From: Anaerolineae bacterium
Lineage (GTDB): Bacteria > Chloroflexota > Anaerolineae > 4572-78 > J111
Length of the DNA: 64,000 nucleotides
Assembly (NCBI GenBank): GCA_016926805.1
Contig: JAFGNV010000181.1
Coordinates: 101,564-165,563 of the forward strand
Reading direction: 5' to 3'
Every line of letters begins with the position of its first letter. Positions within the stretch are counted from its first letter, which is position 1. Shown piece after piece: positions 1 through 64,000 of the stretch. A program made the translations under genes and the position numbers. The notes below the pieces were generated by a model, which saw only the letters and a list, made by a program, of their open reading frames with translations, was not told the origin of the DNA and did not search any database.

Positions 1-1
1 T

Positions 2-142
2 GAAAATGTAAAACTACAACTGCCCCGCGCCGGAACATCTTTTTTGACCCTGGTTCAGCCAGATAACGAAATCACCTTACCCTGTTTTGGTGGATTTCAC
101 CAAGAGAAATATCAGACTGAAGTTATTCACAGTATATCATAA
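2..142 (+). CDS. C-terminal fragment of an unidentified protein (partial at window edge)
   Basis: The plus frame is open from base 2 and reads about 46 codons to a TAA at 140-142. The peptide has a normal mixed composition (ends in VIHSIS) and is not in the ORF track because it has no start inside the window. No domain is recognisable in so short a piece. It would be convergent with the minus-strand gene that follows. The alternative is chance readthrough of intergenic DNA, which cannot be excluded without the upstream sequence. Confidence 0.35.
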   Translation, partial: ENVKLQLPRAGTSFLTLVQPDNEITLPCFGGFHQEKYQTEVIHSIS

Positions 143-240
143 AACGGGGTAAAATGGACGGATTTAGTACTAATTCCTTAAGGCTACCTCCTCCAGACTA
201 CATCCGGCGGCTGGGCATCCGTCTGACCGTTTCATCAGGG

Positions 241-1401
241 TTAATCGGTTCGGGGAGCTACGTAACGCATGCGGGCGGGGTTGGCCTCCAATCCGTAATC
301 CACATAACCGGGGTTGACCTGCACAATGCCGACCGTCCAGAGATAAGTGCCGCTGCGGCCCGACACACCCGCCGCGTAACGAATATTGCTTACTGTCAAA
401 CGGTAGCGATTTCTGCCGATTTGTTCGAGGTCCCCTTTGGTAGTGTTATCGCGGACGGCGTTGTGGACCCCGGCCCGGGCTTGGCCTTCGAGCCAGACGC
501 TTACCTCGAAGCCAAATCTTGGGGCCAGCGGGTCGCCGATCCATTCCCATTCAAAATAGGTCAGCCCGTAAGAAGGTAAATCCAGCGATAGAGGTGAAAG
601 CAAAATGAGCGTGCCGCTGGGTAAATAGGGCGCAGAGGCTGGCGCAGTGAGGTTGGTAACAACCGGCGGCACCGGCGTGCTGGTAGGGGTGGTGGTGAAG
701 GTTGCGGTAGATGTAACGGTAGGTAAAGTGAAACGGCGGGTTGGGGTCGACGTTGGGCGAACAAAACTGAGGGTGGGCGTGGCAGTCGGCGGGATCAGGA
801 TAGGAGTTGGGATGGGAGTAGGGATAGGAATTGTCGGGAAGGTGGTTGGGGTGGAAGTCGGGAAGGTGGTTGGGGTGGAAGTCGGGAAGGTGGTTGAGGT
901 GGCCGTTGGAGAAAAGGGAGTAGTTGTTGAAGTCGGCAGGGGTGGGAGAGGCGTCTGGGTTGGTGTAAATGTGAGGACAGGAGGTAGGGGGGTATCGGTT
1001 GGGGTAGGGGTAGGAGTGACCGGCGCAATCTCATCACGATAGAGAGCTTCCACGGTGTCTATCAGGGGGAGCGGAGTTACGGTGGCTGTTGATGGGGATG
1101 GCACTGGCGTGGCCGTGGTGGAGGGGGTGGGAGTAACGGTCGGCTGGAGCGGCGTTGGAGTAGCCGCAACAGTGATGTTTTGGGACAAAGTGGCGTCTGT
1201 AGAGGTTAAGGTAGCAGAGACGGCCAATGCTTTGTTTTGCGCCGAACTTTGGACCGGTGTTGTTGAGGTGTATAAGATACGGGCCAGCCACAGGAGCGAG
1301 CAGATCATCATACCGATAATCAGCAACGCGGCAAGTATACCCCCAACCGACCAGATCGTAGTTCGTAACCAGGGAGGAAATAGACGTTCCCACCACTCCA
1401 T
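241..1401 (-). CDS. Membrane-anchored protein with Thr/Pro-rich linker
   Basis: This predicted protein of about 386 residues has one N-terminal transmembrane segment (around residues 15-42, after MEWWERLFPPWL). A very long Thr/Pro-rich stretch follows (about 85-260, many PTPTPT and TTFPTSTP units), then a roughly 120-residue C-terminal domain of unknown type (LTYFEWEWIGDP, TYLWTVGIVQV). Such TP-rich spacers are common in Chloroflexota surface proteins and suggest a folded domain held away from the membrane. I start it at MEWWERLF rather than the longer ORF start because AGAGGGAG lies eight bases upstream. The linker DNA contains a tandem unit of about 24 bp near 835-900. No function is assigned. 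Confidence 0.65.
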   Translation of the reverse strand: MEWWERLFPPWLRTTIWSVGGILAALLIIGMMICSLLWLARILYTSTTPVQSSAQNKALAVSATLTSTDATLSQNITVAATPTPLQPTVTPTPSTTATPVPSPSTATVTPLPLIDTVEALYRDEIAPVTPTPTPTDTPLPPVLTFTPTQTPLPPLPTSTTTPFSPTATSTTFPTSTPTTFPTSTPTTFPTIPIPTPIPTPILIPPTATPTLSFVRPTSTPTRRFTLPTVTSTATFTTTPTSTPVPPVVTNLTAPASAPYLPSGTLILLSPLSLDLPSYGLTYFEWEWIGDPLAPRFGFEVSVWLEGQARAGVHNAVRDNTTKGDLEQIGRNRYRLTVSNIRYAAGVSGRSGTYLWTVGIVQVNPGYVDYGLEANPARMRYVAPRTD

Positions 1402-1481
1402 GGTAGACACTCCCTCTTTCATCAACAAATTGGCTGTAGTATAAGGGGTCGCCCGGTTAGTGTCAAAAAATATTTAACAAA

Positions 1482-3020
1482 TCATCTCGATTGGATTTCT
1501 TGCATAATCTTCACGCTGGCGCTGGCCCCCAGGCGATTAGCGCCCGCTGCCACCATCGCTTTGGCATCAGCCAGGGTTTTGACGCCACCCGCGGCTTTCA
1601 CGCCCATATCCGGCCCGACCGTCTGGCGCATCAGAGCGACATCGGCCACGGTGGCGCCGCCGGTACTGAAGCCAGTAGAGGTTTTGACAAAATCCGCCCC
1701 GGCCTTTTTGGCTAATGTGCAAGCGCGAACTTTTTCTTCATCGGTCAGCAGGGCGGTCTCAATAATCACTTTCACCATAGCACCGCGACGATGCGCCGTC
1801 TGGACTACGGCCATAATATCGCGTTCCACCAGAGCGTCGTCGCCAGCTTTGAGGCCGCCAAGATTGATGACCATATCCACTTCGGTCGCGCCGTCCTCGA
1901 TGGCTTGTTCGGCTTCGTGCGCTTTCTGTTCCGGGGTCAACGCGCCCAGGGGAAACCCGATGACGGTACACACTCTTACCGGCGTATCGTCTAGAAGTTC
2001 GGCGGCGTGCTTAACGTGCAACGGATTGATACATACCGAGGCAAAATTGTATTGTTTGGCCTCCTGGCACAGTTCGGTAATTTGTTGTAGCGTGGCCTCT
2101 GGCTTGAGCAAGGTATGGTCAAATAGAGCAGCCAGCCAATTGGCGTCCTGGTCAATCAGGGCGACCAACCGGTCAGGGATAAGGTAATCCAGCACTGGCA
2201 TCTCGCGCACCAGTCGGCGGACGAGTCTCACCAGCTTTTCCCCGGCCACCTGGGCCATAGCCAGCACTTGTTCGTGATTGTCGGGCGGCTGGTCTGCCGC
2301 GCCGGTGGCAATATTGGTAATGGCCGATAGCCCCAAAATACGCATCCCGGCATGCCTGGCGGCGGTTACCTCGGGCACGGTGGACATGCCTACGGCGTCG
2401 CCGCCAATCAGCCGCAAAAAGCGTCGCTCTGCCGGAGTCTCATAGGTTGGTCCCGACCAGGCGGCGTAGATGCCCTGTTGCAGGGCAATTTCCTCACGCC
2501 TGGCCAGCCGCAAAGCCAGGGCTTGCAGGTGGGGCGAATAGGTGTGGGTCATATCGGGGAAGCGGGGGCCAAGCTCATCCTCATTGGGGCCGATTAAGGC
2601 GTTAGTGCCCATCAAATTGAGGTGATCGGTAATGAGCATCACGTCACCCGGCTCAAAATCCGGGTTCAAGCCTCCGGCAGAGTTGGTCACAATAAGCACC
2701 CGTGCGCCGAGGGCATACATCACCCGCACCGGCAGGATAACCGTTGCCATCGGCTGCCCTTCGTAGTAGTGAAACCGGCCTTGCATTACAACCACGTGTT
2801 TGCCTTCCAGTTGGCCAACGACCAGCCGCCCGGCGTGGCCCACCACCGTCGTCGCCGGAAAGCCCGGGATCTCGCTATACGGGAATACGGCGTCAATCTT
2901 AACCTCATCGGCCAGGGACCCCAAACCGGAGCCCAAAATAATGGCTACCTGCGGCATGATTTTTGTTCGCGCTTGAATGTAGTCGCGCGCCGCTACGATT
3001 TTTTCCATTTGCTCGCTCAT
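1482..3020 (-). CDS. Purine nucleoside phosphorylase - deoxyribose-phosphate aldolase fusion
   Basis: This 512-aa protein fuses two steps of nucleoside salvage. Residues 1 to about 275 are a trimeric-class PNP, with [45 protein letters not shown] and [10 protein letters not shown]. Residues about 285-512 are a class I DeoC aldolase, with [10 protein letters not shown], the [10 protein letters not shown] lysine and the Schiff-base lysine in [11 protein letters not shown] releases (deoxy)ribose-1-phosphate from purine nucleosides, and DeoC splits deoxyribose-5-phosphate to glyceraldehyde-3-phosphate and acetaldehyde. The missing mutase step between them is the next gene, deoB. The start is fixed by CAGGAGGT six bases before ATG. 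Both halves are of normal length and keep their motifs, so I read this as a working bifunctional enzyme. No frameshift is needed to join them. Confidence 0.93.
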
Positions 3021-3095
3021 TGAATAACCTCCTGGGTCATATCAAAAAGTAGGGGGAATCCGGCTGGTTGCCCGGGATCGGCACAAAGCCTGTCC

Positions 3096-4274
3096 CTACT
3101 TCAATATCATCGACTTGAAACTTGTGCCGGCTAAAGGCGGTTTCACACTCAAAATGTCGGCAATGGTGGCGCCCAAATCGGCAAACGTATGGCGCACGCC
3201 AATATTGACTCCTGCTCGAACTGGCACGCCGGTGATGAGCAGGGGCACATACTCGCGGGAGTGGTCGGTGCTGGGAGTAGTAGGATCATTGCCGTGGTCG
3301 GCGGTGATGGCCAAAATATCATCCTCTGCCAGTGCCTCCATAATTTCCGGCAACCGGCGGTCGAAATCTTCCAAAGCGTTGGCATAACCTTGGGGGTTGT
3401 TACGATGGCCAAACTTGGCGTCGAAATCAACCAGATTGATGAAAATCAGACCTCGCTCACGACGCTGGCGAATGGCGGCGATAGTTTTGTCCAGGCCGTC
3501 CATGTTGTCCTGGGTATGAACCGAATCGGTGATACCTTCGCCGTCAAAAATATCGTTGATTTTCCCCACGGCGTACACCATCAGACCGGCTTCCTTTAAA
3601 TGGTCGAGCACGGTAGGCGCTGGCGGCTTCACCGAAAAATCGTGCCGGTTGGCCGTGCGTTGAAACTTGCCGGGTGTACCCACAAAAGGCCGGGCAATCA
3701 CCCGGCTGACTTCGTGTTCGCCGCGTAAAATTTCGCGGGCGATACGGCAAATCCGATACAATTCCTCCACTGGAATCACTTCTTCGTGGGCGGCAATTTG
3801 GAACACGCTATCGCCGGAGGTGTAGACAATGGTTTTGCCGGTACGCATGTGTTCCTCGCCCAACTCCTCGATGATGACGGTGCCGGAAGCCGGATAATTG
3901 CCCAGCCAGCCGCGCCCGGTTTCGGCTTTGTATCGCGCCATAATCTCTGGCGGGAAACCGTCGGGATACAGGGGAAAAGCTTGGGTCAGTTGAAGCCCCA
4001 TTAGCTCCCAGTGGCCGGTGGTGGTGTCCTTACCTGCCGACACTTCAGCCATTTTGCCGTACCCAGCTTTTGGCTGATATTGCGGGATAACGCCCTGCAA
4101 AATGGCAATATTGCCCAGGCCAAGGGCTTCCATGTTTGGCAGGTTCAATCCACCTACCACGCGGGCAATGTTGCCCAGGGTGTGGCTGCCCACGTCGCCG
4201 AAGGTGGCGGCGTCGGGCAACTCGCCAATGCCTACACTATCCAGAACAATGACGATAATCCGGTTGATTGCCAT
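3096..4274 (-). CDS. deoB: Phosphopentomutase
   Basis: This 392-aa member of the alkaline-phosphatase superfamily interconverts (deoxy)ribose-1-phosphate and -5-phosphate. The metal-binding N-terminus [13 protein letters not shown] is present, with the phosphorylatable threonine region [12 protein letters not shown] and the C-terminal metal ligands [10 protein letters not shown] and [18 protein letters not shown]. Length is standard for DeoB. It lies about 75 bp downstream of the PNP-DeoC fusion on the same strand, and its product links the two fused activities, so co-transcription is likely. A short inverted repeat (AGTAGGG/CCCTACT) spans its stop codon and the preceding gap. Confidence 0.95.
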
Positions 4275-4316
4275 GTTGGTTTCCTGTTATGGGTCAGATC
4301 TTGAATAGGTCTAACT

Positions 4317-5765
4317 TCACCAGATCGATGTGTCATCAAGGGGGCGGTTGAGGTCGATAATGTCGACCCGATTGGTTCCTCCTGATGACCCCTGGGTCAG
4401 AAGGGCCAGGTCTGCGGCCAACCCGTGTTGCTCCAGCCAGTTTCGAGTATATTGCCGCCAGCTTGCCGGGCGTTCGGTTTCGTAAACCGGATAGACTCCG
4501 TAAGAAAACTGCAAGTTTTGGCAAACAGCCTGGTTGGGGCTGACCGCCACCAGCCACACCGGCAGTCGGAAGCGACTCAGACGCCGGGGGGTGGCCCCAC
4601 TGAGTGTGGGGGTGATCACAGCGCAGGGCGACAATGTTTTCACACTGAAATAAATACTCAAAGAGATGAGGTCTTCGAGACTGATTTTGTCCCTGTTTCT
4701 GGCGGCCTCCAGAAGTTGCACGATTTCCTGAACACAGCAACTTGGCTCGGTAACTTCGGCGATGTGGGTCATCATGGCCACGGCGCTGATGGGAAAATTA
4801 CCCATTGCCGTTTCCTCGGAGAGCATTACACAATCTGTCCCATCGAGGATGGCGTTGGCCACATCCGTAGCCTCGGCGCGGGTGGGACGGCTGTTGTACA
4901 CCATCGACTCCAGCATATGGGTGGCTGTAATGACCGGCCGCTCAAACAGATTGGCCTGGCGGATGATCTGTTTCTGGGTAATGGCGATTCGTTCGATTGG
5001 AATTTCCACCCCCAGGTCGCCGCGAGCCACCATAATCCCATCGGCGACTTGCAGGATGGCTTCCAAATTTTCTACCGCCCGCGATCGTTCGATTTTGGCA
5101 ATGATAAACGGCTCGTAGTCTAACGCGGCGGCGGCATCTCGCACGGTTTGAATATCAGCGGGACGCTCCACAAATGATTGGCTGATAGCATCGAGTTTCT
5201 GCTCCGCCGCAAATTCCAAAAACTGCCGGTCGCGCTCGGTGAAGGCGCTAATGCCCAAGTCAATGTCGGGCAGGTTGACCCCTTTGTGGGGACGCAGTTC
5301 GCCGCCGACCAACACCGTGCAGTGGACTTCCTGGTCTATCACCTGCTTGACTTCAAGCTGGATGAAGCCATCGGCAAGAAAAATTTTGTTCCCCGGTTTG
5401 ACGGCCTGAGGTAAACCGGCAAAACTCATCGATACCCGCCGATCGTTGCCGATGATGTCCCCGGTTTGCAAAATGAAGGATTGGCCTTGTTTCAATTCTA
5501 TGGTTTCCTGGTTCAGGCGGCCAATGCGCATCTTGGGGCCGGGCAAATCGCCCATAATGGCCACCCGCTGACTAACCGCGCTCGCTGCCGCGCGGATGTT
5601 TTGGATAACCTGGGCGTGACTGTCAAAATCACCGTGGGCAAAGTTCAGGCGGGCCACGTTCATCCCGTTGCCAATCATCCGCTCGAGTACTGCCTGTGCT
5701 TCAGACGCCGGGCCGATGGTGCAAACGATTTTGGTTTTTTTGGGAGGCAAACTGGTTTTGGGCAT
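4317..5765 (-). CDS. pyk: Pyruvate kinase
   Basis: This 482-aa protein converts phosphoenolpyruvate and ADP to pyruvate and ATP in the cytoplasm. Hallmarks are KIVCTIGPAS and VARLNFAHGDFD at the N-terminus, the catalytic-lysine region FIIAKIERSRAVEN, MVARGDLGVEIP and the ATHMLESMVYNSRPTRAEATDVANAI stretch. The C-terminal domain (about 360-482) is more divergent than in typical enzymes, but the length is ordinary. It starts one base after the stop of glycogen phosphorylase, which suggests translational coupling and links glycogen breakdown to lower glycolysis. Confidence 0.94.
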   Translation of the reverse strand: MPKTSLPPKKTKIVCTIGPASEAQAVLERMIGNGMNVARLNFAHGDFDSHAQVIQNIRAAASAVSQRVAIMGDLPGPKMRIGRLNQETIELKQGQSFILQTGDIIGNDRRVSMSFAGLPQAVKPGNKIFLADGFIQLEVKQVIDQEVHCTVLVGGELRPHKGVNLPDIDLGISAFTERDRQFLEFAAEQKLDAISQSFVERPADIQTVRDAAAALDYEPFIIAKIERSRAVENLEAILQVADGIMVARGDLGVEIPIERIAITQKQIIRQANLFERPVITATHMLESMVYNSRPTRAEATDVANAILDGTDCVMLSEETAMGNFPISAVAMMTHIAEVTEPSCCVQEIVQLLEAARNRDKISLEDLISLSIYFSVKTLSPCAVITPTLSGATPRRLSRFRLPVWLVAVSPNQAVCQNLQFSYGVYPVYETERPASWRQYTRNWLEQHGLAADLALLTQGSSGGTNRVDIIDLNRPLDDTSIW

Positions 5766-5766
5766 G

Positions 5767-8238
5767 CTACTCCGTTTCGGTTTTCACCGGCTGCACCTGC
5801 CAAATATCCTGGCAATACTGGCGTATGCTGCGATCCGACGAGAAGAAACCACAACGAGCCGTGTTGAGAATAGACATCCGCGTCCACGATTCCTGGTACT
5901 GGTAGCGCCGCGAAACCTCATCCTGGCAGTCGATATAGGATTGGTAATCGGCCAGCAGCAGGTATTCATCGTGATACAGCAGCGAGTCGACAATGGGCCG
6001 AAATAGTTCCTGGTCTCCGTTGGCAAAGTAGCCGGAAGCGATCCGGTCAATCGCCTGTTTGAGTTCGGGATTGAGGCGATAGGAGTCCATTGGAATGTAG
6101 CCCTGGTTCTTCAGGTTAAATGCCTCTTCGGCGGTCAGTCCAAACAAAAAGAAGTTTTCCTCGCCAACCCGCTCGCGGATTTCAATGTTGGCTCCATCCA
6201 GGGTGCCGGTGGTCAGGGCGCCGTTGAGGGCAAATTTCATATTACCTGTGCCCGATGCCTCCTTGCCCGCCATCGAAATTTGCTCAGAAACGTCTGCCGC
6301 CGGATAGATTTTCTCCCCCAGAGAAACATTAAAATTGGGCAGGAAGACCACTTTGAGCCGGTTACGAACATCGGGGTCGTTGTTGACAACTTCGGCAAGG
6401 GAGTTGATTAGTTTGATGATGAGTTTGGCCATATAGTAACCGGGTGCGGCCTTGGCCCCAAAAATGAACGTGCGGGGAATTATTTCAATATCCGGGTTGG
6501 CCTTGATCCGGTTGTAGAGCGTAATGATGTGCAATGCTTTAAGGAGTTGGCGTTTGTATTCGTGTAGCCGCTTGACCATCACGTCGAAGAGGGAATTGGG
6601 ATCGACTTTAAGGCCGGTGTGTTTGAGAATATAGGCGGCCAAATCTTCTTTGTTTCGCTGTTTGACCTCTCGCCAAGCACGCCGGAATCTGGCGCTGTCA
6701 GCGTGGGCTTCAAGTTGTTTGAGCTGTTCCAAATCGGTCAGCCAGCCATCGCCGATGGTGGTGGTGATGAGGTCGGCCAGGCGGGGGTTGGCCAGCCGTA
6801 TAAAGCGGCGCGGGGTAACGCCATTGGTTTTGTTGTTGAATTTTTCCGGCCACATGTCGGCAAAATCGCGCATGGATTTCTCCCGGAGCAGCTTGGATTG
6901 CAACTCGGCCACCCCGTTGATGGAGAAACACCCCACGCTGGCCAAATGGGCCATGCGGACCTGCTGTTCCGGCCCCTCCTCGATGATGGACATCCGGGCA
7001 ACGCGCGCTTCGTCGTTGGGAAATCTGGTTCGCACCTGATTCAGGAAGCGACTGTTGATTTCAAAGATAATTTCCAGGTGGCGAGGAAGTAGGCGCTCAA
7101 ACAGATCAACCGGCCACTTTTCCAGAGCTTCCGGCATCAGGGTGTGGCAGGTATAGGCAAACATGCGGGTGGTTACGTTCCAGGCCTGGTCCCAGCCAAA
7201 TTTGTAATCGTCCAGCAAAATTCGCATCAGTTCAGGGATAGCTACAACCGGGTGGGTGTCGTTGAGCTGGATAACGGCTTTCTCGGGGAGTTGCTCCAGA
7301 CTATCGTTGAACACCAGGTAACGGCGGATGATGTCTTGCAAGGAACAGGCCACAAAGAAATATTGCTGTTTTAGTCGCAGTTCTTTACCTTGCGGGGTAT
7401 TATCGTTGGGATAGAGCACTTTGGTGATGTTTTCCGAAAAGGTCTTTTGATGCACGGCGCGAGCGTAGTCGCCCACGTCAAAAAGTTGAAAGTCGAATTC
7501 TTTGCTGGCCCGCGCTCGCCAGAGGCGTAACAGATTGACCGAATTGGTTTTGTAGCCGGGTACCAGGGTATGAAACGGCTCGCCCAGCACGGTTTGGCCG
7601 GGCAGCCAGCGGACACGATAATTTCCTTGTTCATCGGTATAGCCTTGCGTGTAACCGCCAAACCCCACTTCGACCATGTCGTCCGGTTGGGCAAATTCCC
7701 AGGGAGTACCGTAATAGAGCCATTCGTCGGGGCTTTCAACCTGCCAGCCATCCTTGAAGGATTGTTTGAAAATACCAAACTCGTAACGAATCCCGTAGCC
7801 GATGCAGGGAATATCCAGCGTGGCCAGCGAGTCGAGAAAGCAGGCCGCCAGGCGGCCCAGGCCACCGTTACCTAACCCTGGTTCGTAGTCAAACTCAATG
7901 AGTTCATCCAGACCAAAATCGTACTCTTTCAGGGCCTGGCGGGCCAATTCGGTGGTGCCGGTATAGAGCATATTTTGGGTCAACTGGCGACCCAGCAGAT
8001 ACTCGGCCGAAAGATAAAAAACAAATTTGGGATTTGTTTCAAAGTAAGTGTCAACGGTTTTGCGCCAGCGTTCCATCAAATAATCCCGGATGGTATAGGC
8101 CAGGGTTGTATACACATCGTAGGGGCTGGCCGTATATATCGCCTGGCCGCGCGTATAGTATAAATTGTCGGCCAGGGCTTTTTCAAACGCTTCCGCCGTT
8201 TTGCCGTTACGACGGCTGGATGTGACAGGTCTGCTCAT
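5767..8238 (-). CDS. glgP: Glycogen/alpha-glucan phosphorylase
   Basis: This 823-aa GT35 phosphorylase releases glucose-1-phosphate from alpha-1,4-glucan using pyridoxal phosphate. The family features are clear: [68 protein letters not shown] and the PLP-lysine segment [14 protein letters not shown]. Length matches the usual 800-850 residues. It starts at ATGAGCAGACC after an AGAAGAG element. It is the first gene of a tight pair with pyruvate kinase. Its glucose-1-phosphate product would also feed the nucleotidyltransferases encoded a few kilobases upstream. Confidence 0.96.
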
Positions 8239-8311
8239 AGCTCTTCTCCAAGAAACTGCTCTTTCCTAAATGTAGGTCTGCGGTAACGATACCATAACCG
8301 TTTTGTTCTTG

Positions 8312-9181
8312 TCAAACAGATTGGCCAAATGCTTGGGCCAGAGCCTGGCGCATGACTTCGATGGGGGCATTCAAACCGGTCCACATCTTGAAGCCGATTG
8401 CTCCCTGGTAAACCAGCATGCCCAGGCCGTCCAACGTGGTCGCTCCCCGAGCTTCTGCCTCTTTGAGAAAGGGGGTATGGGGTGGATTGGGTATCACATC
8501 ACACACGGTCATTGCGGCGGTGATGGAATCGTAATCAATATCGGGTCTGGCCGTAACCTCGGGAAAGAGGCCAATAGAGGTGGCGTTGACCAGTATATCC
8601 GTGCCGGTTGGGATTTTGTAGGTATCGTCCCACGGCACAAATTCTGCCGCTGCCGGAGTCTTTTGCTTGAGTAGGTTGGCCAGGGTTTGACCGCGCTCAA
8701 CCGAGCGGTTGACCACCGTGATTTGGGCGGCACCGGCCAGGGCCAATTCTACCGTGATAGCCCGTGCCGCGCCACCGGCCCCCAATATCACCGCCCGCTT
8801 GCCCGCCGGATTTAGCCGGGCATCGTCGCGTAAGGCGCGCAAAAAACCTTTGCCGTCGGTGTTTTCGCCGATGAGCTTATCGCCCTCGCGCCGCACCGTG
8901 TTGACTGCGCCCATCAATTTAGCATCTTCGGCTATTTCGTCCAAATATTTGAGAATTTCAACCTTGTGGGGAATGGTCAGATTGATTCCCCGCATGTTGA
9001 AGGCTCGCAACCCCTTGACGGCGTCGGCCAGGTCTTGAGGGTAAACCTCAATGGTCAGGTATCGCCAGTTGAGGTTGAGGGCCTGAAACGCGGCCTCCTG
9101 CATCACAATGGTCGGGTTCTCGGCCACGGGATGGCCAAACACCCCCACCAATTCGGCTTTGTAGTTGGTTTCTTGGGACAT
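8312..9181 (-). CDS. aroE: Shikimate 5-dehydrogenase
   Basis: About 289 aa. It reduces 3-dehydroshikimate to shikimate with NADPH in aromatic amino-acid synthesis. The substrate-binding N-domain is recognisable, although the usual SxSP motif reads as GHPVAENPTIV. The catalytic NLTIPHK motif is intact, as are ENTDGKGFLRAL, the nucleotide loop VILGAGGAARA and NRSVERG. The ORF track starts 27 bases earlier, but AAGGAGGT sits six bases before MSQETNYK, so I use that start. The Ser-to-Glu and Pro changes at the shikimate-binding loop make a shikimate/quinate-like paralogue possible. It stands alone among carbon-metabolism genes, without other aro genes. Confidence 0.88.
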   Translation of the reverse strand: MSQETNYKAELVGVFGHPVAENPTIVMQEAAFQALNLNWRYLTIEVYPQDLADAVKGLRAFNMRGINLTIPHKVEILKYLDEIAEDAKLMGAVNTVRREGDKLIGENTDGKGFLRALRDDARLNPAGKRAVILGAGGAARAITVELALAGAAQITVVNRSVERGQTLANLLKQKTPAAAEFVPWDDTYKIPTGTDILVNATSIGLFPEVTARPDIDYDSITAAMTVCDVIPNPPHTPFLKEAEARGATTLDGLGMLVYQGAIGFKMWTGLNAPIEVMRQALAQAFGQSV

Positions 9182-9211
9182 GGTTAGACCTCCTTGGTCA
9201 ACACACAAATC

Positions 9212-12535
<3,324 letters not shown>

Positions 12536-12571
12536 GGGTGGGTCCTTGCATTATTGACTTAAAAAAATGAA

Positions 12572-13441
12572 TCAGCTCGTCACATTTTTGGTTGTACCTA
12601 ATTCGCGGAGGGCCAGCAATTCGAGCAATTTGGAAAGAACCTCGTCTCGATCCCGACCGCTTAAGGCCAGGGCCAGTTGGGCAGTTAGCAAGCCATATTT
12701 TACACCGACATCATAACGCCAGTCGTGTATTTCCAGGGCCAAATATTTCTCCTTGTTAACCAGTTCGGCTAGGGCATCGGCCAGCTCGGCCCTACCTGGC
12801 TGGCCTGCCCCCTCGATTTGCCTTTCCAGAATATCGATAACGGTAGAAGTCAACACGTGCATTCCAAAAAAGCAGAGATAATGTCCGGCCCGTAGCCCCG
12901 GCACAATGAGACGTTGTTCGGCCTCGGTGGGCGTGGCCTTTTCAACAACCGTTTCCACCTGGTAAAGGTCTGGCCGGCCGGCCAGACGCCGCCCGCCGAT
13001 GGTGCCGTAGTAAGGCAGCAGGTTTTCTCGGGTGGCTTGCACCGCCGAAATTGCGCACGCTTCGGCTTCGGCTACCTTGACCAGGTGTTGGGCGCAACCT
13101 TCATCGGTGCGACTGACGTAAAGATGATCACCCACCAGGTGCAGGAAGGGATCGCGGCCAATAAAATCTTTGGCGCAGTAGACCGCATGTCCATAACCCA
13201 GGGCATTGACTTGATGGACAAAGTGGAGGCGGCCGGCGTGGTCACCGGCGACTTTGGCATAGGATGTTTCGTCGCCCGGCTGAACCACAACACAAATTTC
13301 TTCTACACCGGCTCTGAGCACTTCTTCGACAATGATGCCCAGAACGGATTTTTCGATTCCGTCCCGGTCGATGAGGGTTTGCAGGGGCAAGGTCCGTTGT
13401 TTTGGCCCGGCAGCGGTAATGACGGCTTTGGTGATTTTCAT
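12572..13441 (-). CDS. GalU-like sugar-1-phosphate nucleotidyltransferase
   Basis: A 289-aa nucleotidyltransferase of the GalU/RfbA fold. Readable family features are VITAAGP at the N-terminus, [32 protein letters not shown] and the metal-binding [10 protein letters not shown]. The usual glycine-rich loop (AAGxGTRxLPxTK) is replaced by [15 protein letters not shown], so nucleotide or sugar preference may differ from classical GalU. It is the first gene of the minus-strand group (GGGAGGT before the ATG) and is co-oriented with the kinase/pyrophosphorylase fusion 36 bases downstream. Together they suggest a UDP-sugar supply unit. Confidence 0.75.
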
Positions 13442-13569
13442 TCGGATACCTCCCTTGAAGGAAAATTTGAGGGATGCTTGTTGATTTTTTGGGGGGCGGT
13501 TATGGGATAGAGGGTGGTAGAATTTTCAGCAGGTATGGCAGGATAAATCTTCTGGACTCACAAACACCC

Positions 13570-13589
13570 CTATGGCGACGCTGCCATAG
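13570..13589. repeat. Short inverted repeat in the divergent promoter region
   Basis: CTATGGC and GCCATAG are separated by six bases in the roughly 290-bp gap between two divergent genes. The position suits an operator for either gene. No regulator is identified, and the rest of the gap holds only the promoter described separately. Confidence 0.4.
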
Positions 13590-13651
13590 AATGCCATAAT
13601 TTTTGCGTGCGCACAAGTTGGGAAAGGAAAAAAGATGAGAAGATAATCTCG

Positions 13652-13680
13652 TTGCAGATTAACCCAATTTGTAATATAAT
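13652..13680 (+). promoter_or_regulatory. Sigma-70-type promoter for the histidine kinase operon
   Basis: TTGCAG and TATAAT are separated by exactly 17 bases. The expected transcript start is near 13687, just before a GGAGG ribosome site at 13696-13700. Confidence 0.65.
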
Positions 13681-13734
13681 AAAATCAAAGAAAATGGAGG
13701 TGCTCTCATCACGGAGTCAACCACAAACACGCAA

Positions 13735-15501
13735 GTGAATCCGTTGTTGTTGGATTGGCTGGTTTCCAATCTCAGGTGGTTCTGGCTGATCTTGACCGCC
13801 CTGTTTGTTTTGGGAGAGGGTTTGTTTACAGCCGCACCTTCTCCTTATTTTCTGATTCTCCTGCTGATTGTGGGCGTTGGCCTGGTACTCAATGGGATTT
13901 ATGCCGGCTTTCTCTGGGCCAATTATTATCCAAATTGGATGGCGGTGGTCGCGATTGTGCTGGATGTGGTAATTGCCATAGCCATCCTGGTGCTGATGCG
14001 CGAGCATGCCTTTCTCTTACTGCCCGTAGCGGTCTTTCCGATAATTATTGCTGGCGTGCGTTGGGATACGGAGGCTGGCCTCTTGACGGCGTTGCCTATT
14101 GTTTTGAGCTATGGCGTTACCCTGGTGCCTATTTTGGGTGGAGGTGAAATCGACCGCCCCGAGTTGATCGAGACTTTGTTTTCTATTGGAATGGTTGCCC
14201 TGGTGCTGTTTGCGGCGGGAGCGGTGCCTGGTCTTTTTATGCGACGGCGCGTTGAAAGGCTTGAGCACGCTAACGAAGCGGAATTGGAACGGTTGCGAGT
14301 GGCCAATGAGCGGGGACGGTTGATTTCTGAGATGGCCCTGACCATGAGTTCCACGCTCAACTATCGCAATGTATTACGAACGATGATTGATCTGGCTTTT
14401 TCGGCGATGGTAGAGGCAGGGATTGAGGATGAGACCACCGTGGGGATGGTGCTACTTTTTGAAGGAGACGGCGGCGATGGCAGGGCTAATCAGCTAACTG
14501 TGGTGGCCGGGCACAACCTCGCCCGGCGCGACGAGGGGCGCAAGGTTAGCGGCGAGGAAGGCCTTATTGGACGGACGATTCACACTGCTGAGGTCAAGAT
14601 TACGCATCGGGCGCAACACGATAAGGGATTGGTTTCATTTGCTTCCACCCCAGGTATTCGCTCGGCAATTTGTGCGCCCTTGCGAGCAGGGTTTACCACG
14701 TATGGGGTTGTACTTTTCTGCACCACGGAGCCTAATTTTTATAACGAGGATCATGCCTCATTATTGGCTACTTTTTGCAGTCAGGCCATTATTGCCCTGC
14801 AAAATGCCCAGCTCTTTGAGGATCTCCAGCTTGAACAGCAACGTATTTTGGAAAAGGAAGCGGAGGCACGTCGCAAACTGGCCCGTGATTTGCATGATGG
14901 GCCAACCCAATCGATTGCGGCGATTGCGATGCGCCTCAACTTTATCAAAATGGTCCTGCAGAACAAAGACGTCAACAAAGCCTATGATGAGATCATAAAA
15001 GTTGAAGAAATTGCGCAGCGCACCACTCACGAAATCAGGACCATGCTTTTTGCCATGCGTCCGGTGATTTTGGAAACACAAGGCCTGATGGCGGCTCTGG
15101 AGCAGTATGTGGAAAGGTTGCGGACAACGGAAACCTTTGAGGTGGTTCTGTCGAGCCAGGGTTACGATGGACAATTGGATTCCGAGGCCGAGGGCGTTGT
15201 TTTTGCCATCGTTGAAGAAGCAGTTGGTAACGTCAAAAAACACTCCCAGGCCACCAAACTCAATATCAGCTTGGTTGCCCGGCAGGGCAATTTGTTTGTG
15301 GAAGTCAGAGATAATGGGGTTGGTTTTGATGTGGATACGACCAAGGCTACTTACGACCAGCGTACCAGTTTGGGCCTGATCAATATGGACGAGCGGGCGC
15401 GGGCCGTGGGTGGACGTTGCGTCCTGGAATCGACCCCTGGTAAGGGCGCAACGGTGCGGCTGCAGATTCCTTTTGAGCGGTCTGCGCCGAGGGATAGTTG
15501 A
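13735..15501 (+). CDS. Membrane sensor histidine kinase with GAF domain (DegS/NarX type)
   Basis: This 588-aa protein has about five or six N-terminal hydrophobic helices (residues 5-165), a linker helix and a GAF sensor domain (about 205-355). A HisKA_3 dimerisation domain follows, with phospho-acceptor histidine in RKLARDLHDGPTQSI, then an HATPase domain (EEAVGNVKKHSQAT, VRDNGVGFD, LGLINMDERARAVGG). It should autophosphorylate and pass phosphate to a NarL/FixJ-type regulator, but none is adjacent. The GTG at 13735 has no ribosome site. GGAGG at 13696-13700 instead points to an in-frame ATC at 13708, so the true start may be a rare ATC. The stop overlaps the next ATG by one base. Confidence 0.88.
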   Translation: MNPLLLDWLVSNLRWFWLILTALFVLGEGLFTAAPSPYFLILLLIVGVGLVLNGIYAGFLWANYYPNWMAVVAIVLDVVIAIAILVLMREHAFLLLPVAVFPIIIAGVRWDTEAGLLTALPIVLSYGVTLVPILGGGEIDRPELIETLFSIGMVALVLFAAGAVPGLFMRRRVERLEHANEAELERLRVANERGRLISEMALTMSSTLNYRNVLRTMIDLAFSAMVEAGIEDETTVGMVLLFEGDGGDGRANQLTVVAGHNLARRDEGRKVSGEEGLIGRTIHTAEVKITHRAQHDKGLVSFASTPGIRSAICAPLRAGFTTYGVVLFCTTEPNFYNEDHASLLATFCSQAIIALQNAQLFEDLQLEQQRILEKEAEARRKLARDLHDGPTQSIAAIAMRLNFIKMVLQNKDVNKAYDEIIKVEEIAQRTTHEIRTMLFAMRPVILETQGLMAALEQYVERLRTTETFEVVLSSQGYDGQLDSEAEGVVFAIVEEAVGNVKKHSQATKLNISLVARQGNLFVEVRDNGVGFDVDTTKATYDQRTSLGLINMDERARAVGGRCVLESTPGKGATVRLQIPFERSAPRDS

Positions 15502-16241
15502 TGGATCAGGGTTGGGCCGGGGGACTTGCGGTTTTTTCGCTGGTAATTCCCCTTGGCTGGAACTGGTTGAAAAACAAAACTAAAGATGCCCGATGGCAGA
15601 ACCTGGAACAGCGGTGGCTTGGTCGCGCCGCTGAATTTTTTTATATGGTAGGGTTGCCATATCTGGCGATGGTATCGGGGTTGTTGGCCCCTTCCTTTTT
15701 GGGTTTAAAGGGATTGGCATATTTTTCTCTGGTTTCATCCAATTTGCTGGGGTCTGAACTACCCAACGTGATGGCGCTGATCATGCTTGAATGGCTGGGA
15801 GATGGTAGGGCAATCATCATAACTGGCTTGATCGCTCTACTCGTTTTGGCCGGAATTACCTGGGAACTGGCTCGCTCTGGTATTGTGGAAGCAACCTCTT
15901 CAGTGTCGGTTATTGACACTATCTACCACACTGTCCATGGGGCCTTCTATTGGGCGCTCTTTTGGCTGATGACCGATGATCTCTACCTGGGAGTTGTTTT
16001 TGGGACAGGTTGGACAATTTTAGAAAAAATGTTAATCAGCAAACTGCAACAAAATCGGTTCTTCCAACAGCCACAACTTCTGTTGGAAGTTATCATCCTG
16101 ATTCTGGGAGCGACCATTTTCTTCTACCGTCCCAATTTGTGGCTGTTGTGGCCGGTTCACCTGGCCATGGTGGGATTGGTCAGAATCATTCAGATGGCCG
16201 TGAATGGCCCGAAACAATCAGGAATGGCTCGGTCTGAATAA
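15501..16241 (+). CDS. Polytopic membrane protein of unknown function
   Basis: This 246-aa protein has roughly six or seven hydrophobic segments (for example FFYMVGLPYLAMVSGLLAP, IIITGLIALLVLAGITW and LLLEVIILILGATIFFY). I recognise no catalytic motif. I start it at the ATG sharing one base with the kinase stop codon (TGATG), not at the TTG used by the ORF track. The overlap implies translational coupling with the histidine kinase, so it may be a partner that presents the signal. A rho-independent terminator follows. Confidence 0.7.
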   Translation: MDQGWAGGLAVFSLVIPLGWNWLKNKTKDARWQNLEQRWLGRAAEFFYMVGLPYLAMVSGLLAPSFLGLKGLAYFSLVSSNLLGSELPNVMALIMLEWLGDGRAIIITGLIALLVLAGITWELARSGIVEATSSVSVIDTIYHTVHGAFYWALFWLMTDDLYLGVVFGTGWTILEKMLISKLQQNRFFQQPQLLLEVIILILGATIFFYRPNLWLLWPVHLAMVGLVRIIQMAVNGPKQSGMARSE

Positions 16242-16268
16242 GACAAAAATTCACAATTGGTGTAAAAT

Positions 16269-16304
16269 AAACCACCAGGATGTTTGATCTTTTGGTGGTT
16301 TTTT
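16269..16304 (+). terminator. Rho-independent terminator of the histidine kinase operon
   Basis: AAACCACCA pairs with TGGTGGTTT (nine base pairs), followed by a T run. It sits 28 bases after the stop of the membrane protein. Confidence 0.85.
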
Positions 16305-16332
16305 AACGCTTGATTTTAAGGGAGACCGGAAC

Positions 16333-16986
16333 ATGTCCTCTACGTTTGTTCGAAGAATCATTTTCTTTTTCATTGTAGGAGCAGCAGTAGTGCTGGTCAG
16401 TTTAATAGCGTTCCTGGGGCCGGTAATTGCGTATCGGTTTGGTCCACCGGATTTGACCGCTACGGCAGTGGCCATCTCGGTCCGGGCCACCGAAGCCTCT
16501 TTAGAGGCTACCAAGGCCGCCGTGGAGGAACAAAAAAAATCCGTTGATCTGGGTTCGTCGTTGGCGGCCAACGATACCTGGGATGGATTGCATGTCGAAG
16601 TTCTATCCATTGTCGATGACGCTTGGCCCCTGGTTAAAGCGCAAAATTCCAATAACGATCCGCCTTCGCGAGGCAAACGGATGATGATGGTAACCGTCAA
16701 AGTAACCAATGTGGCAGGTGACGCGGCAGAACCAATCAGGATTGATGCTTCAGATTTTTATCTTATGGGTAACCACCATATTGTTTACAAGCCGTATGGT
16801 TCCGAAACAAGTTGTGGGGTTGTTCCGGCTGAGTTGAATGGGGTGGTGGCTAGAGGTAGCGGGTTTGTCACCGGTAATATTTGCGTTCAGGTTCCGGTTG
16901 AGGAAGGCGATTTCCTGCTGGTTTATGAACGGTTTGTTGGTGATTTCCCGGCAGTATATATCACTTTGCCTGAGAATGAACAATGA
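16333..16986 (+). CDS. Small membrane-anchored protein with DUF4352-like domain
   Basis: This 217-aa protein has one N-terminal transmembrane segment (about residues 8-33, IIFFFIVGAAVVLVSLIAFLG). A helical linker rich in Ala and Glu follows (about 45-75), then a beta-rich domain (about 80-217). The phrases RMMMVTVKVTNVAG, DASDFYLMGNHHIVYKPYG and LLVYERFVGDFPAVYITLPE resemble DUF4352-type extracellular domains. GGGAGA lies upstream of the ATG. It sits after a terminator and before glpA with a 43-base gap, so it may be a single-gene unit. Function is unknown. Confidence 0.6.
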   Translation: MSSTFVRRIIFFFIVGAAVVLVSLIAFLGPVIAYRFGPPDLTATAVAISVRATEASLEATKAAVEEQKKSVDLGSSLAANDTWDGLHVEVLSIVDDAWPLVKAQNSNNDPPSRGKRMMMVTVKVTNVAGDAAEPIRIDASDFYLMGNHHIVYKPYGSETSCGVVPAELNGVVARGSGFVTGNICVQVPVEEGDFLLVYERFVGDFPAVYITLPENEQ

Positions 16987-17029
16987 GACAATGAACAATG
17001 GGCGATGAGATAATGAGTGAGCGGCATCT

Positions 17030-18655
17030 ATGAAACGATCAACTGAGGTAGTGGTGATTGGCGGCGGCGTGACGGGCTGCGGCATTCTTTTTGACCTGGC
17101 TCAGCGTGGTTTCAAATGTGCCCTGTTAGAGCGAGGTGGATTATCGAATGGTACCTCCGGTCGTTTCCACGGGCTGTTGCACAGTGGGGCCAGGTATGCG
17201 GTGAGAGACGCCGATACCGCCCGCGAGTGCATTCAAGAGAATATGGTGTTGAAAAAAATTATGCCGCACGCCGTTGAGGATACCGGCGGCCTGGTTGTGG
17301 TTTTGCCAGATGATGGGTCGCCCGCTGTGCCGGATTACCCCACCATATTCTTTGAGGCCTGCCAACGGGCCGGGATACCCGTAGAAGAAATCTCTACCGC
17401 CGAAGCGCTGCGCCGTGAGCCGCTGCTGAATTCGGCGCTCACCCGTTGTTTTGCGGTGCCGGACGCCAGTGTTGAAACCTGGGAGGCGTGCCAGGTACTG
17501 CTCGATGCTGCCGCCGAATATGGCGCGGAAACATTTTTGTATCACCAGGTAATCGATCTTCTGCTTGACCGTGGACAGGTCACCGGAGTTGTAGCCAAGA
17601 ACGTTATCACAGGAGAAAAAATTGCCATTGAGAGCGATCTGGTGGTCAATGCGGCCGGCCCCTGGAGTGGGCGTGTTGCCCGGCTGGCCGGTTGTGAGGT
17701 GACCGTACAGGCAAGCAAAGGCACCTTGGTGGCGATGAATTATCGGATGGTCAATAGGGTGATCAATCGCTGCGCCCCGCCCGGCGATGGTGATATTTTG
17801 GTGCCGGTGGGTTCGGTGGCCGTGGTTGGCACCACCTCGGTGGGGGTGCCTGATCCCGATAATTATGCCATTGAAGATTGGGAAATCAGGAAGATGCTTG
17901 ACAACGGGGCAAAATTGGTTCCTTCGTTCAAGAATTTCCGGCCGTTGCGCGCCTGGGCCGGCGTGCGCCCGTTATACCAGGAAAAAGAGGCGGGTTCCGA
18001 TCTGCGGCAGGTCACGCGTAACCATGCCCTTTTGGATCACGGGTCCCGTGATGGCGTGGATAACTTTATCACGATTACCGGCGGCAAATGGACCACTTAT
18101 CGCCTGATGGCCGAACAGGCGGTTGATCTGGTTTGCCGCAAACTCGGCGTCAAGCGTCCGTGCCGTACCGCCGAAACGATTTTGTCTCCCCCAGGGGCCA
18201 GAAAATTCCATTGGTTGGGAAGTCGATTGGAAAAGGCAGAGAGAGCTGACCCAACCGAACAATTCATCTGTGAATGCGAGCTGGTCACCCGTTCCCAAAT
18301 TGAAACTAGCCTGGCACGCTATCATCACCCCCTCATCAATGACCTGCGCCGCGATTTGCGGGTCGGCATGGGGCCGTGTCAGGGTGGATTCTGTACCTAC
18401 CGGGTGGCCGGGATGATGCAGAAGCAACAACAGTTATCGGCTCGCCAGGTCAATAAGGTTCTGGTTGATTTTTTGCAGGAGCGCTGGAAAGGCATGCTCC
18501 CGGTAATGTGGGGGCAGAACCTGCGCCAGATGCAGCTTGACCAGGGGATCTATTTGGGTTTGCTGGGTTTGGACAAATTGCCCCTGGCGTTGAGTGGTGG
18601 TGAGGAAAAAAGAATCGGCGAATTAGAGACAGAAGGTTATTTTGAAACAGGATGA
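17030..18655 (+). CDS. glpA: Anaerobic glycerol-3-phosphate dehydrogenase subunit A
   Basis: This 541-aa flavoprotein oxidises sn-glycerol-3-phosphate to dihydroxyacetone phosphate and passes electrons to GlpB/GlpC. The N-terminal FAD loop is VVVIGGGVTGCGILFDLA, followed by SNGTSGRFHGLLHSGARYA, typical of the GlpA/GlpD family. The C-terminus carries a BFD-like [2Fe-2S] domain with cysteines in FICECELVTR and MGPCQGGFCTYR, a feature of GlpA rather than GlpD. It overlaps glpB by 14 bases and is the first gene of a glpABC operon. No glpK or glpF is in the window. Confidence 0.94.
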   Translation: MKRSTEVVVIGGGVTGCGILFDLAQRGFKCALLERGGLSNGTSGRFHGLLHSGARYAVRDADTARECIQENMVLKKIMPHAVEDTGGLVVVLPDDGSPAVPDYPTIFFEACQRAGIPVEEISTAEALRREPLLNSALTRCFAVPDASVETWEACQVLLDAAAEYGAETFLYHQVIDLLLDRGQVTGVVAKNVITGEKIAIESDLVVNAAGPWSGRVARLAGCEVTVQASKGTLVAMNYRMVNRVINRCAPPGDGDILVPVGSVAVVGTTSVGVPDPDNYAIEDWEIRKMLDNGAKLVPSFKNFRPLRAWAGVRPLYQEKEAGSDLRQVTRNHALLDHGSRDGVDNFITITGGKWTTYRLMAEQAVDLVCRKLGVKRPCRTAETILSPPGARKFHWLGSRLEKAERADPTEQFICECELVTRSQIETSLARYHHPLINDLRRDLRVGMGPCQGGFCTYRVAGMMQKQQQLSARQVNKVLVDFLQERWKGMLPVMWGQNLRQMQLDQGIYLGLLGLDKLPLALSGGEEKRIGELETEGYFETG

Positions 18656-19943
18656 TTTGAAACCATACCATACGATTATCATTGGGACCGGTCTGGCCGG
18701 ATTGACTACGGCCTGTCTTCTGGCTGGGGCCAACAAAAAGGTTCTGCTGGTGGCCCAGGGCGCTGGCGCCCTCCTGTTAGCCTCGGGCGCAATTGACGTG
18801 TTGGGCTACCACCCCGCAGACTCGCGGGAGCCGGTCCACAATCCGGCGCAAAAACTACCCGATTTTCTGGCCGAACGACCGGAGCATCCTTTTTGCCTGG
18901 TAGGACCGGAGCAGATTCGGGCTGGGTTGGAGGCATTTTTGAGTTTGGTGAAAGGCCGGCTAGACTATCAGGGTTCGTTGGAGCGGAATTGGCTGCTGCC
19001 CGGCCCGGCCGGGGTGGGGCATCCCACGTGCCTGGCTCCGGTGTCGCTGGCCAATGGCGACCTGAATACCCGGGGACGAATGTTGGTGATTGGTTTTGAT
19101 GAGTTGCGCGATTTTTATCCGGCATTGATAAGCCAGAATCTAAACGAGCAGAAGCTTGGGGTGCAGGTTGCTGCGCTGACGATTGATGCGCCCTGGCCTA
19201 TAGCAGGTAAAATGAACGTAACCCCCATCGAACTGGCCCGCGCGTTTGAGCAGCCCGAATTTCGGCAGCAGGTGGTCAAGGCCGTTAAAAGCGCCAGCAG
19301 AGGTTATGGCCGGGTTGGTTTCCCGGCGGTATTGGGGCTGGAACGACATGCCGAGGTAATGGCCGACTTGCAGCGAGGCTTAGGCAAAGTTGTGTTTGAG
19401 GTTAGCACCTTGCCGCCGTCGGTGCCGGGCCGCCGTTTGTTTGACGCTTTGCAGAGTGTGTTTCTGGCAGCCGGGGGACGATTGCTTATTGGTAGTAAGG
19501 TGGTCGATGGGGTAATTGAAAATGGGCGGGTTCAACAGATTCGCCTCGAGACGGCCAGCCGGTTGAAGCCGGTTGTAGCCGAAAATTATGTTTTGGCCAC
19601 CGGCGGTATTTTTGGTGGGGGCATTCAAACCGATGGTGAGGGTAAGGTCTGGGAGCCGATTTTTGACCTGCCGGTTATCGCCGAGGCCGATCGTCACCAG
19701 TGGTTTGAGCCAAAATTTCTGTCCGCCGGGGATCAGCCAATAGCCAATTACGGGGTTAAGGTGAATCGGCAATTGAACCCGGTCGATGAGTCCGGAATGC
19801 CGCTGGCGAAAAATTTGTTTGTAACCGGGGCTACCCTGGCCGGTTCAAACTGGATTGTTGGCCGGACGGGCGACGGGGTGGCCCTGGCCACGGCGGCCAC
19901 GGTGGTAGCTACGATTGTGGACCGCATAAGCCGGGCGGCATAA
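18642..19943 (+). CDS. glpB: Anaerobic glycerol-3-phosphate dehydrogenase subunit B
   Basis: This 433-aa flavoprotein subunit has an N-terminal dinucleotide loop (IIIGTGLAGLTTACLLAGANKKVLL), LASGAIDVLGY near residue 50 and a C-terminal GATLAGSNWIVGRTGDGVALATA, which is characteristic of GlpB. It forms the dehydrogenase core with GlpA. The start is a TTG inside the 3' end of glpA. A second TTG five codons later (LKPYHTIII) is equally possible, and both imply coupled translation. Length fits the family. Confidence 0.92.
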   Translation: MKQDDLKPYHTIIIGTGLAGLTTACLLAGANKKVLLVAQGAGALLLASGAIDVLGYHPADSREPVHNPAQKLPDFLAERPEHPFCLVGPEQIRAGLEAFLSLVKGRLDYQGSLERNWLLPGPAGVGHPTCLAPVSLANGDLNTRGRMLVIGFDELRDFYPALISQNLNEQKLGVQVAALTIDAPWPIAGKMNVTPIELARAFEQPEFRQQVVKAVKSASRGYGRVGFPAVLGLERHAEVMADLQRGLGKVVFEVSTLPPSVPGRRLFDALQSVFLAAGGRLLIGSKVVDGVIENGRVQQIRLETASRLKPVVAENYVLATGGIFGGGIQTDGEGKVWEPIFDLPVIAEADRHQWFEPKFLSAGDQPIANYGVKVNRQLNPVDESGMPLAKNLFVTGATLAGSNWIVGRTGDGVALATAATVVATIVDRISRAA

Positions 19944-19976
19944 ACCATTTCACGTTTTACCAGGTGAGAATTATTG

Positions 19977-21251
19977 ATGACGACCCAAGTAATTCAAGAC
20001 CAACTCGTCCTGTCTATCTGGGAACAGGCGCAGTACACCGCCGATTTGTGTATTAAGTGTAATATCTGTACCTCGCACTGTCCGGTGCATCGTGTAACCG
20101 ATTTATTCCCCGGTCCAAAGTTTGTGGGGCCGCAAGCGCAACGTTTCCGCAGCCCGCGCGAAATTTCGGTGGATAACAGCCTGGATTATTGCAGTGGCTG
20201 CGGCGTTTGCACTATGGTTTGTCCCCACGGGGTGAAGGTGATGGAGATGAACGCCAAAGCCCGGGCCAGACTCTATCAACGTAAACCAATCCCCCTGCGG
20301 AATCGCTTGTTGGGGCGTTCAGAATTGTTGGGGATGTTGGGTAGCCCCTTTGCGCCGCTGGCTAATGCTCTATTCACCAACGGAATGATTCGCTGGCTCA
20401 CCGAGCAGGTATTAGGGATTCATCGCTATGCGCCGATGCCGCTTTTTTCCTGGGAAACATTTCGGGGTTGGTACAAAGGAGTGCATTGCGAATCGGGCCA
20501 GCGGTTGCAGTCAAACAAAAAGGTTGTATATTTCCACGGGTGCAGCACCAATTATTACGAACCGTGGGTGGGCAAAGCCGCCGTGGCTGTGCTGGAACAC
20601 AACGGTTTTGAGGTGATAGTACCTAAACAGGTGTGTTGCGGCCTGCCCATGTTGTCCAACGCCGAGTTTGGAGCTGCCCGCAAGAACGCTTACCAAAATA
20701 TCAGGTCGTTGGTGAGGTATGCCCGCGAGGGTTATAAGATTGTGGGCACTTCTACCAGTTGTACTCTGAGCCTCAAGTCCGACTATCGCCACATTCTGGA
20801 CATCGACACTACCGAGGCCCGCCTGGTCGCCCAACAAACCTATGACATTTGCGAGTTTCTCCTGGAATTAGCCGAGGCCGGTGAATTGAAGACTGATTTT
20901 CAACCGTTGGATATTACCCTGCCCTATCATTCCCCTTGCCAACTCAAAGCCCACAATATGGGCTTACCCGCCATCGATTTGCTGGAAATGATCCCTGGCG
21001 TAAAAGTCAACCATATTCAGGCCGATTGTTGTGGTATTGCCGGAACCTACGGTTACAAAAAAGAGAAGTACCAGATTGCTATGGAGGTGGGTAAGCCGCT
21101 GTTTGATCAGATCAAGGCTTCGAGGTCGCTGGTGGCGGTATGTGACAGCGAGACGTGTCGCTGGCAGATTGCCCACGCTACTGGCGCCAGAATGTTTCAT
21201 CCCGTGGAACTGCTGGCGCAGGCGTATGGGTTGATTGATCTAAATATCTAA
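19977..21251 (+). CDS. glpC: Anaerobic glycerol-3-phosphate dehydrogenase subunit C (iron-sulfur, membrane-associated)
   Basis: About 424 aa. It anchors GlpAB and transfers electrons to the quinone pool. Two [4Fe-4S] motifs lie in the N-terminal part (CIKCNICTSHCPVHR and CSGCGVCTMVCPHG). Two CCG domains follow (CCGLPMLSNAEF and CCGIAGTYGYKKEKY), as in heterodisulfide-reductase-like subunits. I start at ATG 19977 after AGGTGAG, one codon inside the ORF-track start. It ends converging on the next gene with a four-base overlap. Confidence 0.93.
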   Translation: MTTQVIQDQLVLSIWEQAQYTADLCIKCNICTSHCPVHRVTDLFPGPKFVGPQAQRFRSPREISVDNSLDYCSGCGVCTMVCPHGVKVMEMNAKARARLYQRKPIPLRNRLLGRSELLGMLGSPFAPLANALFTNGMIRWLTEQVLGIHRYAPMPLFSWETFRGWYKGVHCESGQRLQSNKKVVYFHGCSTNYYEPWVGKAAVAVLEHNGFEVIVPKQVCCGLPMLSNAEFGAARKNAYQNIRSLVRYAREGYKIVGTSTSCTLSLKSDYRHILDIDTTEARLVAQQTYDICEFLLELAEAGELKTDFQPLDITLPYHSPCQLKAHNMGLPAIDLLEMIPGVKVNHIQADCCGIAGTYGYKKEKYQIAMEVGKPLFDQIKASRSLVAVCDSETCRWQIAHATGARMFHPVELLAQAYGLIDLNI

Positions 21252-21793
21252 TCTAATTGGGCCAGTTTTTGCTGAACACTCTTGAGACAATCACCCATTT
21301 GGGCGTCAGGAGAAAAGCGGAGGATGCTGCTTAAAGCCTGGATAGCATCGTCAACGGGGGCGAAGGTTACCGGTAGCCACTGGTTGTTCCCCAGTGGTAT
21401 CGCCAGGTCGGCCACATAGTCCACGCCCCCTTCCCTGAGAGTGAAGTCACGTTCGGGGTGGAGGTCAGCTTCTTTGAGAGTTACGTATAATCTCCCGGCC
21501 GGTGACTCCTTCTCAAATAAATCGTTGATTTCCTCGGCGGTTTCAAATCTATCCCCGGTAGTGACAATAAACGTGATGCGTCGCCAGTTATGGGAGACAA
21601 TCGGCGGCAATTTGTGTTGTAGCGGGCCAAGCTGGAGCTGGTAATACCAGGTATTGGCCCGTTTGTGATTTGGTTCTGTGGGAATGAGGTCTTTACGGGT
21701 CAGCAGTTCGTGGCCTTCGATGTGGGCGTAGTAGTGAATGGCCCACCTGTCGCTGCCGAAGGTTTGGGTGCTGTAGTGTTCAAAATTTGCCAA
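21248..21793 (-). CDS. Hypothetical protein, probably interrupted at its 5' end by an integrated element
   Basis: This 181-aa soluble protein (WAIHYYAHIEGHELL, RLYVTLKEADLHPERD, WLPVTFAPVDDAIQAL) matches no family I recognise. Its first 31 codons overlap the 3' end of the serine recombinase in another frame on the same strand. The likeliest explanation is that the recombinase-bearing element inserted into this gene, so only the 3' portion remains and MANFEHYS may not be its natural start. Its remaining 5' part should then lie at the other end of the element, which I could not find in this window. The 3' end overlaps glpC by four bases, convergently. Confidence 0.55.
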   Translation of the reverse strand: MANFEHYSTQTFGSDRWAIHYYAHIEGHELLTRKDLIPTEPNHKRANTWYYQLQLGPLQHKLPPIVSHNWRRITFIVTTGDRFETAEEINDLFEKESPAGRLYVTLKEADLHPERDFTLREGGVDYVADLAIPLGNNQWLPVTFAPVDDAIQALSSILRFSPDAQMGDCLKSVQQKLAQLD

Positions 21794-23448
21794 TCGACGT
21801 TAAGAATCGGAAGTGTTATATCCCCTAATCTGCAACTTACGTAAATAATCTTTTGGTCGTTTTCTACAGCTAGTGTCCCTTCTAAATCTAAAGCCTCAAT
21901 CAGTTGACGACGAACGTTAATATTTGTTTCTGCATAGAAAATACCTTTATCTACTTTCTGCGCAAATTGATCGATAATATCTTGGGCTTGCTCTTCAGTT
22001 AGTTCGAGTTGATTCAATTGGGTCATAAAAGCCCTCTCTTGTTTTTTTAGCGCATTAATCGCTGTTTCTAGTCCGGCAATCTTTTCTGACAACATTTCAT
22101 GGGCTACCTCACCCGATATATGGAGATCCAGAGCTCGTTTAAGTTGAGCCTTATTTTCTCCAATCGCAGTTTTTACCGTTTGTAGCCTTTCTTGTAGCAA
22201 ATTTCGCTCTCGCTCTCGTTCGGCTTGAGTTGAAGCCAAGGCCTCTTTAAGAATATTAGGATCTGTAAGTATGGACTTGAGCCATTCCCAGATAATACCA
22301 TCGACATGTTTGACGCGGAAGCTGGGTAGATCACAGGTGCTATTGCTATAGCGAAATCTGTCACTTGAAGGACAGCGATAGTATTGGTACAGTATTCCAT
22401 TATTCCACTTGGTATTACCCATAATGCTTAAGCCACATTGGCAGGTTAGACGTTTTGCCAGTAGATATTCATGTTTGATATTGCGTTTCGCGACTGATCG
22501 ATTTTCTTCAAGCCTCTGTTGCGTTATCTGCCAAGTCTCCATTGTGATTATGGGTGGAACCTCAACGGTGATACGGTGTTCCTCTGGGTTCTCGATAAGT
22601 TTTCCGTTCGAGTTTCTTCGTTTGCCAAATTGCCATTCGCCAATATAGGTTCGATTGCCCAAAATCATACGTACCGATGAGCTTGTCCAATGCCCGTAAC
22701 CATTTCGACGCTTGAATTTCTTGAGTTTTTCAGGGTCTTTGACGCGAAGATCTTTGTACGTTGGAATTTTCATCTCAGTCAATCGTTTTGCGATTAATCG
22801 GACGCCGAGTCGTTCTGGACCAGTGTACCATTCAAAAATGGCCCTGATAATGGTAGCTTCTTTCTCGCAGATCTCGAGTTTGTCTATATAACCATTACTT
22901 ATCAATTTATAGCCATAAGGTGGTTGCTGGGCTACGCTGACATGACCGGCTCGTACTTTATTCCTTCTGCCTCGAACTGACCTTTGTTTGGTTTTTTCAC
23001 GTTCGTATTGGGCTACAATACCTCGAATATGGCGTAGTAAATCACCCTCTGGGGTGTTATCGTAGCTTTCAAGAACATACTCTATTCTTACGTCGAATTT
23101 TTCAAGATCTTTTTCCAACCAAAGCAATTTGCCCAAATCTCGACTGAATCGATCTACTTCTCGGATGACAACAACATCAATCTCTTTGTTTTTGGCTAAC
23201 TCTAGAAGATGTTCGAGACCTGGTAAATTCCAATTAGCTCCGCTAACTCCCTCTTCTTTGATTTCGGCAACAACCTCATAATCTTGTTGCTTACAATACT
23301 CACGCCCCATTACAATTTGGCCTTCGAGATTCCGCCCTTCATTTTTTTGATCATCATAAGAGGTACGTGCGTATAGAGCCGCACGGTCTTTGATAACATA
23401 TTTTGTTGATTCATCTACACTGTTTTGACTGTTATTTTGCTGTGACAT
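21700..23448 (-). CDS. Large serine recombinase (integrase)
   Basis: This 582-aa site-specific recombinase has the catalytic serine in ALYARTSYDD (about residue 30) and REVDRFSRDLGKLLW of the resolvase core (20-160). A Recombinase domain follows (about 185-300, PPYGYKLI, GHWTSSSVRMILGN), then a zinc ribbon (CQCGLSIMGNTKWNN ... CPSS, about 340-370) and a long coiled-coil (about 410-500). The last 25 residues (TTAPKPSAATGG...) look unlike a family C-terminus and overlap the neighbouring ORF, so the recombinase probably borrows its stop codon from flanking DNA. It is AT-richer than its left neighbours, consistent with transfer. It should integrate and excise the element to its right. Confidence 0.93.
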   Translation of the reverse strand: MSQQNNSQNSVDESTKYVIKDRAALYARTSYDDQKNEGRNLEGQIVMGREYCKQQDYEVVAEIKEEGVSGANWNLPGLEHLLELAKNKEIDVVVIREVDRFSRDLGKLLWLEKDLEKFDVRIEYVLESYDNTPEGDLLRHIRGIVAQYEREKTKQRSVRGRRNKVRAGHVSVAQQPPYGYKLISNGYIDKLEICEKEATIIRAIFEWYTGPERLGVRLIAKRLTEMKIPTYKDLRVKDPEKLKKFKRRNGYGHWTSSSVRMILGNRTYIGEWQFGKRRNSNGKLIENPEEHRITVEVPPIITMETWQITQQRLEENRSVAKRNIKHEYLLAKRLTCQCGLSIMGNTKWNNGILYQYYRCPSSDRFRYSNSTCDLPSFRVKHVDGIIWEWLKSILTDPNILKEALASTQAERERERNLLQERLQTVKTAIGENKAQLKRALDLHISGEVAHEMLSEKIAGLETAINALKKQERAFMTQLNQLELTEEQAQDIIDQFAQKVDKGIFYAETNINVRRQLIEALDLEGTLAVENDQKIIYVSCRLGDITLPILNVDWQILNTTAPKPSAATGGPFTTTPTSKATNC

Positions 23449-23463
23449 TTTGCTGTTCTCCTA

Positions 23464-23517
23464 TGTACCGTGTATGTGTACCGGGTACTTGCCAAAATAC
23501 GCCGAGTACACGGTACA
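23464..23517. promoter_or_regulatory. Cluster of TGTACCG inverted and direct repeats upstream of the recombinase
   Basis: In the 72-base gap before the recombinase start lie TGTACCGTGTA (23464-23474), TGTACCGGGTAC (23477-23488) and TACACGGTACA (23507-23517). The third is the exact reverse complement of the first. The position fits an operator controlling integrase expression, or recombinase or DNA-processing sites. No regulator is proven. Confidence 0.55.
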
Positions 23518-23520
23518 CGC

Positions 23521-24720
23521 TTAACTAAATTGAGCGATCACCTGCTTAATCTTCTCAGTTTGTTTGCCACCCGTATGGCCCCACACCTGCCGGGCTATTT
23601 CGTTGAAACTTTCGCCTTGTTGGTATAGGCGCATGATGTGGGCCTCTATTACCGTTGGCTGCGGCTCAAGGTCTTCTTCGGTAAAGGTCATCCTGTCAAT
23701 GTCAATCGTTGGAGAAATATGACTCGCGAACGGACCGGGTAAGATAGCCGGTCTTTCTCCATTCCCCGTATCCAGGGTGGCCCGTCGCTGCCCGTTAACG
23801 TTGGACAATCTGACCACCGCAAAGCCGTCTTTCAGGTCGTACTCACCCTCCAGGCCAAGCGGTTTGGCCCGGTCGCTATGGGTGGCGACGAACACGCTGA
23901 AGGCGGCTTTCCGACTTTCGGTGAGGAGGGCTTTGATGGCTTCGCTGGCGTTTCTGATATTGAAGACAATGGCTCGCCATTCGTCAATGAGAATGGTGAT
24001 TGGGGGATGAGCCATTTCGGCCACCGTGCCTCTGCCGATTTCATCGTAACGTTTGGTCATCAAGCCAACCAGAGCATTCAGAGCATGGTCAATCTTAACG
24101 TAATCACGCCCCGTGCCGACCACTATGCAGCCTTCCGGCCATTTGTGGGGGTAAGCATGCGGGTCGATGACAATCACTCGGGAGGTGTGGAGTTTGCGAC
24201 TGACCAGCCATTGTAAGAGGGTAGTTTTGCCGCTGTCACTCGCCCCAACGATCAAGCAGCGTTGCACCGAATTAAGAACGGCCAACAAATCAACCTGGGT
24301 TTGGGCCGGTAGTAATTCAATCGGTTTATTCGGTACCCGGTGTGGGGTGTTGAATAATTGCCACTGTTGAAACTCTAGTTCACTGGGTTCCCGGTATTGC
24401 CCATTGCTGAACGTTCTTGCTTCCAGATGCATCACACGCCAAACGGCTCGCTGATCGGTGTCACGGACAAAAACCTGATTGCCCGCAGTGACAGTTAGCA
24501 CGTGCGCCTGTTTTTCCGCTTCAATTCGACGAGCGCGGAACAGTCTTATTCGTTCCAATAGATACCAGGTCAACAAAATAACGATCAACAGAAAAGTAAT
24601 AATCAGCAATCCAGCGATGGTGTAACCTGCTACAACGATGACCTGTTTGAGTTCATCGTAGAAGATAGCGGTCAGGATGAAGGTGAGCAGGGCTAATGTA
24701 ATGATGATGTGCTTCTTCAT
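23521..24720 (-). CDS. FtsK/TraB-like DNA translocase ATPase with two membrane helices
   Basis: This 399-aa protein has two N-terminal transmembrane segments (about 5-50, IITLALLTFILTAIF and AGLLIITFLLIVILLTWYLL). A P-loop ATPase follows, with Walker A VGASDSGKTTLLQWLV near residue 160, Walker B ITILIDEW and VFVATHSDRAKPLG. The C-terminal segment (NEIARQVWGHTGGKQTEKIKQVIAQ) looks like a small winged-helix or gamma-like DNA-reading domain. This is the layout of FtsK/TraB-type pumps that move double-stranded DNA in actinomycete-type integrative elements. It ends just before the recombinase operator cluster and overlaps the next upstream gene by four bases. Confidence 0.8.
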   Translation of the reverse strand: MKKHIIITLALLTFILTAIFYDELKQVIVVAGYTIAGLLIITFLLIVILLTWYLLERIRLFRARRIEAEKQAHVLTVTAGNQVFVRDTDQRAVWRVMHLEARTFSNGQYREPSELEFQQWQLFNTPHRVPNKPIELLPAQTQVDLLAVLNSVQRCLIVGASDSGKTTLLQWLVSRKLHTSRVIVIDPHAYPHKWPEGCIVVGTGRDYVKIDHALNALVGLMTKRYDEIGRGTVAEMAHPPITILIDEWRAIVFNIRNASEAIKALLTESRKAAFSVFVATHSDRAKPLGLEGEYDLKDGFAVVRLSNVNGQRRATLDTGNGERPAILPGPFASHISPTIDIDRMTFTEEDLEPQPTVIEAHIMRLYQQGESFNEIARQVWGHTGGKQTEKIKQVIAQFS

Positions 24721-24974
24721 AGTTTCACCCCCAGGCCATAGGCCATTGAAAACAGCCCAATTTGCAGCACTTTACCGGTGAAAATGACAGCAACCTGGAC
24801 ATCACGTCGCAGCATAACCCACTCGTATCTAAGTCGAGAAACAACCTGATTTAATCGAGAGATGAAGGCAAAGAATTTGGTGATGAGCCTAATGGAAAAG
24901 GCCAAACCACCAGTGTCATCCTTGACAATCAGGTACATTGTTAGTGTTGTTTGGTGTGTCAATTGACGCATCAT
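24717..24974 (-). CDS. Small hydrophobic protein of the element backbone
   Basis: About 85 aa with two moderately hydrophobic stretches (LAFSIRLITKFFAFISRL and VAVIFTGKVLQIGLFSMAYGL). The start overlaps the stop of the upstream DUF2637-type gene (ATGA), with GGAGGT seven bases before, so I begin at MMRQLTHQ rather than the longer ORF start. It also overlaps the FtsK-like gene by four bases. The tight coupling suggests a transfer or membrane accessory. No family recognised. Confidence 0.6.
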   Translation of the reverse strand: MMRQLTHQTTLTMYLIVKDDTGGLAFSIRLITKFFAFISRLNQVVSRLRYEWVMLRRDVQVAVIFTGKVLQIGLFSMAYGLGVKL

Positions 24975-25798
24975 TGGACAACCTCCCAACCGTCACCATT
25001 CTTGTAGATGACGCCTTCTTTACACAGTGCGTTCAGATCGTTGTACACTGTGGTCCGGCTGGTGTTCAACCGTTCAGCCAGAGCTGACGGCCCGACCTGT
25101 TCTTCTGAACGCAAGATGTCCACCAGGGCTTGCCGCCGTTGTTCAATGGTTACGGCGTCTTGTTCAGCTTTGATGCCCTGGGCGTGTACAATACTGCTGG
25201 ATTGCACACGTTCAGCAGTGGCTATTTCCTGCTGGAGTTGGGACAGAGTCGTTTTCGCCTGTTCAATCTGGGTGTTCAATTGATTTGCTTCTGCCGTCAA
25301 GGTGTCAAGCTCTTGCTGTTTATTCTCAACAAGCCTGTCAAGCTCTTGACGTTGTGTGTTCAACCGGAGAATGCTTTGAACCAGATTTGAACGTTTAACC
25401 GCGTGTTTGATTTGTCCGAGAAATGTTTCGAAGCTAAGCAACAAAAATAAACTGGGCATGGCCGACATGACTTGACTGATCAGTACGGGTTCGGCGTGCA
25501 GCACGTTGAATGTACCGGCCAGCAATGATGAGCCGATAATCAAGCACCATTGCCATCTGGTATTTTCACTATGGAGACTGCGATAGAGGGCATTGAGCGA
25601 GAAGATAATGACTCCGGCTTCAACCACCAGGGGAAATAATATCGGGATGGTGATACCATGATTGGCAGCCAGATCGGTTAGGGCGTTGAAGGAGAGGACA
25701 AAAGAAAACGAAGCCAGAAGTAAAGTGAGGATTCCGGTGAGCCATGCAATTATTTTGTTGTGGGTAGAGAGGGATTGTGATACAATAAAAGTACCCAT
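24971..25798 (-). CDS. DUF2637-like membrane protein with coiled coil and winged helix
   Basis: This 275-aa protein has about four N-terminal transmembrane helices (residues 15-125, including LLLASFSFVLSFNALTDLAANHG, which resembles DUF2637). A coiled-coil follows (about 140-205, ENKQQELDTLTAEANQLN), then a C-terminal winged-helix domain (about 215-275, LADRLN-like ALAERLNTSRTTVYNDLNALCKEG). DUF2637 proteins are common beside FtsK-like pumps in integrative conjugative elements. Here the fused DNA-binding domain could tether element DNA to the membrane. It is the head of a coupled three-gene set with the small protein and the ATPase. Confidence 0.75.
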   Translation of the reverse strand: MGTFIVSQSLSTHNKIIAWLTGILTLLLASFSFVLSFNALTDLAANHGITIPILFPLVVEAGVIIFSLNALYRSLHSENTRWQWCLIIGSSLLAGTFNVLHAEPVLISQVMSAMPSLFLLLSFETFLGQIKHAVKRSNLVQSILRLNTQRQELDRLVENKQQELDTLTAEANQLNTQIEQAKTTLSQLQQEIATAERVQSSSIVHAQGIKAEQDAVTIEQRRQALVDILRSEEQVGPSALAERLNTSRTTVYNDLNALCKEGVIYKNGDGWEVVQ

Positions 25799-25840
25799 AA
25801 CATAATATCCTTTCCTGTGCTGGGATTGGTTTTTTGTTTG

Positions 25841-25890
25841 GGTGAAAATGTCCCGTGGTAGTGACCGCTACTACGGGCATTTTTTTCACC
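25841..25890. terminator. Long imperfect hairpin between the RHH gene and the DUF2637-type gene
   Basis: GGTGAAAA and TTTTCACC flank an inner stem CCCGTGGTAG/CTACTACGGG (one G-T pair). There is a T run on the plus side and a shorter one on the minus side. It may terminate or attenuate minus-strand transcription coming from the RHH gene. Confidence 0.55.
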
Positions 25891-25893
25891 TCC

Positions 25894-26088
25894 TTATGAA
25901 TATTTTTGGATATCTTCTTCGGTTATTTTGATGCGATCATCCAACCACATCTTTGCTAGGATTCTTAAATAGACACTGGGCTTGGCCGGTTTACTCTTAT
26001 TGCGTAGTTCATCAAGTAAATCCGGCTCCAACCGTAAACTGGTTGTTACCATTCGCTGACCCCTTTCTTGAGATTGTTTATTAGCCAT
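25894..26088 (-). CDS. Ribbon-helix-helix DNA-binding protein
   Basis: This 64-aa protein has the RHH pattern TTSLRLEPDLLDELRNKSKPAKPSVYLR, with the strand TTSLRLE and two following helices. Such proteins are dimeric repressors, or nicking/partition accessory factors, in mobile elements. An internal ATG at 26052 (MVTTSLRL) has AAAGGGG seven bases upstream and gives the usual short RHH length, so the true start may be there. Its promoter region is packed with ATTGC boxes, suggesting autoregulation. Confidence 0.75.
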   Translation of the reverse strand: MANKQSQERGQRMVTTSLRLEPDLLDELRNKSKPAKPSVYLRILAKMWLDDRIKITEEDIQKYS

Positions 26089-26098
26089 AGTGTCTGCA

Positions 26099-26127
26099 AT
26101 TATAGCATTGCATTGCGTTTATTGCAA
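26099..26127 (-). promoter_or_regulatory. Promoter and ATTGC-box operator of the RHH gene
   Basis: On the minus strand TTGCAA and TATAAT are separated by 17 bases. The region 26095-26142 repeats ATTGC/GCAAT at least five times in both orientations, including an ATTGCGT/GACGCAAT pair. This fits autorepression by the adjacent RHH protein. The remaining roughly 100 bases before the next gene show nothing I recognise. Confidence 0.65.
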
Positions 26128-26242
26128 ATATCAAGACGCAATACAAGCCTGACTCCGAAAGAATATCCAAGCACAGATTGATAGTTTTGTCCCTCTCTGG
26201 TAAAACAATTTCTGAATTTACGATTTTTGCATAAATCTCCTG

Positions 26243-26470
26243 TCATTTATTCGATAGATACGGCTGATCGCCTACTATGCTCTCTTCCTGTTTGACCCCA
26301 GAGCCATTAAGCTTTGGCCGACCTGCCTGACCTATTTTAACTAGCGTAGATTCCTGACCAGTATTGTTTTCAGTAGTTTGCTCCTCAGCTTCCTCTGCCA
26401 GACTAAGCAACAGTGAATAACATTGCCATAACCGGTGGCGAACATCCGGTGATAGATTATTTTGACTCAT
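26243..26470 (-). CDS. Small element protein of unknown function
   Basis: This 75-aa protein (LSPDVRHRLWQCYSLLLSLAEEAEEQT followed by a low-complexity tail) has AAAGGA eight bases before its ATG. The N-terminal half is predicted helical. No family is recognised. Its place between regulator and replication genes suggests an element accessory function. Confidence 0.5.
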   Translation of the reverse strand: MSQNNLSPDVRHRLWQCYSLLLSLAEEAEEQTTENNTGQESTLVKIGQAGRPKLNGSGVKQEESIVGDQPYLSNK

Positions 26471-26627
26471 TTGAATAATCCTTTCTTCATTTGATTTGTT
26501 GAGATGATCGCCACTATTCGTTGGCTGGGGTGCTGGTCAGGTATGATGAAATTGTAAAGGTACGAAATTTCTTGGTGTTCAGGTTTGTCCAGGTAACTGA
26601 TAGTGACGAAAATCGGTCAACTTATTC

Positions 26628-26951
26628 TCATGATAACCACTTGTGCGGATTACAAATCGTGACCATACAATCTGCTGCGGGGATAGGAACCCCACGTTCT
26701 TCCAAATCCAGTTTGACCTGCCCCAGGGAGAGATTGAACTTGGTCGCCAGATAATGGATAAGGCGCTGATATTGGTGGGGGTGTAACAAGTCCAGGTCAA
26801 GATAAAAAACGGGATTCAAATCATCAACATCCGCTGGCGCGGGTAGCTCCGGTTTGAACGATTTGACGTGGAATTTGGTAGTACCCAATGCCTCCAACCA
26901 CTCCAACCGTCGCTCTGGATTGTTAATGGTGACGGTGAAATCTTTACCCAT
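26628..26951 (-). CDS. Hypothetical element protein
   Basis: This 107-aa protein begins MGKDFTVTINNPERRLEWLEALGT, with AAAGGAGT before the ATG. It contains LHPHQYQRLIHYLATKFNLSLGQVKLDLEERGVPIP, which reads like a compact alpha/beta or helical fold. No catalytic motif is seen. It lies downstream of the rep-like gene on the same strand, separated by the hairpin pair and inverted repeat described below. Confidence 0.6.
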   Translation of the reverse strand: MGKDFTVTINNPERRLEWLEALGTTKFHVKSFKPELPAPADVDDLNPVFYLDLDLLHPHQYQRLIHYLATKFNLSLGQVKLDLEERGVPIPAADCMVTICNPHKWLS

Positions 26952-26983
26952 TTTTGCGACTCCTTTGCAGTTGCAACAACTAT

Positions 26984-27061
26984 GGGAGAAGCCGCTTTCC
27001 CGGCTTCTCCTCGGAGAAACCCCAGTCAGATCACCTGCCAGGATTCTTTCTGGGGTTTCTC
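26984..27061. repeat. Paired-hairpin repeat, copy A
   Basis: Two adjacent hairpins: GGAGAAGCCG/CGGCTTCTCC (26984-27010) and GGAGAAACCCCAG/CTGGGGTTTCTC (27013-27061). The same two-stem motif recurs at 29397-29539 and 38768-38832. Confidence 0.75.
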
Positions 27062-27075
27062 ACCACATGATCACC

Positions 27076-27154
27076 ATATCGGCATGTCGAGACATCGGTC
27101 GTTTTTATGACCCCCGCCTCACATGCCTGTTAAAATGTACCGACATGCCGATAT
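27076..27154. repeat. Perfect 14-bp inverted repeat next to the rep-like gene
   Basis: ATATCGGCATGTCG (27076-27089) and its exact complement CGACATGCCGATAT (27141-27154) flank a 51-base loop. The flanking CACATGA bases extend the symmetry, and ATGTCGAGACAT nests inside the left arm. It sits directly after the RepA-like stop codon, so an origin, resolution site or terminator is possible. Confidence 0.6.
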
Positions 27155-27167
27155 CCGATGTCATGTG

Positions 27168-28655
27168 TTAAGAAATCTCCCGTAATGTCCAGCGATTGCC
27201 CTTGCGACGCGGCCCGACCGTATCTACAATCTGGGGACACTGCTGGCGCGCCCGTTGTAGAATATTTTCCTTGAACCTGGCTTCACCTGCCCGAGCTTTG
27301 AGATCGCGATAGCTGAGTGGACCGGCCTGCAATGTCTCCACCAGCCAGACCGCACATTGACTCACCGATGATGTCGGATTTTCTTCTAGCTCTGCTTCAT
27401 CGTCATCAGTCTGACCGACCAAGGCCCACTTGTTGCCAAAACGTTTGGGGCCGATGGTGTCTACGAGTTTATCGCCCAGAAATTGGCGGGCTTCGATCAA
27501 CACCCAGTAACGAAAATCCTCACGGGCGGCGAGGTCTTGGATTTCGGTGAAGGGGAGCGGGCCGCGCTCTTCCAGCAGATCAACCAACCAGGCCGCGCAG
27601 CGTTCGGTCAGTGTTTCCGGGTAGCGTTCAAATAGCTGAATGGGACCGTAAGAAAGCACGGCTACGTCGGGGTTGGTAGGCGAGTCCTGATACTGCACCG
27701 ACAACGGTTTGGGGTATTTGCCCCGGTTCTTCTTTAGCACTTTGAGTTGTCGCGGCCCGTTCAAATCCTCTTCCGGCCCGGTGCGGATGATGTCGATGCT
27801 CAAGATGCTGCGTGCCATAGCTACCAAGTGACCCGATCCCCGCAGGTCGTGCATGGTGACCGGTTGGGTAACGCCTTTGTTGGGCTTGCGCAGGTGGTGG
27901 ATCAACAACAAAGCCACATCAAACGCCCCGGCCAATTCGATAAAAAAGCCCAGCACCTCCCGTAAATCCTCGATGTTGTTTTCGCCTCTGGAGTTGACCG
28001 AGGAGAGAGAGTCGACAATGACCATATCAGGTCGCAGGTCGTAACACATATCAATCAAGGGGTCTTGGTATTCCGGGCGGGACATATCAATCAAATCACG
28101 GGGTGGCCGCCGGATGGGGTAGAACTTGCCCAAGTCCATCCCCCAGACCGTGGCCCGTTCGTAAATGTCGGGTAGGAAATCTTCGGCATCCACGTAAACC
28201 ACTTTCCCACTTTGCCAATCAAATTCAGCCTCATCTGGGGCCGGTAACTGGCTGATCACCCGCCTCGCCAAATCCAAAGCCAGGTAGGTTTTGCCGACGC
28301 CGGGCCAGGCTGCTAACAAGGTCAGCAAACCGCGCGGGATCCAGGCCGGCCAGAACCAGGTGGTTTGGGGCAAGTCCGGTCCAATCTCTTGCAGGGTGGC
28401 GTATTTGGCGCGGTAGCCCGGTTCGGCCACCAGCACCGCATCAATAATCCCGGTCAACTTCTCGTCGCTTTCACTCAGCTTCAAACGATAGAGTTCCTGC
28501 TGAATATCGTGCCGGTTGTAGTCGTGTTCCAGACAATCCTGGATTTCCTGCCACAGCCGGCGATAGGGCTTGGACAACGCGGCGTAATCCAACTCCGGCG
28601 TCAGGCCGTGGAGCAAATCAACAATGGCTTGCTGCTGGCGGCGTTCGGTCAGCAT
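27168..28655 (-). CDS. RepA-like AAA/RecA-fold ATPase with tandem winged helices
   Basis: This 495-aa protein has an AAA_25/RepA hexameric helicase-like core. Walker A is AAWPGVGKTYLALDLARR (about residue 115), Walker B is PDMVIVDSLSSVNS, and the sensor region is ALLLIHHLRKPNKG followed by LRGSGHLVAMARSIL. Two similar C-terminal units (CAAWLVDLLEERGPLPFTEIQDLAA and CAVWLVETLQAGPLSYRDLKARA) look like duplicated winged-helix domains. Such proteins unwind replication origins of plasmids and integrative elements. The inverted repeat and hairpin pair just downstream are candidate sites. It is divergent from the Xre gene. Confidence 0.8.
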   Translation of the reverse strand: MLTERRQQQAIVDLLHGLTPELDYAALSKPYRRLWQEIQDCLEHDYNRHDIQQELYRLKLSESDEKLTGIIDAVLVAEPGYRAKYATLQEIGPDLPQTTWFWPAWIPRGLLTLLAAWPGVGKTYLALDLARRVISQLPAPDEAEFDWQSGKVVYVDAEDFLPDIYERATVWGMDLGKFYPIRRPPRDLIDMSRPEYQDPLIDMCYDLRPDMVIVDSLSSVNSRGENNIEDLREVLGFFIELAGAFDVALLLIHHLRKPNKGVTQPVTMHDLRGSGHLVAMARSILSIDIIRTGPEEDLNGPRQLKVLKKNRGKYPKPLSVQYQDSPTNPDVAVLSYGPIQLFERYPETLTERCAAWLVDLLEERGPLPFTEIQDLAAREDFRYWVLIEARQFLGDKLVDTIGPKRFGNKWALVGQTDDDEAELEENPTSSVSQCAVWLVETLQAGPLSYRDLKARAGEARFKENILQRARQQCPQIVDTVGPRRKGNRWTLREIS

Positions 28656-28806
28656 AGGTTTTCCTCATTTGGTGTGATATTTATATTTACCTTATACGTT
28701 ACAATAGATGTCATTTTGATTTAAAAAAAGAGATTGAACGATACTCCGGTTTACAAACGATGTATATTTTTAATGTCAGACAGTTTCTTTTTTGCGCCAC
28801 TTCGAT

Positions 28807-28812
28807 TATAAT
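28807..28812 (+). promoter_or_regulatory. -10 element immediately before the Xre start codon
   Basis: TATAAT ends only seven bases before ATG 28820, so transcription would begin at or next to the start codon. The matching -35 (TTTCTT, 17 bases upstream) is weak. The spacing argues for a leaderless mRNA. Confidence 0.45.
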
Positions 28813-28819
28813 ATCGGGT

Positions 28820-29164
28820 ATGAGCGCACTGGCAAAACAAATCGGTAACCGCATCAAGACCGCCCGATTGGCGGCGGAATTAACCCAGGAAGAGGTGGCC
28901 GCGCCGTTGGGCATTGGGCGGGCGGCGTATTCTAACATTGAGAATGGGCACAGCCTGGTTACCGTTGATCATTTACTCAAACTCCCCGCAATTCTGCACA
29001 AACCGGTCACGCATTTTCTGGGCATCGAGACCGAAAATCTGACCCCGGCAGAAGCCGAATGGCTGGAACTGTATCGCATCCTGCCCGCCGACGCCAAAGC
29101 GCTGGTACTGGGTTTTGTGCAGGTGGCCGCGCAGCAGGCCCGTGAGCGCGCGCAAGAACGCTGA
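28820..29164 (+). CDS. Xre-family transcriptional regulator
   Basis: This 114-aa protein has an N-terminal HTH_3 domain (residues 5-65: IGNRIKTARLAAELTQEEVAAPLGIGRAAYSNIENG) and a short C-terminal helical region (LTPAEAEWLELYRILPADAKALVLG). I start it at MSALAKQIG because the longer ORF would run through the -10 element. It is divergent from the RepA-like gene and probably controls it, as a phage-like or element-like immunity repressor. No metallopeptidase partner follows. Confidence 0.8.
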   Translation: MSALAKQIGNRIKTARLAAELTQEEVAAPLGIGRAAYSNIENGHSLVTVDHLLKLPAILHKPVTHFLGIETENLTPAEAEWLELYRILPADAKALVLGFVQVAAQQARERAQER

Positions 29165-29168
29165 CCCT

Positions 29169-29336
29169 TCACTGCCCTCTCTCCAATTTCTCCAGCAGCC
29201 GCCGGGCTTGATTAAGCATCTGTTCCAACAGCGGAATCCAATACCGCTTGAGCAGGTCAATGAAATGTTCCCGGTCCTCGCCATCGGTAAAGGAGATGGA
29301 TTGGGTGCTGAAAAAATCTTTCTTCTTTCTGGCCAC
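29169..29336 (-). CDS. Small basic/helical protein missed by the ORF track
   Basis: A GTG-initiated ORF of 55 codons (begins MARKKKDFFSTQ, ends RLLEKLERGQ) lies on the minus strand just after the convergent Xre gene. It has GAGGGG upstream of the GTG and a composition like a real small protein: a basic start, an acidic middle (FTDGEDREHFIDLL) and an amphipathic helix (LLEQMLNQARRLLEKL). Other frames here are shadow-like. I do not recognise it. It could be an element-encoded regulator or antitoxin-like helix, which is inference only. Confidence 0.4.
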   Translation of the reverse strand: MARKKKDFFSTQSISFTDGEDREHFIDLLKRYWIPLLEQMLNQARRLLEKLERGQ

Positions 29337-29396
29337 GCGTATTGCCCCTCAATAACCTCTGCCATTACTGTGACTGATGTTAAATTTCAATATTGT

Positions 29397-29539
29397 GAGA
29401 AACCCCGGAAAAAATTTCTGGGACTTCCGAACGCTCTAACCGGGGTTTCTCCAAGGAGAAGCCGATCAAATCACTTGATGGACAAAAGCCGTTGTCCTTC
29501 ATCCTCTTGATAAATCAGTGTCGCTTTCTCGGCTTCTCC
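29397..29539. repeat. Paired-hairpin repeat, copy B
   Basis: GAGAAACCCCGG (29397-29408) pairs with CCGGGGTTTCTC (29440-29451). GGAGAAGCCGA (29455-29465) pairs with TCGGCTTCTCC (29529-29539). Same stems as copies A and C, but in the opposite order to copy A and with longer loops. Apart from this repeat and the promoter at 29749, the gap 29337-29914 shows nothing else I recognise. Confidence 0.75.
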
Positions 29540-29748
29540 CGTAAGGGATGGGGTACCCCGGTTAAATAGACTGACGCAAAACGTGTGATTACCCACCCAG
29601 ATAATCGTGATGCCCAAGTATAGCACATTTGTTCTTTTTGCGCTACTTTTTTGGTGGTTAACATACTTAAAATTATTATGAATTGGCCAGATTTGAAACA
29701 AAAACGGTCATACTAACCGGCCATTTTGTTAAACTGATCCCATACCAA

Positions 29749-29777
29749 TTCACTTTTCCGCCGACTCTTGGTATAAT
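29749..29777 (+). promoter_or_regulatory. Extended -10 promoter upstream of the STAND gene
   Basis: TTCACT, a 17-base spacer and TTGGTATAAT (an extended TGnTATAAT -10). This would give a leader of roughly 130 bases before ATG 29915. Confidence 0.55.
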
Positions 29778-29914
29778 CGAGCAGGGTTTAACAATTCTCT
29801 TGGGTGGGAGATCAACCACGCTACTTCACTTGGAGTCAGGCCGGTCATCCGGCATTGTCACAACCTGGGCCTTCTCGCGGACTCTCCTCAAGTTGGATTC
29901 CGGGAGTCGCACCA

Positions 29915-32900
29915 ATGCCTGACGATTTGCAACAAGCCATTATTGCCCTTAAATCCGGCCAGCGAGATCGGGCCAGACAATTGCTGCTGCAACTTCTAAA
30001 GGAAGAGCCGCACCACGATGCGGCCTGGGTGTGGTTATCACGCGCGGTCAACACCCCGGAGTGGCAGCGCGCCTGTTTGGATCGCGCCCTGAGCATCAAC
30101 CCCGACAATCCTGAAGCCCACGAAGCTTTACTCGATTTGATTGCGGCCGAGGCGGACAGCGAATTACCCGGCAGCAAAAGCCCTCCGGCAACACCTGCCA
30201 CCCCTCCCCTAACCAGTGCCCTTCCCGGCGGCGCCAACCTCAAGGAGTTCTTGCAGAACCTCCACAAAAACCTGAACCTGCTCAAAGAGCGCGAAGCCAA
30301 ATACGCCACCGCTGCCCCGTTGGACCTGCTCAACCAGATTGACGATTACCAAACCGCCATCGCCCTCACCGAACACGCCCTGGAACTGGACGTGCCGATG
30401 GCCGACTTACAGGCCGAGTTCGGTAGCCTGAACCTGCAAATCAGCACCGTAGTTTTTGTCGGCGAGGAAAAACCGCGCCATCCCTTCACCGGGGCCAACC
30501 CCTATCGCGGTCTGCGCAAATTCACCGAGGAGGATGCCAAGTTCTTCTTTGGCCGCAATGCCGCCATCCAGAGCGTATTGGGAATGGTGCAGTACCTGGT
30601 GGACACCGAAACCAGCGTGCAAACGCCTGATCTGATTGCGGTGCTGGGGCCGTCGGGCAGCGGCAAATCCTCGCTGGTGCGGGCGGGCCTGATCCCGGTG
30701 CTGTGGGATAATGGGGTGGAAGGCAGCTTTCAGTGGCCCATCAAGGTGATGCTGCCCGGCGAACATCCGCTGGATGCCCTGGCTTTGACCTTTGCCGGTG
30801 AGGTCGGCCGCGACCTGGCTTCTATTCGCGACACGCTGGCCGGTGGCGAAAAAGCTTTGCATGATCTGATGGTTGAGAGCCTGACCGTGACCAACAAACC
30901 GGACGAGGCAATCTTCGTGCTGGTCATCGACCAATTTGAAGAGTTGTTCAGCCTCTGCGAGGATGAAGCCGAACGCCGCGCCTTTATCGAGCAAATTCTC
31001 TACGCCGCCCAAACACGGCGCAATCGTTGCATGGTACTCCTGACCATGCGCAGCGACTTTTACAGCAAGGTGGCGGCCTACAAACCCTTGGCCGAGGCCG
31101 TGACCCGCCAGCAGATGCTGGTCAGCCCGCTGACCGAGAAAGAGTTGCGCGAGGCCATCCTGCTGCCCGCCGAAACCGTGGGCCTGGAATTGGAAAAAGA
31201 ACTGGTTGAGCGCTTGCTGGCCGACACCGCCGACGCCCCCGGGGTGCTGCCCCTGCTGCAACACGCCTTGCTGGAGTTGTTCCACCGGCGCGACGGCAAC
31301 CTGCTGACCCTGGCCGCTTACAATGAAATTGGCGGGGTGCAGGGCGCGCTGGCCCACCGCGCCGACAGTGTAGTGAACGAATTGACCCCCGACCAGCAGC
31401 AGACCGTGCGCCGTATTTTTCTGCGCCTGATCCAGCCCGGCGAAGGCACCATCGATACCCGCCGCCGGGCGGCGTTAACCGAGGTCTTGACCACCGACAG
31501 CGAGACCGAGTCGGTGGAAGGTTTGGTACAAACTCTGGCCAATGCTAACCTGTTGACCACCAGCTTTAACCCCGAGGCTAATGAAACCGTGCTGGATGTA
31601 TCTCACGAAGCCCTCATTCAAAAGTGGCCGCTGCTACGCCACTGGCTAGACGAAGACCGTGAAGGGCTGCGCATCCGCCAGCAGTTGAGCCAGGCCACCC
31701 GCGATTGGCAGGAACGAGAACACGATGAGGACAGCCTGTACCGGGGCGCGCGTTTGTTGGAAGCGGAGGAATGGGTAGAAACCCACCCGGACGAGATCAA
31801 CCCATTGGAGCAATCATTTATTGCCGCCAGCGTAGCTGCCCGCGAGCAGGCTGCGTTGGAACGCCGGAAACGCACCCAGCGGTTTATTGCCGGTTTGATC
31901 GTGGGCTTAGTCTTGGTGGCCATTGCCGCGGTGTTTGGCTTTGTCGGGCAGGATCGGGCGTCCAAATCCGAAGCCACAGCTCTTTCTGAGTCCACAAACA
32001 CGGCTGAAGAAAGAGATCGCGCCAATTTGCAAAGTACACGTGCTTTTGAAAATGAACAACGGGCTGAGAATGAGAAAGCAACAGCGCTGGCTGCAGTCAA
32101 TGCCGAAGTAACAGCTGTTGCAGTTGCCGAGGCAAGACAGGCAGAAGCCGAAGCTGCCCGTGCTGATGCCGAACAGCAGGCCCGTCTCAGTCAGGCGCGG
32201 GAGTTAGCTATACAATCCCAACAGGCTTTATCAAACAACCATCAACAACGGGCGCTCCTGCTGGCTATAGAAGCCTTCAACACTACGCAAAAAACAGATC
32301 CCTATCAAACCGCTCCCATCCAGGCCCTTCGTGATGTTCTGCCAGAAGTCTCAGGTCTTCCTTTGGTTGGACACAATGGAACAGTGAGTTCCATAGCTTT
32401 TAGCCCGGATAACCAATGGTTGGCGACGGCCAGCACAGGGGATGAAACTGTTCGGTTATGGTCTGTCACAAATCCAGAAGCCGAGCCTTACCTTCTGGAA
32501 AATCATCGCGGTGGTGTAGGTTCCTTAACCTTCAGTCCTGATAATCAATGGTTAGCAGTTTTCAGTCGTAGCGATGGTGCGATATGGTTATGGTCCCTCG
32601 GTAATTTCCAAACTGAGCCTAGGGTTTTACAGAGCCAGGTGGACTTTTTTAGATCCAATGTTCTAACCTTTAGCCCTGATGGCCGATGGTTAGCACATGT
32701 CGGAAGCTTGGAAACAACTGCCGGAACTTATGAAAAAATTATCCAACTGTGGCCAATCACAAATCAAGACGAGGAGCCTCAGCTTCTGCAAGGTCATGAG
32801 GGAGGTGTAAAGGCCGTGACGTTCAGCTCGAACGGTGAATGGCTCGCAGTTGCCAGCGATAGTGGAGTTGTACGGTTATGGTCGGTTGAAGACCTTGCAG

Positions 32901-35335
32901 CAGAGCCGAAAACATTATTCGGTAATGAGGATGAAGTAGACCTTTTGGCCTTTAGCCCCGACAGTCGCTGGCTGGCAACCGGTGGTGATATTGTCCGGTT
33001 ATGGTCGGTCAATAATCTAGAAGCAGAACCGCGGGTGTTCCCTAACCTAAAGCGAGCTTCGGCGCTAGGCTTTAACCAGGAGGGAAACCTACTAATCGCA
33101 ACTGAAAGTGACAGTACTGTTTGGTCGTGGTCAGGCAATGAGCCCGAAGCCGACCCAGAAATAGTACGTGGTTATGAGGGATGGGCTAAAGCGTTCAGCC
33201 CTAACTGTGAGTGGTTTATTACCACCGCAGGCGACAACACCATCCAACTGTGGTCATTAGTTGATCCGGAAGCTGACCCTCAAATGGCACGCGGACATGA
33301 AGATTATATAACATCGGCTGCCTTCAGCCCTGATGGCCAATGGTTGGCTACAGGTAGTGAAGATGGTTCCGCGCGATTGTGGTCTGTGGATAATCTAAAA
33401 ATAGAACCTATGGCTTTGCGTATCCCTTATAAAAATACTGTTTGGGATCTTGCTTTTAGCCCAAACAATCAGTGGCTTGGCGTAGCTAGTCCAATTGGCA
33501 ATATTTTTTTATGGCCAACTGCCGACTTGGAGGCCGAACCTCAATTAATAAATGGTTACCACGATGGGTCAACTATTCTAGATTTTAGCCCTGACGGACA
33601 GTGGTTGGCTACTGCTTCTTCCACTTCCAATGAAAAGGTTGTTCTATTGTGGCGAACTGCCACTCTAGGTGCAGAACCACAAGTACTTCTCGGTCATGAG
33701 GGTTATGTCAATGCCATAGCCTTCAGCCCCGACGGGAAATGGCTTGCTACTGCCAGTACTGATTTTACGATCCGGTTGTGGTCACTAGACAATTTGGATA
33801 TCCAGCCCCGCATCTTTTATACCTATGCTCATACTGAGTATACTCCCCCATATTTAGATATTCCTAAAACGGTAACCTTTAGTCCCGATAGTCAATGGTT
33901 AGCTATCGCCGTAGATAAAACTGTTCAATTACAATCATTGATCGATACTGAAACTTTACCATACATTTTATATGATCACGAAAGTGATGTCTCGGACTTG
34001 GCCTTCAGCCTTGACGGGCAATGGCTGGCATCTGCAAGTAACGATGGTACTGTACGCATATGGTCTTTCGAAACCAATTCAATTGGATCGGAAATAAGCC
34101 CGGTTGGAGAGTCACGTATCTTGCTTGGCCACGAAAGCAGTGTTCACACCGTGGCTTTCAGCCCAGACAGCTATTGGCTGGCTACCGCCAGTGAGGACAA
34201 CACTATCCGAATATGGTCACTCATGTATCCGAAAGCGGAATCTCAGATATTGAGGAGTGAAGGTGTTACAGACATAGCCTTTAGCCCCGATGGGAAATGG
34301 TTAGTTACCGGTAACTGGATTGATAGGGTTTGGTTCTGGCACATGCATGCAGATGAGTTGACCGATTTGGCATGTAAGTACACCGGACGTAATTTTACTT
34401 TTGAGGAATGGCAACGCTATTTCCCGGAAGGATATACCCGGACCTGTCTAAACTGGCCTAAGCACCCCAGCGTAATTGAAGGTATAAAATCGGAGGGCCA
34501 GAGTCTGGTCTTAGCCGGAAAATGTGATGAAGCTATGACTAAACTTAATGAGGCGATCACCCTCAGTGTTGAATATGGGTTTGATTCAGAGGAAATTAAG
34601 CAAGATGTTGTTCGTATATTAGAAACAGGGTGGCAAAACCTTGCTTTTTCCGGTCAGATTGACGAAGCGATCGTATGTTTGAAAAAAATACAGATCATTG
34701 ATCCGGAATCCCAAATAGAAAATCCTGAACGCAATGTTAAAGACCTTGCCACGCATGGTCTAATGAATAAGGGAAACCAGCTCGTAGAGCAAAACAGAAT
34801 TGATGAAGCAATTGCCAAATATAAGGAGGCGATTTCTCTTGCTCAAGAAATAGAAGTGGATTTTGGAGAACTTGATGAAAACAGTTTTGTCGCCTATAAA
34901 CTAATTGAAATTGGAGCAGAGTTAGCACAGTCGGGAGAAATATTGGAGGCTGTGGCGAAATTCGAGAAAGCAAAAACGTTTGATCCGGCGATGGTCACCA
35001 AGGAAATCGACTCGGCATGGAGGTGGAATACTCTTTGTCGGCAGGGTAGTTTGTGGGGGCACGCTAGCCTCGTGAAGGAATTTTGCAATGAAGCCGTAAC
35101 TTCGGCCAATGAATACAGTCTTGCGGAATTCCGTGATAGTCGTGGTATCAACCGGGCCTTGTTGGGTGATTATACAGGAGCCATTGAAGATTTTGAGGAA
35201 TTTGTGAAATTTTACCAAGATAACGAAGATTATCAGGAGCAAGTAGTCCAGCGTCAGGGTTGGATAGAAGATTTACGGGCGGAGAAAAATCCGTTCGATG
35301 ATGAAACGTTAGAGCAATTAAAATCGGATGAATAA
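29915..35335 (+). CDS. Giant STAND NTPase with WD40 propellers and TPRs
   Basis: This protein of about 1806 aa begins with a TPR-like segment (residues 1-75), then an nSTAND1-type module from NPYRGLRKFTEEDAKFFFGR (about 195), with P-loop LGPSGSGKSSLVRAG (about 244) and FVLVIDQFEELFSLC. It continues with a transmembrane segment (about 657-679, AGLIVGLVLVAIAAVFGF), an Ala/Glu coiled-coil, about 15 WD40 blades (about 815-1478; GHEGYVNAIAFSPDGKWLATAS pattern) and C-terminal TPRs (1500-1806). STAND proteins are signal-dependent molecular switches; some bacterial ones act in phage defence, others in signalling. No effector domain is recognisable here, so the output is unknown. I choose ATG 29915 (GGGAG upstream) over the GTG at 29804. 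The second half is visibly AT-richer than the ATPase part. Confidence 0.88.
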   Translation: MPDDLQQAIIALKSGQRDRARQLLLQLLKEEPHHDAAWVWLSRAVNTPEWQRACLDRALSINPDNPEAHEALLDLIAAEADSELPGSKSPPATPATPPLTSALPGGANLKEFLQNLHKNLNLLKEREAKYATAAPLDLLNQIDDYQTAIALTEHALELDVPMADLQAEFGSLNLQISTVVFVGEEKPRHPFTGANPYRGLRKFTEEDAKFFFGRNAAIQSVLGMVQYLVDTETSVQTPDLIAVLGPSGSGKSSLVRAGLIPVLWDNGVEGSFQWPIKVMLPGEHPLDALALTFAGEVGRDLASIRDTLAGGEKALHDLMVESLTVTNKPDEAIFVLVIDQFEELFSLCEDEAERRAFIEQILYAAQTRRNRCMVLLTMRSDFYSKVAAYKPLAEAVTRQQMLVSPLTEKELREAILLPAETVGLELEKELVERLLADTADAPGVLPLLQHALLELFHRRDGNLLTLAAYNEIGGVQGALAHRADSVVNELTPDQQQTVRRIFLRLIQPGEGTIDTRRRAALTEVLTTDSETESVEGLVQTLANANLLTTSFNPEANETVLDVSHEALIQKWPLLRHWLDEDREGLRIRQQLSQATRDWQEREHDEDSLYRGARLLEAEEWVETHPDEINPLEQSFIAASVAAREQAALERRKRTQRFIAGLIVGLVLVAIAAVFGFVGQDRASKSEATALSESTNTAEERDRANLQSTRAFENEQRAENEKATALAAVNAEVTAVAVAEARQAEAEAARADAEQQARLSQARELAIQSQQALSNNHQQRALLLAIEAFNTTQKTDPYQTAPIQALRDVLPEVSGLPLVGHNGTVSSIAFSPDNQWLATASTGDETVRLWSVTNPEAEPYLLENHRGGVGSLTFSPDNQWLAVFSRSDGAIWLWSLGNFQTEPRVLQSQVDFFRSNVLTFSPDGRWLAHVGSLETTAGTYEKIIQLWPITNQDEEPQLLQGHEGGVKAVTFSSNGEWLAVASDSGVVRLWSVEDLAAEPKTLFGNEDEVDLLAFSPDSRWLATGGDIVRLWSVNNLEAEPRVFPNLKRASALGFNQEGNLLIATESDSTVWSWSGNEPEADPEIVRGYEGWAKAFSPNCEWFITTAGDNTIQLWSLVDPEADPQMARGHEDYITSAAFSPDGQWLATGSEDGSARLWSVDNLKIEPMALRIPYKNTVWDLAFSPNNQWLGVASPIGNIFLWPTADLEAEPQLINGYHDGSTILDFSPDGQWLATASSTSNEKVVLLWRTATLGAEPQVLLGHEGYVNAIAFSPDGKWLATASTDFTIRLWSLDNLDIQPRIFYTYAHTEYTPPYLDIPKTVTFSPDSQWLAIAVDKTVQLQSLIDTETLPYILYDHESDVSDLAFSLDGQWLASASNDGTVRIWSFETNSIGSEISPVGESRILLGHESSVHTVAFSPDSYWLATASEDNTIRIWSLMYPKAESQILRSEGVTDIAFSPDGKWLVTGNWIDRVWFWHMHADELTDLACKYTGRNFTFEEWQRYFPEGYTRTCLNWPKHPSVIEGIKSEGQSLVLAGKCDEAMTKLNEAITLSVEYGFDSEEIKQDVVRILETGWQNLAFSGQIDEAIVCLKKIQIIDPESQIENPERNVKDLATHGLMNKGNQLVEQNRIDEAIAKYKEAISLAQEIEVDFGELDENSFVAYKLIEIGAELAQSGEILEAVAKFEKAKTFDPAMVTKEIDSAWRWNTLCRQGSLWGHASLVKEFCNEAVTSANEYSLAEFRDSRGINRALLGDYTGAIEDFEEFVKFYQDNEDYQEQVVQRQGWIEDLRAEKNPFDDETLEQLKSDE

Positions 35336-35457
35336 TAATCTTCCAGTGACATTACGAATTGCAAAGGATAGCTGTGTCCTCAATCGGGTCTTTGTCTGAA
35401 AAACTTGGCGATATGGCCAGCGTCAGAGAAGGTAAAAACCCGGTTTAAAATTAAAAA

Positions 35458-35483
35458 AGACCCCGTCCAAATGACAGGGTCTT
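35458..35483 (-). terminator. Rho-independent terminator ending the ubiquitin-like cluster
   Basis: AAGACCC(T)GTC pairs with GACGGGGTCTT, followed on the minus strand by TTTTTTAATTTT. It lies 14 bases past the stop of the methylase-like gene, marking the 3' end of the minus-strand cluster. Confidence 0.85.
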
Positions 35484-35497
35484 GGGATAAATATTTG

Positions 35498-36553
35498 TTA
35501 ACCCACAGCCACGCTGCGAAACATCTGCTCAAAGGAGTCGCTGTTGGTGCTGGGAGGCGGGCCATTCTGATAAACTTGTTGAATTACTTCTCCGGGAGAT
35601 AGTAGCTCCTGGCCGCGCTGCTGATGCGCTTGCATAGCTTCGGCTGCCGCCGCTTCCAGTTGCAGGGCATAAGAATTCAGGCCATAAAGCATTGCTGATG
35701 AACGACTCAAGGCAATAGCGACCCTACTGATATCCTGGCCGCTAAAAATGATGAGGCCCATCTTCACCATCCACGCCGGCATTAATGAGGCGGCGGCAAG
35801 ATTCAAGATTGAACTTCCTATTGCTGGATCATGGCAAGTGACGGGTTCGAAAAAACCGACACAAGCTGGTACTACATGTTTGACGAAGTAATCGCGTATG
35901 GCCTCTGGCTCGTCTTCTGGCAAGACCAGCCCGGCCAGCAGCACCGCCCCGCCAAGGATATTGTCGGGATGGCACAAGGCTTGCTTGAGCCGTTCGTGAA
36001 CCATCTGCTCGCCAGTTAACCCTATGGTCATTTCTGCTAACAGTCTAGCGACAGGCCATGGTGTATACACCTCGGCGTTATTGCTACCCATATTCACCCA
36101 AGTCTGATAGAGATAGCCCAGAATATCGGGTCCACTGAGCGGGCCGGCAATGTTGAGACTGTTTGGCTCGCCCCACAAGCCGGGGGCCGTCGCTTCCAGC
36201 AGCAAGGCGAATGCCTCGCCAAAATGTTGCCAGATACGGTGGGTGCGCTCTTCGTTTAGCCAGCCGCCGGCATAGTGGGTGCGAATTTGGGCAAACGTTT
36301 CGGCGATTTCCGGTGGATCGTCGGCAAAGTGACCGGTGGCCCCGACCGCTTTGATCTGTTCCGGCAAGGCTTTCAAGGTCGCCTCAGACAGGAAGACAAA
36401 ATGATCGAAAACCTCACGGTTGGTTCTGCCCGAGATGGCCGTGATTTGCTCAAGCCGCCGGATGATTTCTTTGGGAAAGTCACGTTGGGCAAAAGGGACA
36501 GCCGTTCGCTTTTTTAAGCGACGGCGTTTGACGGTTTTTTTGTTAGCCATCAT
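35498..36553 (-). CDS. Degenerate N6-adenine methylase-like protein (paralogue 1)
   Basis: This 351-aa protein carries remnants of an N6-DNA methylase fold: AEVYTPWPVARLLAEM (like the TP-x-x-V entry motif), CHDPAIGSSILNLAAAS (like the SAM-binding DPACGSG motif, but altered) and LYGLNSYALQLEAA. No NPPY/NPPF catalytic motif is visible, so methyl transfer is unlikely. The N-terminal third (ATGHFADDPPEIAETFAQIRTHY ... GEAFALLLEATAPGL) is shared with the 371-aa protein at 39197-40312. The C-terminus ends near SFEQMFRS, a variant of the SFADLF tail on two neighbours. It overlaps the upstream gene by four bases. It may be a structural or binding component rather than an enzyme. Confidence 0.65.
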   Translation of the reverse strand: MMANKKTVKRRRLKKRTAVPFAQRDFPKEIIRRLEQITAISGRTNREVFDHFVFLSEATLKALPEQIKAVGATGHFADDPPEIAETFAQIRTHYAGGWLNEERTHRIWQHFGEAFALLLEATAPGLWGEPNSLNIAGPLSGPDILGYLYQTWVNMGSNNAEVYTPWPVARLLAEMTIGLTGEQMVHERLKQALCHPDNILGGAVLLAGLVLPEDEPEAIRDYFVKHVVPACVGFFEPVTCHDPAIGSSILNLAAASLMPAWMVKMGLIIFSGQDISRVAIALSRSSAMLYGLNSYALQLEAAAAEAMQAHQQRGQELLSPGEVIQQVYQNGPPPSTNSDSFEQMFRSVAVG

Positions 36554-36975
36554 CCTGCTCCTTCCAACACCATTTCCGGTGCTTCTGTCTCTTCAGTGAT
36601 AATGAAGGCAGCTTCCACCAGCAGATCCAGCGAGTCATCATCCTCATCGTCAGCCGTGATGACTTCCTCGGCCAAGCAGATGTCGGTCCAGCGCAGGGAG
36701 GGCGTGGCCGGATAGGTGGTGGTAATGACGATCTCAACGCCGGAAGCCAGCCGGTATCGCGAGACAATATCGGCCAGATCGCTGCGAGTTTCGATGGCCT
36801 GGCGATTGAGCGCGATTTGTTCTTCAGAAATGCTCCCCCCATCACCGGTGAGGTGACGGCAGAGCAGCGCGAGTGCCGTAGCGCCGGTTTCACGGATGGC
36901 GGCCAAAGCCGCCGCCGTGCAGGTGATCTCGCCGGATGCAAAGCGCATTTGTGGTTTTGATTGTTGGTCAGACAT
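36550..36975 (-). CDS. Plasmid-type small conserved protein
   Basis: This 141-aa protein has MRFASGEITCTAAALAAIRETGATALALLCRHLTGDGG and EIVITTTYPATPSLRWTDICL. The layout resembles a small protein family common on plasmids and genomic islands (FALGQIVATPGAL...LLxRHxSGDWG...). Those proteins are sometimes loosely annotated as restriction-related, without a known function. An acidic C-terminal extension (ADDEDDDSLDLL) is unusual. AGGAGGT precedes the ATG. It is translationally coupled to the methylase-like gene downstream. Confidence 0.6.
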   Translation of the reverse strand: MSDQQSKPQMRFASGEITCTAAALAAIRETGATALALLCRHLTGDGGSISEEQIALNRQAIETRSDLADIVSRYRLASGVEIVITTTYPATPSLRWTDICLAEEVITADDEDDDSLDLLVEAAFIITEETEAPEMVLEGAG

Positions 36976-37024
36976 ACGATAACCTCCTGTAGATTTTGAA
37001 CGGGTGACGGTTTAACCAACCAAG

Positions 37025-37059
37025 AATCCCCTGGCGCCACTTAATAACGCCAGGGGATT
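37025..37059. terminator. Strong hairpin between two cluster genes
   Basis: AATCCCCTGGCG and CGCCAGGGGATT form a perfect 12-bp stem with an 11-base loop. A T run exists only on the plus strand. For the minus-strand genes it may act as an mRNA processing or stabilising hairpin rather than a full terminator. Confidence 0.6.
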
Positions 37060-37073
37060 TTGCTGCCGCGAGG

Positions 37074-37439
37074 TCAGGTCTTAATCTGGTCGATACAATG
37101 CGGCGAAGGTGGCTGGTTGGATAGGTTTTGTTGAGTGTCAGAACGGTGCTGTTGTTCTCCTTGTCTCTTCCATTCCTTGTTGACCGCTTCCAATAGATTG
37201 GGGCAGAGTTGCGGCCAATAGAGTGGCCCGGCGATGGCCGAAGCCAGGCAAACAGCGCGGGTAATGGGGTCCAGGCAGTCGGAAATGGCGGTGGTGAAAT
37301 TCAAGTGGGGATTGCGCAGGACAACAATGCTATCTTCCCGGTCGCGTACCTCCAGACCAAGACGCCGGCTCCAGTCGGCCACCGTGGCCACCGGGGCAAA
37401 GGTCATTTCGACCAGGCGGGGGGTGATCAATGTTTTCAT
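37074..37439 (-). CDS. Hypothetical protein of the ubiquitin-like cluster
   Basis: This 121-aa protein has an alpha/beta-looking N-terminal part (EMTFAPVATVADWSRRLGLEVRDREDSIVVLRNPHL) and a hydrophilic C-terminal tail rich in Gln and Asn. AAAGGAG lies upstream of the ATG. No motif recognised. The proteins around it are element- or plasmid-like, so a replication or partition accessory is conceivable but unsupported. Confidence 0.5.
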   Translation of the reverse strand: MKTLITPRLVEMTFAPVATVADWSRRLGLEVRDREDSIVVLRNPHLNFTTAISDCLDPITRAVCLASAIAGPLYWPQLCPNLLEAVNKEWKRQGEQQHRSDTQQNLSNQPPSPHCIDQIKT

Positions 37440-37469
37440 GGTTCAGTCTCCTTTGTTAGGTGAGTTTTT

Positions 37470-38723
37470 TTACAGCAAGGCTGGCCAATCCGGCGATACC
37501 TTGAGTTGGCCGGCCTCGACCTCCCGGGCCAGGGCCAGCCGGATGTCCTCATCGACAATTTCTTGCCAGCGATGCGTGTCAGCATCGTAGTAGATGGCGT
37601 CGGCTTTTTTGGCCATAGTGATGGGATGGGTCAGAATGCCCCGGATGAGGAGGGGATACTGCCGGCCATCCGGGGCGTGATAGCGGTCTTTGATCCGCTC
37701 GTGAGGGGCGCCGGCGGCGGGCACCGGGGGGGGCGAACCTACCGGCGCAGGGCCATTGGTACGAGCAGCGTCAGTGACCTGGTAGGCCCTGGCGGGCGGC
37801 GTACGGGTGAAGAGTGTCGTCGGTGGCCGGGTAGCGGTTGACGGCCAGGCGGGGTAACGCGGTGGCGTCACGTCGCTACCCAGGTCGGGTTGTGACGGGC
37901 GCGGCGCGGGTTGAAACAGCGGACTGGGACCGCGCCCGCCGGGCGGCTGACCTCGGATCAACGGCTGATCACTGATCAGCACGTCATAATCGGCAGTGCC
38001 GGGCTGGCCATCGTCCCGTTCACCTTCATCAATCAACAGCCAATTGGCGGCAAAAAAAGCCCGCTTGAGATAACCCAGGCTGGTGGCGTGTTCCAACTCG
38101 TTGATGCTGCCGATGAAGCCGGGGATACTCTGCGGATCGCGGTCGCCCTTGACCACATCAATGATGACGCGTGGCGCAACTTCGCGGTCAAAATAGAACT
38201 CGCGATGGGGCAGGCTGAAACTGCGGACGTGGGTCAGGGTTTTGCTCACGTCCCACACCTGCACGGTAAAGGTCTGGCCGTGCCAGGTGCGCCCCGACTC
38301 GGGGAAGTAATAGCCGTTGGCCGCCAGCAACCGGCTGCCCAGCAGCCAGCGCAGGGCAGCCGCGGTTCGCGGGGTCAAGGGGCTTTGCCGGATGGTGACG
38401 CCGCGATACCGCTCGATGACGTCGCCGCGCCCCAGCAGCCGCACGCCAAAAGTGACTAGCGAGCCGGTGACCTGTTCCAACGCGTGCAGGGCCATCATCG
38501 CGCCCAGCAAGCCGGTCAGTTTGGGCAGGCCCTTTTCCAATCCGGCCACGCCAAAAAAAGCGGCGGTGATGTCGCCGATGCGGCGAGGTAACTCTTCCGG
38601 CCGGGATACGTCCCGGTAGCTGCTCCAACTGCCGAGGGTATTGAGGTATCGATGCACCTGGCCCAACAGGCCGTTGCGTTGGGCGGCGTTTTTAGAGGGT
38701 AGGTTGTGATGGGAGTGGATCAT
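37470..38723 (-). CDS. Unknown protein with proline-rich linker
   Basis: About 417 aa from MIHSHHNLPSKN, which follows AGGAGACG; the longer ORF-track start lacks a ribosome site and crosses the hairpin repeat. Residues about 20-255 form a folded region (GLEKGLPKLTGLLGAMMALHALEQVTGS, TFTVQVWDVSKTLTHVRSFSLPH, FDREVAPRVIIDVVKGD). Residues about 260-340 are a Pro/Arg-rich linker, and about 345-417 a small C-terminal domain (DGRQYPLLIRGILTHPITMAKKADAIYYDADTHRW). No known family. It is placed between the methylase-like paralogues in the cluster. Confidence 0.6.
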   Translation of the reverse strand: MIHSHHNLPSKNAAQRNGLLGQVHRYLNTLGSWSSYRDVSRPEELPRRIGDITAAFFGVAGLEKGLPKLTGLLGAMMALHALEQVTGSLVTFGVRLLGRGDVIERYRGVTIRQSPLTPRTAAALRWLLGSRLLAANGYYFPESGRTWHGQTFTVQVWDVSKTLTHVRSFSLPHREFYFDREVAPRVIIDVVKGDRDPQSIPGFIGSINELEHATSLGYLKRAFFAANWLLIDEGERDDGQPGTADYDVLISDQPLIRGQPPGGRGPSPLFQPAPRPSQPDLGSDVTPPRYPAWPSTATRPPTTLFTRTPPARAYQVTDAARTNGPAPVGSPPPVPAAGAPHERIKDRYHAPDGRQYPLLIRGILTHPITMAKKADAIYYDADTHRWQEIVDEDIRLALAREVEAGQLKVSPDWPALL

Positions 38724-38767
38724 AGGAAATCGTCTCCTGATCAGTGAAATAAGTGTTTTAATGTGGT

Positions 38768-38832
38768 GAAAAACTCCGGAGGAGTTTCTGACGCTTTCGC
38801 TTACGGTAGAAGCCATTTTTTTGGCTTCTCCC
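38768..38832. repeat. Paired-hairpin repeat, copy C
   Basis: GAAAAACTCC/GGAGTTTCT followed by GTAGAAGCC/GGCTTCTCCC. This is the same two-stem design as copies A and B, with shorter loops and a partly diverged first stem. Confidence 0.65.
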
Positions 38833-39196
38833 ATAACATAGGCTTATCCTTTCTATTCAATTCAGGGGAAAAAACCGGCCCATCCCCCAACAGCGGGGAG
38901 GGGGAGAGAACTTGCGCGCAGCGCGGCCCATTCAACGGCTACCGGGCTGGGTATGGGGTGGAGAGGGGCAATGGCCGGGCCAGACCTGGGTGGGGCAGGG
39001 GCTGGCCCGGGGCATCGCGATTAGCCGTCAAGTCGGGTCAAAAATCTGCTATTCTGCCAATGTTCTGATCGTGGTTTGTCAGGAAGCTCTTATCAGGATA
39101 GCGGTTCTTCGGGAAGGCTGGTTCTGCGCTGTTACTGCCCCGCCAACATCTTCGGGACAGGTTTACGAGTTGCGGGCTGCGCCGCTGACGCCCTGA
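38833..39196. other. GC-rich intergenic stretch with no gene seen
   Basis: About 360 bases lie between the start of the 417-aa gene and the stop of the 371-aa gene. Short ORFs here look like shadows, and no ribosome site or motif supports them. A GCCGGGCC-type GC-rich stretch near 38935-39010 may fold, but I assign no function. Confidence 0.4.
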
Positions 39197-40312
39197 TTAT
39201 GAGCCAGCCGATTGGGGCGGCTTCTGGAACAAGTCGGCAAAGGAGGGGTGACCGGCTTGCCGGCGGGGTTCGGTCGAATCTCCAGTTTCTTGAGTCAACG
39301 GTGGTCGAGTTGGATAGACTGCCAGGGGAGGAACATCGAGGGGGTCGTCGGCCTGTTGTGCCAGTTGCGCCTGGACGTCGGCGAGTGCTCGCGATTGGGC
39401 CAGCCGGTAGCCGTTCAAGCCAAACAGCATTGTATTGATGTTGGCCATCTGCCGCAGCAGGGGATCGGTGGGTTCCCAGACCACACGGACCAGAGCGCTC
39501 TCTAACGCCCACGCTGGAAACTGCGCGGCCGCCGCCAGCAGCATCGCACTGGAGTCAACCAGCGGCGGCCCGACCAGCAGCGGCTCGGCATACGGCAGAA
39601 CGGCCTCATACCATTCGGCGAAATTGTCGCCGGGTTCCGGCGTAAGCGCAACCCCGGCGCGGTGGGCCTTCAGCCCGGCGTACACCAGAACCGTGTTGGC
39701 TTGCTCTGCGCCATCGGGAATAGCAGCCTGGGCCGCGATCAGACAGTCGGCCCAGGAGTCGCCAAAGAACGGGGTCCATCTGGCCGGGAAATCGAGACAG
39801 GTCAGAAACACCTGGCCGATGACGTTGGGATTGAGGTCGGTTTGTTGACCGTAGTGGGCCAGGCCGGGTGCGGCGCTGTCCAGCAGCAGGGCAAAGGCTT
39901 CGCTAAAGGCAGCCTGCATCTGGCGATAAACGGCCGGATATTGGGCCGAAGCGCGCAGATACCGCTCTCTGGCCCGGCTGAAGATGGCCTGGATGTCGGG
40001 GGGGTCTTGGGCAAACTGGCCGGTAGCCGTCAGCGCCCGCCATTGCTCCGGCCACATCTTTAAGCCACTTTCCAGCATCCCCAGCCAATCTTTCAGTAGC
40101 GTGATGATGGGGATAGTTGACGTGGCCGCCATCTGCCGGATGAGGTGGGCGATGACTTGCACATATGGGTTGTCTATCTGTGCGGGAACAAGCGTAGGTC
40201 GGTGGGGAACCGGCCTGGGCTGGTCTAGCGGGGCGGGGAGTCTTCGCGTGGCAGGTGGGGAATGGGTGCTTGGATTCGTCGTCGCACGACGGCGTTTGTG
40301 TTTTTTGCTCAT
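39197..40312 (-). CDS. Methylase-like scaffold protein (paralogue 2) with SFADLF tail
   Basis: This 371-aa protein is clearly related to the 351-aa protein at 35498-36553. Shared blocks include TATGQFAQDPPDIQAIFSRARERY, SEAFALLLDSAAPGL, RWTPFFGDSWADCL and NTMLFGLNGYRLAQ. The SAM-site block is further decayed (VDSSAMLLAAAAQFPAWAL), and no catalytic NPPY is seen. The N-terminus is a basic, Pro-rich tail (MSKKHKRRRATTNPST), and the C-terminus ends HPSFADLFQKPPQ, nearly the same tail as its upstream neighbour. It starts inside the stop of that neighbour (ATGA) with GGAGAAAG upstream. I infer a non-catalytic partner, perhaps a substrate or docking subunit of the ubiquitin-like system. Confidence 0.65.
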   Translation of the reverse strand: MSKKHKRRRATTNPSTHSPPATRRLPAPLDQPRPVPHRPTLVPAQIDNPYVQVIAHLIRQMAATSTIPIITLLKDWLGMLESGLKMWPEQWRALTATGQFAQDPPDIQAIFSRARERYLRASAQYPAVYRQMQAAFSEAFALLLDSAAPGLAHYGQQTDLNPNVIGQVFLTCLDFPARWTPFFGDSWADCLIAAQAAIPDGAEQANTVLVYAGLKAHRAGVALTPEPGDNFAEWYEAVLPYAEPLLVGPPLVDSSAMLLAAAAQFPAWALESALVRVVWEPTDPLLRQMANINTMLFGLNGYRLAQSRALADVQAQLAQQADDPLDVPPLAVYPTRPPLTQETGDSTEPRRQAGHPSFADLFQKPPQSAGS

Positions 40313-40608
40313 CGTTCTTTCTCCGGCAGGTCACGATTTTGCTTGTGTTTGAACAGGTCGGCGAAGGATGGGTCAACCGGTGGCGGCGGCGACCGCTTGT
40401 TCAACGTTATCTCCACCACCGTCTTGCCGGCTTCATCCGTAACGTGGGTCAACTGGTGCTGGCCGGGCAACGTCTTGACCATCGCCGCCATTTGCTGAAC
40501 AAACTCCAACGCCAGATCGCGGTTGATCGCCAACCGTTCGTGCAGGAGCGGCGGCCCGCCGTTCTTGCCGGTGACGGTGATTTCGATGTTTGCTTCAGGC
40601 TGTGCCAT
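40309..40608 (-). CDS. Small beta-rich protein with SFADLF tail
   Basis: This 99-aa protein has alternating strands and a helix (NIEITVTGKNGGPPLLHERLAINRDLALEFVQQMAAMVKTLPG ... GKTVVEITLNK), compatible with a small alpha/beta fold. The proline-rich C-terminal tail ends DPSFADLFKHK. The tail nearly repeats that of the 371-aa protein. It overlaps the E1-like gene by 14 bases and the next gene by four. It could be an adaptor or a second modifier. I cannot assign a family. Confidence 0.6.
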   Translation of the reverse strand: MAQPEANIEITVTGKNGGPPLLHERLAINRDLALEFVQQMAAMVKTLPGQHQLTHVTDEAGKTVVEITLNKRSPPPPVDPSFADLFKHKQNRDLPEKER

Positions 40609-41830
40609 CGGTCACCGCCTCGTTTTCCGGGATCAAGGCGTACCATTCGCACTGGAGGCAATTGAGGACCGGCACGGGCCGGCCATTGCCCTCAAAATCA
40701 ACCACATCCTCGCCAAGCTCCCCGCCGCACTCGGGACAAACTTCCTCCCGCCAGGGACACGCGGCGCAGAAGCGCACCGCAATCAAGACGCCCCGGTACT
40801 CGTCCTGCCCGGCAATGATCTCGCCGCCACAATCGGGACAGGTTTCGGCCATTTCCTCCGGCGCGGCGGCTCTGACCGGGATGTGTTGGGGCCGTTCGGG
40901 CAGCACCAACCGCCCGCCGGTGATGGGGATACTCTTGGTCATACCGGTTTGAAGATTCACCCAGGAGCCGGACCAACCCAAATCTCGACTTTGTAGCAGG
41001 CGGTACAGGTACACGCCCACCAGCGTGGCCATCATCCGGTTGATCATGGCACTCTGTTCGCCCCGCAAGTTCAGGTCGGCGCAGCTCAACTCTTGTTGGA
41101 GATGATCTCGCTCCAACAGCAAACTCGGTTCCTGAAGGTGGGGTAGCGGCAGGCCGAGGCAGTAGCCCAGCGGCGAGAGCAGCGGTTCCGGCTCCAGGCT
41201 GTTGCCGATCAAGACCTGGCCGCTCAGCCGCTCGTTGCCGGCGTCCAGCCAGAAGAACTTGTGTTGGCTGCCATGCTGTTGTTTGAGTTTGGCCGTGATG
41301 GCCTCGGCCATTTTGCGCCGGGCGCAAACATTGTCCACCGCGCCGATGACGATGGTCAGCGTGCCCTGGGGAGAGTAAGCCGGTTGGAAACGATCCAGCA
41401 ATTCTGCCGAGAATTGTTCCACCACCGGGGTGATGGTCAGGCCAAAGGCCGCGGTGTAACGCCAGGCCAGGCTGAAGGCCTTGGGATAGCCGACCTCGGC
41501 GGCACAGAAATTCTGGCGCACCAGGTTCTTTTCCTCAATGATATCGTGGTCCACAAAGTAGAGCCGCAGGTCAATCCCGGCGCTCCTGGCCCAGTTGGCC
41601 AACTGAGCCAGGATGTGGGCCACGAACGCCCCTGTACCGCCACAACCTATCAACAAAATGACCACCCGATCAGGATGGCCGATGTCGAGGCGATAGGTTT
41701 TGTGAGGACTGAGGGGGCGGGGTAGTAAGGGGGGAAGCAACCGTCGGTAAAGACGCTTTAGAAGCGTGCGGCCTTGTTGACCAACGTACAATGCGAGTTG
41801 TTTGAGATAGAGCCAATAGGGTTGCATCAT
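40595..41830 (-). CDS. E1-like ThiF-family adenylyltransferase with C-terminal zinc ribbons
   Basis: This 411-aa protein has a ThiF/E1 core (about residues 45-285). It shows VVILLIGCGGTGAFVAHILAQLA (nucleotide loop), YFVDHDIIEEKNLVRQNF (acidic and arginine motif) and TIVIGAVDNVCARRKMAEAI. It should adenylate the C-terminal glycine of a ubiquitin-like protein. The C-terminal part (about 330-400) adds four CxxC pairs (CPDCGGE, CAAC, CPECGGE and CLQC), forming probable zinc ribbons. PRTRC ThiF proteins that I know of are shorter and lack them. It overlaps the JAMM protease gene by four bases. Transfer via a catalytic cysteine is possible but cannot be located confidently. Confidence 0.85.
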   Translation of the reverse strand: MMQPYWLYLKQLALYVGQQGRTLLKRLYRRLLPPLLPRPLSPHKTYRLDIGHPDRVVILLIGCGGTGAFVAHILAQLANWARSAGIDLRLYFVDHDIIEEKNLVRQNFCAAEVGYPKAFSLAWRYTAAFGLTITPVVEQFSAELLDRFQPAYSPQGTLTIVIGAVDNVCARRKMAEAITAKLKQQHGSQHKFFWLDAGNERLSGQVLIGNSLEPEPLLSPLGYCLGLPLPHLQEPSLLLERDHLQQELSCADLNLRGEQSAMINRMMATLVGVYLYRLLQSRDLGWSGSWVNLQTGMTKSIPITGGRLVLPERPQHIPVRAAAPEEMAETCPDCGGEIIAGQDEYRGVLIAVRFCAACPWREEVCPECGGELGEDVVDFEGNGRPVPVLNCLQCEWYALIPENEAVTDGTA

Positions 41831-42513
41831 TTCCTCCAGGGTAACAGATTTGTTAGCCAGCCGTCCTCGATAGTGGGGGCAAAGGGTGCCGGTTCGCCGG
41901 GGTCAACGTAGACCTGGACAAAAGGGCCAAGATCATCAAAGATGGCTTGGGCCGGCACGTTGGCCAGCCAGTGGCCGTGCATCCCTAATCTCAAGACCAA
42001 CTCCGGCTGCGCTCGTTCTAGGTGGCCGATGACGCCGTAAAATCTTCCGCCCATTTCGTCTCGATCATCCGTGCCGGAGAAAAAAGCCGGCATCGTATTG
42101 TGCGAGTGAATCTCTACGGCGACCCCGGTCGGGTCGGCAGTGTAACCGAGCCAGGTTTTGCCGCGTTCCTGCCGAGGGCGAATGACGGCCCACCGGTTTT
42201 GGGCCGGGTCAAAGCGGAATTGGTAGAGTACTTCCAGTTCCAGGTTTTGCCGGGCGTCGGCCAGTATGTCTTGCAGCAAGCGGCCGGGAATGCGCGGCAG
42301 TTTGAAGCGCACCGGCGGTAAGGGATACGTCGCCAGCCGCAGGCCGGTCAGTGAGACGTCAAGGGGCGCCAACAGGTGGTCGGCGGAAACAAACGGCGTC
42401 TCCAGGCGCTTTACGATGCCCTGCGCGGAGAGGACATAATCATACAACCGTTCGGGCCGGGGCAAGGGGTTGCCCTGATACAGGTAGATGGGGATCAAGT
42501 TTTCATTGAACAT
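41827..42513 (-). CDS. JAB/JAMM metalloprotease (PRTRC protein A-like)
   Basis: A 228-aa protein. A complete JAMM zinc site is visible: VEIHSHNTMPAFFSGTDDRDE fits HxH-x7-SxxD, with an upstream glutamate (RQERGKTW or nearby) as candidate catalytic base. The flanking regions match PRTRC-type A proteins (LPRIPGRLLQDILADARQ, GGRFYGVIGHLERAQPELVLRLG). Members of this family are expected to process or remove ubiquitin-like modifiers. Here the tandem Ubl protein encoded about 1.5 kb upstream is the obvious substrate. The gene overlaps both neighbours (4 and 11 bases), implying coordinated translation with E1 and E2. Confidence 0.85.
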   Translation of the reverse strand: MFNENLIPIYLYQGNPLPRPERLYDYVLSAQGIVKRLETPFVSADHLLAPLDVSLTGLRLATYPLPPVRFKLPRIPGRLLQDILADARQNLELEVLYQFRFDPAQNRWAVIRPRQERGKTWLGYTADPTGVAVEIHSHNTMPAFFSGTDDRDEMGGRFYGVIGHLERAQPELVLRLGMHGHWLANVPAQAIFDDLGPFVQVYVDPGEPAPFAPTIEDGWLTNLLPWRK

Positions 42514-43234
42514 GGATCAACCTCCGTAGGGTGAAATGAGTTTCGATTAGATCGTCCAGGGGATAGACGTCGGCATTGGCCTGGTGCAGCGCCTGCCACT
42601 GGTCGAGGATGCAATCGGGGTAGGCTTTGCTTTTGTGGTTGGACAGGTCGCGGTTGAACTTGCTGCTGAAAAAGATGTCCAGCGCGTGCCAGATGGTGGT
42701 CGCACTGGCGCGGGGAAAGGGCGCGCTGCCGCGACAGACGCCTTGAGGATGGACGTTGGGGCAGGGGGCCAGGTACAGCGGGGTGTCGGCGCCGGTGGGT
42801 TCATCCTTCACCGCCCATAAGCCGTAGTCGTAGTCGTGGCCGGTGAAGACCAGGCCGGGCAGCGGCACCCGCCAGGCCTCTGTTTCGTCCCGCACGCTGA
42901 CCAGCCAGACCTGGGGCGGCACGAAAATCCCCAGCCGGTCGGCGCCGTGGTGTTTGCCCCAGAAGAGGCAGTGGCGGGGCAGCAGGCCGGAGTTAAGGTC
43001 CAACCCGGCCAGGGTCGCCGCCAATTCGGTGGGATCAACCAGGTGACAGGCGGACACCTGGCCTTGCTTGAACTTGGAAAGTATCACAAAATCGTCATAC
43101 AAATCCAGGCGAACCTGGAGTTGGGCATAGTCGGCTTCGCCCCACTGGAGAGCCGGGTAGATCAGGTCGGGAATAGCGGTCGGTTCCTGAGGTAGGTGAG
43201 GGGGAGAAGCGTGGGGATTACCATGCAAGGTCAT
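42503..43234 (-). CDS. E2-like conjugating protein (PRTRC protein B-like)
   Basis: About 243 aa. It matches PRTRC protein B, a prokaryotic E2-fold family. CPNVHPQGVCRGSAPFPRAS corresponds to the conserved N-H-G-x-C block with a candidate catalytic cysteine, and DIFFSSKFNRDLSNHKSKAYP follows the family pattern F-x-S-x-F-N. The first third (LYDDFVILSKFKQGQVSACHLV) is beta-rich. I start at MTLHGN because the GGAGGT inside the longer ORF start serves as its ribosome site. It overlaps both neighbours. It is expected to accept the modifier from the E1-like protein and pass it to targets. Confidence 0.8.
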   Translation of the reverse strand: MTLHGNPHASPPHLPQEPTAIPDLIYPALQWGEADYAQLQVRLDLYDDFVILSKFKQGQVSACHLVDPTELAATLAGLDLNSGLLPRHCLFWGKHHGADRLGIFVPPQVWLVSVRDETEAWRVPLPGLVFTGHDYDYGLWAVKDEPTGADTPLYLAPCPNVHPQGVCRGSAPFPRASATTIWHALDIFFSSKFNRDLSNHKSKAYPDCILDQWQALHQANADVYPLDDLIETHFTLRRLIHVQ

Positions 43235-44096
43235 GACAATTACCTCCATTCATCAAAAAATCGGCCAGTTGCGCCAGGCGGCCGTGATCCTGTTCGTACC
43301 ACGCCAGCAGTCGATCCAATACCTCGATCACCGGTTTGGCCCGCCGCCAGGCGGTTTTGAGCTGCTCCACGTCAGGCTCCCGCCAGGTGAACCACGGTCC
43401 TTCCCGGTAGGGGTCGAAGTGCTGATCCAGCATCACGTTGCCGGTGCGATGGCCGGCCCAGCGGGCCAACTCCGGCAGCCAACGCACCGGCTCGGCATAC
43501 CGGCCCGGGTCGGCCTCGATCTGCTGCAACAGCCTCCAGGCCGACTCGCGCTCCTGCGGCGTCCACTCGTCCAGATGGTCGTACAACTCGCTGTCGATGA
43601 GCAGTTGGGAACTGACGGCGTGGATTTCGCACTCGGCCAACAACGCGTGCAGCAGTTCCATCGGCGGGCAGTCGAACAGGGACTCGGTGTCGGTGAAGCC
43701 GTACAGGGTGACCGGAACGTAATGTAAGAACACGGCCAGGTGATCGCCCCGTTCTTCATCCGGATTCTCCATCCAGTGGGACCAGGCATCGTTGAGCACC
43801 GGCCAGTTGATGGTGAACCAGTCGGCTTCTTCGACCAGGTTGGCCAGGTGAGCGAGTACTTCCCACCAACCTTTGCCGGATAGATCGCCGTCGTCGGCCA
43901 GCGCTGCCGGAAAGTACTGCTCGATGAGGCGCAGTCCCCGGCCCAGCCGTTCGTACTCGCCCAGGCGATATTGGAAGCCGGTCAGGGTGACCGGCCGCAG
44001 CCGCCCCAGCCAGGCCCGGGGACGGATCACCTGGCCCGGTTGGGTCAAAAGCCCAGCGGAATCTTTGGATGGGGTATCGGCGTCAGTTGTAAACAT
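43218..44096 (-). CDS. Unknown cluster protein (PRTRC-like context)
   Basis: This 292-aa, mostly helical protein is rich in Trp, Leu and Glu (GLRLIEQYFPAALADDGDLSGKGWWEVLAHLANLVEE, VPVTLYGFTDTESLFDCPPMELLHALLAECEI). I recognise no motif. It sits between the tandem Ubl gene and the E2-like gene, the slot held by an accessory protein in PRTRC operons. Its start overlaps the Ubl gene by 52 bases, and the ATG lacks a clear ribosome site, so a later start (for example TTG near LLTQPGQVIRP) is possible. Confidence 0.65.
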   Translation of the reverse strand: MFTTDADTPSKDSAGLLTQPGQVIRPRAWLGRLRPVTLTGFQYRLGEYERLGRGLRLIEQYFPAALADDGDLSGKGWWEVLAHLANLVEEADWFTINWPVLNDAWSHWMENPDEERGDHLAVFLHYVPVTLYGFTDTESLFDCPPMELLHALLAECEIHAVSSQLLIDSELYDHLDEWTPQERESAWRLLQQIEADPGRYAEPVRWLPELARWAGHRTGNVMLDQHFDPYREGPWFTWREPDVEQLKTAWRRAKPVIEVLDRLLAWYEQDHGRLAQLADFLMNGGNCHDLAW

Positions 44097-44842
44097 TGTT
44101 GTCCGATCCTTTGGCTGGTCGTGGCGATACGTTCGGCCTGGTGCAGCGCGCTCTCGATCTCCGGGGTCAGCGCCAGCAGATGGCTGACGCTGAAGGCCTG
44201 CTGGTCGTCGGTTTCCATAGCCCTGATCCGGTCGAGCAGGGTGATGGCCTGCAACTGGGTGGGAGGCAGTTGGTTCAGGCAGGCTACCAGTTGGCGCGGC
44301 GCGACACCGCCGCCCTTTTCGCCGGTGACTTTGACGAAGGTGATCTCCTCGGTACCATCCGGTAGGGTGCGCGTGTGCCAGGTGCCGTTGCCGAGTTCGG
44401 GATACGTCATTGCCAGGAAGTCGAGCACGTCTTGCGCCGAATATTCCGGGCCCGGATCGGCAAAGACCTGGCTATCGTACAAAAAGACCCGCCGGTAGGG
44501 AGAGTGGTTATCTGTAGGAGCTGGCAGCAGCGGCGGGCTGTCAGATGGCAGGTCGTAGATGGTGACCTGGCCGCCCTTTTCGCCGGTGACTTTGACAAAG
44601 GTGATCTCCTCGACGGCTCCAGCCGGGCCGTCGGGAATGGTGCGGCTGTGCCAGGTGCCGTTGCCGAGCTCGGGATAGGTCATCGCCAGGAAGTTGAGCA
44701 CATCCTGCACCGAATACTCCGGCCCCGGGTCCTCAAAGACCTGGTTGTCGTACAAAAAGACCCGCCGGGGGGCGGGTCGGTCTGGGGCGGAGGCCGAGGA
44801 AACCTGGCCTTGTGCTGGTTGATCAAAAAAATCGGCTTGCAT
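44045..44842 (-). CDS. Tandem ubiquitin-like (PRTRC protein C-like) precursor
   Basis: This 265-aa protein contains two near-identical beta-grasp units. Unit 1 spans about residues 27-92 and unit 2 about 117-178. Each begins RRVFLYD, has DPGPEYS(V/A)QDVL(N/D)FLAMTYPELGNGTW and ends in KVTGEKGG. They match PRTRC protein C, a ubiquitin-like family (LPDPGP, YPEL, GTKG signatures). A roughly 24-residue linker separates the units. A helical C-terminal region of about 85 residues follows the second GEKGG. Diglycine ends inside a longer chain suggest a precursor cut to expose GG, like polyubiquitin. AGGAG precedes the ATG. Downstream come E2, JAMM and E1 genes. Confidence 0.85.
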   Translation of the reverse strand: MQADFFDQPAQGQVSSASAPDRPAPRRVFLYDNQVFEDPGPEYSVQDVLNFLAMTYPELGNGTWHSRTIPDGPAGAVEEITFVKVTGEKGGQVTIYDLPSDSPPLLPAPTDNHSPYRRVFLYDSQVFADPGPEYSAQDVLDFLAMTYPELGNGTWHTRTLPDGTEEITFVKVTGEKGGGVAPRQLVACLNQLPPTQLQAITLLDRIRAMETDDQQAFSVSHLLALTPEIESALHQAERIATTSQRIGQQCLQLTPIPHPKIPLGF

Positions 44843-44903
44843 TTTTTTCTCCTGATAAACAGATTGTTTTCATTGTGTTGTCAATATTGGTTTAGCGTTT
44901 GTT

Positions 44904-45338
44904 TTACTGGCCGGCGCCGTCCGCACCGGGCACGGGGTTGGCGATGACGGTTTCAGCCGTCACCGGCGCGGTGGCGATGATGACCGGCGTGGCTTTGCGG
45001 AACAGCCGACTCAAGGAACGCTGGAAGCGAACCGCCAGACTTAATACTTCGTGCCGCCACAGGTAGAAGGTCACCACGCCGCCGGCCAGAAAGGATAGGG
45101 CGACTAAGGCCACGATAGACCAGATGAGGCGGCGCTGATGACGGATCAACCAGGCCTTCAGCCGGGGCCAGCGAACGATGACAGGATGTAAAACCCAGCG
45201 AAACGGCGCCGTCAGCAGGCGGAGGACCGCTTCGCCCAGGCCGACCAGGCGGAACCAGAGATACAGGGCTAAACCTTGTACATAAAATAGGCCGATGTGG
45301 GGTCGGCGTTGTTCCGAGGTGGTTGTTTGGGTATTCAT
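44904..45338 (-). CDS. Single-pass membrane protein of the cluster
   Basis: About 144 aa from MNTQTTTSEQ; the ORF-track start is 47 codons earlier without a ribosome site. It has an amphipathic or hydrophobic N-terminal region (GLFYVQGLALYLWFRLVGLG) and one clear transmembrane helix (IWSIVALVALSFLAGGVVTFYLW). A basic stretch lies between them (RWPRLKAWLIRHQRR). Function unknown. It may tether the ubiquitin-like machinery to the membrane, which is inference. Confidence 0.6.
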   Translation of the reverse strand: MNTQTTTSEQRRPHIGLFYVQGLALYLWFRLVGLGEAVLRLLTAPFRWVLHPVIVRWPRLKAWLIRHQRRLIWSIVALVALSFLAGGVVTFYLWRHEVLSLAVRFQRSLSRLFRKATPVIIATAPVTAETVIANPVPGADGAGQ

Positions 45339-45603
45339 TTTTACAGTTCCTTTCTTTAATAATATGGTTTGGATTGAATGTTTGGGTGAGTTGACTGAAT
45401 ACGAAACGTAGAGTGGGCGATAGACATCACCTCCTTTGGCGAAAAAGCATTTGTGACAAAGTAAAAAGGCGGAGGACACACGACACCACCTGATGGGGTT
45501 CGGACAGTCTCCGCTGAAATATTTGATTGGGTTTTGAGAGCAATGTGGGAGACTTCAGACCAGTCCTTGCGAAGAATGACGATAGCCTGACAGGAGAGGA
45601 ACG

Positions 45604-45936
45604 TTACCGGATTGGATTCACAATGCGTCGATAGGCCAGCAGAGTACTGATGATGACCGGCACGAACAGCAAGGGCAGCAGCAAAAGCCAGGCCCAGGCG
45701 TGAGGTCTGGTTGTATTGGCCTGGGTAGACTCAGCGCGTGGGTGACGATAAAGAACGTCGGCGATTTCATCCGGCAGCCAGACCACGGCGCCGGGACTGG
45801 TCAGATCGGCTTCCGCTTGCCGGAAGGCGCTGGCCCAGCGCCGGTTTTGAGTGACGGCCACCTCGTCGTCAAGTTCGGTTTGCACCTGACGCAGGGCGTC
45901 TTTCCAGTACAGTTTCTCACTATTTTGGTGGTTCAT
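45604..45936 (-). CDS. Small C-tail-anchored membrane protein
   Basis: This 110-aa protein has a charged, helical N-terminal half (WKDALRQVQTELDDEVAVTQNRRWASAFRQAEADL) and one C-terminal membrane helix (WAWLLLLPLLFVPVIISTLLAY). It starts one base after its upstream neighbour's stop codon. No family recognised. The 265 bases to the next gene downstream contain nothing I can name. Confidence 0.6.
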   Translation of the reverse strand: MNHQNSEKLYWKDALRQVQTELDDEVAVTQNRRWASAFRQAEADLTSPGAVVWLPDEIADVLYRHPRAESTQANTTRPHAWAWLLLLPLLFVPVIISTLLAYRRIVNPIR

Positions 45937-45937
45937 T

Positions 45938-46609
45938 TCAGCCTCCGTTGATCATTTCACCGGCGGCCACCGGCACCGGTTTTAACAGGGCTTGGTATTC
46001 CAACGGGAACATCAATTGCAGCCCGGTCAGGGGGCGTTGGTGCTTGAGCGCAATTTGGGCAGCATAGGCCAATAGATGGCGGGTGTTCTCGCTGATCTGG
46101 TAATGCGGCGGCAATGCCGCATCGGTGATGTTGGCGTTTAGGGCAAAGTCGTGCCAGGCGGTGATCATTTCCCGGTGTTTGATTTCCAGGTCTTCCAATA
46201 CCTGAATCAGCGGGGGGTACAGCAGGCTGGCTTCCCGACACATGGCTTCTTTCAGGTCGGCGGTCGGGCCGTTCAGCCACTGATAATTGCCGTGTTCGGC
46301 GCTGCGCCGATCCCCGCCGAATTGAGCCATCAATGCTTTGAGCCGGCCTGCCGAACCGGCGCAATGAGTCAGCCAGAACTGCTCGCGGTTGTATCCGTTG
46401 AAGTCACAATAGGTCACCAGGTAGCGGTGCAGTGTTGGCGTAAAGAACAATTTCTTACAGCCGTTGAGTAGGAATTGTTGCCAGTCGTGCAGCACCTGCC
46501 ATTTGTCGGCGGCAGACATGGTGACGGCTTCGCCACGATTGGGGATGATGATTTTTTCATCGGTGAAAGTGTAGGCTTCATTATTAATGAAGGGGATATG
46601 GATATTCAT
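45938..46609 (-). CDS. Hypothetical first gene of the minus-strand cluster
   Basis: This 223-aa, mainly helical soluble protein (SAADKWQVLHDWQQFLLNGCKKLFF, YNREQFWLTHCAGSAGRLKALMAQFGG, LLAYAAQIALKHQRPLTGLQL) has AGGAGC before the ATG. It is the promoter-proximal gene of the operon that ends in the ubiquitin-like genes, preceded by a leader of about 160 bases. No motif identifies it. Confidence 0.6.
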   Translation of the reverse strand: MNIHIPFINNEAYTFTDEKIIIPNRGEAVTMSAADKWQVLHDWQQFLLNGCKKLFFTPTLHRYLVTYCDFNGYNREQFWLTHCAGSAGRLKALMAQFGGDRRSAEHGNYQWLNGPTADLKEAMCREASLLYPPLIQVLEDLEIKHREMITAWHDFALNANITDAALPPHYQISENTRHLLAYAAQIALKHQRPLTGLQLMFPLEYQALLKPVPVAAGEMINGG

Positions 46610-46776
46610 CGTTAAATGCTCCTTTCTTATGGATAGTCTTGGTTAATATTTTGGACAAAATAGAATAAACCCGAAGGTCTGTTTCTTCAGGCAAGATTTT
46701 AGTGATATTAGGTTGGTTTAACTGTAATATTCTTTGGAGAGGGTTAAGAGGGATAATATTTGGGGTTACACTTACT

Positions 46777-46805
46777 ATATTAACATAAAATATAGGTTTT
46801 GTCAA
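46777..46805 (-). promoter_or_regulatory. Near-consensus promoter of the ubiquitin-like cluster
   Basis: On the minus strand TTGACA, a 17-base spacer and TAATAT. The transcript would start near 46770 and run into the 223-aa gene. Confidence 0.75.
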
Positions 46806-46846
46806 TAGTTTGTTCGGTTACCCGGCCCATTTATTTGTTATAGGTG

Positions 46847-46875
46847 TTGCGTTTTGGCTGAATTGATAATATACT
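46847..46875 (+). promoter_or_regulatory. Promoter of the candidate ncRNA
   Basis: TTGCGT, a 17-base spacer and TATACT, divergent from and only about 40 bases away from the cluster promoter. No gene longer than 24 codons follows before the terminator at 47008. Confidence 0.65.
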
Positions 46876-46881
46876 TAAGTG

Positions 46882-47043
46882 ACTTCATTGGTGGGCGAGG
46901 AAGACGCCCATTCAGGTGAATGACCACCAATCATGCACACTCGAAACGTTCGCAGGCAAATTCATAACCTGACGTCGGACATCGGTAGTATATTTGTGAC
47001 TTGCTGACCGCATCGCTCATTATTGGACGATGCGGTTTTTTTT
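46882..47043 (+). ncRNA. Candidate structured small RNA of about 160 nt
   Basis: The interval between the promoter and the terminator folds well. ATTGGTGG (46887-46894) pairs with CCACCAAT (46924-46931). Between them lie a GGCG/CGCC hairpin and ATTCAggTGAAT (46910-46921). A CGAA/TTCG hairpin follows near 46941-46951. The layout of promoter, three-way junction-like fold and intrinsic terminator is that of a stand-alone ncRNA. A 24-codon ORF (MHTRNVRR..., 46933-47007) lies inside without a ribosome site, so a leader peptide cannot be excluded. It sits exactly between the ubiquitin-like cluster and the CRISPR locus. I do not recognise it as a known RNA class or as a CRISPR-derived RNA. Confidence 0.5.
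47008..47043 (+). terminator. Rho-independent terminator of the candidate ncRNA
   Basis: CCGCATCG pairs with CGATGCGG, followed by eight T bases. It is oriented for plus-strand transcription and overlaps the stop of the convergent Csx3 gene. Confidence 0.85.
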
Positions 47044-48202
47044 AGGCGATCTCGATTGATTCACCGAGGGGGTGTTGGTCTGTTTGCTGCGAGGCGACAA
47101 TAATGGCCCGGTGCTGATGAGGATAATAGATAGCCACCCAGCACGCCCGTCGATAAAAAAGGGCCAGGCCGGTGTAGAGCCAGGTGGGTAATTTGCCGTC
47201 TAGAATCACCCCATGAGTTGACGGAACTGGGGGCAGGGAAAGAGACAGTTCCGGCTCATATTCCAGATAATCAGCAGGTAGGTCCACTTTTAAATGAAGG
47301 TAGTGTTCCGTTTGTTCGGTAGTAAGCGCGAGTGATGATTTTATGGGGCGAGCGTCGACAAAAATGACCGGTTCAACCCAACCACGGCGGGCATCGAATT
47401 GGTAAAAAGGGTTGGGGGAAATGTAGCCCGCTATCGCGGCATATAACCAGGCCGGACCTCGTCCATACAGCGCCAGCGGAGTATCTTGGGGAAGATAATC
47501 GAGAACAGGTGGAATGTCATCAGGATGCCACCGGTAGCCTGAACGGGAGGGATACAGCTGCCGGTAAAGACGAACCAGATCAACCACCAGATCAGTGGGT
47601 GCTTGCTGTTGGTGGATGTTCAATAGCTCATCATAGCTGTAATTGCAGAGGGCTTTTATACGTGTCACCAAAGCCTCAAATACGGATCCTTCAACCAGTT
47701 GACCCCGTTCCAAATTGGTAATAACTCCCTGCAAGATAGGATACTCAACTTCTAACTCAGATTGACCAACCAAACGCGACTTTAAGATAGCAATGATCGG
47801 CACGTGATATTTTTCCATCATTGCCTGCCAATAAGTTTCTGATTCGGCGTCTTTGACCAGCAAGACGGCGTGACTGCACAGATCAAAAATATCTTCCTGC
47901 CACGATTCTGGTTTGCCGCCAACATCGACCAGAAAAGGGAGAGGGCGGTAAGCAATGTCGCGACACATTTGCTTGACCCAGGTTGGCGTGAATTTTCCTT
48001 TGCGTCGCTCGGTTTCGGCCACAGCGGGAGGGGCCTCGTGAAACCAATCACCCTCACCATCAGGGGCAGCTCGTAGTAAATAATGTTGAATACCGGCCTT
48101 GGTCAGGGCTTCTTTTAGGCTGCGGGCCAGCACCGATTTTCCGGCGTGGGGTGGCCCACCAATGAGAATGGCTGGAAAGCGACTGGTAACTCTATTGGCC
48201 AT
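47042..48202 (-). CDS. csx3: P-loop NTPase fused to Csx3 (Crn3-like) domain(s)
   Basis: About 386 aa from MANRVTSRF. Residues 1 to about 210 form a P-loop NTPase (ILIGGPPHAGKSVLARSL; FLVDVGGKP as a likely Walker B region; HAVLLVKD). The C-terminal half contains two related segments. LALYGRGPAWLYAAIAGYI...YQFDARRGWV is the first, and VILDGKLPTWLYTGLALFYRRACWVAIYYP is the second. The latter matches the Csx3/Crn3 family, whose members degrade cyclic tetra-adenylate, so this protein probably damps type III signalling. NTPase-Csx3 fusions are known. The doubled Csx3-like segment is less familiar to me. It is divergent from the CARF regulator, sharing a 58-base promoter region. Confidence 0.8.
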   Translation of the reverse strand: MANRVTSRFPAILIGGPPHAGKSVLARSLKEALTKAGIQHYLLRAAPDGEGDWFHEAPPAVAETERRKGKFTPTWVKQMCRDIAYRPLPFLVDVGGKPESWQEDIFDLCSHAVLLVKDAESETYWQAMMEKYHVPIIAILKSRLVGQSELEVEYPILQGVITNLERGQLVEGSVFEALVTRIKALCNYSYDELLNIHQQQAPTDLVVDLVRLYRQLYPSRSGYRWHPDDIPPVLDYLPQDTPLALYGRGPAWLYAAIAGYISPNPFYQFDARRGWVEPVIFVDARPIKSSLALTTEQTEHYLHLKVDLPADYLEYEPELSLSLPPVPSTHGVILDGKLPTWLYTGLALFYRRACWVAIYYPHQHRAIIVASQQTDQHPLGESIEIA

Positions 48203-48260
48203 TAGATGTAGCTCGCTTTCTATAATGAGCCGATGATTTTGATGGCGACAGGATGGACCT

Positions 48261-49145
48261 ATGGATAGGAACCACGGCTCTATAATGATTGCCACCCTGG
48301 GGGGACAACCCCAGTTGGTGACATTTGCCCTGGATGAACTGCTGGCGCGGGGTGAGAACATTCATGAAGTGATTGTGCCCTTTCTATCTGCCGAGGGCAG
48401 CCGGGTCAATCGTGCCCTGGACAGGCTCTCGGCAGAGTTTGTCGGCGACTACTACCTTCACGCTAACCATCCCTGTCGCTTGCGGCCAATGCCCATTCGA
48501 GATGAGCTGACCCGTTTGCCGGATATTCAAACCGAGGCCGACGCCAACGCCACCTGGGAAATGCTGCGAGACTTGATCATCACCTTAAAGAACGAACGCC
48601 AGCAACTGCACGTGTGCGTGAGTGGGGGGCGGCGGGTGATGGCGCTGGTGTTGGTTTCGGCGGCGTTGCTGCATTTTAATTACCAGGATAAAATGTGGCA
48701 TATTTACACTCCCGAGGCTTTTTTGGAACAGGCGCAGGAGGGCGCCATGATGCACGCCCGCCCCGAAGATGGCGTGCGGTTGATCCAGGTGCCCCTGGTG
48801 CCGCTGGGCACGCAGTTCCCCATTTTGCGCCAATTGGCCCAGGCCGAGTACGCGACCTTGTTACAACCGGACTCGCTGAAGAAAACCGAACAGGAGCCGT
48901 GCCAGGCCGTGTGGGCGCAATTGAGCTTACGGCAGCGAGAAGTGCTGCGTTTGCTGGCCGACGGCCAGACGCCCCAAGAAGTGGCCGATACGCTGGCTAT
49001 TTCCATCAAAACACTCGATACGCATAAGACCGCCATTTTGGCCGAGTGCCGGGTGGCCTGGGGCCTGCCGGATGACCATTGGCTGGATTACCACTTTTTG
49101 CGAGACAATTTTGGTCCGTTCCTGAGATTTAAGGATAACACATAA
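48261..49145 (+). CDS. CARF-domain regulator with LuxR-type HTH (Csx14/NE0113-like)
   Basis: This 294-aa protein has an N-terminal CARF-like domain (IATLGGQPQLVTFALDELLARGENIHEVIV at the start; VCVSGGRRVMALVLVSAALLHF as the second ligand loop) resembling the Csx14/NE0113 family. The C-terminal LuxR/GerE helix-turn-helix (LSLRQREVLRLLADGQTPQEVADTLAISIKTLDTHKTAILAEC) should bind DNA. It is likely a cyclic-oligoadenylate-responsive transcription factor for the csm operon or the divergent csx3 gene. An internal ATG at 48285 (MIATLGG) is an alternative start. A terminator separates it from cas10. Confidence 0.82.
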   Translation: MDRNHGSIMIATLGGQPQLVTFALDELLARGENIHEVIVPFLSAEGSRVNRALDRLSAEFVGDYYLHANHPCRLRPMPIRDELTRLPDIQTEADANATWEMLRDLIITLKNERQQLHVCVSGGRRVMALVLVSAALLHFNYQDKMWHIYTPEAFLEQAQEGAMMHARPEDGVRLIQVPLVPLGTQFPILRQLAQAEYATLLQPDSLKKTEQEPCQAVWAQLSLRQREVLRLLADGQTPQEVADTLAISIKTLDTHKTAILAECRVAWGLPDDHWLDYHFLRDNFGPFLRFKDNT

Positions 49146-49151
49146 TTAATT

Positions 49152-49182
49152 AAAAAACATCAGAGGTATCTCTGATGTTTTT
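49152..49182 (+). terminator. Rho-independent terminator after the CARF regulator
   Basis: AAAAACATCAGAG and CTCTGATGTTTTT form a long perfect stem with a four-base loop, followed by a short T run. It insulates the regulator from the csm operon. Confidence 0.8.
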
Positions 49183-49249
49183 GGGAGGGATTTCTGATGC
49201 AAAATGCGTCATAATCAGATACGATATTATAGACAAGAGAGGAGGTTGT

Positions 49250-51811
49250 ATGCGAGAAGTTGTATTCAAAATAGCTTTAGCCGGACTGTTGCACGATATT
49301 GGTAAGTTTGCTCAACGGCGAGAAGTAAGGTCCAGAAAACACACGATAGTAGGTGAAGAAGTTTTACAGGAAGTGTTTTCTTCGCTGGTACCGTTTGATT
49401 GGCGAGATGATCTTGGAGATGTTATAAAATTTCATCATTCTGACAAAAAAGAAGAAACCGGCAAACCAATCGTCAAAGCCGTTATTGTGGCCGACTGGCT
49501 GGTCTCGGCCGAACGGTTAAGCGGCCATCCTGAACAGAGCGCCCCGGAAGTTACCGGCCTAATCCCTGTAACGGCCACAGTTGAACTGGACAGGGAATAT
49601 CAGGTTACAGGTTGGAAATTTCCATTGCGAGCATTAACTATTGCCCCTGAAGTAGATACTCCTCCCATTTTTCCAAAACAGGGTATTGAAGTGGGGCGAG
49701 ATGATTATATAAAGCTCTGGTCGCAGTTTACAGAGGCCATGCAATCCTTCCCCTCCCCGATAGATACTTACAGCCGTTTTACCGGCTTAATGAGTACCTT
49801 GCGGCTCTACACCACTCAAATTCCTTCGGCTACGCCCTGGAGTGATGAGAAACATAAAGACAAGCGCACCGTGCCGGATGTATCTCTATATGACCATCTC
49901 AAAGTAACGGCGGCTATTGCCCCCTGTTTGCTGCGCCTGCCAGGCGAGCATCCTGACCATCTGGAAGAATTGCATCAGATGAGGTCGCCTCGAATTTTTG
50001 ACGACACCCGCCCGGTTGCTCAACTCCTGCGGGCCGACCTGTCCGGCATCCAATCTTTTATTTACCGCATCGTTACCCCGGAGCGCGATAAATCCCATCG
50101 CTCCACGGCCAAACGACTACGGGGACGCTCCTTTTATCTTAGTTTGCTCACTGAGGTGATCGCTGATTGGTTTCTGCGTGAGTTGGATTTGACCCCAGCC
50201 AATGTTCTTTTTATTGGCGGGGGACGGTTTGACCTGCTGCTGCCGATAGATCACAAAACTGGCGAAAAGGTACACAAACTTCAACAGGATTTGCAGGAGT
50301 GGCTGGCCGAAAAATTCTACGGCACGGTGGGGCTGGTGCTGGCCTGTGAGAACCTCTTGCCCGGCGACTTTAGAGACCTAGGCCGGGCGACAGCGACCCT
50401 GGACAAAAAACTGACGGCGGCTAAACAGCAAAAGTTCAGCGGGGTTCTCAATGAAGCGTTCTTTATCCCAGAAAAATTCAAGCACGTTTGTGATGTTTGC
50501 GGCTTGACCCCCACTCAGGCAGGTAGCCCAACTTGTGATTTGTGCAAGCTTCATTTAGAAATAGGACAATCGCTGCCCCGCGCAGCTTACCTGGCCCGGC
50601 TCTATAACGCCCAACCCTTGAAGACTTCCAAGACGGCCTGGATAAAGTTTGCCGAACCGTTAAATGTGCAAGTGGCCCTTTTAAAGAGTGAAGCGCAGGT
50701 AGAGGAACTGCTGGCCAAGGTTGACCAGGCCGGGGTCGAGGCCGTTATTTATAGCCTCAATGATACATCTTTGTCCCCGGCGATAAAGTGGCCTGCCCAA
50801 ACCGCCCCGGCCCAATTCTACCTGGCCAACGCTGCTCCGTTACATCCCGATGATCAGGTCTTTAGCTTTGAAGATTATGATGACCGCGCCGCAGAGATTG
50901 TTGAGGAACTCTTACATCCCGATGGTCAGGTCTTTAGCTTTGAAGAGATGGCCGAACTCAGTGTTGGAACAAAACTATTAGGCGTGCTGAAAGCCGACGT
51001 GGACCACCTGGGCTTGATTTTTAGCCTGGGGTTGGCGCCGCTGACTATTTCTCGTACGGCTGCGCTCAGCCACATGTTTGACCACTTTTTTGGCGGCTAC
51101 TTGAACACCCTCTGCCGGAAATTGACAATAAGGTGGCAGGAGGATTTAGCCAAAAACCAGGAGCGCAAAGCTGACCTACAGCAAGCCTTGCAGAAACTAC
51201 GCCAGGAGAGCGACGAGGATGGCCCGGTCAATCTGGACCGCCTGGACAGCCTCTTTTATATCGTCTACGCCGGCGGCGACGACCTGCTCATCATCGGTCC
51301 CTGGGACCAGACCGTTGAACTGGCGCAACAGCTTTACCGGGATTTTCGGGTTTATACCTGTGAAAATCCCAACATTACCCTCTCTGCCGGGATTACCCTG
51401 GTTAAGCCGCATTTCCCGGTGCAGCGCTTCGTGGAACTGGTTGGGGAGGCCCTGGAACAATCCAAAAACAAGGGACGCAATCGCCTGACCCTGTTTGACC
51501 AGACGGTCCTCTGGCGCGATGAGGGCGCAACCAGCTTTGATGAGCTGCACCGGCTGGCCCGCGACCTGTATGATGATGCGGGCCAGATACCCCGCACGCT
51601 GATCCACGATATGCTGCGACTGCGCAAGCAGCAAGAACTCAAAATGCGTAACGGCAAGACCAAACCCATTATCGCGCCTCAACTGCTTTACCTGTTTGCC
51701 CGCCGCCTGCCGGTTGAGGTGCGGGAAAAATACAAACGGCGGCTGCTGGATGCCTGGCCCGGCATCCAGATTCCATTATCTTATGTGAGTTTAAAAACAA
51801 GAAAGGAGTAA
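49250..51811 (+). CDS. cas10: Cas10/Csm1, type III-A signature protein
   Basis: This 853-aa protein starts at MREVVFK after AGGAGG (the ORF-track start is 25 codons too early). It has an HD nuclease domain (LAGLLHDIGKFAQRRE, residues 10-25), a first cyclase-like domain and a zinc module (CDVCGLTPTQAGSPTCDLCKLH). The catalytic palm follows with YAGGDDLLII (about residue 675), then a small C-terminal helical domain. An intact GGDD implies cyclic-oligoadenylate synthesis when target RNA is bound; the HD motif implies single-strand DNA cleavage. A 24-codon tandem duplication (LHPDDQVFSFED and LHPDGQVFSFEE) precedes the palm. First gene of the csm operon. A TATTAT at 49225 may be its -10. Confidence 0.95.
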   Translation: MREVVFKIALAGLLHDIGKFAQRREVRSRKHTIVGEEVLQEVFSSLVPFDWRDDLGDVIKFHHSDKKEETGKPIVKAVIVADWLVSAERLSGHPEQSAPEVTGLIPVTATVELDREYQVTGWKFPLRALTIAPEVDTPPIFPKQGIEVGRDDYIKLWSQFTEAMQSFPSPIDTYSRFTGLMSTLRLYTTQIPSATPWSDEKHKDKRTVPDVSLYDHLKVTAAIAPCLLRLPGEHPDHLEELHQMRSPRIFDDTRPVAQLLRADLSGIQSFIYRIVTPERDKSHRSTAKRLRGRSFYLSLLTEVIADWFLRELDLTPANVLFIGGGRFDLLLPIDHKTGEKVHKLQQDLQEWLAEKFYGTVGLVLACENLLPGDFRDLGRATATLDKKLTAAKQQKFSGVLNEAFFIPEKFKHVCDVCGLTPTQAGSPTCDLCKLHLEIGQSLPRAAYLARLYNAQPLKTSKTAWIKFAEPLNVQVALLKSEAQVEELLAKVDQAGVEAVIYSLNDTSLSPAIKWPAQTAPAQFYLANAAPLHPDDQVFSFEDYDDRAAEIVEELLHPDGQVFSFEEMAELSVGTKLLGVLKADVDHLGLIFSLGLAPLTISRTAALSHMFDHFFGGYLNTLCRKLTIRWQEDLAKNQERKADLQQALQKLRQESDEDGPVNLDRLDSLFYIVYAGGDDLLIIGPWDQTVELAQQLYRDFRVYTCENPNITLSAGITLVKPHFPVQRFVELVGEALEQSKNKGRNRLTLFDQTVLWRDEGATSFDELHRLARDLYDDAGQIPRTLIHDMLRLRKQQELKMRNGKTKPIIAPQLLYLFARRLPVEVREKYKRRLLDAWPGIQIPLSYVSLKTRKE

Positions 51812-51817
51812 CAGAGT

Positions 51818-52246
51818 ATGACTATCACCACTATCCCTGACTTAGAAAAAAAGCTTAAAGATGAAAAAGGACCTCTATCGGCCATATTATCGCCCCAGGA
51901 TTTTGCCGATGAGGGCGCGGTAGCCGATGTGATGGCCCAGAAGTTCAAGAAAGATCTGAATCCTACTCAGATGCGTAAGGTTTTTCATGCCTTCAAGCAA
52001 ATTGAGCGCAAACTCAAAGGCAAGCCGGATGGCGATAATCTGGACGGGTTTCGGGCAGAGATCAGTTTGATTACGCCCAATCTGGCTTATGCTGTTGGGC
52101 GGAAATTGATGCCTCCCGAATTTTATGACGTGTTAAAGCTTTGCCTTAAACCGGATAAACTGCAAACCGTAGGCGACTTCAGACGGCTCACTGAATTTCT
52201 GACCGCCATTCTGGCCTATCAAAAGTATTACAGCAAAGGAGACTGA
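51818..52246 (+). CDS. csm2: Csm2, small subunit of the effector complex
   Basis: This 142-aa helical protein (AVADVMAQKFKKDLNPTQMRKVFHAFKQIERKLKGK, RKLMPPEFYDVLKLCL, FRRLTEFLTAILAYQKYY) matches Csm2 in length and pattern, especially the LNPTQMRKVF segment and the AYQKYY end. It lines the target-RNA channel of the complex and does not cut. AAAGGAG precedes the ATG, six bases after cas10. Confidence 0.92.
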   Translation: MTITTIPDLEKKLKDEKGPLSAILSPQDFADEGAVADVMAQKFKKDLNPTQMRKVFHAFKQIERKLKGKPDGDNLDGFRAEISLITPNLAYAVGRKLMPPEFYDVLKLCLKPDKLQTVGDFRRLTEFLTAILAYQKYYSKGD

Positions 52247-52252
52247 AAACTG

Positions 52253-53032
52253 ATGACCACGCAATGGAAATTTTTGGGTAAATATATTCTGCAAGGCAAA
52301 ATCCACTGCCAAACCGGCCTGCACATTGGCGGCAATACCGAAGGCTTTGAAATTGGCGGGATGGATAACCCGGTGGTTGTTAACCCGCTCAATGACCAGC
52401 CCTATATTCCCGGTTCATCGCTTAAAGGTAAGTTGCGGCATTTACTTGAATGGAACCTGGGAAAAATAGAGAAAAAGAACCCGGATAAAGAAAATGAAAC
52501 CTATGGACCGCATTTTTGTGGCAAATGTGAAGCCTGCCGGATATTTGGGCCAGCCAATAACGAGGCCGATGTGCGTGAAATGGCCGGACCGACCCGCCTG
52601 TCGGTACGCGACTCTTTTCTAACCAGTAAGAGCGTTACCGAATTACCGCAATGGCTGGGGGAAGGTATTTTTACCGAAGCCAAAACTGAAAACGCAATAG
52701 ATCGTGTAACCGCTGTCGCCAACCCCCGTCCCATCGAGCGCGTGCCGGCCGGGGCCGAATTTGATTTCACCGTCATCTTTGACGTTTATCGGGAGGAGGA
52801 TCGCGCCCTGCTGAAGCATCTCTTTACCGCAATGGCCATGCTGGAAGACAGCGCCCTGGGCGGCGGCGGCTCGCGCGGTCACGGCGTAATTGCGTTCAAA
52901 GAATTAAAAGCCGAATGGCGTTCGGTTGAATATTACCGGAACGGCACATCGGCCAAACCTGTTTCGGTTATTGAGAAAAAGGCTATGAAACAAATCGTTT
53001 CTGACTTTAAGGTGGAAGATTGGAAGGTATAG
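52253..53032 (+). CDS. csm3: Csm3, backbone RNase subunit
   Basis: This 259-aa RAMP protein has LHIGGNTEGFEIGGMDNPVVVN, in which the aspartate of GGMDNP is the expected target-RNA cleavage residue. It also has the SSLKGKLRHLLEW glycine-rich helix, FCGKCEACRIFGP, and ALGGGGSRGHGVIAF near the C-terminus. Multiple copies should form the filament and cut bound RNA every six bases. It sits seven bases after csm2. Confidence 0.95.
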   Translation: MTTQWKFLGKYILQGKIHCQTGLHIGGNTEGFEIGGMDNPVVVNPLNDQPYIPGSSLKGKLRHLLEWNLGKIEKKNPDKENETYGPHFCGKCEACRIFGPANNEADVREMAGPTRLSVRDSFLTSKSVTELPQWLGEGIFTEAKTENAIDRVTAVANPRPIERVPAGAEFDFTVIFDVYREEDRALLKHLFTAMAMLEDSALGGGGSRGHGVIAFKELKAEWRSVEYYRNGTSAKPVSVIEKKAMKQIVSDFKVEDWKV

Positions 53033-53035
53033 GCC

Positions 53036-54160
53036 ATGGACACCTACCTGATATTGCTCCAGCCCAGAGGTGCGCATCTTGGCTCCATCACCTCGCAAAA
53101 GCTGTTTGGGGCCATGTGCTGGGCGCTGGACACGCTGGGCATGGTCAATGTGGGCGACCTATTGGCCGGTTTTAGCCAGAACCCTCGCTTTGCTTTTAGT
53201 TCGGCCTTCCCTTTTGTGGTCAAGCCGGAAGCGGCAGCCAAAAATCCGGACAATCTCGGCCCCGCCGACATTATTCGCCTGTTCCCCAAACCCCTCCTGC
53301 CGCCGATAACAATGGCCCAGGTACAAGAAATGGCTAAAGCAAGTGGGCATACCGGCATCCACTTTAAACGGGCCATTAAAGAGATTGTGTCCGAACAGAT
53401 TAAGCCGGTACAGCAGGCAGCTTATGTGTCGGAAGGGCTGTTTAACGGCATTTGCACCGGGGAATGGGATCATGCAGCTCTGGCAAAAGAAGTGAGACAA
53501 AAAGTAAAAAAGGTTGGCACAGCGCTGTGGCTGGATAAAGAATACCGGCAGATTTGGGGACGAACCGGCGACCCGGGAAACCTGTGGTCTACCACCGACG
53601 TGCAGCGCAATGCCGTAGACCGGGTCGCCGGTTCTACGGCGGAAGGGCTGCTCTTTCACGAGACACAGACACTTTATCAGTCGGAGCGGGTGGGCCTGTG
53701 GTTTGCTGCTCGCGTCGATGCCGAAGCCTGGGGCTGGCTGCAAGCCGCCTTTCGCTACCTGGCCGACACCGGCCTGGGCGGCAAACGTACCACCGGCAAA
53801 GGCCACTTTGACTTTCACTGGCAGGCAACGCCCAACTTGCTGCCGGACGCGCCCGACGCGGACAGTTTTGTGACCCTATCTCACTACGTGCCGAATTTTG
53901 AGCAAGGACAAATTGAAGCCCAACCCCAGCGATACACGTTGAAAGTAACGCGCCAAAAAGCAGAAAATAAATTTCCGGGCCAGGAACAGCGAGTTTACAT
54001 CGGCGGCCTTAAATTTTTTACCGAAGGCTCGGTCTTTGAATTTCGACGAAAACAGGCCATTTACGGCAGTTTATCCAGGTTGGATGAAGTTAACGGCCGC
54101 GCGGTCTATTACAATGGCATGGCCGTGCCAGTGTTTGCCAGGTTAGGAGGCGACGTATGA
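53036..54160 (+). CDS. csm4: Csm4, RAMP subunit that binds the crRNA 5' tag
   Basis: This 374-aa protein has the typical start TYLILLQPRGAHLGSITSQKLFGAMCWALDTLG, WSTTDVQRNAVDRVAGSTAEGLLFHET in the middle and ADTGLGGKRTTGKGHFDF as the RAMP glycine loop. It caps the complex beside Cas10 and holds the repeat-derived 5' tag. It is somewhat longer than many Csm4 proteins. It overlaps csm5 by four bases. Confidence 0.92.
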   Translation: MDTYLILLQPRGAHLGSITSQKLFGAMCWALDTLGMVNVGDLLAGFSQNPRFAFSSAFPFVVKPEAAAKNPDNLGPADIIRLFPKPLLPPITMAQVQEMAKASGHTGIHFKRAIKEIVSEQIKPVQQAAYVSEGLFNGICTGEWDHAALAKEVRQKVKKVGTALWLDKEYRQIWGRTGDPGNLWSTTDVQRNAVDRVAGSTAEGLLFHETQTLYQSERVGLWFAARVDAEAWGWLQAAFRYLADTGLGGKRTTGKGHFDFHWQATPNLLPDAPDADSFVTLSHYVPNFEQGQIEAQPQRYTLKVTRQKAENKFPGQEQRVYIGGLKFFTEGSVFEFRRKQAIYGSLSRLDEVNGRAVYYNGMAVPVFARLGGDV

Positions 54161-55689
54161 GGTATGAACCTAAGCCGATACCAATTGAATTTAAGACAGC
54201 CAGCCCGGTTTTTGCCGGAAATGGCGAGACCATTCAGCCACTCTCTTTTGTGGCCGACAAGAAATGGGTCTACATGGTGGACGAAAACCTGTTCTTTCAG
54301 CAAGCATTGTCGGAACAGGGGCGAGTATTGTTCTTGTCCTGGATAGACCCTATTATGGAACAGATGGCGCAACTAAATGAAGAGATGGAAAAGCTAGACA
54401 GGTTTGACGAACGTCGGCGTCCGTTAAAAACTAAGCAGCGCAATCTGGAGGCGCGTTTATCTATTCAAAATTTTGTGCAGGAAAAAATGCCAACCCTGGA
54501 TGCGGTGCAGATAATCAAAACCAGGGGATGTGTAGCTTATCAAGTGCAAACACAAACCAATCTGGATCACAATGGTTTCCGGGCCTGTTGTAAAGACGTT
54601 GAAAACAGACCCTATTTGCCTGGTACCGAGATTAAGGGCGCTCTGCGTACCGCCTGGCTGTTTGCTTTGCTGGAGGATGAGAATAATTATCGCCTCCTGG
54701 CGCAGGCTATTCAAGACTTGAAGCCAATAGCTAATAATTATAAAAAGATTGAAAAGAGATTACCCGAGGTGATTGATACCATTGAAGCAAGGCTCTTGCG
54801 CGGGCGAGAAAACGATGCCAAGTATGACCTGCTGCGCCTGCTGCGGGTGAGCGACAGCGATCCATTTGATCCGGGCTGGCTACGTTTGGAACATTCCAAA
54901 TCGGCGGGAACCAGAAAATTTACAGACACGGTTTTGGAGACACTGCAACTACCAGATGAGCAATCCGGCCAATTTCGGCTGGAAGTGGTGGCGGACCAGC
55001 CTGAACTGTTGAACAAATTAGGCTTCAAACAGTCTATCAGCCTGGCAGCCCTGATGGAAGCTTGCTACAAACATGCGGCGGCTATCCTGGAAACCGAAGC
55101 GGCTTACTTTGACCGGCAAGGGGAGCGAGAACTGACCCACCGGGCTGACGCATTGGCTCAAAAAAACACGCCTCAAACCCCGTTGCTGCGTTTGGGCGGG
55201 GGACAGGGTCTGCTTTCTATTACCGCCGATTTGTGGCTGGCTACTCGTGATCCTGAAGTGTACGAAATATTCCGCCAGGCGGTCAGCACCATGCGCAAGT
55301 GGAAAAACACCGTGCCGGGCAATTTTCCCAAAACCCGCCGGGCAATCTGGCGCAATGGCCGACCGGCCGATCTTTTGGGCTGGCTACAACTCTTTCCGCC
55401 GGAAGCGGCGCGAAGCCATGCTCCAGCCAATTTCAAATTTGAATCAGCCGCAATTTCAGTCACCCCCAAAACGGTTGCGCCGGTCAAACAAGGCCGCCAG
55501 ACGGGTCGAGTGCAACAATTTAATACAACCAAAGGGTATGGTTTTATCAAACCCGATAGCGGCGGCGAGGATGTTTTTGTGCATGTTTCTGATGTGGATG
55601 GACCACCCTTGCAAAAAGGCGAAAAGGTCAGTTTTATGGTTCAAAGGGGTGGAAAAGGTTGGCAGGCCAAAGATGTCAGGCGTGGCTAA
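54157..55689 (+). CDS. csm5: Csm5 with a C-terminal cold-shock domain
   Basis: This 510-aa protein is Csm5 through about residue 430 (IEFKTASPVFAGNGETIQPLSF, CCKDVENRPYLPGTEIKGALRTAWLF, WLRLEHSKSAGTRKFTDTV, LLRLGGGQGLLSIT). It then carries a complete cold-shock domain from about 447 to 510: GRVQQFNTTKGYGFIKPDSG, DVFVHVSDVDGPPLQKGEKV and GKGWQAKDV. The RNP1-like KGYGFI and RNP2-like DVFVHV motifs are intact. Csm5 caps the crRNA 3' end and recruits cellular RNases, so the fused CSD could bind or melt the trailing crRNA or the target RNA. The reading frame is continuous, and no stop or start separates the parts. I know of no described Csm5-CSD fusion. Confidence 0.9.
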   Translation: MRYEPKPIPIEFKTASPVFAGNGETIQPLSFVADKKWVYMVDENLFFQQALSEQGRVLFLSWIDPIMEQMAQLNEEMEKLDRFDERRRPLKTKQRNLEARLSIQNFVQEKMPTLDAVQIIKTRGCVAYQVQTQTNLDHNGFRACCKDVENRPYLPGTEIKGALRTAWLFALLEDENNYRLLAQAIQDLKPIANNYKKIEKRLPEVIDTIEARLLRGRENDAKYDLLRLLRVSDSDPFDPGWLRLEHSKSAGTRKFTDTVLETLQLPDEQSGQFRLEVVADQPELLNKLGFKQSISLAALMEACYKHAAAILETEAAYFDRQGERELTHRADALAQKNTPQTPLLRLGGGQGLLSITADLWLATRDPEVYEIFRQAVSTMRKWKNTVPGNFPKTRRAIWRNGRPADLLGWLQLFPPEAARSHAPANFKFESAAISVTPKTVAPVKQGRQTGRVQQFNTTKGYGFIKPDSGGEDVFVHVSDVDGPPLQKGEKVSFMVQRGGKGWQAKDVRRG

Positions 55690-55710
55690 ATCCTGAGATA
55701 AGGAGGCATT

Positions 55711-56700
55711 ATGGGCATTATTCACCTGGCCCCAACGGGCCGTTCGCCCGGCGCGGTAACGGCTCCGCTGGCTCATCTCGAACACGTTTTTGCAGAACAG
55801 CAAGATAACGGCCAACGGCTAGAAAAATCGGTGCTGCCGCGGCGATTGGGCTACCCGGTTGAAGCCATTGTGCTGTTTGTGTCGGACCCCATGCGGCGGG
55901 CCTATAAAGGCCACGCGGCCTACGAAACTATTTACAATAAATATGGTTCGCGCGAGGCTATTCACGTTTATCCTAAAGAGCGGCACAGCGTGAATGACAT
56001 TGTTGCCGATTTTGTGGAAAAAGCCCTGCGCGACGCCCATAAGACCACGCTCTACGTCCGGCAAGTCAATGTAAATGATTTTAACGATTGCTTCCGGGTT
56101 ATTGCCGAAACCGTGCTGGCCCTGGGCCGGCCTGACGACCTGGGCAAAACTTTGTGGGCCAATCTTACCGGCGGCACCAATATTCTTAATGCCGCCTTAT
56201 TGGAGGTAACTTTTTTAAGCGGCCTGATCAGCAACCTTTATTACATTTTTACCGACGGCGACGACCGCAAATATCTGCAACCTGTTACCACGGATTACCG
56301 TCGTTTTGTGGATAATCACTGGCGCGACGTGCCTCTGGTAAAAACCAACTTTGATGAACGTTACCGCCATCTACTCTTCTTCTTGGCCGCCGAAGACAAG
56401 TGGTGGGAAACCGCTCAGCTTTTTTATGCCCTGCAAAGCCAATTTCCCGAAGCGTTCCAATTGATGCAGTTAGAGTTGTTCCAGAAACAGTGGCTCCGCA
56501 AAATGGGCCGGGACCTTGACTGGGAGCTGGCTGAAAACAACCAGGAAACCGGCCGGGTTCGCCTGACTGAAGCCGGCTACCAAACCATTGGTCGGCTGGA
56601 AGGTAATTTGTTCCAAACCCTGGTGCAGCGTGGTGACGCACCGCTGATTGATATTCAGGCTCTTAGAGATAAACTGGATACTGATAAGATAGACTTATAA
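55711..56700 (+). CDS. CARF-domain protein with C-terminal winged helix
   Basis: A 329-aa protein. The N-terminal CARF-like Rossmann fold has the ligand loop LWANLTGGTNILNAALLEVTFLSGL (about residue 150) and an early strand AIVLFVSDP. The C-terminal half (about 215-329) is helical and closes with GRVRLTEAGYQTIGRLEG, a winged-helix signature. I see no HEPN R-x4-6-H or nuclease motif, so it is more likely a ligand-controlled DNA-binding or adaptor protein than an RNase. AAGGAGG precedes the ATG, 21 bases after csm5. A HEPN remnant cannot be excluded by eye. Confidence 0.7.
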   Translation: MGIIHLAPTGRSPGAVTAPLAHLEHVFAEQQDNGQRLEKSVLPRRLGYPVEAIVLFVSDPMRRAYKGHAAYETIYNKYGSREAIHVYPKERHSVNDIVADFVEKALRDAHKTTLYVRQVNVNDFNDCFRVIAETVLALGRPDDLGKTLWANLTGGTNILNAALLEVTFLSGLISNLYYIFTDGDDRKYLQPVTTDYRRFVDNHWRDVPLVKTNFDERYRHLLFFLAAEDKWWETAQLFYALQSQFPEAFQLMQLELFQKQWLRKMGRDLDWELAENNQETGRVRLTEAGYQTIGRLEGNLFQTLVQRGDAPLIDIQALRDKLDTDKIDL

Positions 56701-56759
56701 ACCAATACCCAGCCTGCCCTTGGGGTGGGTGTTGATGGAATTAAAGGATCGGAGGCAGC

Positions 56760-57647
56760 ATGAGCAATAAAATGGTAGCCTTGATGGGCGAGCAGCCCAT
56801 TCCTAACCTGCTACCGATTCGTTACGATCAGCCGACCGAGGTTTTGTTGGTGCGAACCAAACGCACCGAACAGACAGCGGCGCGCCTGGCCCGGATCATC
56901 AGACCAAAGGCCAAGGTCTTTTTCAGTGACGTTGATCCCTACGATATTTCAGCCATTTATCAGGAGCTGACAGAGAGAATAGAAGTGTTGGGGTGGTTGT
57001 GGGCTGAAACTGTTTTCAACCTGACCGGCGGCACCAAGACGATGGCGTTTGCGGCCTATCAGGTGGCCGTTGATCAGGCTAGCCAATTTCTTTACCTGGA
57101 GAGCGAGCACAGTCAGAGCCGCCTGCGCCAATATGCGTTTGAGCACCGGCTGGCCACGTTACAGCGGGATACCATCATTCCTGCCGTGATCACCATTGAC
57201 GACTACTTGCGGGCTTACCTGGACGATTACCAGTTTCGTGAGGTTAAGGAAGCCTTTGAGCAAACGCTTCTAGATGCGCTGAAGGGCAAAGTGGACGAAA
57301 TCGCAGCGGCAGTGCAAGGCCCAACCGGCAGCCTGGACCTGGATTTGGTGATACGCACCGGCAATCAGGTGGGCATTGTTGAGGCCAAAACCGGGCGCAA
57401 GGCGAAGAGGAAAGAAGGGATTGACCAGCTTAACACCGCCGCTGGGCAGAAGTACTTGGGCACATATACCAAAAAATTCTTGGTGGTTGATGCCTCTTGG
57501 GAGAAACTGACCAATCTACGTGATCTGGCCGACGCCCGGCACGTAAAGGTGATCGAGTTACCTGACTACGGCGAGACTAAGACGTTGACTGTGGCTGAAC
57601 AACAGAGACTGGTGCAAGCAATCAAAGCCGAACTGGGAGACGCTTAA
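56760..57647 (+). CDS. Card1/Can2-type CARF nuclease
   Basis: This 295-aa protein begins MVALMGEQPIPNLLPIRYDQPTEVLLVRT, the DUF1887/Card1 CARF start, with ligand loop FNLTGGTKTMAFAAYQVA. The C-terminal PD-(D/E)xK nuclease shows SLDLDLVIRTGNQVGIVEAKTG (D and ExK) and a downstream QKYLGTYTKKFLVV core. Family members cut nucleic acid when bound to cyclic tetra-adenylate. The protein is shorter than many relatives. GGAGG precedes the ATG. This is the clearest toxic effector in the locus. Confidence 0.85.
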   Translation: MSNKMVALMGEQPIPNLLPIRYDQPTEVLLVRTKRTEQTAARLARIIRPKAKVFFSDVDPYDISAIYQELTERIEVLGWLWAETVFNLTGGTKTMAFAAYQVAVDQASQFLYLESEHSQSRLRQYAFEHRLATLQRDTIIPAVITIDDYLRAYLDDYQFREVKEAFEQTLLDALKGKVDEIAAAVQGPTGSLDLDLVIRTGNQVGIVEAKTGRKAKRKEGIDQLNTAAGQKYLGTYTKKFLVVDASWEKLTNLRDLADARHVKVIELPDYGETKTLTVAEQQRLVQAIKAELGDA

Positions 57648-57650
57648 CCG

Positions 57651-58037
57651 ATGATTCTCATCAACCTCTCCCACCCGTTCACCGACGCCCAGCGGGCAGC
57701 TATCGAAACGATGACCAACCAAACCATCACCCGCCTGATCGAGCGAATGGTCCACTTTGAGGTGGATCAACCGTTTGCCGAACAAGCAGCCACCCTGGTG
57801 GATGGCTTGGGCCTGACCCCCATCGAGTGGCAGCAGTCGCCATTGGTGGTGAATCTGCCCAGTCTGAATTTTGGGGCAGCGGCAGTGCTGGCCGAGCTGC
57901 ACGGACGCTGCGGCTACTTTCCATCGATGGTGCGGCTGCGGCCGGTGGAGAATAGCCTACCGCCGCAGTATGAGGTGGCGGAGATTGTGAATCTGCAAGC
58001 CATCCGCGATAAAGCCAGACAAAAACGGGGTAAGTAG
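57651..58037 (+). CDS. csx15: Csx15-family protein (soluble)
   Basis: A 128-aa protein. Matches Csx15: ILINLSHPFTDAQRAAIE at the start, GLTPIEWQQSPLVVNLPSLNFGAAAVLAELHGRCGYFPSMVRLRP, and EVAEIVNLQAIRDKAR at the end. Csx15 is a small type III accessory with a predicted role in cyclic-oligoadenylate binding or turnover; this is an inference for this protein. It starts four bases after the Card1-like gene and is followed by a membrane-anchored paralogue. Confidence 0.85.
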   Translation: MILINLSHPFTDAQRAAIETMTNQTITRLIERMVHFEVDQPFAEQAATLVDGLGLTPIEWQQSPLVVNLPSLNFGAAAVLAELHGRCGYFPSMVRLRPVENSLPPQYEVAEIVNLQAIRDKARQKRGK

Positions 58038-58040
58038 GCC

Positions 58041-58080
58041 CGAAATCGCACATTGCCAATCGCAAATCGTAAATCGCAAA
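58041..58080. repeat. Tandem AAATCGC/T short repeats (copy 1)
   Basis: Intergenic run of CAATCGCAAATCGTAAATCGC-type units, about 7-8 bases each, just before the membrane-anchored csx15. Related tracts are at 58661-58704 and 61051-61091. Confidence 0.6.
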
Positions 58081-58093
58081 AAGGAACATTGAA

Positions 58094-58657
58094 ATGACAC
58101 TCCAAAATATCTTATCTATCTGTGCCATTATCACCGGGGTGGTGGCGGTGATTGAACTGTTGGAATACGTTTTTACCAAGAACATTCCCTGGCTGGCGCG
58201 CCTGGCGCGCCAACTGATGCGCTGGCTGCGGCGGCGATTGGGTCGGACAGCAGTGGCGCCGGGCCAGCGCTGTCTGGTGCTCAACTTCTCGGCCCATCCG
58301 ATTATGCCCAGCCAGCGGCAGGCCATTCGGACTGCAATGAATTGGCCCACCCTCGAGGTGATTGACGCCGGGTTGGGTAATGTACCGGAAGATAAGGATT
58401 TTGTAGCCGAAGCTATCAATCACCTGGAGAGAATTGATCTTTTGCCCAGCGAGTGGCAAATCTTCCCCATGGTGGTGGTGCCGGCCGGTTATGCGCCGGT
58501 CTGGTCGGTGCTGCTGGCCGAATTGCATGGCCGGTTGGGGTATTTTCCCGATATGGTGCGGCTGCGCCCAACATTGGTTGAGGCCGAGGAAAAATACGAG
58601 GTGGCCCAGATTGTATCGCTGCGGGAGATCCGCAACCAGGCCCGGGCCAAACGATGA
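58094..58657 (+). CDS. Membrane-anchored Csx15 paralogue
   Basis: This 187-aa protein starts with one transmembrane helix (ILSICAIITGVVAVIELLEYVF, residues 5-27) and a very basic linker (RLARQLMRWLRRRLGR). A Csx15-like domain follows from about residue 58 (LVLNFSAHPIMPSQRQAIR, LLPSEWQIFPMVVVPAGYAPVWSVLLAELHGRLGYFPDMVRLRP, EVAQIVSLREIRNQAR). It is clearly paralogous to the preceding soluble Csx15, but the domain is anchored to the membrane. A role at the membrane in signal degradation or in an effector response is inferred. AAAGGAAC precedes the ATG. Confidence 0.82.
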   Translation: MTLQNILSICAIITGVVAVIELLEYVFTKNIPWLARLARQLMRWLRRRLGRTAVAPGQRCLVLNFSAHPIMPSQRQAIRTAMNWPTLEVIDAGLGNVPEDKDFVAEAINHLERIDLLPSEWQIFPMVVVPAGYAPVWSVLLAELHGRLGYFPDMVRLRPTLVEAEEKYEVAQIVSLREIRNQARAKR

Positions 58658-58660
58658 CCC

Positions 58661-58704
58661 ACGATTTACGATTTCGGATTTACGATTTCGGATTTACGAT
58701 TTTA
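58661..58704. repeat. Tandem ACGATTT short repeats (copy 2, inverted)
   Basis: ACGATTTACGATTTCGGATTT and similar units lie between csx15 and the RT gene, in the opposite orientation to copies 1 and 3. Confidence 0.6.
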
Positions 58705-58736
58705 GGCTGACGACATCGCGCCCTGGGGGTTGTTGA

Positions 58737-59732
58737 ATGGGACGTTTGTTTAACCAAATCACCAGCCTGAATAACCTGGCCGGGGCCTGGGAGGAGGTGG
58801 TGGATAACAAAGGCAGCCCCGGCATTGACGGAATAACCCTGGAGGAGTTTGCCCGCCACTGGGAGGCGAACCTGATGGAGCTGCGCCAGGCGGTACGGGC
58901 CAACCGCTACCGGCCGGATCGGCTGCAACGTTTTACCATTCCCAAGCGAGACGGCTCGCCGCGCCTGTTGGGCAACCTGACCGTGCGAGACAAGGTGTTG
59001 CAGCGAGCCGTACTGCGGGTGCTGGACGACCTCTACGAACGTTGTTTTTTGGATTGCAGTTTTGCCTACCGCCAGGGCCGCTCGGTGCAGCAGGCGGTGG
59101 AACGGGTGGTGCAGGCCCGCGACCTGGGCCGGCGGTGGGTGTTAGACGCCGATATCGACGATTTTTTTCATAGCCTGGATCACCACCTGCTCTTGCGTTT
59201 TTTGCGGGAAACCATTAACGATGAACCTTTGTTGCGTCTGATTGTGCTCTGGCTCAACGAGGGCTGCCCCGACCCGGATTGGGCCGCCGGTACGCCGTTG
59301 GGCGCCATTATCTCGCCGCTGTTGTCGAACATTTACCTGCATTACCTGGATTTGGTGATGACCCGGACTTTGCCCGGCTTCGGTTTGAGGGAGGCTGATA
59401 CCCAATCGGAGGATTGGGCCCAATCGGAGGATTGGGCCCAACTAAGTGATTGGGAATACGTGCGTTATGCCGATGACTTCATTGTGCTGTGCCGCAGCCA
59501 GGCCCAGGCTGAAGCGGCTTTGCAGGTGGTGGAGGAAACGTTGGCAACCCTGCTTTTAGATTTGGAACCCAACAAAACAACCATTACCACCTTTGACCAG
59601 GGCTTTGAATACCTGGGCTGCATCTTTGAGGGCGATCTTTTCTATTTTGAGTGGGAGGAGCAACGCATTGAAGTCAGCGATGATCGGGGTTGGAAGCTGT
59701 TTTACCGGTACGGGCCGGAGGGATACGAGTGA
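58737..59732 (+). CDS. CRISPR-associated reverse transcriptase (stand-alone)
   Basis: A 331-aa RT of the group II-intron-like type. It has KGSPGIDGITLEEFARH, IPKRDGSPRLLGNLTVRDKVLQRAV, FAYRQGRSVQQAV, VLDADIDDFFHSL (first catalytic aspartates), GTPLGAIISPLLSNIYLH and RYADDFIVLC (catalytic YADD, about residue 245). It is followed with one-base overlap by cas1, so the pair is translated together and the RT should help acquire spacers from RNA. It is separate from Cas1, unlike the common RT-Cas1 fusion. A QSEDWA tandem insertion precedes YADD. No intron maturase or endonuclease domain is seen. Confidence 0.92.
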   Translation: MGRLFNQITSLNNLAGAWEEVVDNKGSPGIDGITLEEFARHWEANLMELRQAVRANRYRPDRLQRFTIPKRDGSPRLLGNLTVRDKVLQRAVLRVLDDLYERCFLDCSFAYRQGRSVQQAVERVVQARDLGRRWVLDADIDDFFHSLDHHLLLRFLRETINDEPLLRLIVLWLNEGCPDPDWAAGTPLGAIISPLLSNIYLHYLDLVMTRTLPGFGLREADTQSEDWAQSEDWAQLSDWEYVRYADDFIVLCRSQAQAEAALQVVEETLATLLLDLEPNKTTITTFDQGFEYLGCIFEGDLFYFEWEEQRIEVSDDRGWKLFYRYGPEGYE

Positions 59733-60739
59733 TGGCCACTTTATACGTAACCGAGCCGGGCGCGCGCCTGGAAAAAGAATACAAGCGACTGCGGGTGGTT
59801 GACCCGGAGGACCAGACCCTGCTGGTGGTACCCCTGGTGCGGGTGAGTGAGGTGGTGCTGGTGGGCTGGGCGGGCGCGACCACACCGGCCATGTTGTCGT
59901 TGCTGGATAACGATATTGGCCTGACCTTTTTGACCCGGCAGGGTAAACTGCGGGGCCGGTTGACCCCGCCCACCGGCAAAAATCTGCCGCTGCGCCGCCA
60001 GCAATACCGGCAGGCGGAAGACGCCCCGTTTTGCCTGCGCCTGAGCCGGGCGATTGTGGGCGGCAAGCTGCGCAACAGCCGCACTATGGCCCGCCGGATG
60101 ATGCGCGGAGGCGCCGCCGCCGCGCCGGAGCAGATTCAGCGCCTGAAAACGTGCCTCCGCGAAGCCGGTCGCAGCGCCGATATTGCGGCCCTAATGGGCC
60201 AGGAAGGCCGGGGGGCCAAGGCTTATTTTGCCGTGTTTCGCGCGGCCATCCAGGAACGGTTGCCTTTTGGGGCGCGCACGCGCCGGCCGCCCCAGGACCC
60301 GGTGAACGCCTTGCTTGGCCTGGGCTACAGCTTATTGACCGGCAATCTGATCACGGCCCTGGAAATTGTGGGGTTAGACCCCTACTGCGGTTTTTTCCAC
60401 GGGCCAACCAGCTATGGCCGGCCCGCCCTGGCCCTGGACTTAATGGAGGAATTCCGGCCCCTGGTGGTCGACTCGGTGGTGCTGACCCTGGTCAACAAAC
60501 GCATGCTGACCGGGGAGGATTTTGAAGCCGGTGGTCCGGCGGAGCAGGGCATTTATTTGACCCGGCGCGGCCGGCGGGTTTTTTTTGAACAATATACGCG
60601 CCGGCTCAACACATCGGTGTATCACCCCACCGCCGGACGCGCCTTGAGCTATCAAAAGATTTTTGAAGTGCAGGCCCGCCAACTGGCCAAGTTGATCCAG
60701 GCTGAGATTGACGAGTACCAGCCGTTTTTGGTAAAATAA
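59732..60739 (+). CDS. cas1: Cas1 integrase
   Basis: This 335-aa protein has a beta-rich N-domain (MATLYVTEPGARLEKEYKRLRVVD) and a C-terminal catalytic domain with NALLGLGYSLLTGNLI (glutamate region lies here or nearby), GLDPYCGFFHGP (histidine) and ALALDLMEEFRPLVVD (aspartate/glutamate). Length is normal. It starts at the ATG overlapping the RT stop (TGATGG), not at the earlier ORF-track start. It should insert spacers together with Cas2 at the leader end. Confidence 0.94.
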   Translation: MATLYVTEPGARLEKEYKRLRVVDPEDQTLLVVPLVRVSEVVLVGWAGATTPAMLSLLDNDIGLTFLTRQGKLRGRLTPPTGKNLPLRRQQYRQAEDAPFCLRLSRAIVGGKLRNSRTMARRMMRGGAAAAPEQIQRLKTCLREAGRSADIAALMGQEGRGAKAYFAVFRAAIQERLPFGARTRRPPQDPVNALLGLGYSLLTGNLITALEIVGLDPYCGFFHGPTSYGRPALALDLMEEFRPLVVDSVVLTLVNKRMLTGEDFEAGGPAEQGIYLTRRGRRVFFEQYTRRLNTSVYHPTAGRALSYQKIFEVQARQLAKLIQAEIDEYQPFLVK

Positions 60740-60752
60740 ATCGACAATCGCC

Positions 60753-61037
60753 ATGTCCAGACAATTCATTTTAGTCGTCTACGACATCAGCAACGACAAA
60801 CGGCGGACCAAACTGCACAATACGCTGAAAGATTTTGGCACGCCGGTGCAATATAGCGTGTTTGAATGCCTGTTGGACGAGGCCGGTTTGAAGAAAATGA
60901 AAAAAGCCGTGACCAAAGTGATCAAACCCCGGCTCGACCGGGTGCGCTACTATCCCATGTGCCAGGCCTGCCTGCAAGGCGTGCAGGTGACCAGCGGCCC
61001 GGAACTGCTGCACGAAACCGAAGTAACGGTGGTATAG
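60753..61037 (+). CDS. cas2: Cas2
   Basis: This 94-aa ferredoxin-like protein has FILVVYDISNDKRRTKLHNTLKDFGTPVQYSVFECLLDEA and CQACLQGVQVTSG. It dimerises to bridge Cas1 dimers in the spacer-integration complex. It lies 14 bases after cas1 and is the last cas gene before the array. Confidence 0.95.
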   Translation: MSRQFILVVYDISNDKRRTKLHNTLKDFGTPVQYSVFECLLDEAGLKKMKKAVTKVIKPRLDRVRYYPMCQACLQGVQVTSGPELLHETEVTVV

Positions 61038-61494
61038 GCGAGACAATGGCAAATTACAAATCGCCAATCGTCAATCGACAATCGTAAATCCGAACATGTT
61101 CCAAACCACCCTACCCCCCGGCCATGCCCGGATTCTATTTGACATAACCGGGCCAAACCAGCGCCTAAACCCGGCGTGGGTGAGGTCGGGCCGGGCGCTG
61201 GCGGTCATCGGCCGGTCGATTTCAGCGCCGGGCTCGCCGGATGGCCGGGCTCGCCGGAATCGATCTCCCACTCTGGCCCGCCTGGGGGCGAGAGATGGGG
61301 TTGAAGACCCCCAGGCGGAGCCAGGGGGTGGCCCCCCTGGACAGGGGGCCAAAAACGAGCATGGCCGGGCCTGGCAGCCGGGAAACGATGCTCGGAAACC
61401 AAACAATTTGCCTCAAACGCAGAAAGGAGACCAAAAAATGACCCAAAGAAAGCAAAAAGGCCAAATGTTTGCAGTTGGGTAGGGGAGAGAGAGG
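61038..61494 (+). promoter_or_regulatory. Leader region of the CRISPR array
   Basis: About 457 bases without a convincing gene. It contains AATCG-type short repeats (61051-61091) and a TTGACA at about 61140 without a clear -10. Two hairpins are present: GGCCCCC/GGGGGCC (61330-61350) and CGAGCAT/ATGCTCG (61356-61394). The part next to the first repeat is purine-rich. ORFs here (for example 61096-61482) are low-complexity shadows. The same-strand position after cas2 and before the first repeat supports leader function. Confidence 0.55.
61051..61091. repeat. Tandem AATCG short repeats (copy 3)
   Basis: Units such as AATCGCC, AATCGTC, AATCGAC and AATCGTA follow one another just after cas2. Same family as the tracts at 58041 and 58661. 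Confidence 0.6.
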
Positions 61495-63897
61495 GATGAA
61501 ATAGACTGAAAGCTCGGAGGAGCATTAAGACTCGGCTTCAGCCTCCTCGGCCTTCACCTCTACCGTAGCAACCACAGGATGAAATAGACTGAAAGCTCGG
61601 AGGAGCATTAAGACGTTTTTCGGCGGCCAAAGCAGCCACCGGAACCAAGGCCTTCGGATGAAATAGACTGAAAGCTCGGAGGAGCATTAAGACAGAAACG
61701 TTGATATTTTGATAAATTGCTACAGGAATGCAGATGAAATAGACTGAAAGCTCGGAGGAGCATTAAGACTAGGGGATGGCCGGATTGGTGACAATTTCGT
61801 CGCGGCTGAGATGAAATAGACTGAAAGCTCGGAGGAGCATTAAGACGGGCAGGGTTACCAACAGATCGCCATAGCCATCGGCAAAGACGATGAAATAGAC
61901 TGAAAGCTCGGAGGAGCATTAAGACCTTTCCCTCCATAGGAGGTTCGGGTGCAGCTTCCCCAGGATGAAATAGACTGAAAGCTCGGAGGAGCATTAAGAC
62001 TCGCTTCAGGCTTACTCTACTGGCAGCAAATAAACCCGCTCAGATGAAATAGACTGAAAGCTCGGAGGAGCATTAAGACATAAAAAACAGCGGTCGAATT
62101 AAAAATACCGCCCGAGTAGATGAAATAGACTGAAAGCTCGGAGGAGCATTAAGACTCGAAGTGACAGGAGTCACGATGCTACCCGAAATCGACAAGATGA
62201 AATAGACTGAAAGCTCGGAGGAGCATTAAGACGTTGGTGCCGCTTTGTAATGCAAGGGCTAAAATACGAGCGATGATGAAATAGACTGAAAGCTCGGAGG
62301 AGCATTAAGACGAAAAAGGCCCGCGGATTACCTGGGTCGTCTGTCCTAAGGATGAAATAGACTGAAAGCTCGGAGGAGCATTAAGACGACCAACAGGCTC
62401 TTGCCCGGGTAAAGGCCCTCAAACTCAAGATGAAATAGACTGAAAGCTCGGAGGAGCATTAAGACACTGTCGCTAGGCTTGTAATAAAGCCTCACACTGG
62501 AAAGATCCGATGAAATAGACTGAAAGCTCGGAGGAGCATTAAGACCGATGGTTTTGATTAAAAAGGTTCTTACAAACACTGCTACTTTAGTTGATGAAAT
62601 AGACTGAAAGCTCGGAGGAGCATTAAGACCAAGGCAGGGAATGGGTACATCGGGCTGAAACATTGGATGAAATAGACTGAAAGCTCGGAGGAGCATTAAG
62701 ACATAGACCGTAAATGCCATGTACAACACGGCTATCGTGACCAACACGATGAAATAGACTGAAAGCTCGGAGGAGCATTAAGACTTGCCAACCTGTGCTC
62801 CGGAAACGCAGCCAGCGGTGCTTTGGATGAAATAGACTGAAAGCTCGGAGGAGCATTAAGACGACTAGGCACAACTCCAGTGTCTGATGCGCTACTACCA
62901 CAAGCGATGAAATAGACTGAAAGCTCGGAGGAGCATTAAGACAGATAGTGCTGTAGGCCCATACCGTGTCGTCTGGATTTGATGAAATAGACTGAAAGCT
63001 CGGAGGAGCATTAAGACTCGTTGATACCTACAAGTTCCGCAATCGGTTGCGTCAAACTTGTAGATGAAATAGACTGAAAGCTCGGAGGAGCATTAAGACA
63101 CAATGGACTGCCGGGTTTGACCCATAACGGCAAAAAATCAACAGATGAAATAGACTGAAAGCTCGGAGGAGCATTAAGACCCACCGCCCCGTTGACATTG
63201 AGCCTATTCGGACTCGCTGGCTGGATGAAATAGACTGAAAGCTCGGAGGAGCATTAAGACACGACGGTCAATCTCTTCTTGGTCATTCTGACCTCCATTT
63301 CCCGCATCGGATGAAATAGACTGAAAGCTCGGAGGAGCATTAAGACTAGCCCCAGTCCCTCCAAGACTTTCTCAGCATAGACGAGATGAAATAGACTGAA
63401 AGCTCGGAGGAGCATTAAGACGATAATCCCGAGGTAGCTGGAGTGGATTTCTTCTTAGATGAAATAGACTGAAAGCTCGGAGGAGCATTAAGACCAAAAC
63501 AGCGGTAGGCCACTTCTCATCATTACGCTTTGATGAAATAGACTGAAAGCTCGGAGGAGCATTAAGACTTAACATCCCTTTACCGCTCCAATCCACCGTT
63601 CTAGTCGGGCCTCCCAGTCGAGATGAAATAGACTGAAAGCTCGGAGGAGCATTAAGACTCAAGTCGGAACGTTCCGACTTTGTCAAACCACCGGGCGGCT
63701 CAGATGAAATAGACTGAAAGCTCGGAGGAGCATTAAGACCGAGCAGCAGCAACTTGCCAACTCGTGGTAGGATTTGATGAAATAGACTGAAAGCTCGGAG
63801 GAGCATTAAGACCTTCGGCGGCATCGCAGGCAAACTGGCTGATGCTCACCACACCAAATAGATGAAATAGACTGAAAGCTCGGAGGAGCATTAAGAC
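61495..63897 (+). CRISPR. CRISPR array, 31 identical 37-bp repeats, 30 spacers
   Basis: The 37-bp repeat begins GATGAAATAGACTGAAAGC and ends GAGGAGCATTAAGAC. I count 31 copies without a visible mismatch. Spacers are 36-53 bp. The 3' end ATTAAGAC would give the 8-nt crRNA tag typical of type III (compare ATTGAAAC), so I read transcription on the plus strand, same direction as cas genes. A small GCTC/GAGC stem lies inside the repeat. No cas6 lies in the window to process it. Many apparent minus-strand ORFs here are repeat translations and are not genes. Confidence 0.98.
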
Positions 63898-64000
63898 CGT
63901 ATTCCCGTGACTTGCGTCCGACGACAACTATAATTACACTGATGACAATTAAAAATGCCCACTAGAAAAGTTGGTGCAAGATCAGTACACTAAATCCCCA

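Follow-up and report, generated by a model that had tools for sequence, protein, structure and literature searches.

The PCNA PIP-box (QxxhxxFF) and the C-terminal peptides of T4/RB69-type polymerases dock aromatic and hydrophobic residues into a cleft of the sliding clamp, and clamp peptides bind in extended form. For bacterial clamps, the published binding consensus is QxxLF (PMC12309361), and QL-x(1-2)-LF peptides bind the clamp cleft (PMC7261172). The Gln of the motif is important in E. coli; in DnaE3 polymerases, position 1 varies (PMC12309361). PRTRC systems (PMC1779556; NCBIfam TIGR03735-03741) combine one ubiquitin-like protein, one JAMM protein, one E1 and one E2 of the Prok-E2_D family in a single operon. 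PRTRC operons occur on hundreds of plasmids, and 372 PLSDB records contain a match to the PRTRC E1; no paper stating a function of the system was found in the literature searched.

The window analyzed here is a 64,000-nucleotide stretch from an Anaerolineae bacterium, and it contains one operon in which the E1 (ThiF), JAMM (A), Prok-E2_D (B) and ubiquitin-like (C) genes are adjacent (Table 1). The core genes match operon type 6d of Iyer et al. 2006 (PMC1779556). The PRTRC_C-like protein is composed of two tandem ubiquitin-like repeats and one C-terminal domain that ends with IPLGF. Among the ten cluster proteins scanned, no PRTRC families beyond E1, A and B were recognized, and the Pfam scan of three further upstream ORFs gave no match. 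Neither a ParB-family protein nor PRTRC_E was recognized beside the operon by the PRTRC family and Pfam scans; T99 as a PRTRC_E orthologue is unsupported (hhalign probability 0.1-2%). Since the NCBIfam matches are all under the cut-offs and these two proteins are unrecognized, we regard the operon as a divergent PRTRC system. Different from the described systems, its C protein has two ubiquitin-like repeats, and it encodes three extra tailed proteins, T99, T371 and T351.

Table 1. Features of the PRTRC cluster and of the C-terminal tails in the window
Feature	Position	Strand	Remarks
T351 (351 aa)	35498..36553	-	T371 paralogue; SAM-binding region retained; without motif IV; tailed
T351 tail motif SFEQMF	35519..35536	-	6 residues before stop
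P141	36550..36975	-	just upstream of T351; untailed homologues in G005 and G010
P121	37074..37439	-	G005/G010 homologues tailed; window copy untailed
T371 (371 aa)	39197..40312	-	N6-methyltransferase-like; degenerate motif I; without motif IV; tailed
T371 tail motif SFADLF	39227..39244	-	9 residues before stop
T99 (99 aa)	40309..40608	-	predicted β-grasp (ubiquitin/protein-L-like) domain and tail
T99 tail motif SFADLF	40351..40368	-	after PPPP linker; 13 residues before stop
PRTRC ThiF-like E1	40595..41830	-	TIGR03736, E 1.3e-34, under curated cut-off
PRTRC_A-like (JAMM/Prok-JAB)	41827..42513	-	TIGR03735, 1.7e-14, under cut-off; PF14464, 4.8e-6
PRTRC_B, E2-like (Prok-E2_D)	42503..43249	-	PF14460, 4.1e-20; TIGR03737, 1.3e-15, under cut-off
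F-position PRTRC protein	43218..44096	-	gene order; homologues in L014, L015 and L019; no significant match in family search
PRTRC_C-like	44045..44842	-	Prok_Ub PF14454, 1.6e-21, two stretches

The tail sequences are VDPSFADLFKHKQNRDLPEKER for T99, GHPSFADLFQKPPQSAGS for T371 and SDSFEQMFRSVAVG for T351. The sequence-only reading had described them as nearly identical ends of three otherwise different proteins; the three reading frames and their tails lie where it had placed them, all on the minus strand. For T99 the description is correct, as PSFADLF[KQ] is the sole stretch that it shares with T371. T371 and T351, however, are paralogues (29% identity over 330 aa, E 5e-17), therefore the sharing of the tail is partly due to homology. 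The tails are also near-terminal rather than at the extreme C-terminus, with 6–13 residues following the motif. S-F-[AE]-[DQ]-[LM]-F is present in 3 of the 14 cluster proteins, against an expectation of 0.00005 when the last 30 residues of each were shuffled; none of 20,000 shuffles reached the observed count. The proline-anchored motif P[ST]Fxx[LIM][FY][RKQ], searched as a DNA pattern through the whole 5.3-Mb genome, gave 21 matches, among which an acidic or polar middle was seen only in the T371 and T99 tails (bases read by eye). PSFADLF is identical in T371 and T99, although the coding DNA differs by three synonymous changes in 21 nt; the peptide therefore looks selected, and the copying of the tail not very recent.

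The bodies that carry the tails differ in nature. The T99 gene overlaps the start of T371 by its last four bases, and the protein is predicted to fold as a small β-grasp domain; its AF2 model is moderate (pLDDT 74, about 84 in the core), and the best Foldseek match is protein L (E 1.5e-3). In this model, the tail forms a short predicted helix at residues 82-92. T371 and T351 belong to an N6-methyltransferase-like family, and the G010 homologue of T351 matches Pfam N6_Mtase (7.8e-10). The catalytic motif IV, [NDS]PP[YFW], is absent from T351, T371 and all 18 relatives checked (0/20), which makes DNA methylation by these proteins unlikely as judged from their sequences.

The same cluster is present in two other genomes of the family, G005 and G010, and both keep the tails of T99, T371 and T351 and have one or two further tailed proteins. 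In these genomes, the T99 homologues carry PNFEELFR and PTFEEIYR, those of T371 carry QSFADLFR and QTFEQLFR, and those of T351 carry ATFEEMFR and LSFESLFR; the P121 tails of G005 and G010 are PTFETLYK and PTFTDLYK, and a 163-aa protein of G010 carries PTFQEIYQ. G005 also contains a third T351-like copy, which is interrupted by a stop, lies beside Tn7-like transposition genes and ends with PSFEELFKQTT. Conserved bodies that had lost their tails were the pattern named beforehand as contrary to a functional motif. The tails proved mostly conserved; the window copy of P121 is untailed whereas its homologues are tailed, therefore the tail can be lost.

Altogether the tail is found on at least four unrelated bodies, namely the methyltransferase-like pair, T99, P121 and the G010 163-aa protein; for the last three, the searches outside these clusters of the three genomes returned no homologous body. 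Common descent could account for T371 and T351, which are indeed paralogues, but T99 resembles them in the tail alone, and P121 and the 163-aa protein have no matches among the other tailed proteins. Moreover, identity between paralogues is 57% in the motif, 31% in the bodies and 13% in the linkers, and the tailed proteins make up 3/14, 4/13 and 5/11 of the clusters in the three genomes, against 0.0002-0.0004 expected from shuffles. Chance or plain homology is thus very improbable. Kept on several unrelated bodies in three genomes and outliving the linkers, the tails well support the shared binding partner that had been proposed from the window, and they look like a selected docking motif. The tail could also be an intramolecular or self-association element (an amphipathic helix) or a degradation signal, acting without a dedicated receptor. 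The short helix in the T99 model is consistent with such a role; however, recurrence on unrelated bodies after non-conserved linkers fits a trans-acting docking motif better, and several residues follow the motif, unlike in ssrA-type C-degrons. We consider such a receptor-free role unlikely.

The methyltransferase-like homologues point to the identity of the partner. Outside the clade of the window proteins, they carry QLEMF, QLELF, QLSLL, QMNLF or QQTLF at or near the end, after a linker, and a Burkholderia plasmid relative ends with QMTLF. In an unguided MAFFT alignment, SFADLF is in register with QMNLF and QQTLF, its Phe aligning with Gln. In the tree of the tail-less bodies, proteins with SF-type tails group together in one clade (96/93), and every other tailed protein is Q-type; with the root not fixed, this fits a single switch between the Q and SF forms in either direction. 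Haloarchaeal hosts use PCNA, and haloarchaeal relatives have QASLLAF and QAEFAAF near the C-terminus, which weakly resemble PIP-boxes (two examples). At two loci, in G569 and on one IMG/VR contig, the stretch that was read contains a homologue with a clamp motif but no recognized PRTRC gene; this favours the clamp over E1, E2 and JAMM as the partner. The idea that the tail is a recognition tag for the conjugation machinery gained no specific support. Searching with the G010 methyltransferase-like protein returned nothing in plasmids or phages; the IMG/VR homologue as query reached the plasmid methyltransferase-like family. An E1 search for genome-scale relatives in genome contigs gave one irrelevant locus.

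Like the DnaN motif (QL[S/D]LF or QxxLF), the tails are short near-terminal peptides on flexible linkers, common to unrelated proteins; Leu/Met-Phe occupies positions 4-5 (ADLF, ADLF and EQMF in the window), it is preceded by an acidic or polar residue, and canonical QxxL[FL] stands at the same aligned place in homologues. Different from the DnaN motif, the tails have S/T-F instead of Gln at position 1, which is canonical only in the homologues; the last residue may be Tyr, and R/K/Q follows. The tails also resemble the PIP-box and T4/RB69-type peptides as aromatic/hydrophobic clamp-cleft peptides, to which the haloarchaeal relatives come close, but the window hosts are bacteria with DnaN and the window tails lack the PIP Gln. 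We infer from these comparisons that the tails are probably docking peptides for one shared hub. The most likely hub is the sliding clamp, which would be bound through a derived, Gln-less form of the motif, a reading to which we give about even chances.

Several observations temper the clamp reading. Of the eight distant homologues in the tree, three have no recognizable motif. The host DnaE keeps a canonical QLSMF and the C-terminus of the host clamp (MPMRL) is ordinary, so there is no sign of the clamp changing with the tails. With the full DnaN model (TIGR00663, E<=1e-3), one clamp was found in the host genome (G000) and one in G010; the G005 clamp was undetected in what is an incomplete assembly. 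An extra divergent clamp was not found in the SF-type genomes with TIGR00663, no dnaN was found in the SF-type clusters, and a permissive search with the C-terminal clamp domain alone gave only weak matches, with E values of 0.26 or higher, that lie within long ORFs. The helix modelled for the T99 tail would count against an extended clamp peptide. Given the absent Gln, the canonical DnaE peptide, the ordinary clamp and the single clamp in each of G000 and G010, binding of the clamp by the SF form is evenly balanced.

The main rival is that the tails dock on a non-clamp protein of the cluster, an ancestral clamp motif having been re-purposed in this clade. Candidate receptors are the ubiquitin-like conjugation set (C, B, A and E1), in line with the sequence-only reading, or the co-conserved P141, P454, X223 and F-position protein. 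Within the clade, several unrelated bodies all bear SF-type tails, a pattern that a cluster-private receptor would produce; the candidates are co-conserved in all three genomes, and the search found no extra DnaN. On the other hand, the homologues in G569 and IMG/VR have clamp motifs away from any PRTRC gene in the stretch read, and the PRTRC family and Pfam scans recognized no peptide-binding domain in the cluster proteins. We regard a cluster-private receptor as possible but doubtful.

PRTRC systems elsewhere lend the clamp reading independent support. When the genes upstream of PRTRC_C in cyanobacterial systems were taken together with that of the Chloroflexota system G062 as the PRTRC_E-position set, 9/10 of the proteins end with QxxL[FL], compared to 3/94 neighbours (Fisher 8e-10, an upper bound on the evidence since the ten sequences are related and represent fewer independent cases). 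Within the tails of nine cyanobacterial proteins, only Q and L are invariant. The ends of proteobacterial PRTRC_E are only loosely similar (ASLF, SFELF, SLFF, GIFG and others) and were therefore not counted as support. Clamp and clamp-loader genes lie nearby in several cases: the PRTRC operon of Leptolyngbya boryana pLBX has dnaN on its upstream side and is followed directly by holA; in G062, dnaN follows 1.2 kb after the E1 gene; dnaN adjoins PRTRC in P. putida pZXPA-20 and X. hortorum pICMP7383.1; and in G569, dnaN is 3 kb from the methyltransferase-like gene. These are examples rather than a systematic count, and dnaN is present on other plasmids also (407 records), therefore the linkage of element-borne dnaN and holA to PRTRC is suggestive.

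If the clamp is the hub, the motif [ST]-F-x-[D/E/Q/S/T]-[L/I/M]-[F/Y]-[R/K/Q] on its flexible C-terminal linker would bring several PRTRC-associated proteins to one place, the linker letting the Leu/Met-Phe pair dock in the hydrophobic cleft. Both the small β-grasp protein and the N6-methyltransferase-like protein, which is catalytically incomplete, would then be concentrated on the replicating DNA of the element, and the E1/E2/JAMM set could act there on the tailed proteins or on clamp-bound proteins; both clamp binding by the Gln-less form and its service to the ubiquitin-like system are our inferences. More broadly, and tentatively, PRTRC may be a clamp-centred ubiquitin-like system, in which accessory proteins dock on the plasmid or host clamp via terminal peptides and E1/E2/JAMM modifies the clamp or clamp-bound proteins. 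It would then parallel, in bacteria, the ubiquitin/SUMO signalling that acts on PCNA, with the peptide rewritten to the SF form in the clade of the window. Terminal clamp peptides on E-position and accessory proteins, together with nearby clamp and clamp-loader genes, offer a testable site of PRTRC action, the replication clamp.

In our plasmid collection, short 'N-6 DNA methylase' relatives of T371 and T351 are common on conjugative plasmids. Like the window proteins, they have a SAM-binding N6-methyltransferase region without motif IV; different from them, T371 also lacks the motif I glycines and carries the SF tail. Enterobacterial members begin with MSQL[SD]F, unlike the window proteins.

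Among relatives of the N6-methyltransferase-like body, the two haloarchaeal proteins end in peptides resembling the PIP-box, the PCNA counterpart of the clamp motif. The enterobacterial plasmid members start with MSQL[SD]F, and the residues that come next are AEFF, ADFF or DALF; these proteins may therefore carry a similar peptide at the N-terminus instead. In genome G569, a second methyltransferase-like protein terminates in QLALFR, and its gene is located near an element-borne dnaN. At locus L118, a PRTRC E1 itself has a clamp-motif-like terminus, QSEMF, and at L121 the PRTRC operon of a cyanobacterial plasmid has dnaN upstream and holA directly downstream. Another cyanobacterial PRTRC operon is adjoined by CBASS-type genes, encoding a DncV-like nucleotidyltransferase and SAVED.

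PRTRC_A of the window carries a second conserved aromatic stretch at its terminus, GWLTNLLPWRK, which reads GWLTNLFQWRTS in G005 and GWFSKFFSWRS in G010, two other genomes with the same cluster. In the window, the ubiquitin-like C protein has a C-terminal domain whose last residues are IPLGF. The same ending is found in a separate small protein adjoining PRTRC_C at L017, and its counterpart at L018 ends in VPNGF; it looks as though a domain had either joined the ubiquitin-like protein or become separated from it.

Type III CRISPR genes lie immediately upstream of the PRTRC cluster; they encode a fusion of Csx3 with an AAA region, as well as Cas_NE0113 and Cas10. The gene of an 1843-aa protein is convergent with the cluster end; read by eye, its product has an NTPase-like N-terminal half plus WD40-like repeats. 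The window also encodes a large serine recombinase, which may mark the region as an integrated element.

Coordinates of the features in the window and at the compared loci
Locus	Positions	Feature
Window	21700-23448	Serine recombinase
Window	29804-35335	1843-aa protein
Window	41827-42513	PRTRC_A
Window	44045-44842	Ubiquitin-like C
Window	47042-51811	Type III CRISPR genes
L017	8214-8507	Small protein
L018	5211-5477	Small protein
L097 (G569)	16785-17606	Methyltransferase-like protein
L118	6944-7807	PRTRC E1
L121	1528-8737	PRTRC operon, dnaN, holA
L122	7901-11098	CBASS-type genes
L125	3004-3867	Haloarchaeal relative
L126	2992-3804	Haloarchaeal relative
L127	3037-3855	Enterobacterial member
L129	201-1046	Enterobacterial member
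L130	301-1098	Enterobacterial member

Follow-up and report, generated by a model that had tools for sequence, protein, structure and literature searches.

What does a bacterial ubiquitin-like conjugation operon do with a modifier gene that encodes two ubiquitin-like (Ubl) units in a single chain, each ending in the same putative conjugation terminus and neither terminus lying at the end of the protein? The question is raised by an operon in a 64,000-nucleotide stretch of DNA (the window) from an uncultured Chloroflexota bacterium (Anaerolineae). The answer that we favor, to which as a whole we assign a probability of roughly 0.6, is that this is a divergent type 6d locus in which the modifier protein, C, is a precursor that would be cut by a JAMM protease into two single-glycine modifiers, these then being conjugated by the E1 and E2 proteins.

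The operon lies on the minus strand with the gene order C-F-B-A-ThiF, and in the list of open reading frames every adjacent gene pair from C through ThiF overlaps. The minus-strand run of overlapping genes described in the initial annotation is thus borne out by the coordinates, with one gene in it overlooked, a 292-aa gene between those for C and E2; the genes for 99-aa and 371-aa proteins, with which the operon goes on, had also been passed over. Three related loci are referred to below: L016 (genome G005, contig C473), where the operon and its flanking small genes are conserved, L017 (a second locus of G005) and L018 (genome G010). The genes of the window are these.

45938 to 46609, minus strand: 223-aa protein, kept in L016, L017 and L018.
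45604 to 45936, minus strand: 110-aa protein whose C-terminal segment is hydrophobic, kept in L016 and L017.
44904 to 45479, minus strand: 191-aa protein containing a hydrophobic segment, encoded upstream of C, kept in L016.
44045 to 44842, minus strand: protein C, 265 aa, consisting of a leader (aa 1-25), two Ubl units joined by a linker, and a helical tail (open reading frame; PRTRC_C and Prok_Ub, two stretches each; model).
43218 to 44096, minus strand: helical protein at the F position, 292 aa (lies between C and B; hhalign).
42503 to 43249, minus strand: E2-like protein (PRTRC B / Prok-E2_D), 248 aa, with invariant Cys172 (profiles, alignment, model).
41827 to 42513, minus strand: JAMM protease (PRTRC A), 228 aa, with E94, H136, H138, S146 and D149 (profiles, alignment).
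40595 to 41830, minus strand: E1/ThiF, 411 aa, with invariant Cys250, an N-terminal extension and a C-terminal Cys-rich (zinc-ribbon-like) domain (profiles, alignment).
40309 to 40608, minus strand: 99-aa operon protein, family unknown, with SFADLF near its end (orthologues in L016 and L018).
39197 to 40312, minus strand: 371-aa operon protein, family unknown, with SFADLF near its end (orthologue in L016, 50% identical).

The operon observation is real: the profile matches of C, E2, JAMM and E1 are far beyond chance. NCBIfam PRTRC_C matches C in two stretches (E 3e-19; 68.9 bits, above the cut-off of 45.95), as does Pfam Prok_Ub (E 1.6e-21, best stretch 117-174). The 248-aa protein matches Prok-E2_D (4.1e-20) and PRTRC_B (1.3e-15), the 228-aa protein PRTRC_A (1.7e-14) and Prok-JAB, and the 411-aa protein PRTRC_ThiF (1.3e-34) and ThiF. 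In alignments that include annotated plasmid PRTRC proteins, Cys172 of E2 is invariant among 15 sequences, as are Glu94, His136, His138, Ser146 and Asp149 of JAMM, whose HxHx7SxxD motif reads HSHNTMPAFFSGTD. In E1 the glycine motif, Asp94, Arg105, Lys117, Asp166 and Cys250 are invariant among 19 aligned sequences. The E2-like protein, the JAMM protein with a complete HxH-x7-SxxD site and the E1/ThiF protein claimed at the outset are all confirmed by these data. The extra N-terminal stretch and the C-terminal Cys-rich domain of E1 are common to the window, L016 and L018. The best 4 of 8 structural matches of the E2 model are UBE2S, Ubc15, UBE2L6 and Ubc9, over 114-121 residues and with weak scores (Z 3.1-3.9); Foldseek alone returned no significant match for this model, and a sequence search of the PDB with C and E2 found nothing.

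The arrangement resembles that of PRTRC, or type 6d, systems (PMC1779556; NCBIfam PRTRC_A, B, C and ThiF). A search for the same gene order in other genomes had been called for, and the C-F-B-A-ThiF order, when checked against plasmid loci, matches plasmid PRTRC loci. Both have a Ubl protein with a conserved C-terminal Gly, a helical protein, an E2 with its Cys, a JAMM and a stand-alone E1; what sets the window apart is its pair of Ubl units, the helical tail fused to them and the Cys-rich C-terminal extension of E1. The window proteins score below the NCBIfam equivalog cut-offs (A, 53.8 bits against 101.8; B, 57.4 against 131.45; ThiF, 119.6 against 144.75) and, by sequence, are homologous to these equivalogs but divergent. 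Type 6d E2 proteins possess a conserved His downstream of the Cys (Iyer et al. 2006, PMC1779556). Where most plasmid B proteins have FTH, the window clade has FNR, and because this His is not kept we call the locus a divergent relative of the 6d core. Since no ParB-related gene or protein E was recognised among the adjacent proteins scanned, it is not classed as a canonical PRTRC cassette. The F-position protein is related to the F-position proteins of other Chloroflexota PRTRC loci (hhalign 4.7e-7); profile comparison with plasmid PRTRC F gave no signal.

This divergent core resides on an integrated element. The left edge is marked by the following gene.

21700 to 23448, minus strand: gene for a large serine recombinase at the element's left edge; near 21770 the chromosomal synteny shared with a genome of the same genus breaks off.

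The synteny break falls inside a host gene, the other part of which is on contig C207 of the same assembly, and the right end of the element is not on this contig. Type III-A CRISPR genes with AAA-Csx3 are present on the element as well, together with an nSTAND-WD40 protein. Membership in a defence system was considered and set aside: PADLOC gave only generic E1-E2 matches, for E1, and the neighbouring Csx3, with no Bil component and no match for C, E2 or JAMM.

If the locus is a conjugation system, the form in which its modifier is made becomes the central issue. The parts of protein C that bear on it are listed here.

44573 to 44767, minus strand: Ubl unit 1, residues 26-90, ending VTGEKG (alignment; model strands 26-31, 34-37, 63-69 and 77-83, helix 45-55).
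44570 to 44584, minus strand: GEKGG motif 1, aa 87-91; the cut is predicted to follow G90, and pLDDT is low across 87-109 (alignment, model).
44312 to 44494, minus strand: Ubl unit 2, residues 117-177, ending VTGEKG (Prok_Ub stretch 117-174; beta-grasp elements in the model).
44309 to 44323, minus strand: GEKGG motif 2, aa 174-178; the cut is predicted to follow G177, and pLDDT is low across 175-180 (alignment, model).
44048 to 44311, minus strand: C-terminal helical tail, aa 178-265, ending IPLGF (hhalign 2.2e-6 to an open reading frame of locus L019 and 1.7e-5 to other Chloroflexota tails).

Neither GEKGG is at the C-terminus of the chain, unit 1 being followed by a linker of 26 aa and unit 2 by the helical tail of 88 aa. 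Structure prediction of both units had been proposed, and the AlphaFold model gives each the beta-beta-alpha-beta-beta topology of a beta-grasp fold, with pLDDT of about 73-88 over most of each unit, followed by a helical tail. Among the top structural matches of this model are FAT10, a MoaD-type subunit and ubiquitin, with middling scores (Z 4.4-5, rmsd about 3 Å over 57-60 residues); Foldseek alone gave no significant match. Model confidence is low at 87-109 and 175-180, around both GEKG motifs, and these stretches are probably flexible.

Inspection of the residue that follows GEKG shows that it is G in the window, S in L016 and T in L017. In 23 C proteins from plasmids, one phage and Chloroflexota, the position is K-G in 22 and K-A in one; some of these proteins stop there and others continue, with no conservation of the next residue. 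On 43 viral contigs there are 41 cases of K-G and two of K-A, and C stops exactly at this point in 23 while running on for 61-100 residues in 20. Judged from these alignments, the conserved modifier end is GxKG, with a single glycine (or KA), that is, an end directly after GEKG in the window. The two PRTRC-C-like domains and both GEKGG motifs of the initial annotation are present, but the diglycine terminus that it read from them is rejected, the second position being S or T in close relatives and standalone homologues stopping at K-G or K-A. A C-terminal Gly or Ala is likewise used by type II CBASS (PMC10449767).

The evidence that such an end would be exposed by proteolysis comes from a comparison of loci. 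A profile search for JAMM, E2 and E1 yielded 67 loci with E1, the window included; JAMM was sought at the locus only, so that one elsewhere in the genome would go undetected, and a few C extensions, L022 and L027 among them, were set by eye. Where C extends beyond the conserved end, a JAMM is present in 38 of 38 loci. Where it does not, JAMM is missing from 27 of 29 loci and present in L019 and L038. Fisher's test gives P = 1e-16, a value that overstates independence because 20 of the 38 extended cases are from closely related Burkholderia-type phages; the better measure is that on a FastTree E1 tree each of the two traits changes about six times. In its simplest reading, the association suggests that JAMM acts as the maturase, with cleavage after K-G. 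The two loci with a JAMM and no extension would also fit a deconjugating role. The proteolytic maturation that had been supposed for the tandem protein, in opposition to single-domain protein C, is therefore well supported by comparison, but it is not specific to the tandem. Many single-domain C proteins extend 2 to 100 residues past KG at loci that have JAMM, and processing special to the tandem is rejected, since single-unit C proteins have the same boundary.

The distribution of the tail is of interest in the same connection. In L019, C ends with TTKG, and a separate 97-aa open reading frame, itself ending in IPLGF, encodes the tail; the hhalign match of the window tail to this frame covers the last 24 residues. 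In L023 the open reading frame after C, 73 aa long and separate from it, aligns without gaps with the fused tail of L024 (38%), and the two tail groups are related (hhalign 1.7e-5). As the tail is a separate frame in L019 and L023, it would be a partner in its own right, joined to C beyond the predicted cut.

The tandem arrangement itself is rare. Among 61 genomes of the set of relatives and 400 of the phylum set, it was found at two loci only, those of the window genome and of L016, which belongs to a different genus; L017 and L018 each have a single unit plus tail. A tandem C was not seen in 43 viral PRTRC loci, each of which gave one C match, or in the plasmid loci examined, the one listed plasmid with two places having a single-unit C at the place read, and no close viral relatives of the tandem were found. 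This rarity, together with the existence of close single-unit relatives, is what one would expect if the tandem were a chance recent duplication or an assembly artefact with no function. We regard that explanation as extremely unlikely. The second tandem is in another genus and has the same four-residue insert, specific to unit 1, and its two units are saturated at synonymous sites and yet are 87% identical in amino-acid sequence, which disfavors a chance or recent event. The two units of the window are 89% identical to each other, with dN of 0.067, dS of 0.47 and dN/dS of about 0.14. The data on both tandems indicate that the duplication is old, pre-dating the split of the two genera, and that both units, including the terminus of unit 1, are under purifying selection.

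The conservation of the unit 1 terminus also bears on a second explanation, in which JAMM would remove only the tail and the joined di-Ubl would be conjugated through the glycine of unit 2, in the manner of ISG15 or BilA. The two-Ubl protein BilA is matured by the JAMM protein BilC (PMC11354881), BilC is the sole match, albeit a weak one (E 0.087), of the window JAMM profile in the PDB, and conjugation requires only one cut end. These points speak for the explanation, though we consider it rather improbable. All four units, two in each genome, end in EEITFVKVTGEKG, and in L016 this identity persists although the synonymous sites between the units are saturated. A mere spacer would not need to keep a conjugation terminus, and unit 1 is therefore disfavored in that role. 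In addition, the linker between the units is poorly conserved and modelled with low confidence.

We return to the reading with two modifiers. Sequence and comparison establish the domain make-up, the catalytic residues and the KG boundary, and show that extended C proteins co-occur with JAMM; from these we infer the cutting itself. C would be made as an inactive precursor, leader-Ubl1-linker-Ubl2-helical tail, and JAMM (protein A) would cut directly after GEKG to remove the tail. It probably cuts the internal GEKG between the units as well, as the conserved sequence there suggests, so that each precursor would give two modifiers, each with a single terminal glycine. ThiF/E1 would adenylate this glycine, Cys172 of E2 would accept the modifier, and the modifier would be attached to lysines of its targets, possibly replication-fork proteins; JAMM may also remove it again. 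Alternatively, unit 1 might be a domain for non-covalent docking or avidity, and the locus a scaffold or a ThiS/MoaD-like sulfur carrier that does not conjugate to lysine. ThiF-family enzymes do serve sulfur transfer too, and the literature searched describes no conjugate of any PRTRC system. We nevertheless find this proposal highly unlikely, for E2, with its invariant Cys, is encoded in the same operon as a catalytically complete JAMM, an arrangement that has been tied to conjugation and not to sulfur transfer (Iyer et al., PMC1779556).

It is useful to compare the proposed precursor with known ones. The predicted release after a terminal glycine, and the occurrence in relatives of the fused tail as a separate gene, recall eukaryotic polyubiquitin and the ubiquitin-ribosomal protein fusions, precursors that are released by proteolysis after the terminal glycine. 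The window differs from these in its inter-unit linkers, in its one terminal glycine and in having a JAMM, not a cysteine protease, as the presumed maturase. Among bacterial systems, type 6e operons encode polyUbl proteins, with two or three Ubl domains, beside E1, JAMM and E2-like genes (PMC1779556). The window shares this feature, but type 6e E1 proteins are usually fused to JAMM, and the type 6e E2-like domain has no Cys (PMC1779556), whereas here E1, E2 and JAMM are separate genes and Cys172 is invariant. The ISG15-like BilABCD system resembles the window in its two-Ubl modifier, its maturation by JAMM (predicted in the window) and its separate E1, E2 and JAMM genes; the window differs in that its two units end in an identical GEKG. 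Bacterial conjugation operons with polyUbl proteins were thus already known (type 6e, PMC1779556; BilA, PMC11354881), and the novelty lies in a tandem, tailed putative precursor in a divergent 6d core.

A side result concerns protein E of other PRTRC loci. In six Chloroflexota loci this protein ends with QL[ST]LF plus one residue, which nearly matches the canonical clamp-binding motif, QL[S/D]LF or more generally QxxLF (PMC12309361). Such an ending occurs in only 4 of 2275 open reading frames of the loci, all four being protein E, and the remaining two of the six E proteins have a broken frame or meet the contig end. A three-domain DnaN is encoded directly upstream of E in five of the six loci, the contig ending in the sixth. 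On viral contigs L096, L101, L102 and L107, DnaN is just upstream of a gene that holds an E-like region, making nine loci in all with DnaN beside protein E, and the E of L102 ends KQTNLFV. Plasmid E proteins often have xLF only; [LMI]F is within the last four residues in 7 of 13, compared with about 2.5% of open reading frames. Taken together, the motifs and the adjacency suggest a role at the replication clamp. No DnaN gene was found in the window. C of the window begins MQADFFD, its fused-tail relatives keeping QxDFF or QxNFF, and SFADLF-like motifs are common to the 99-aa, 371-aa and 351-aa proteins; part of the consensus is missing from these sequences, which give no more than a hint of clamp binding. 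One may speculate, and we put this forward as a doubtful proposal, that PRTRC-type systems mark proteins located at the replication clamp, with E recruiting the conjugation enzymes to a sliding clamp that in many cases is a dedicated DnaN from the adjacent gene, that the precursor and neighbouring proteins of the window clade use motifs of their own resembling clamp-binding ones, and that the tandem doubles the supply of modifier. Such tagging, if true, would be a bacterial parallel to the modification of PCNA.

Among the open papers found that mention PRTRC, none deals with its biochemistry. As a whole, the predicted cut after K-G, with JAMM as the predicted maturase, turns what was a guess into a precisely testable claim, for which the tandem, fused-tail, separate-tail and tail-less C proteins are ready natural controls. 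The association of protein E with DnaN provides a first concrete hypothesis for the site of action of such a system.

The complete PRTRC core occurs in related phage contigs (viral loci L069-L088 and L029, Burkholderia phage BgVeeders33), and among these the C-terminal extensions of protein C, the modifier precursor, are highly variable beyond GTKG. In loci L089-L111, L028, L033, L037 and L039 the JAMM protease was not found within the locus, although E1 and E2 are present, and there the encoded C protein already stops exactly at K-G or K-A.

The features of the window considered here are as follows.

21700-23448: large serine recombinase, located where the integrated element has its left edge
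29804-35335: nSTAND1 NTPase with WD40 repeats, 1843 aa
35498-36553: protein of 351 aa, end motif SFEQMF
39197-40312: protein of 371 aa, end motif SFADLF
40309-40608: protein with end motif SFADLF
40645-40858: C-terminal extension of E1
44842-44820: N-terminal motif of protein C
47042-55689: type III-A CRISPR genes (Cas10, Csm2, RAMPs), adjoining the Ubl operon
54157-55689: RAMP protein whose C-terminal part is a cold-shock domain

The element splits a host gene at about 21770, an intact counterpart of which is found in a same-genus genome; the remaining part lies on another contig of the window's assembly (C207, about 3120-3277). Accompanying the type III-A genes are a fusion of AAA to Csx3 and a Cas_NE0113-LuxR protein. 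The E1 extension is Cys-rich and zinc-ribbon-like, and is also present in the Chloroflexota loci L016 and L018.

Three proteins of the operon region have a short end motif in common, and two of them, of 371 and 351 aa, are distant paralogues. In nine related loci a DnaN sliding-clamp gene lies immediately 5' of the gene for PRTRC protein E, both upstream of protein C (L021, L022, L024, L025 and L026 of Chloroflexota; L096, L101, L102 and L107 on viral contigs), and the C-terminus of these E proteins carries a putative clamp-binding motif, QLSLF, QLTLF or QTNLF, or a weaker version. The N-terminus of protein C carries Q-x-[DN]-F-F, conserved between the window protein and its orthologues in L016, L017 and L018 (as MQADFFD, MQSNFFD, MDQQDFFE and QSDFF), a motif that resembles a clamp-binding motif.
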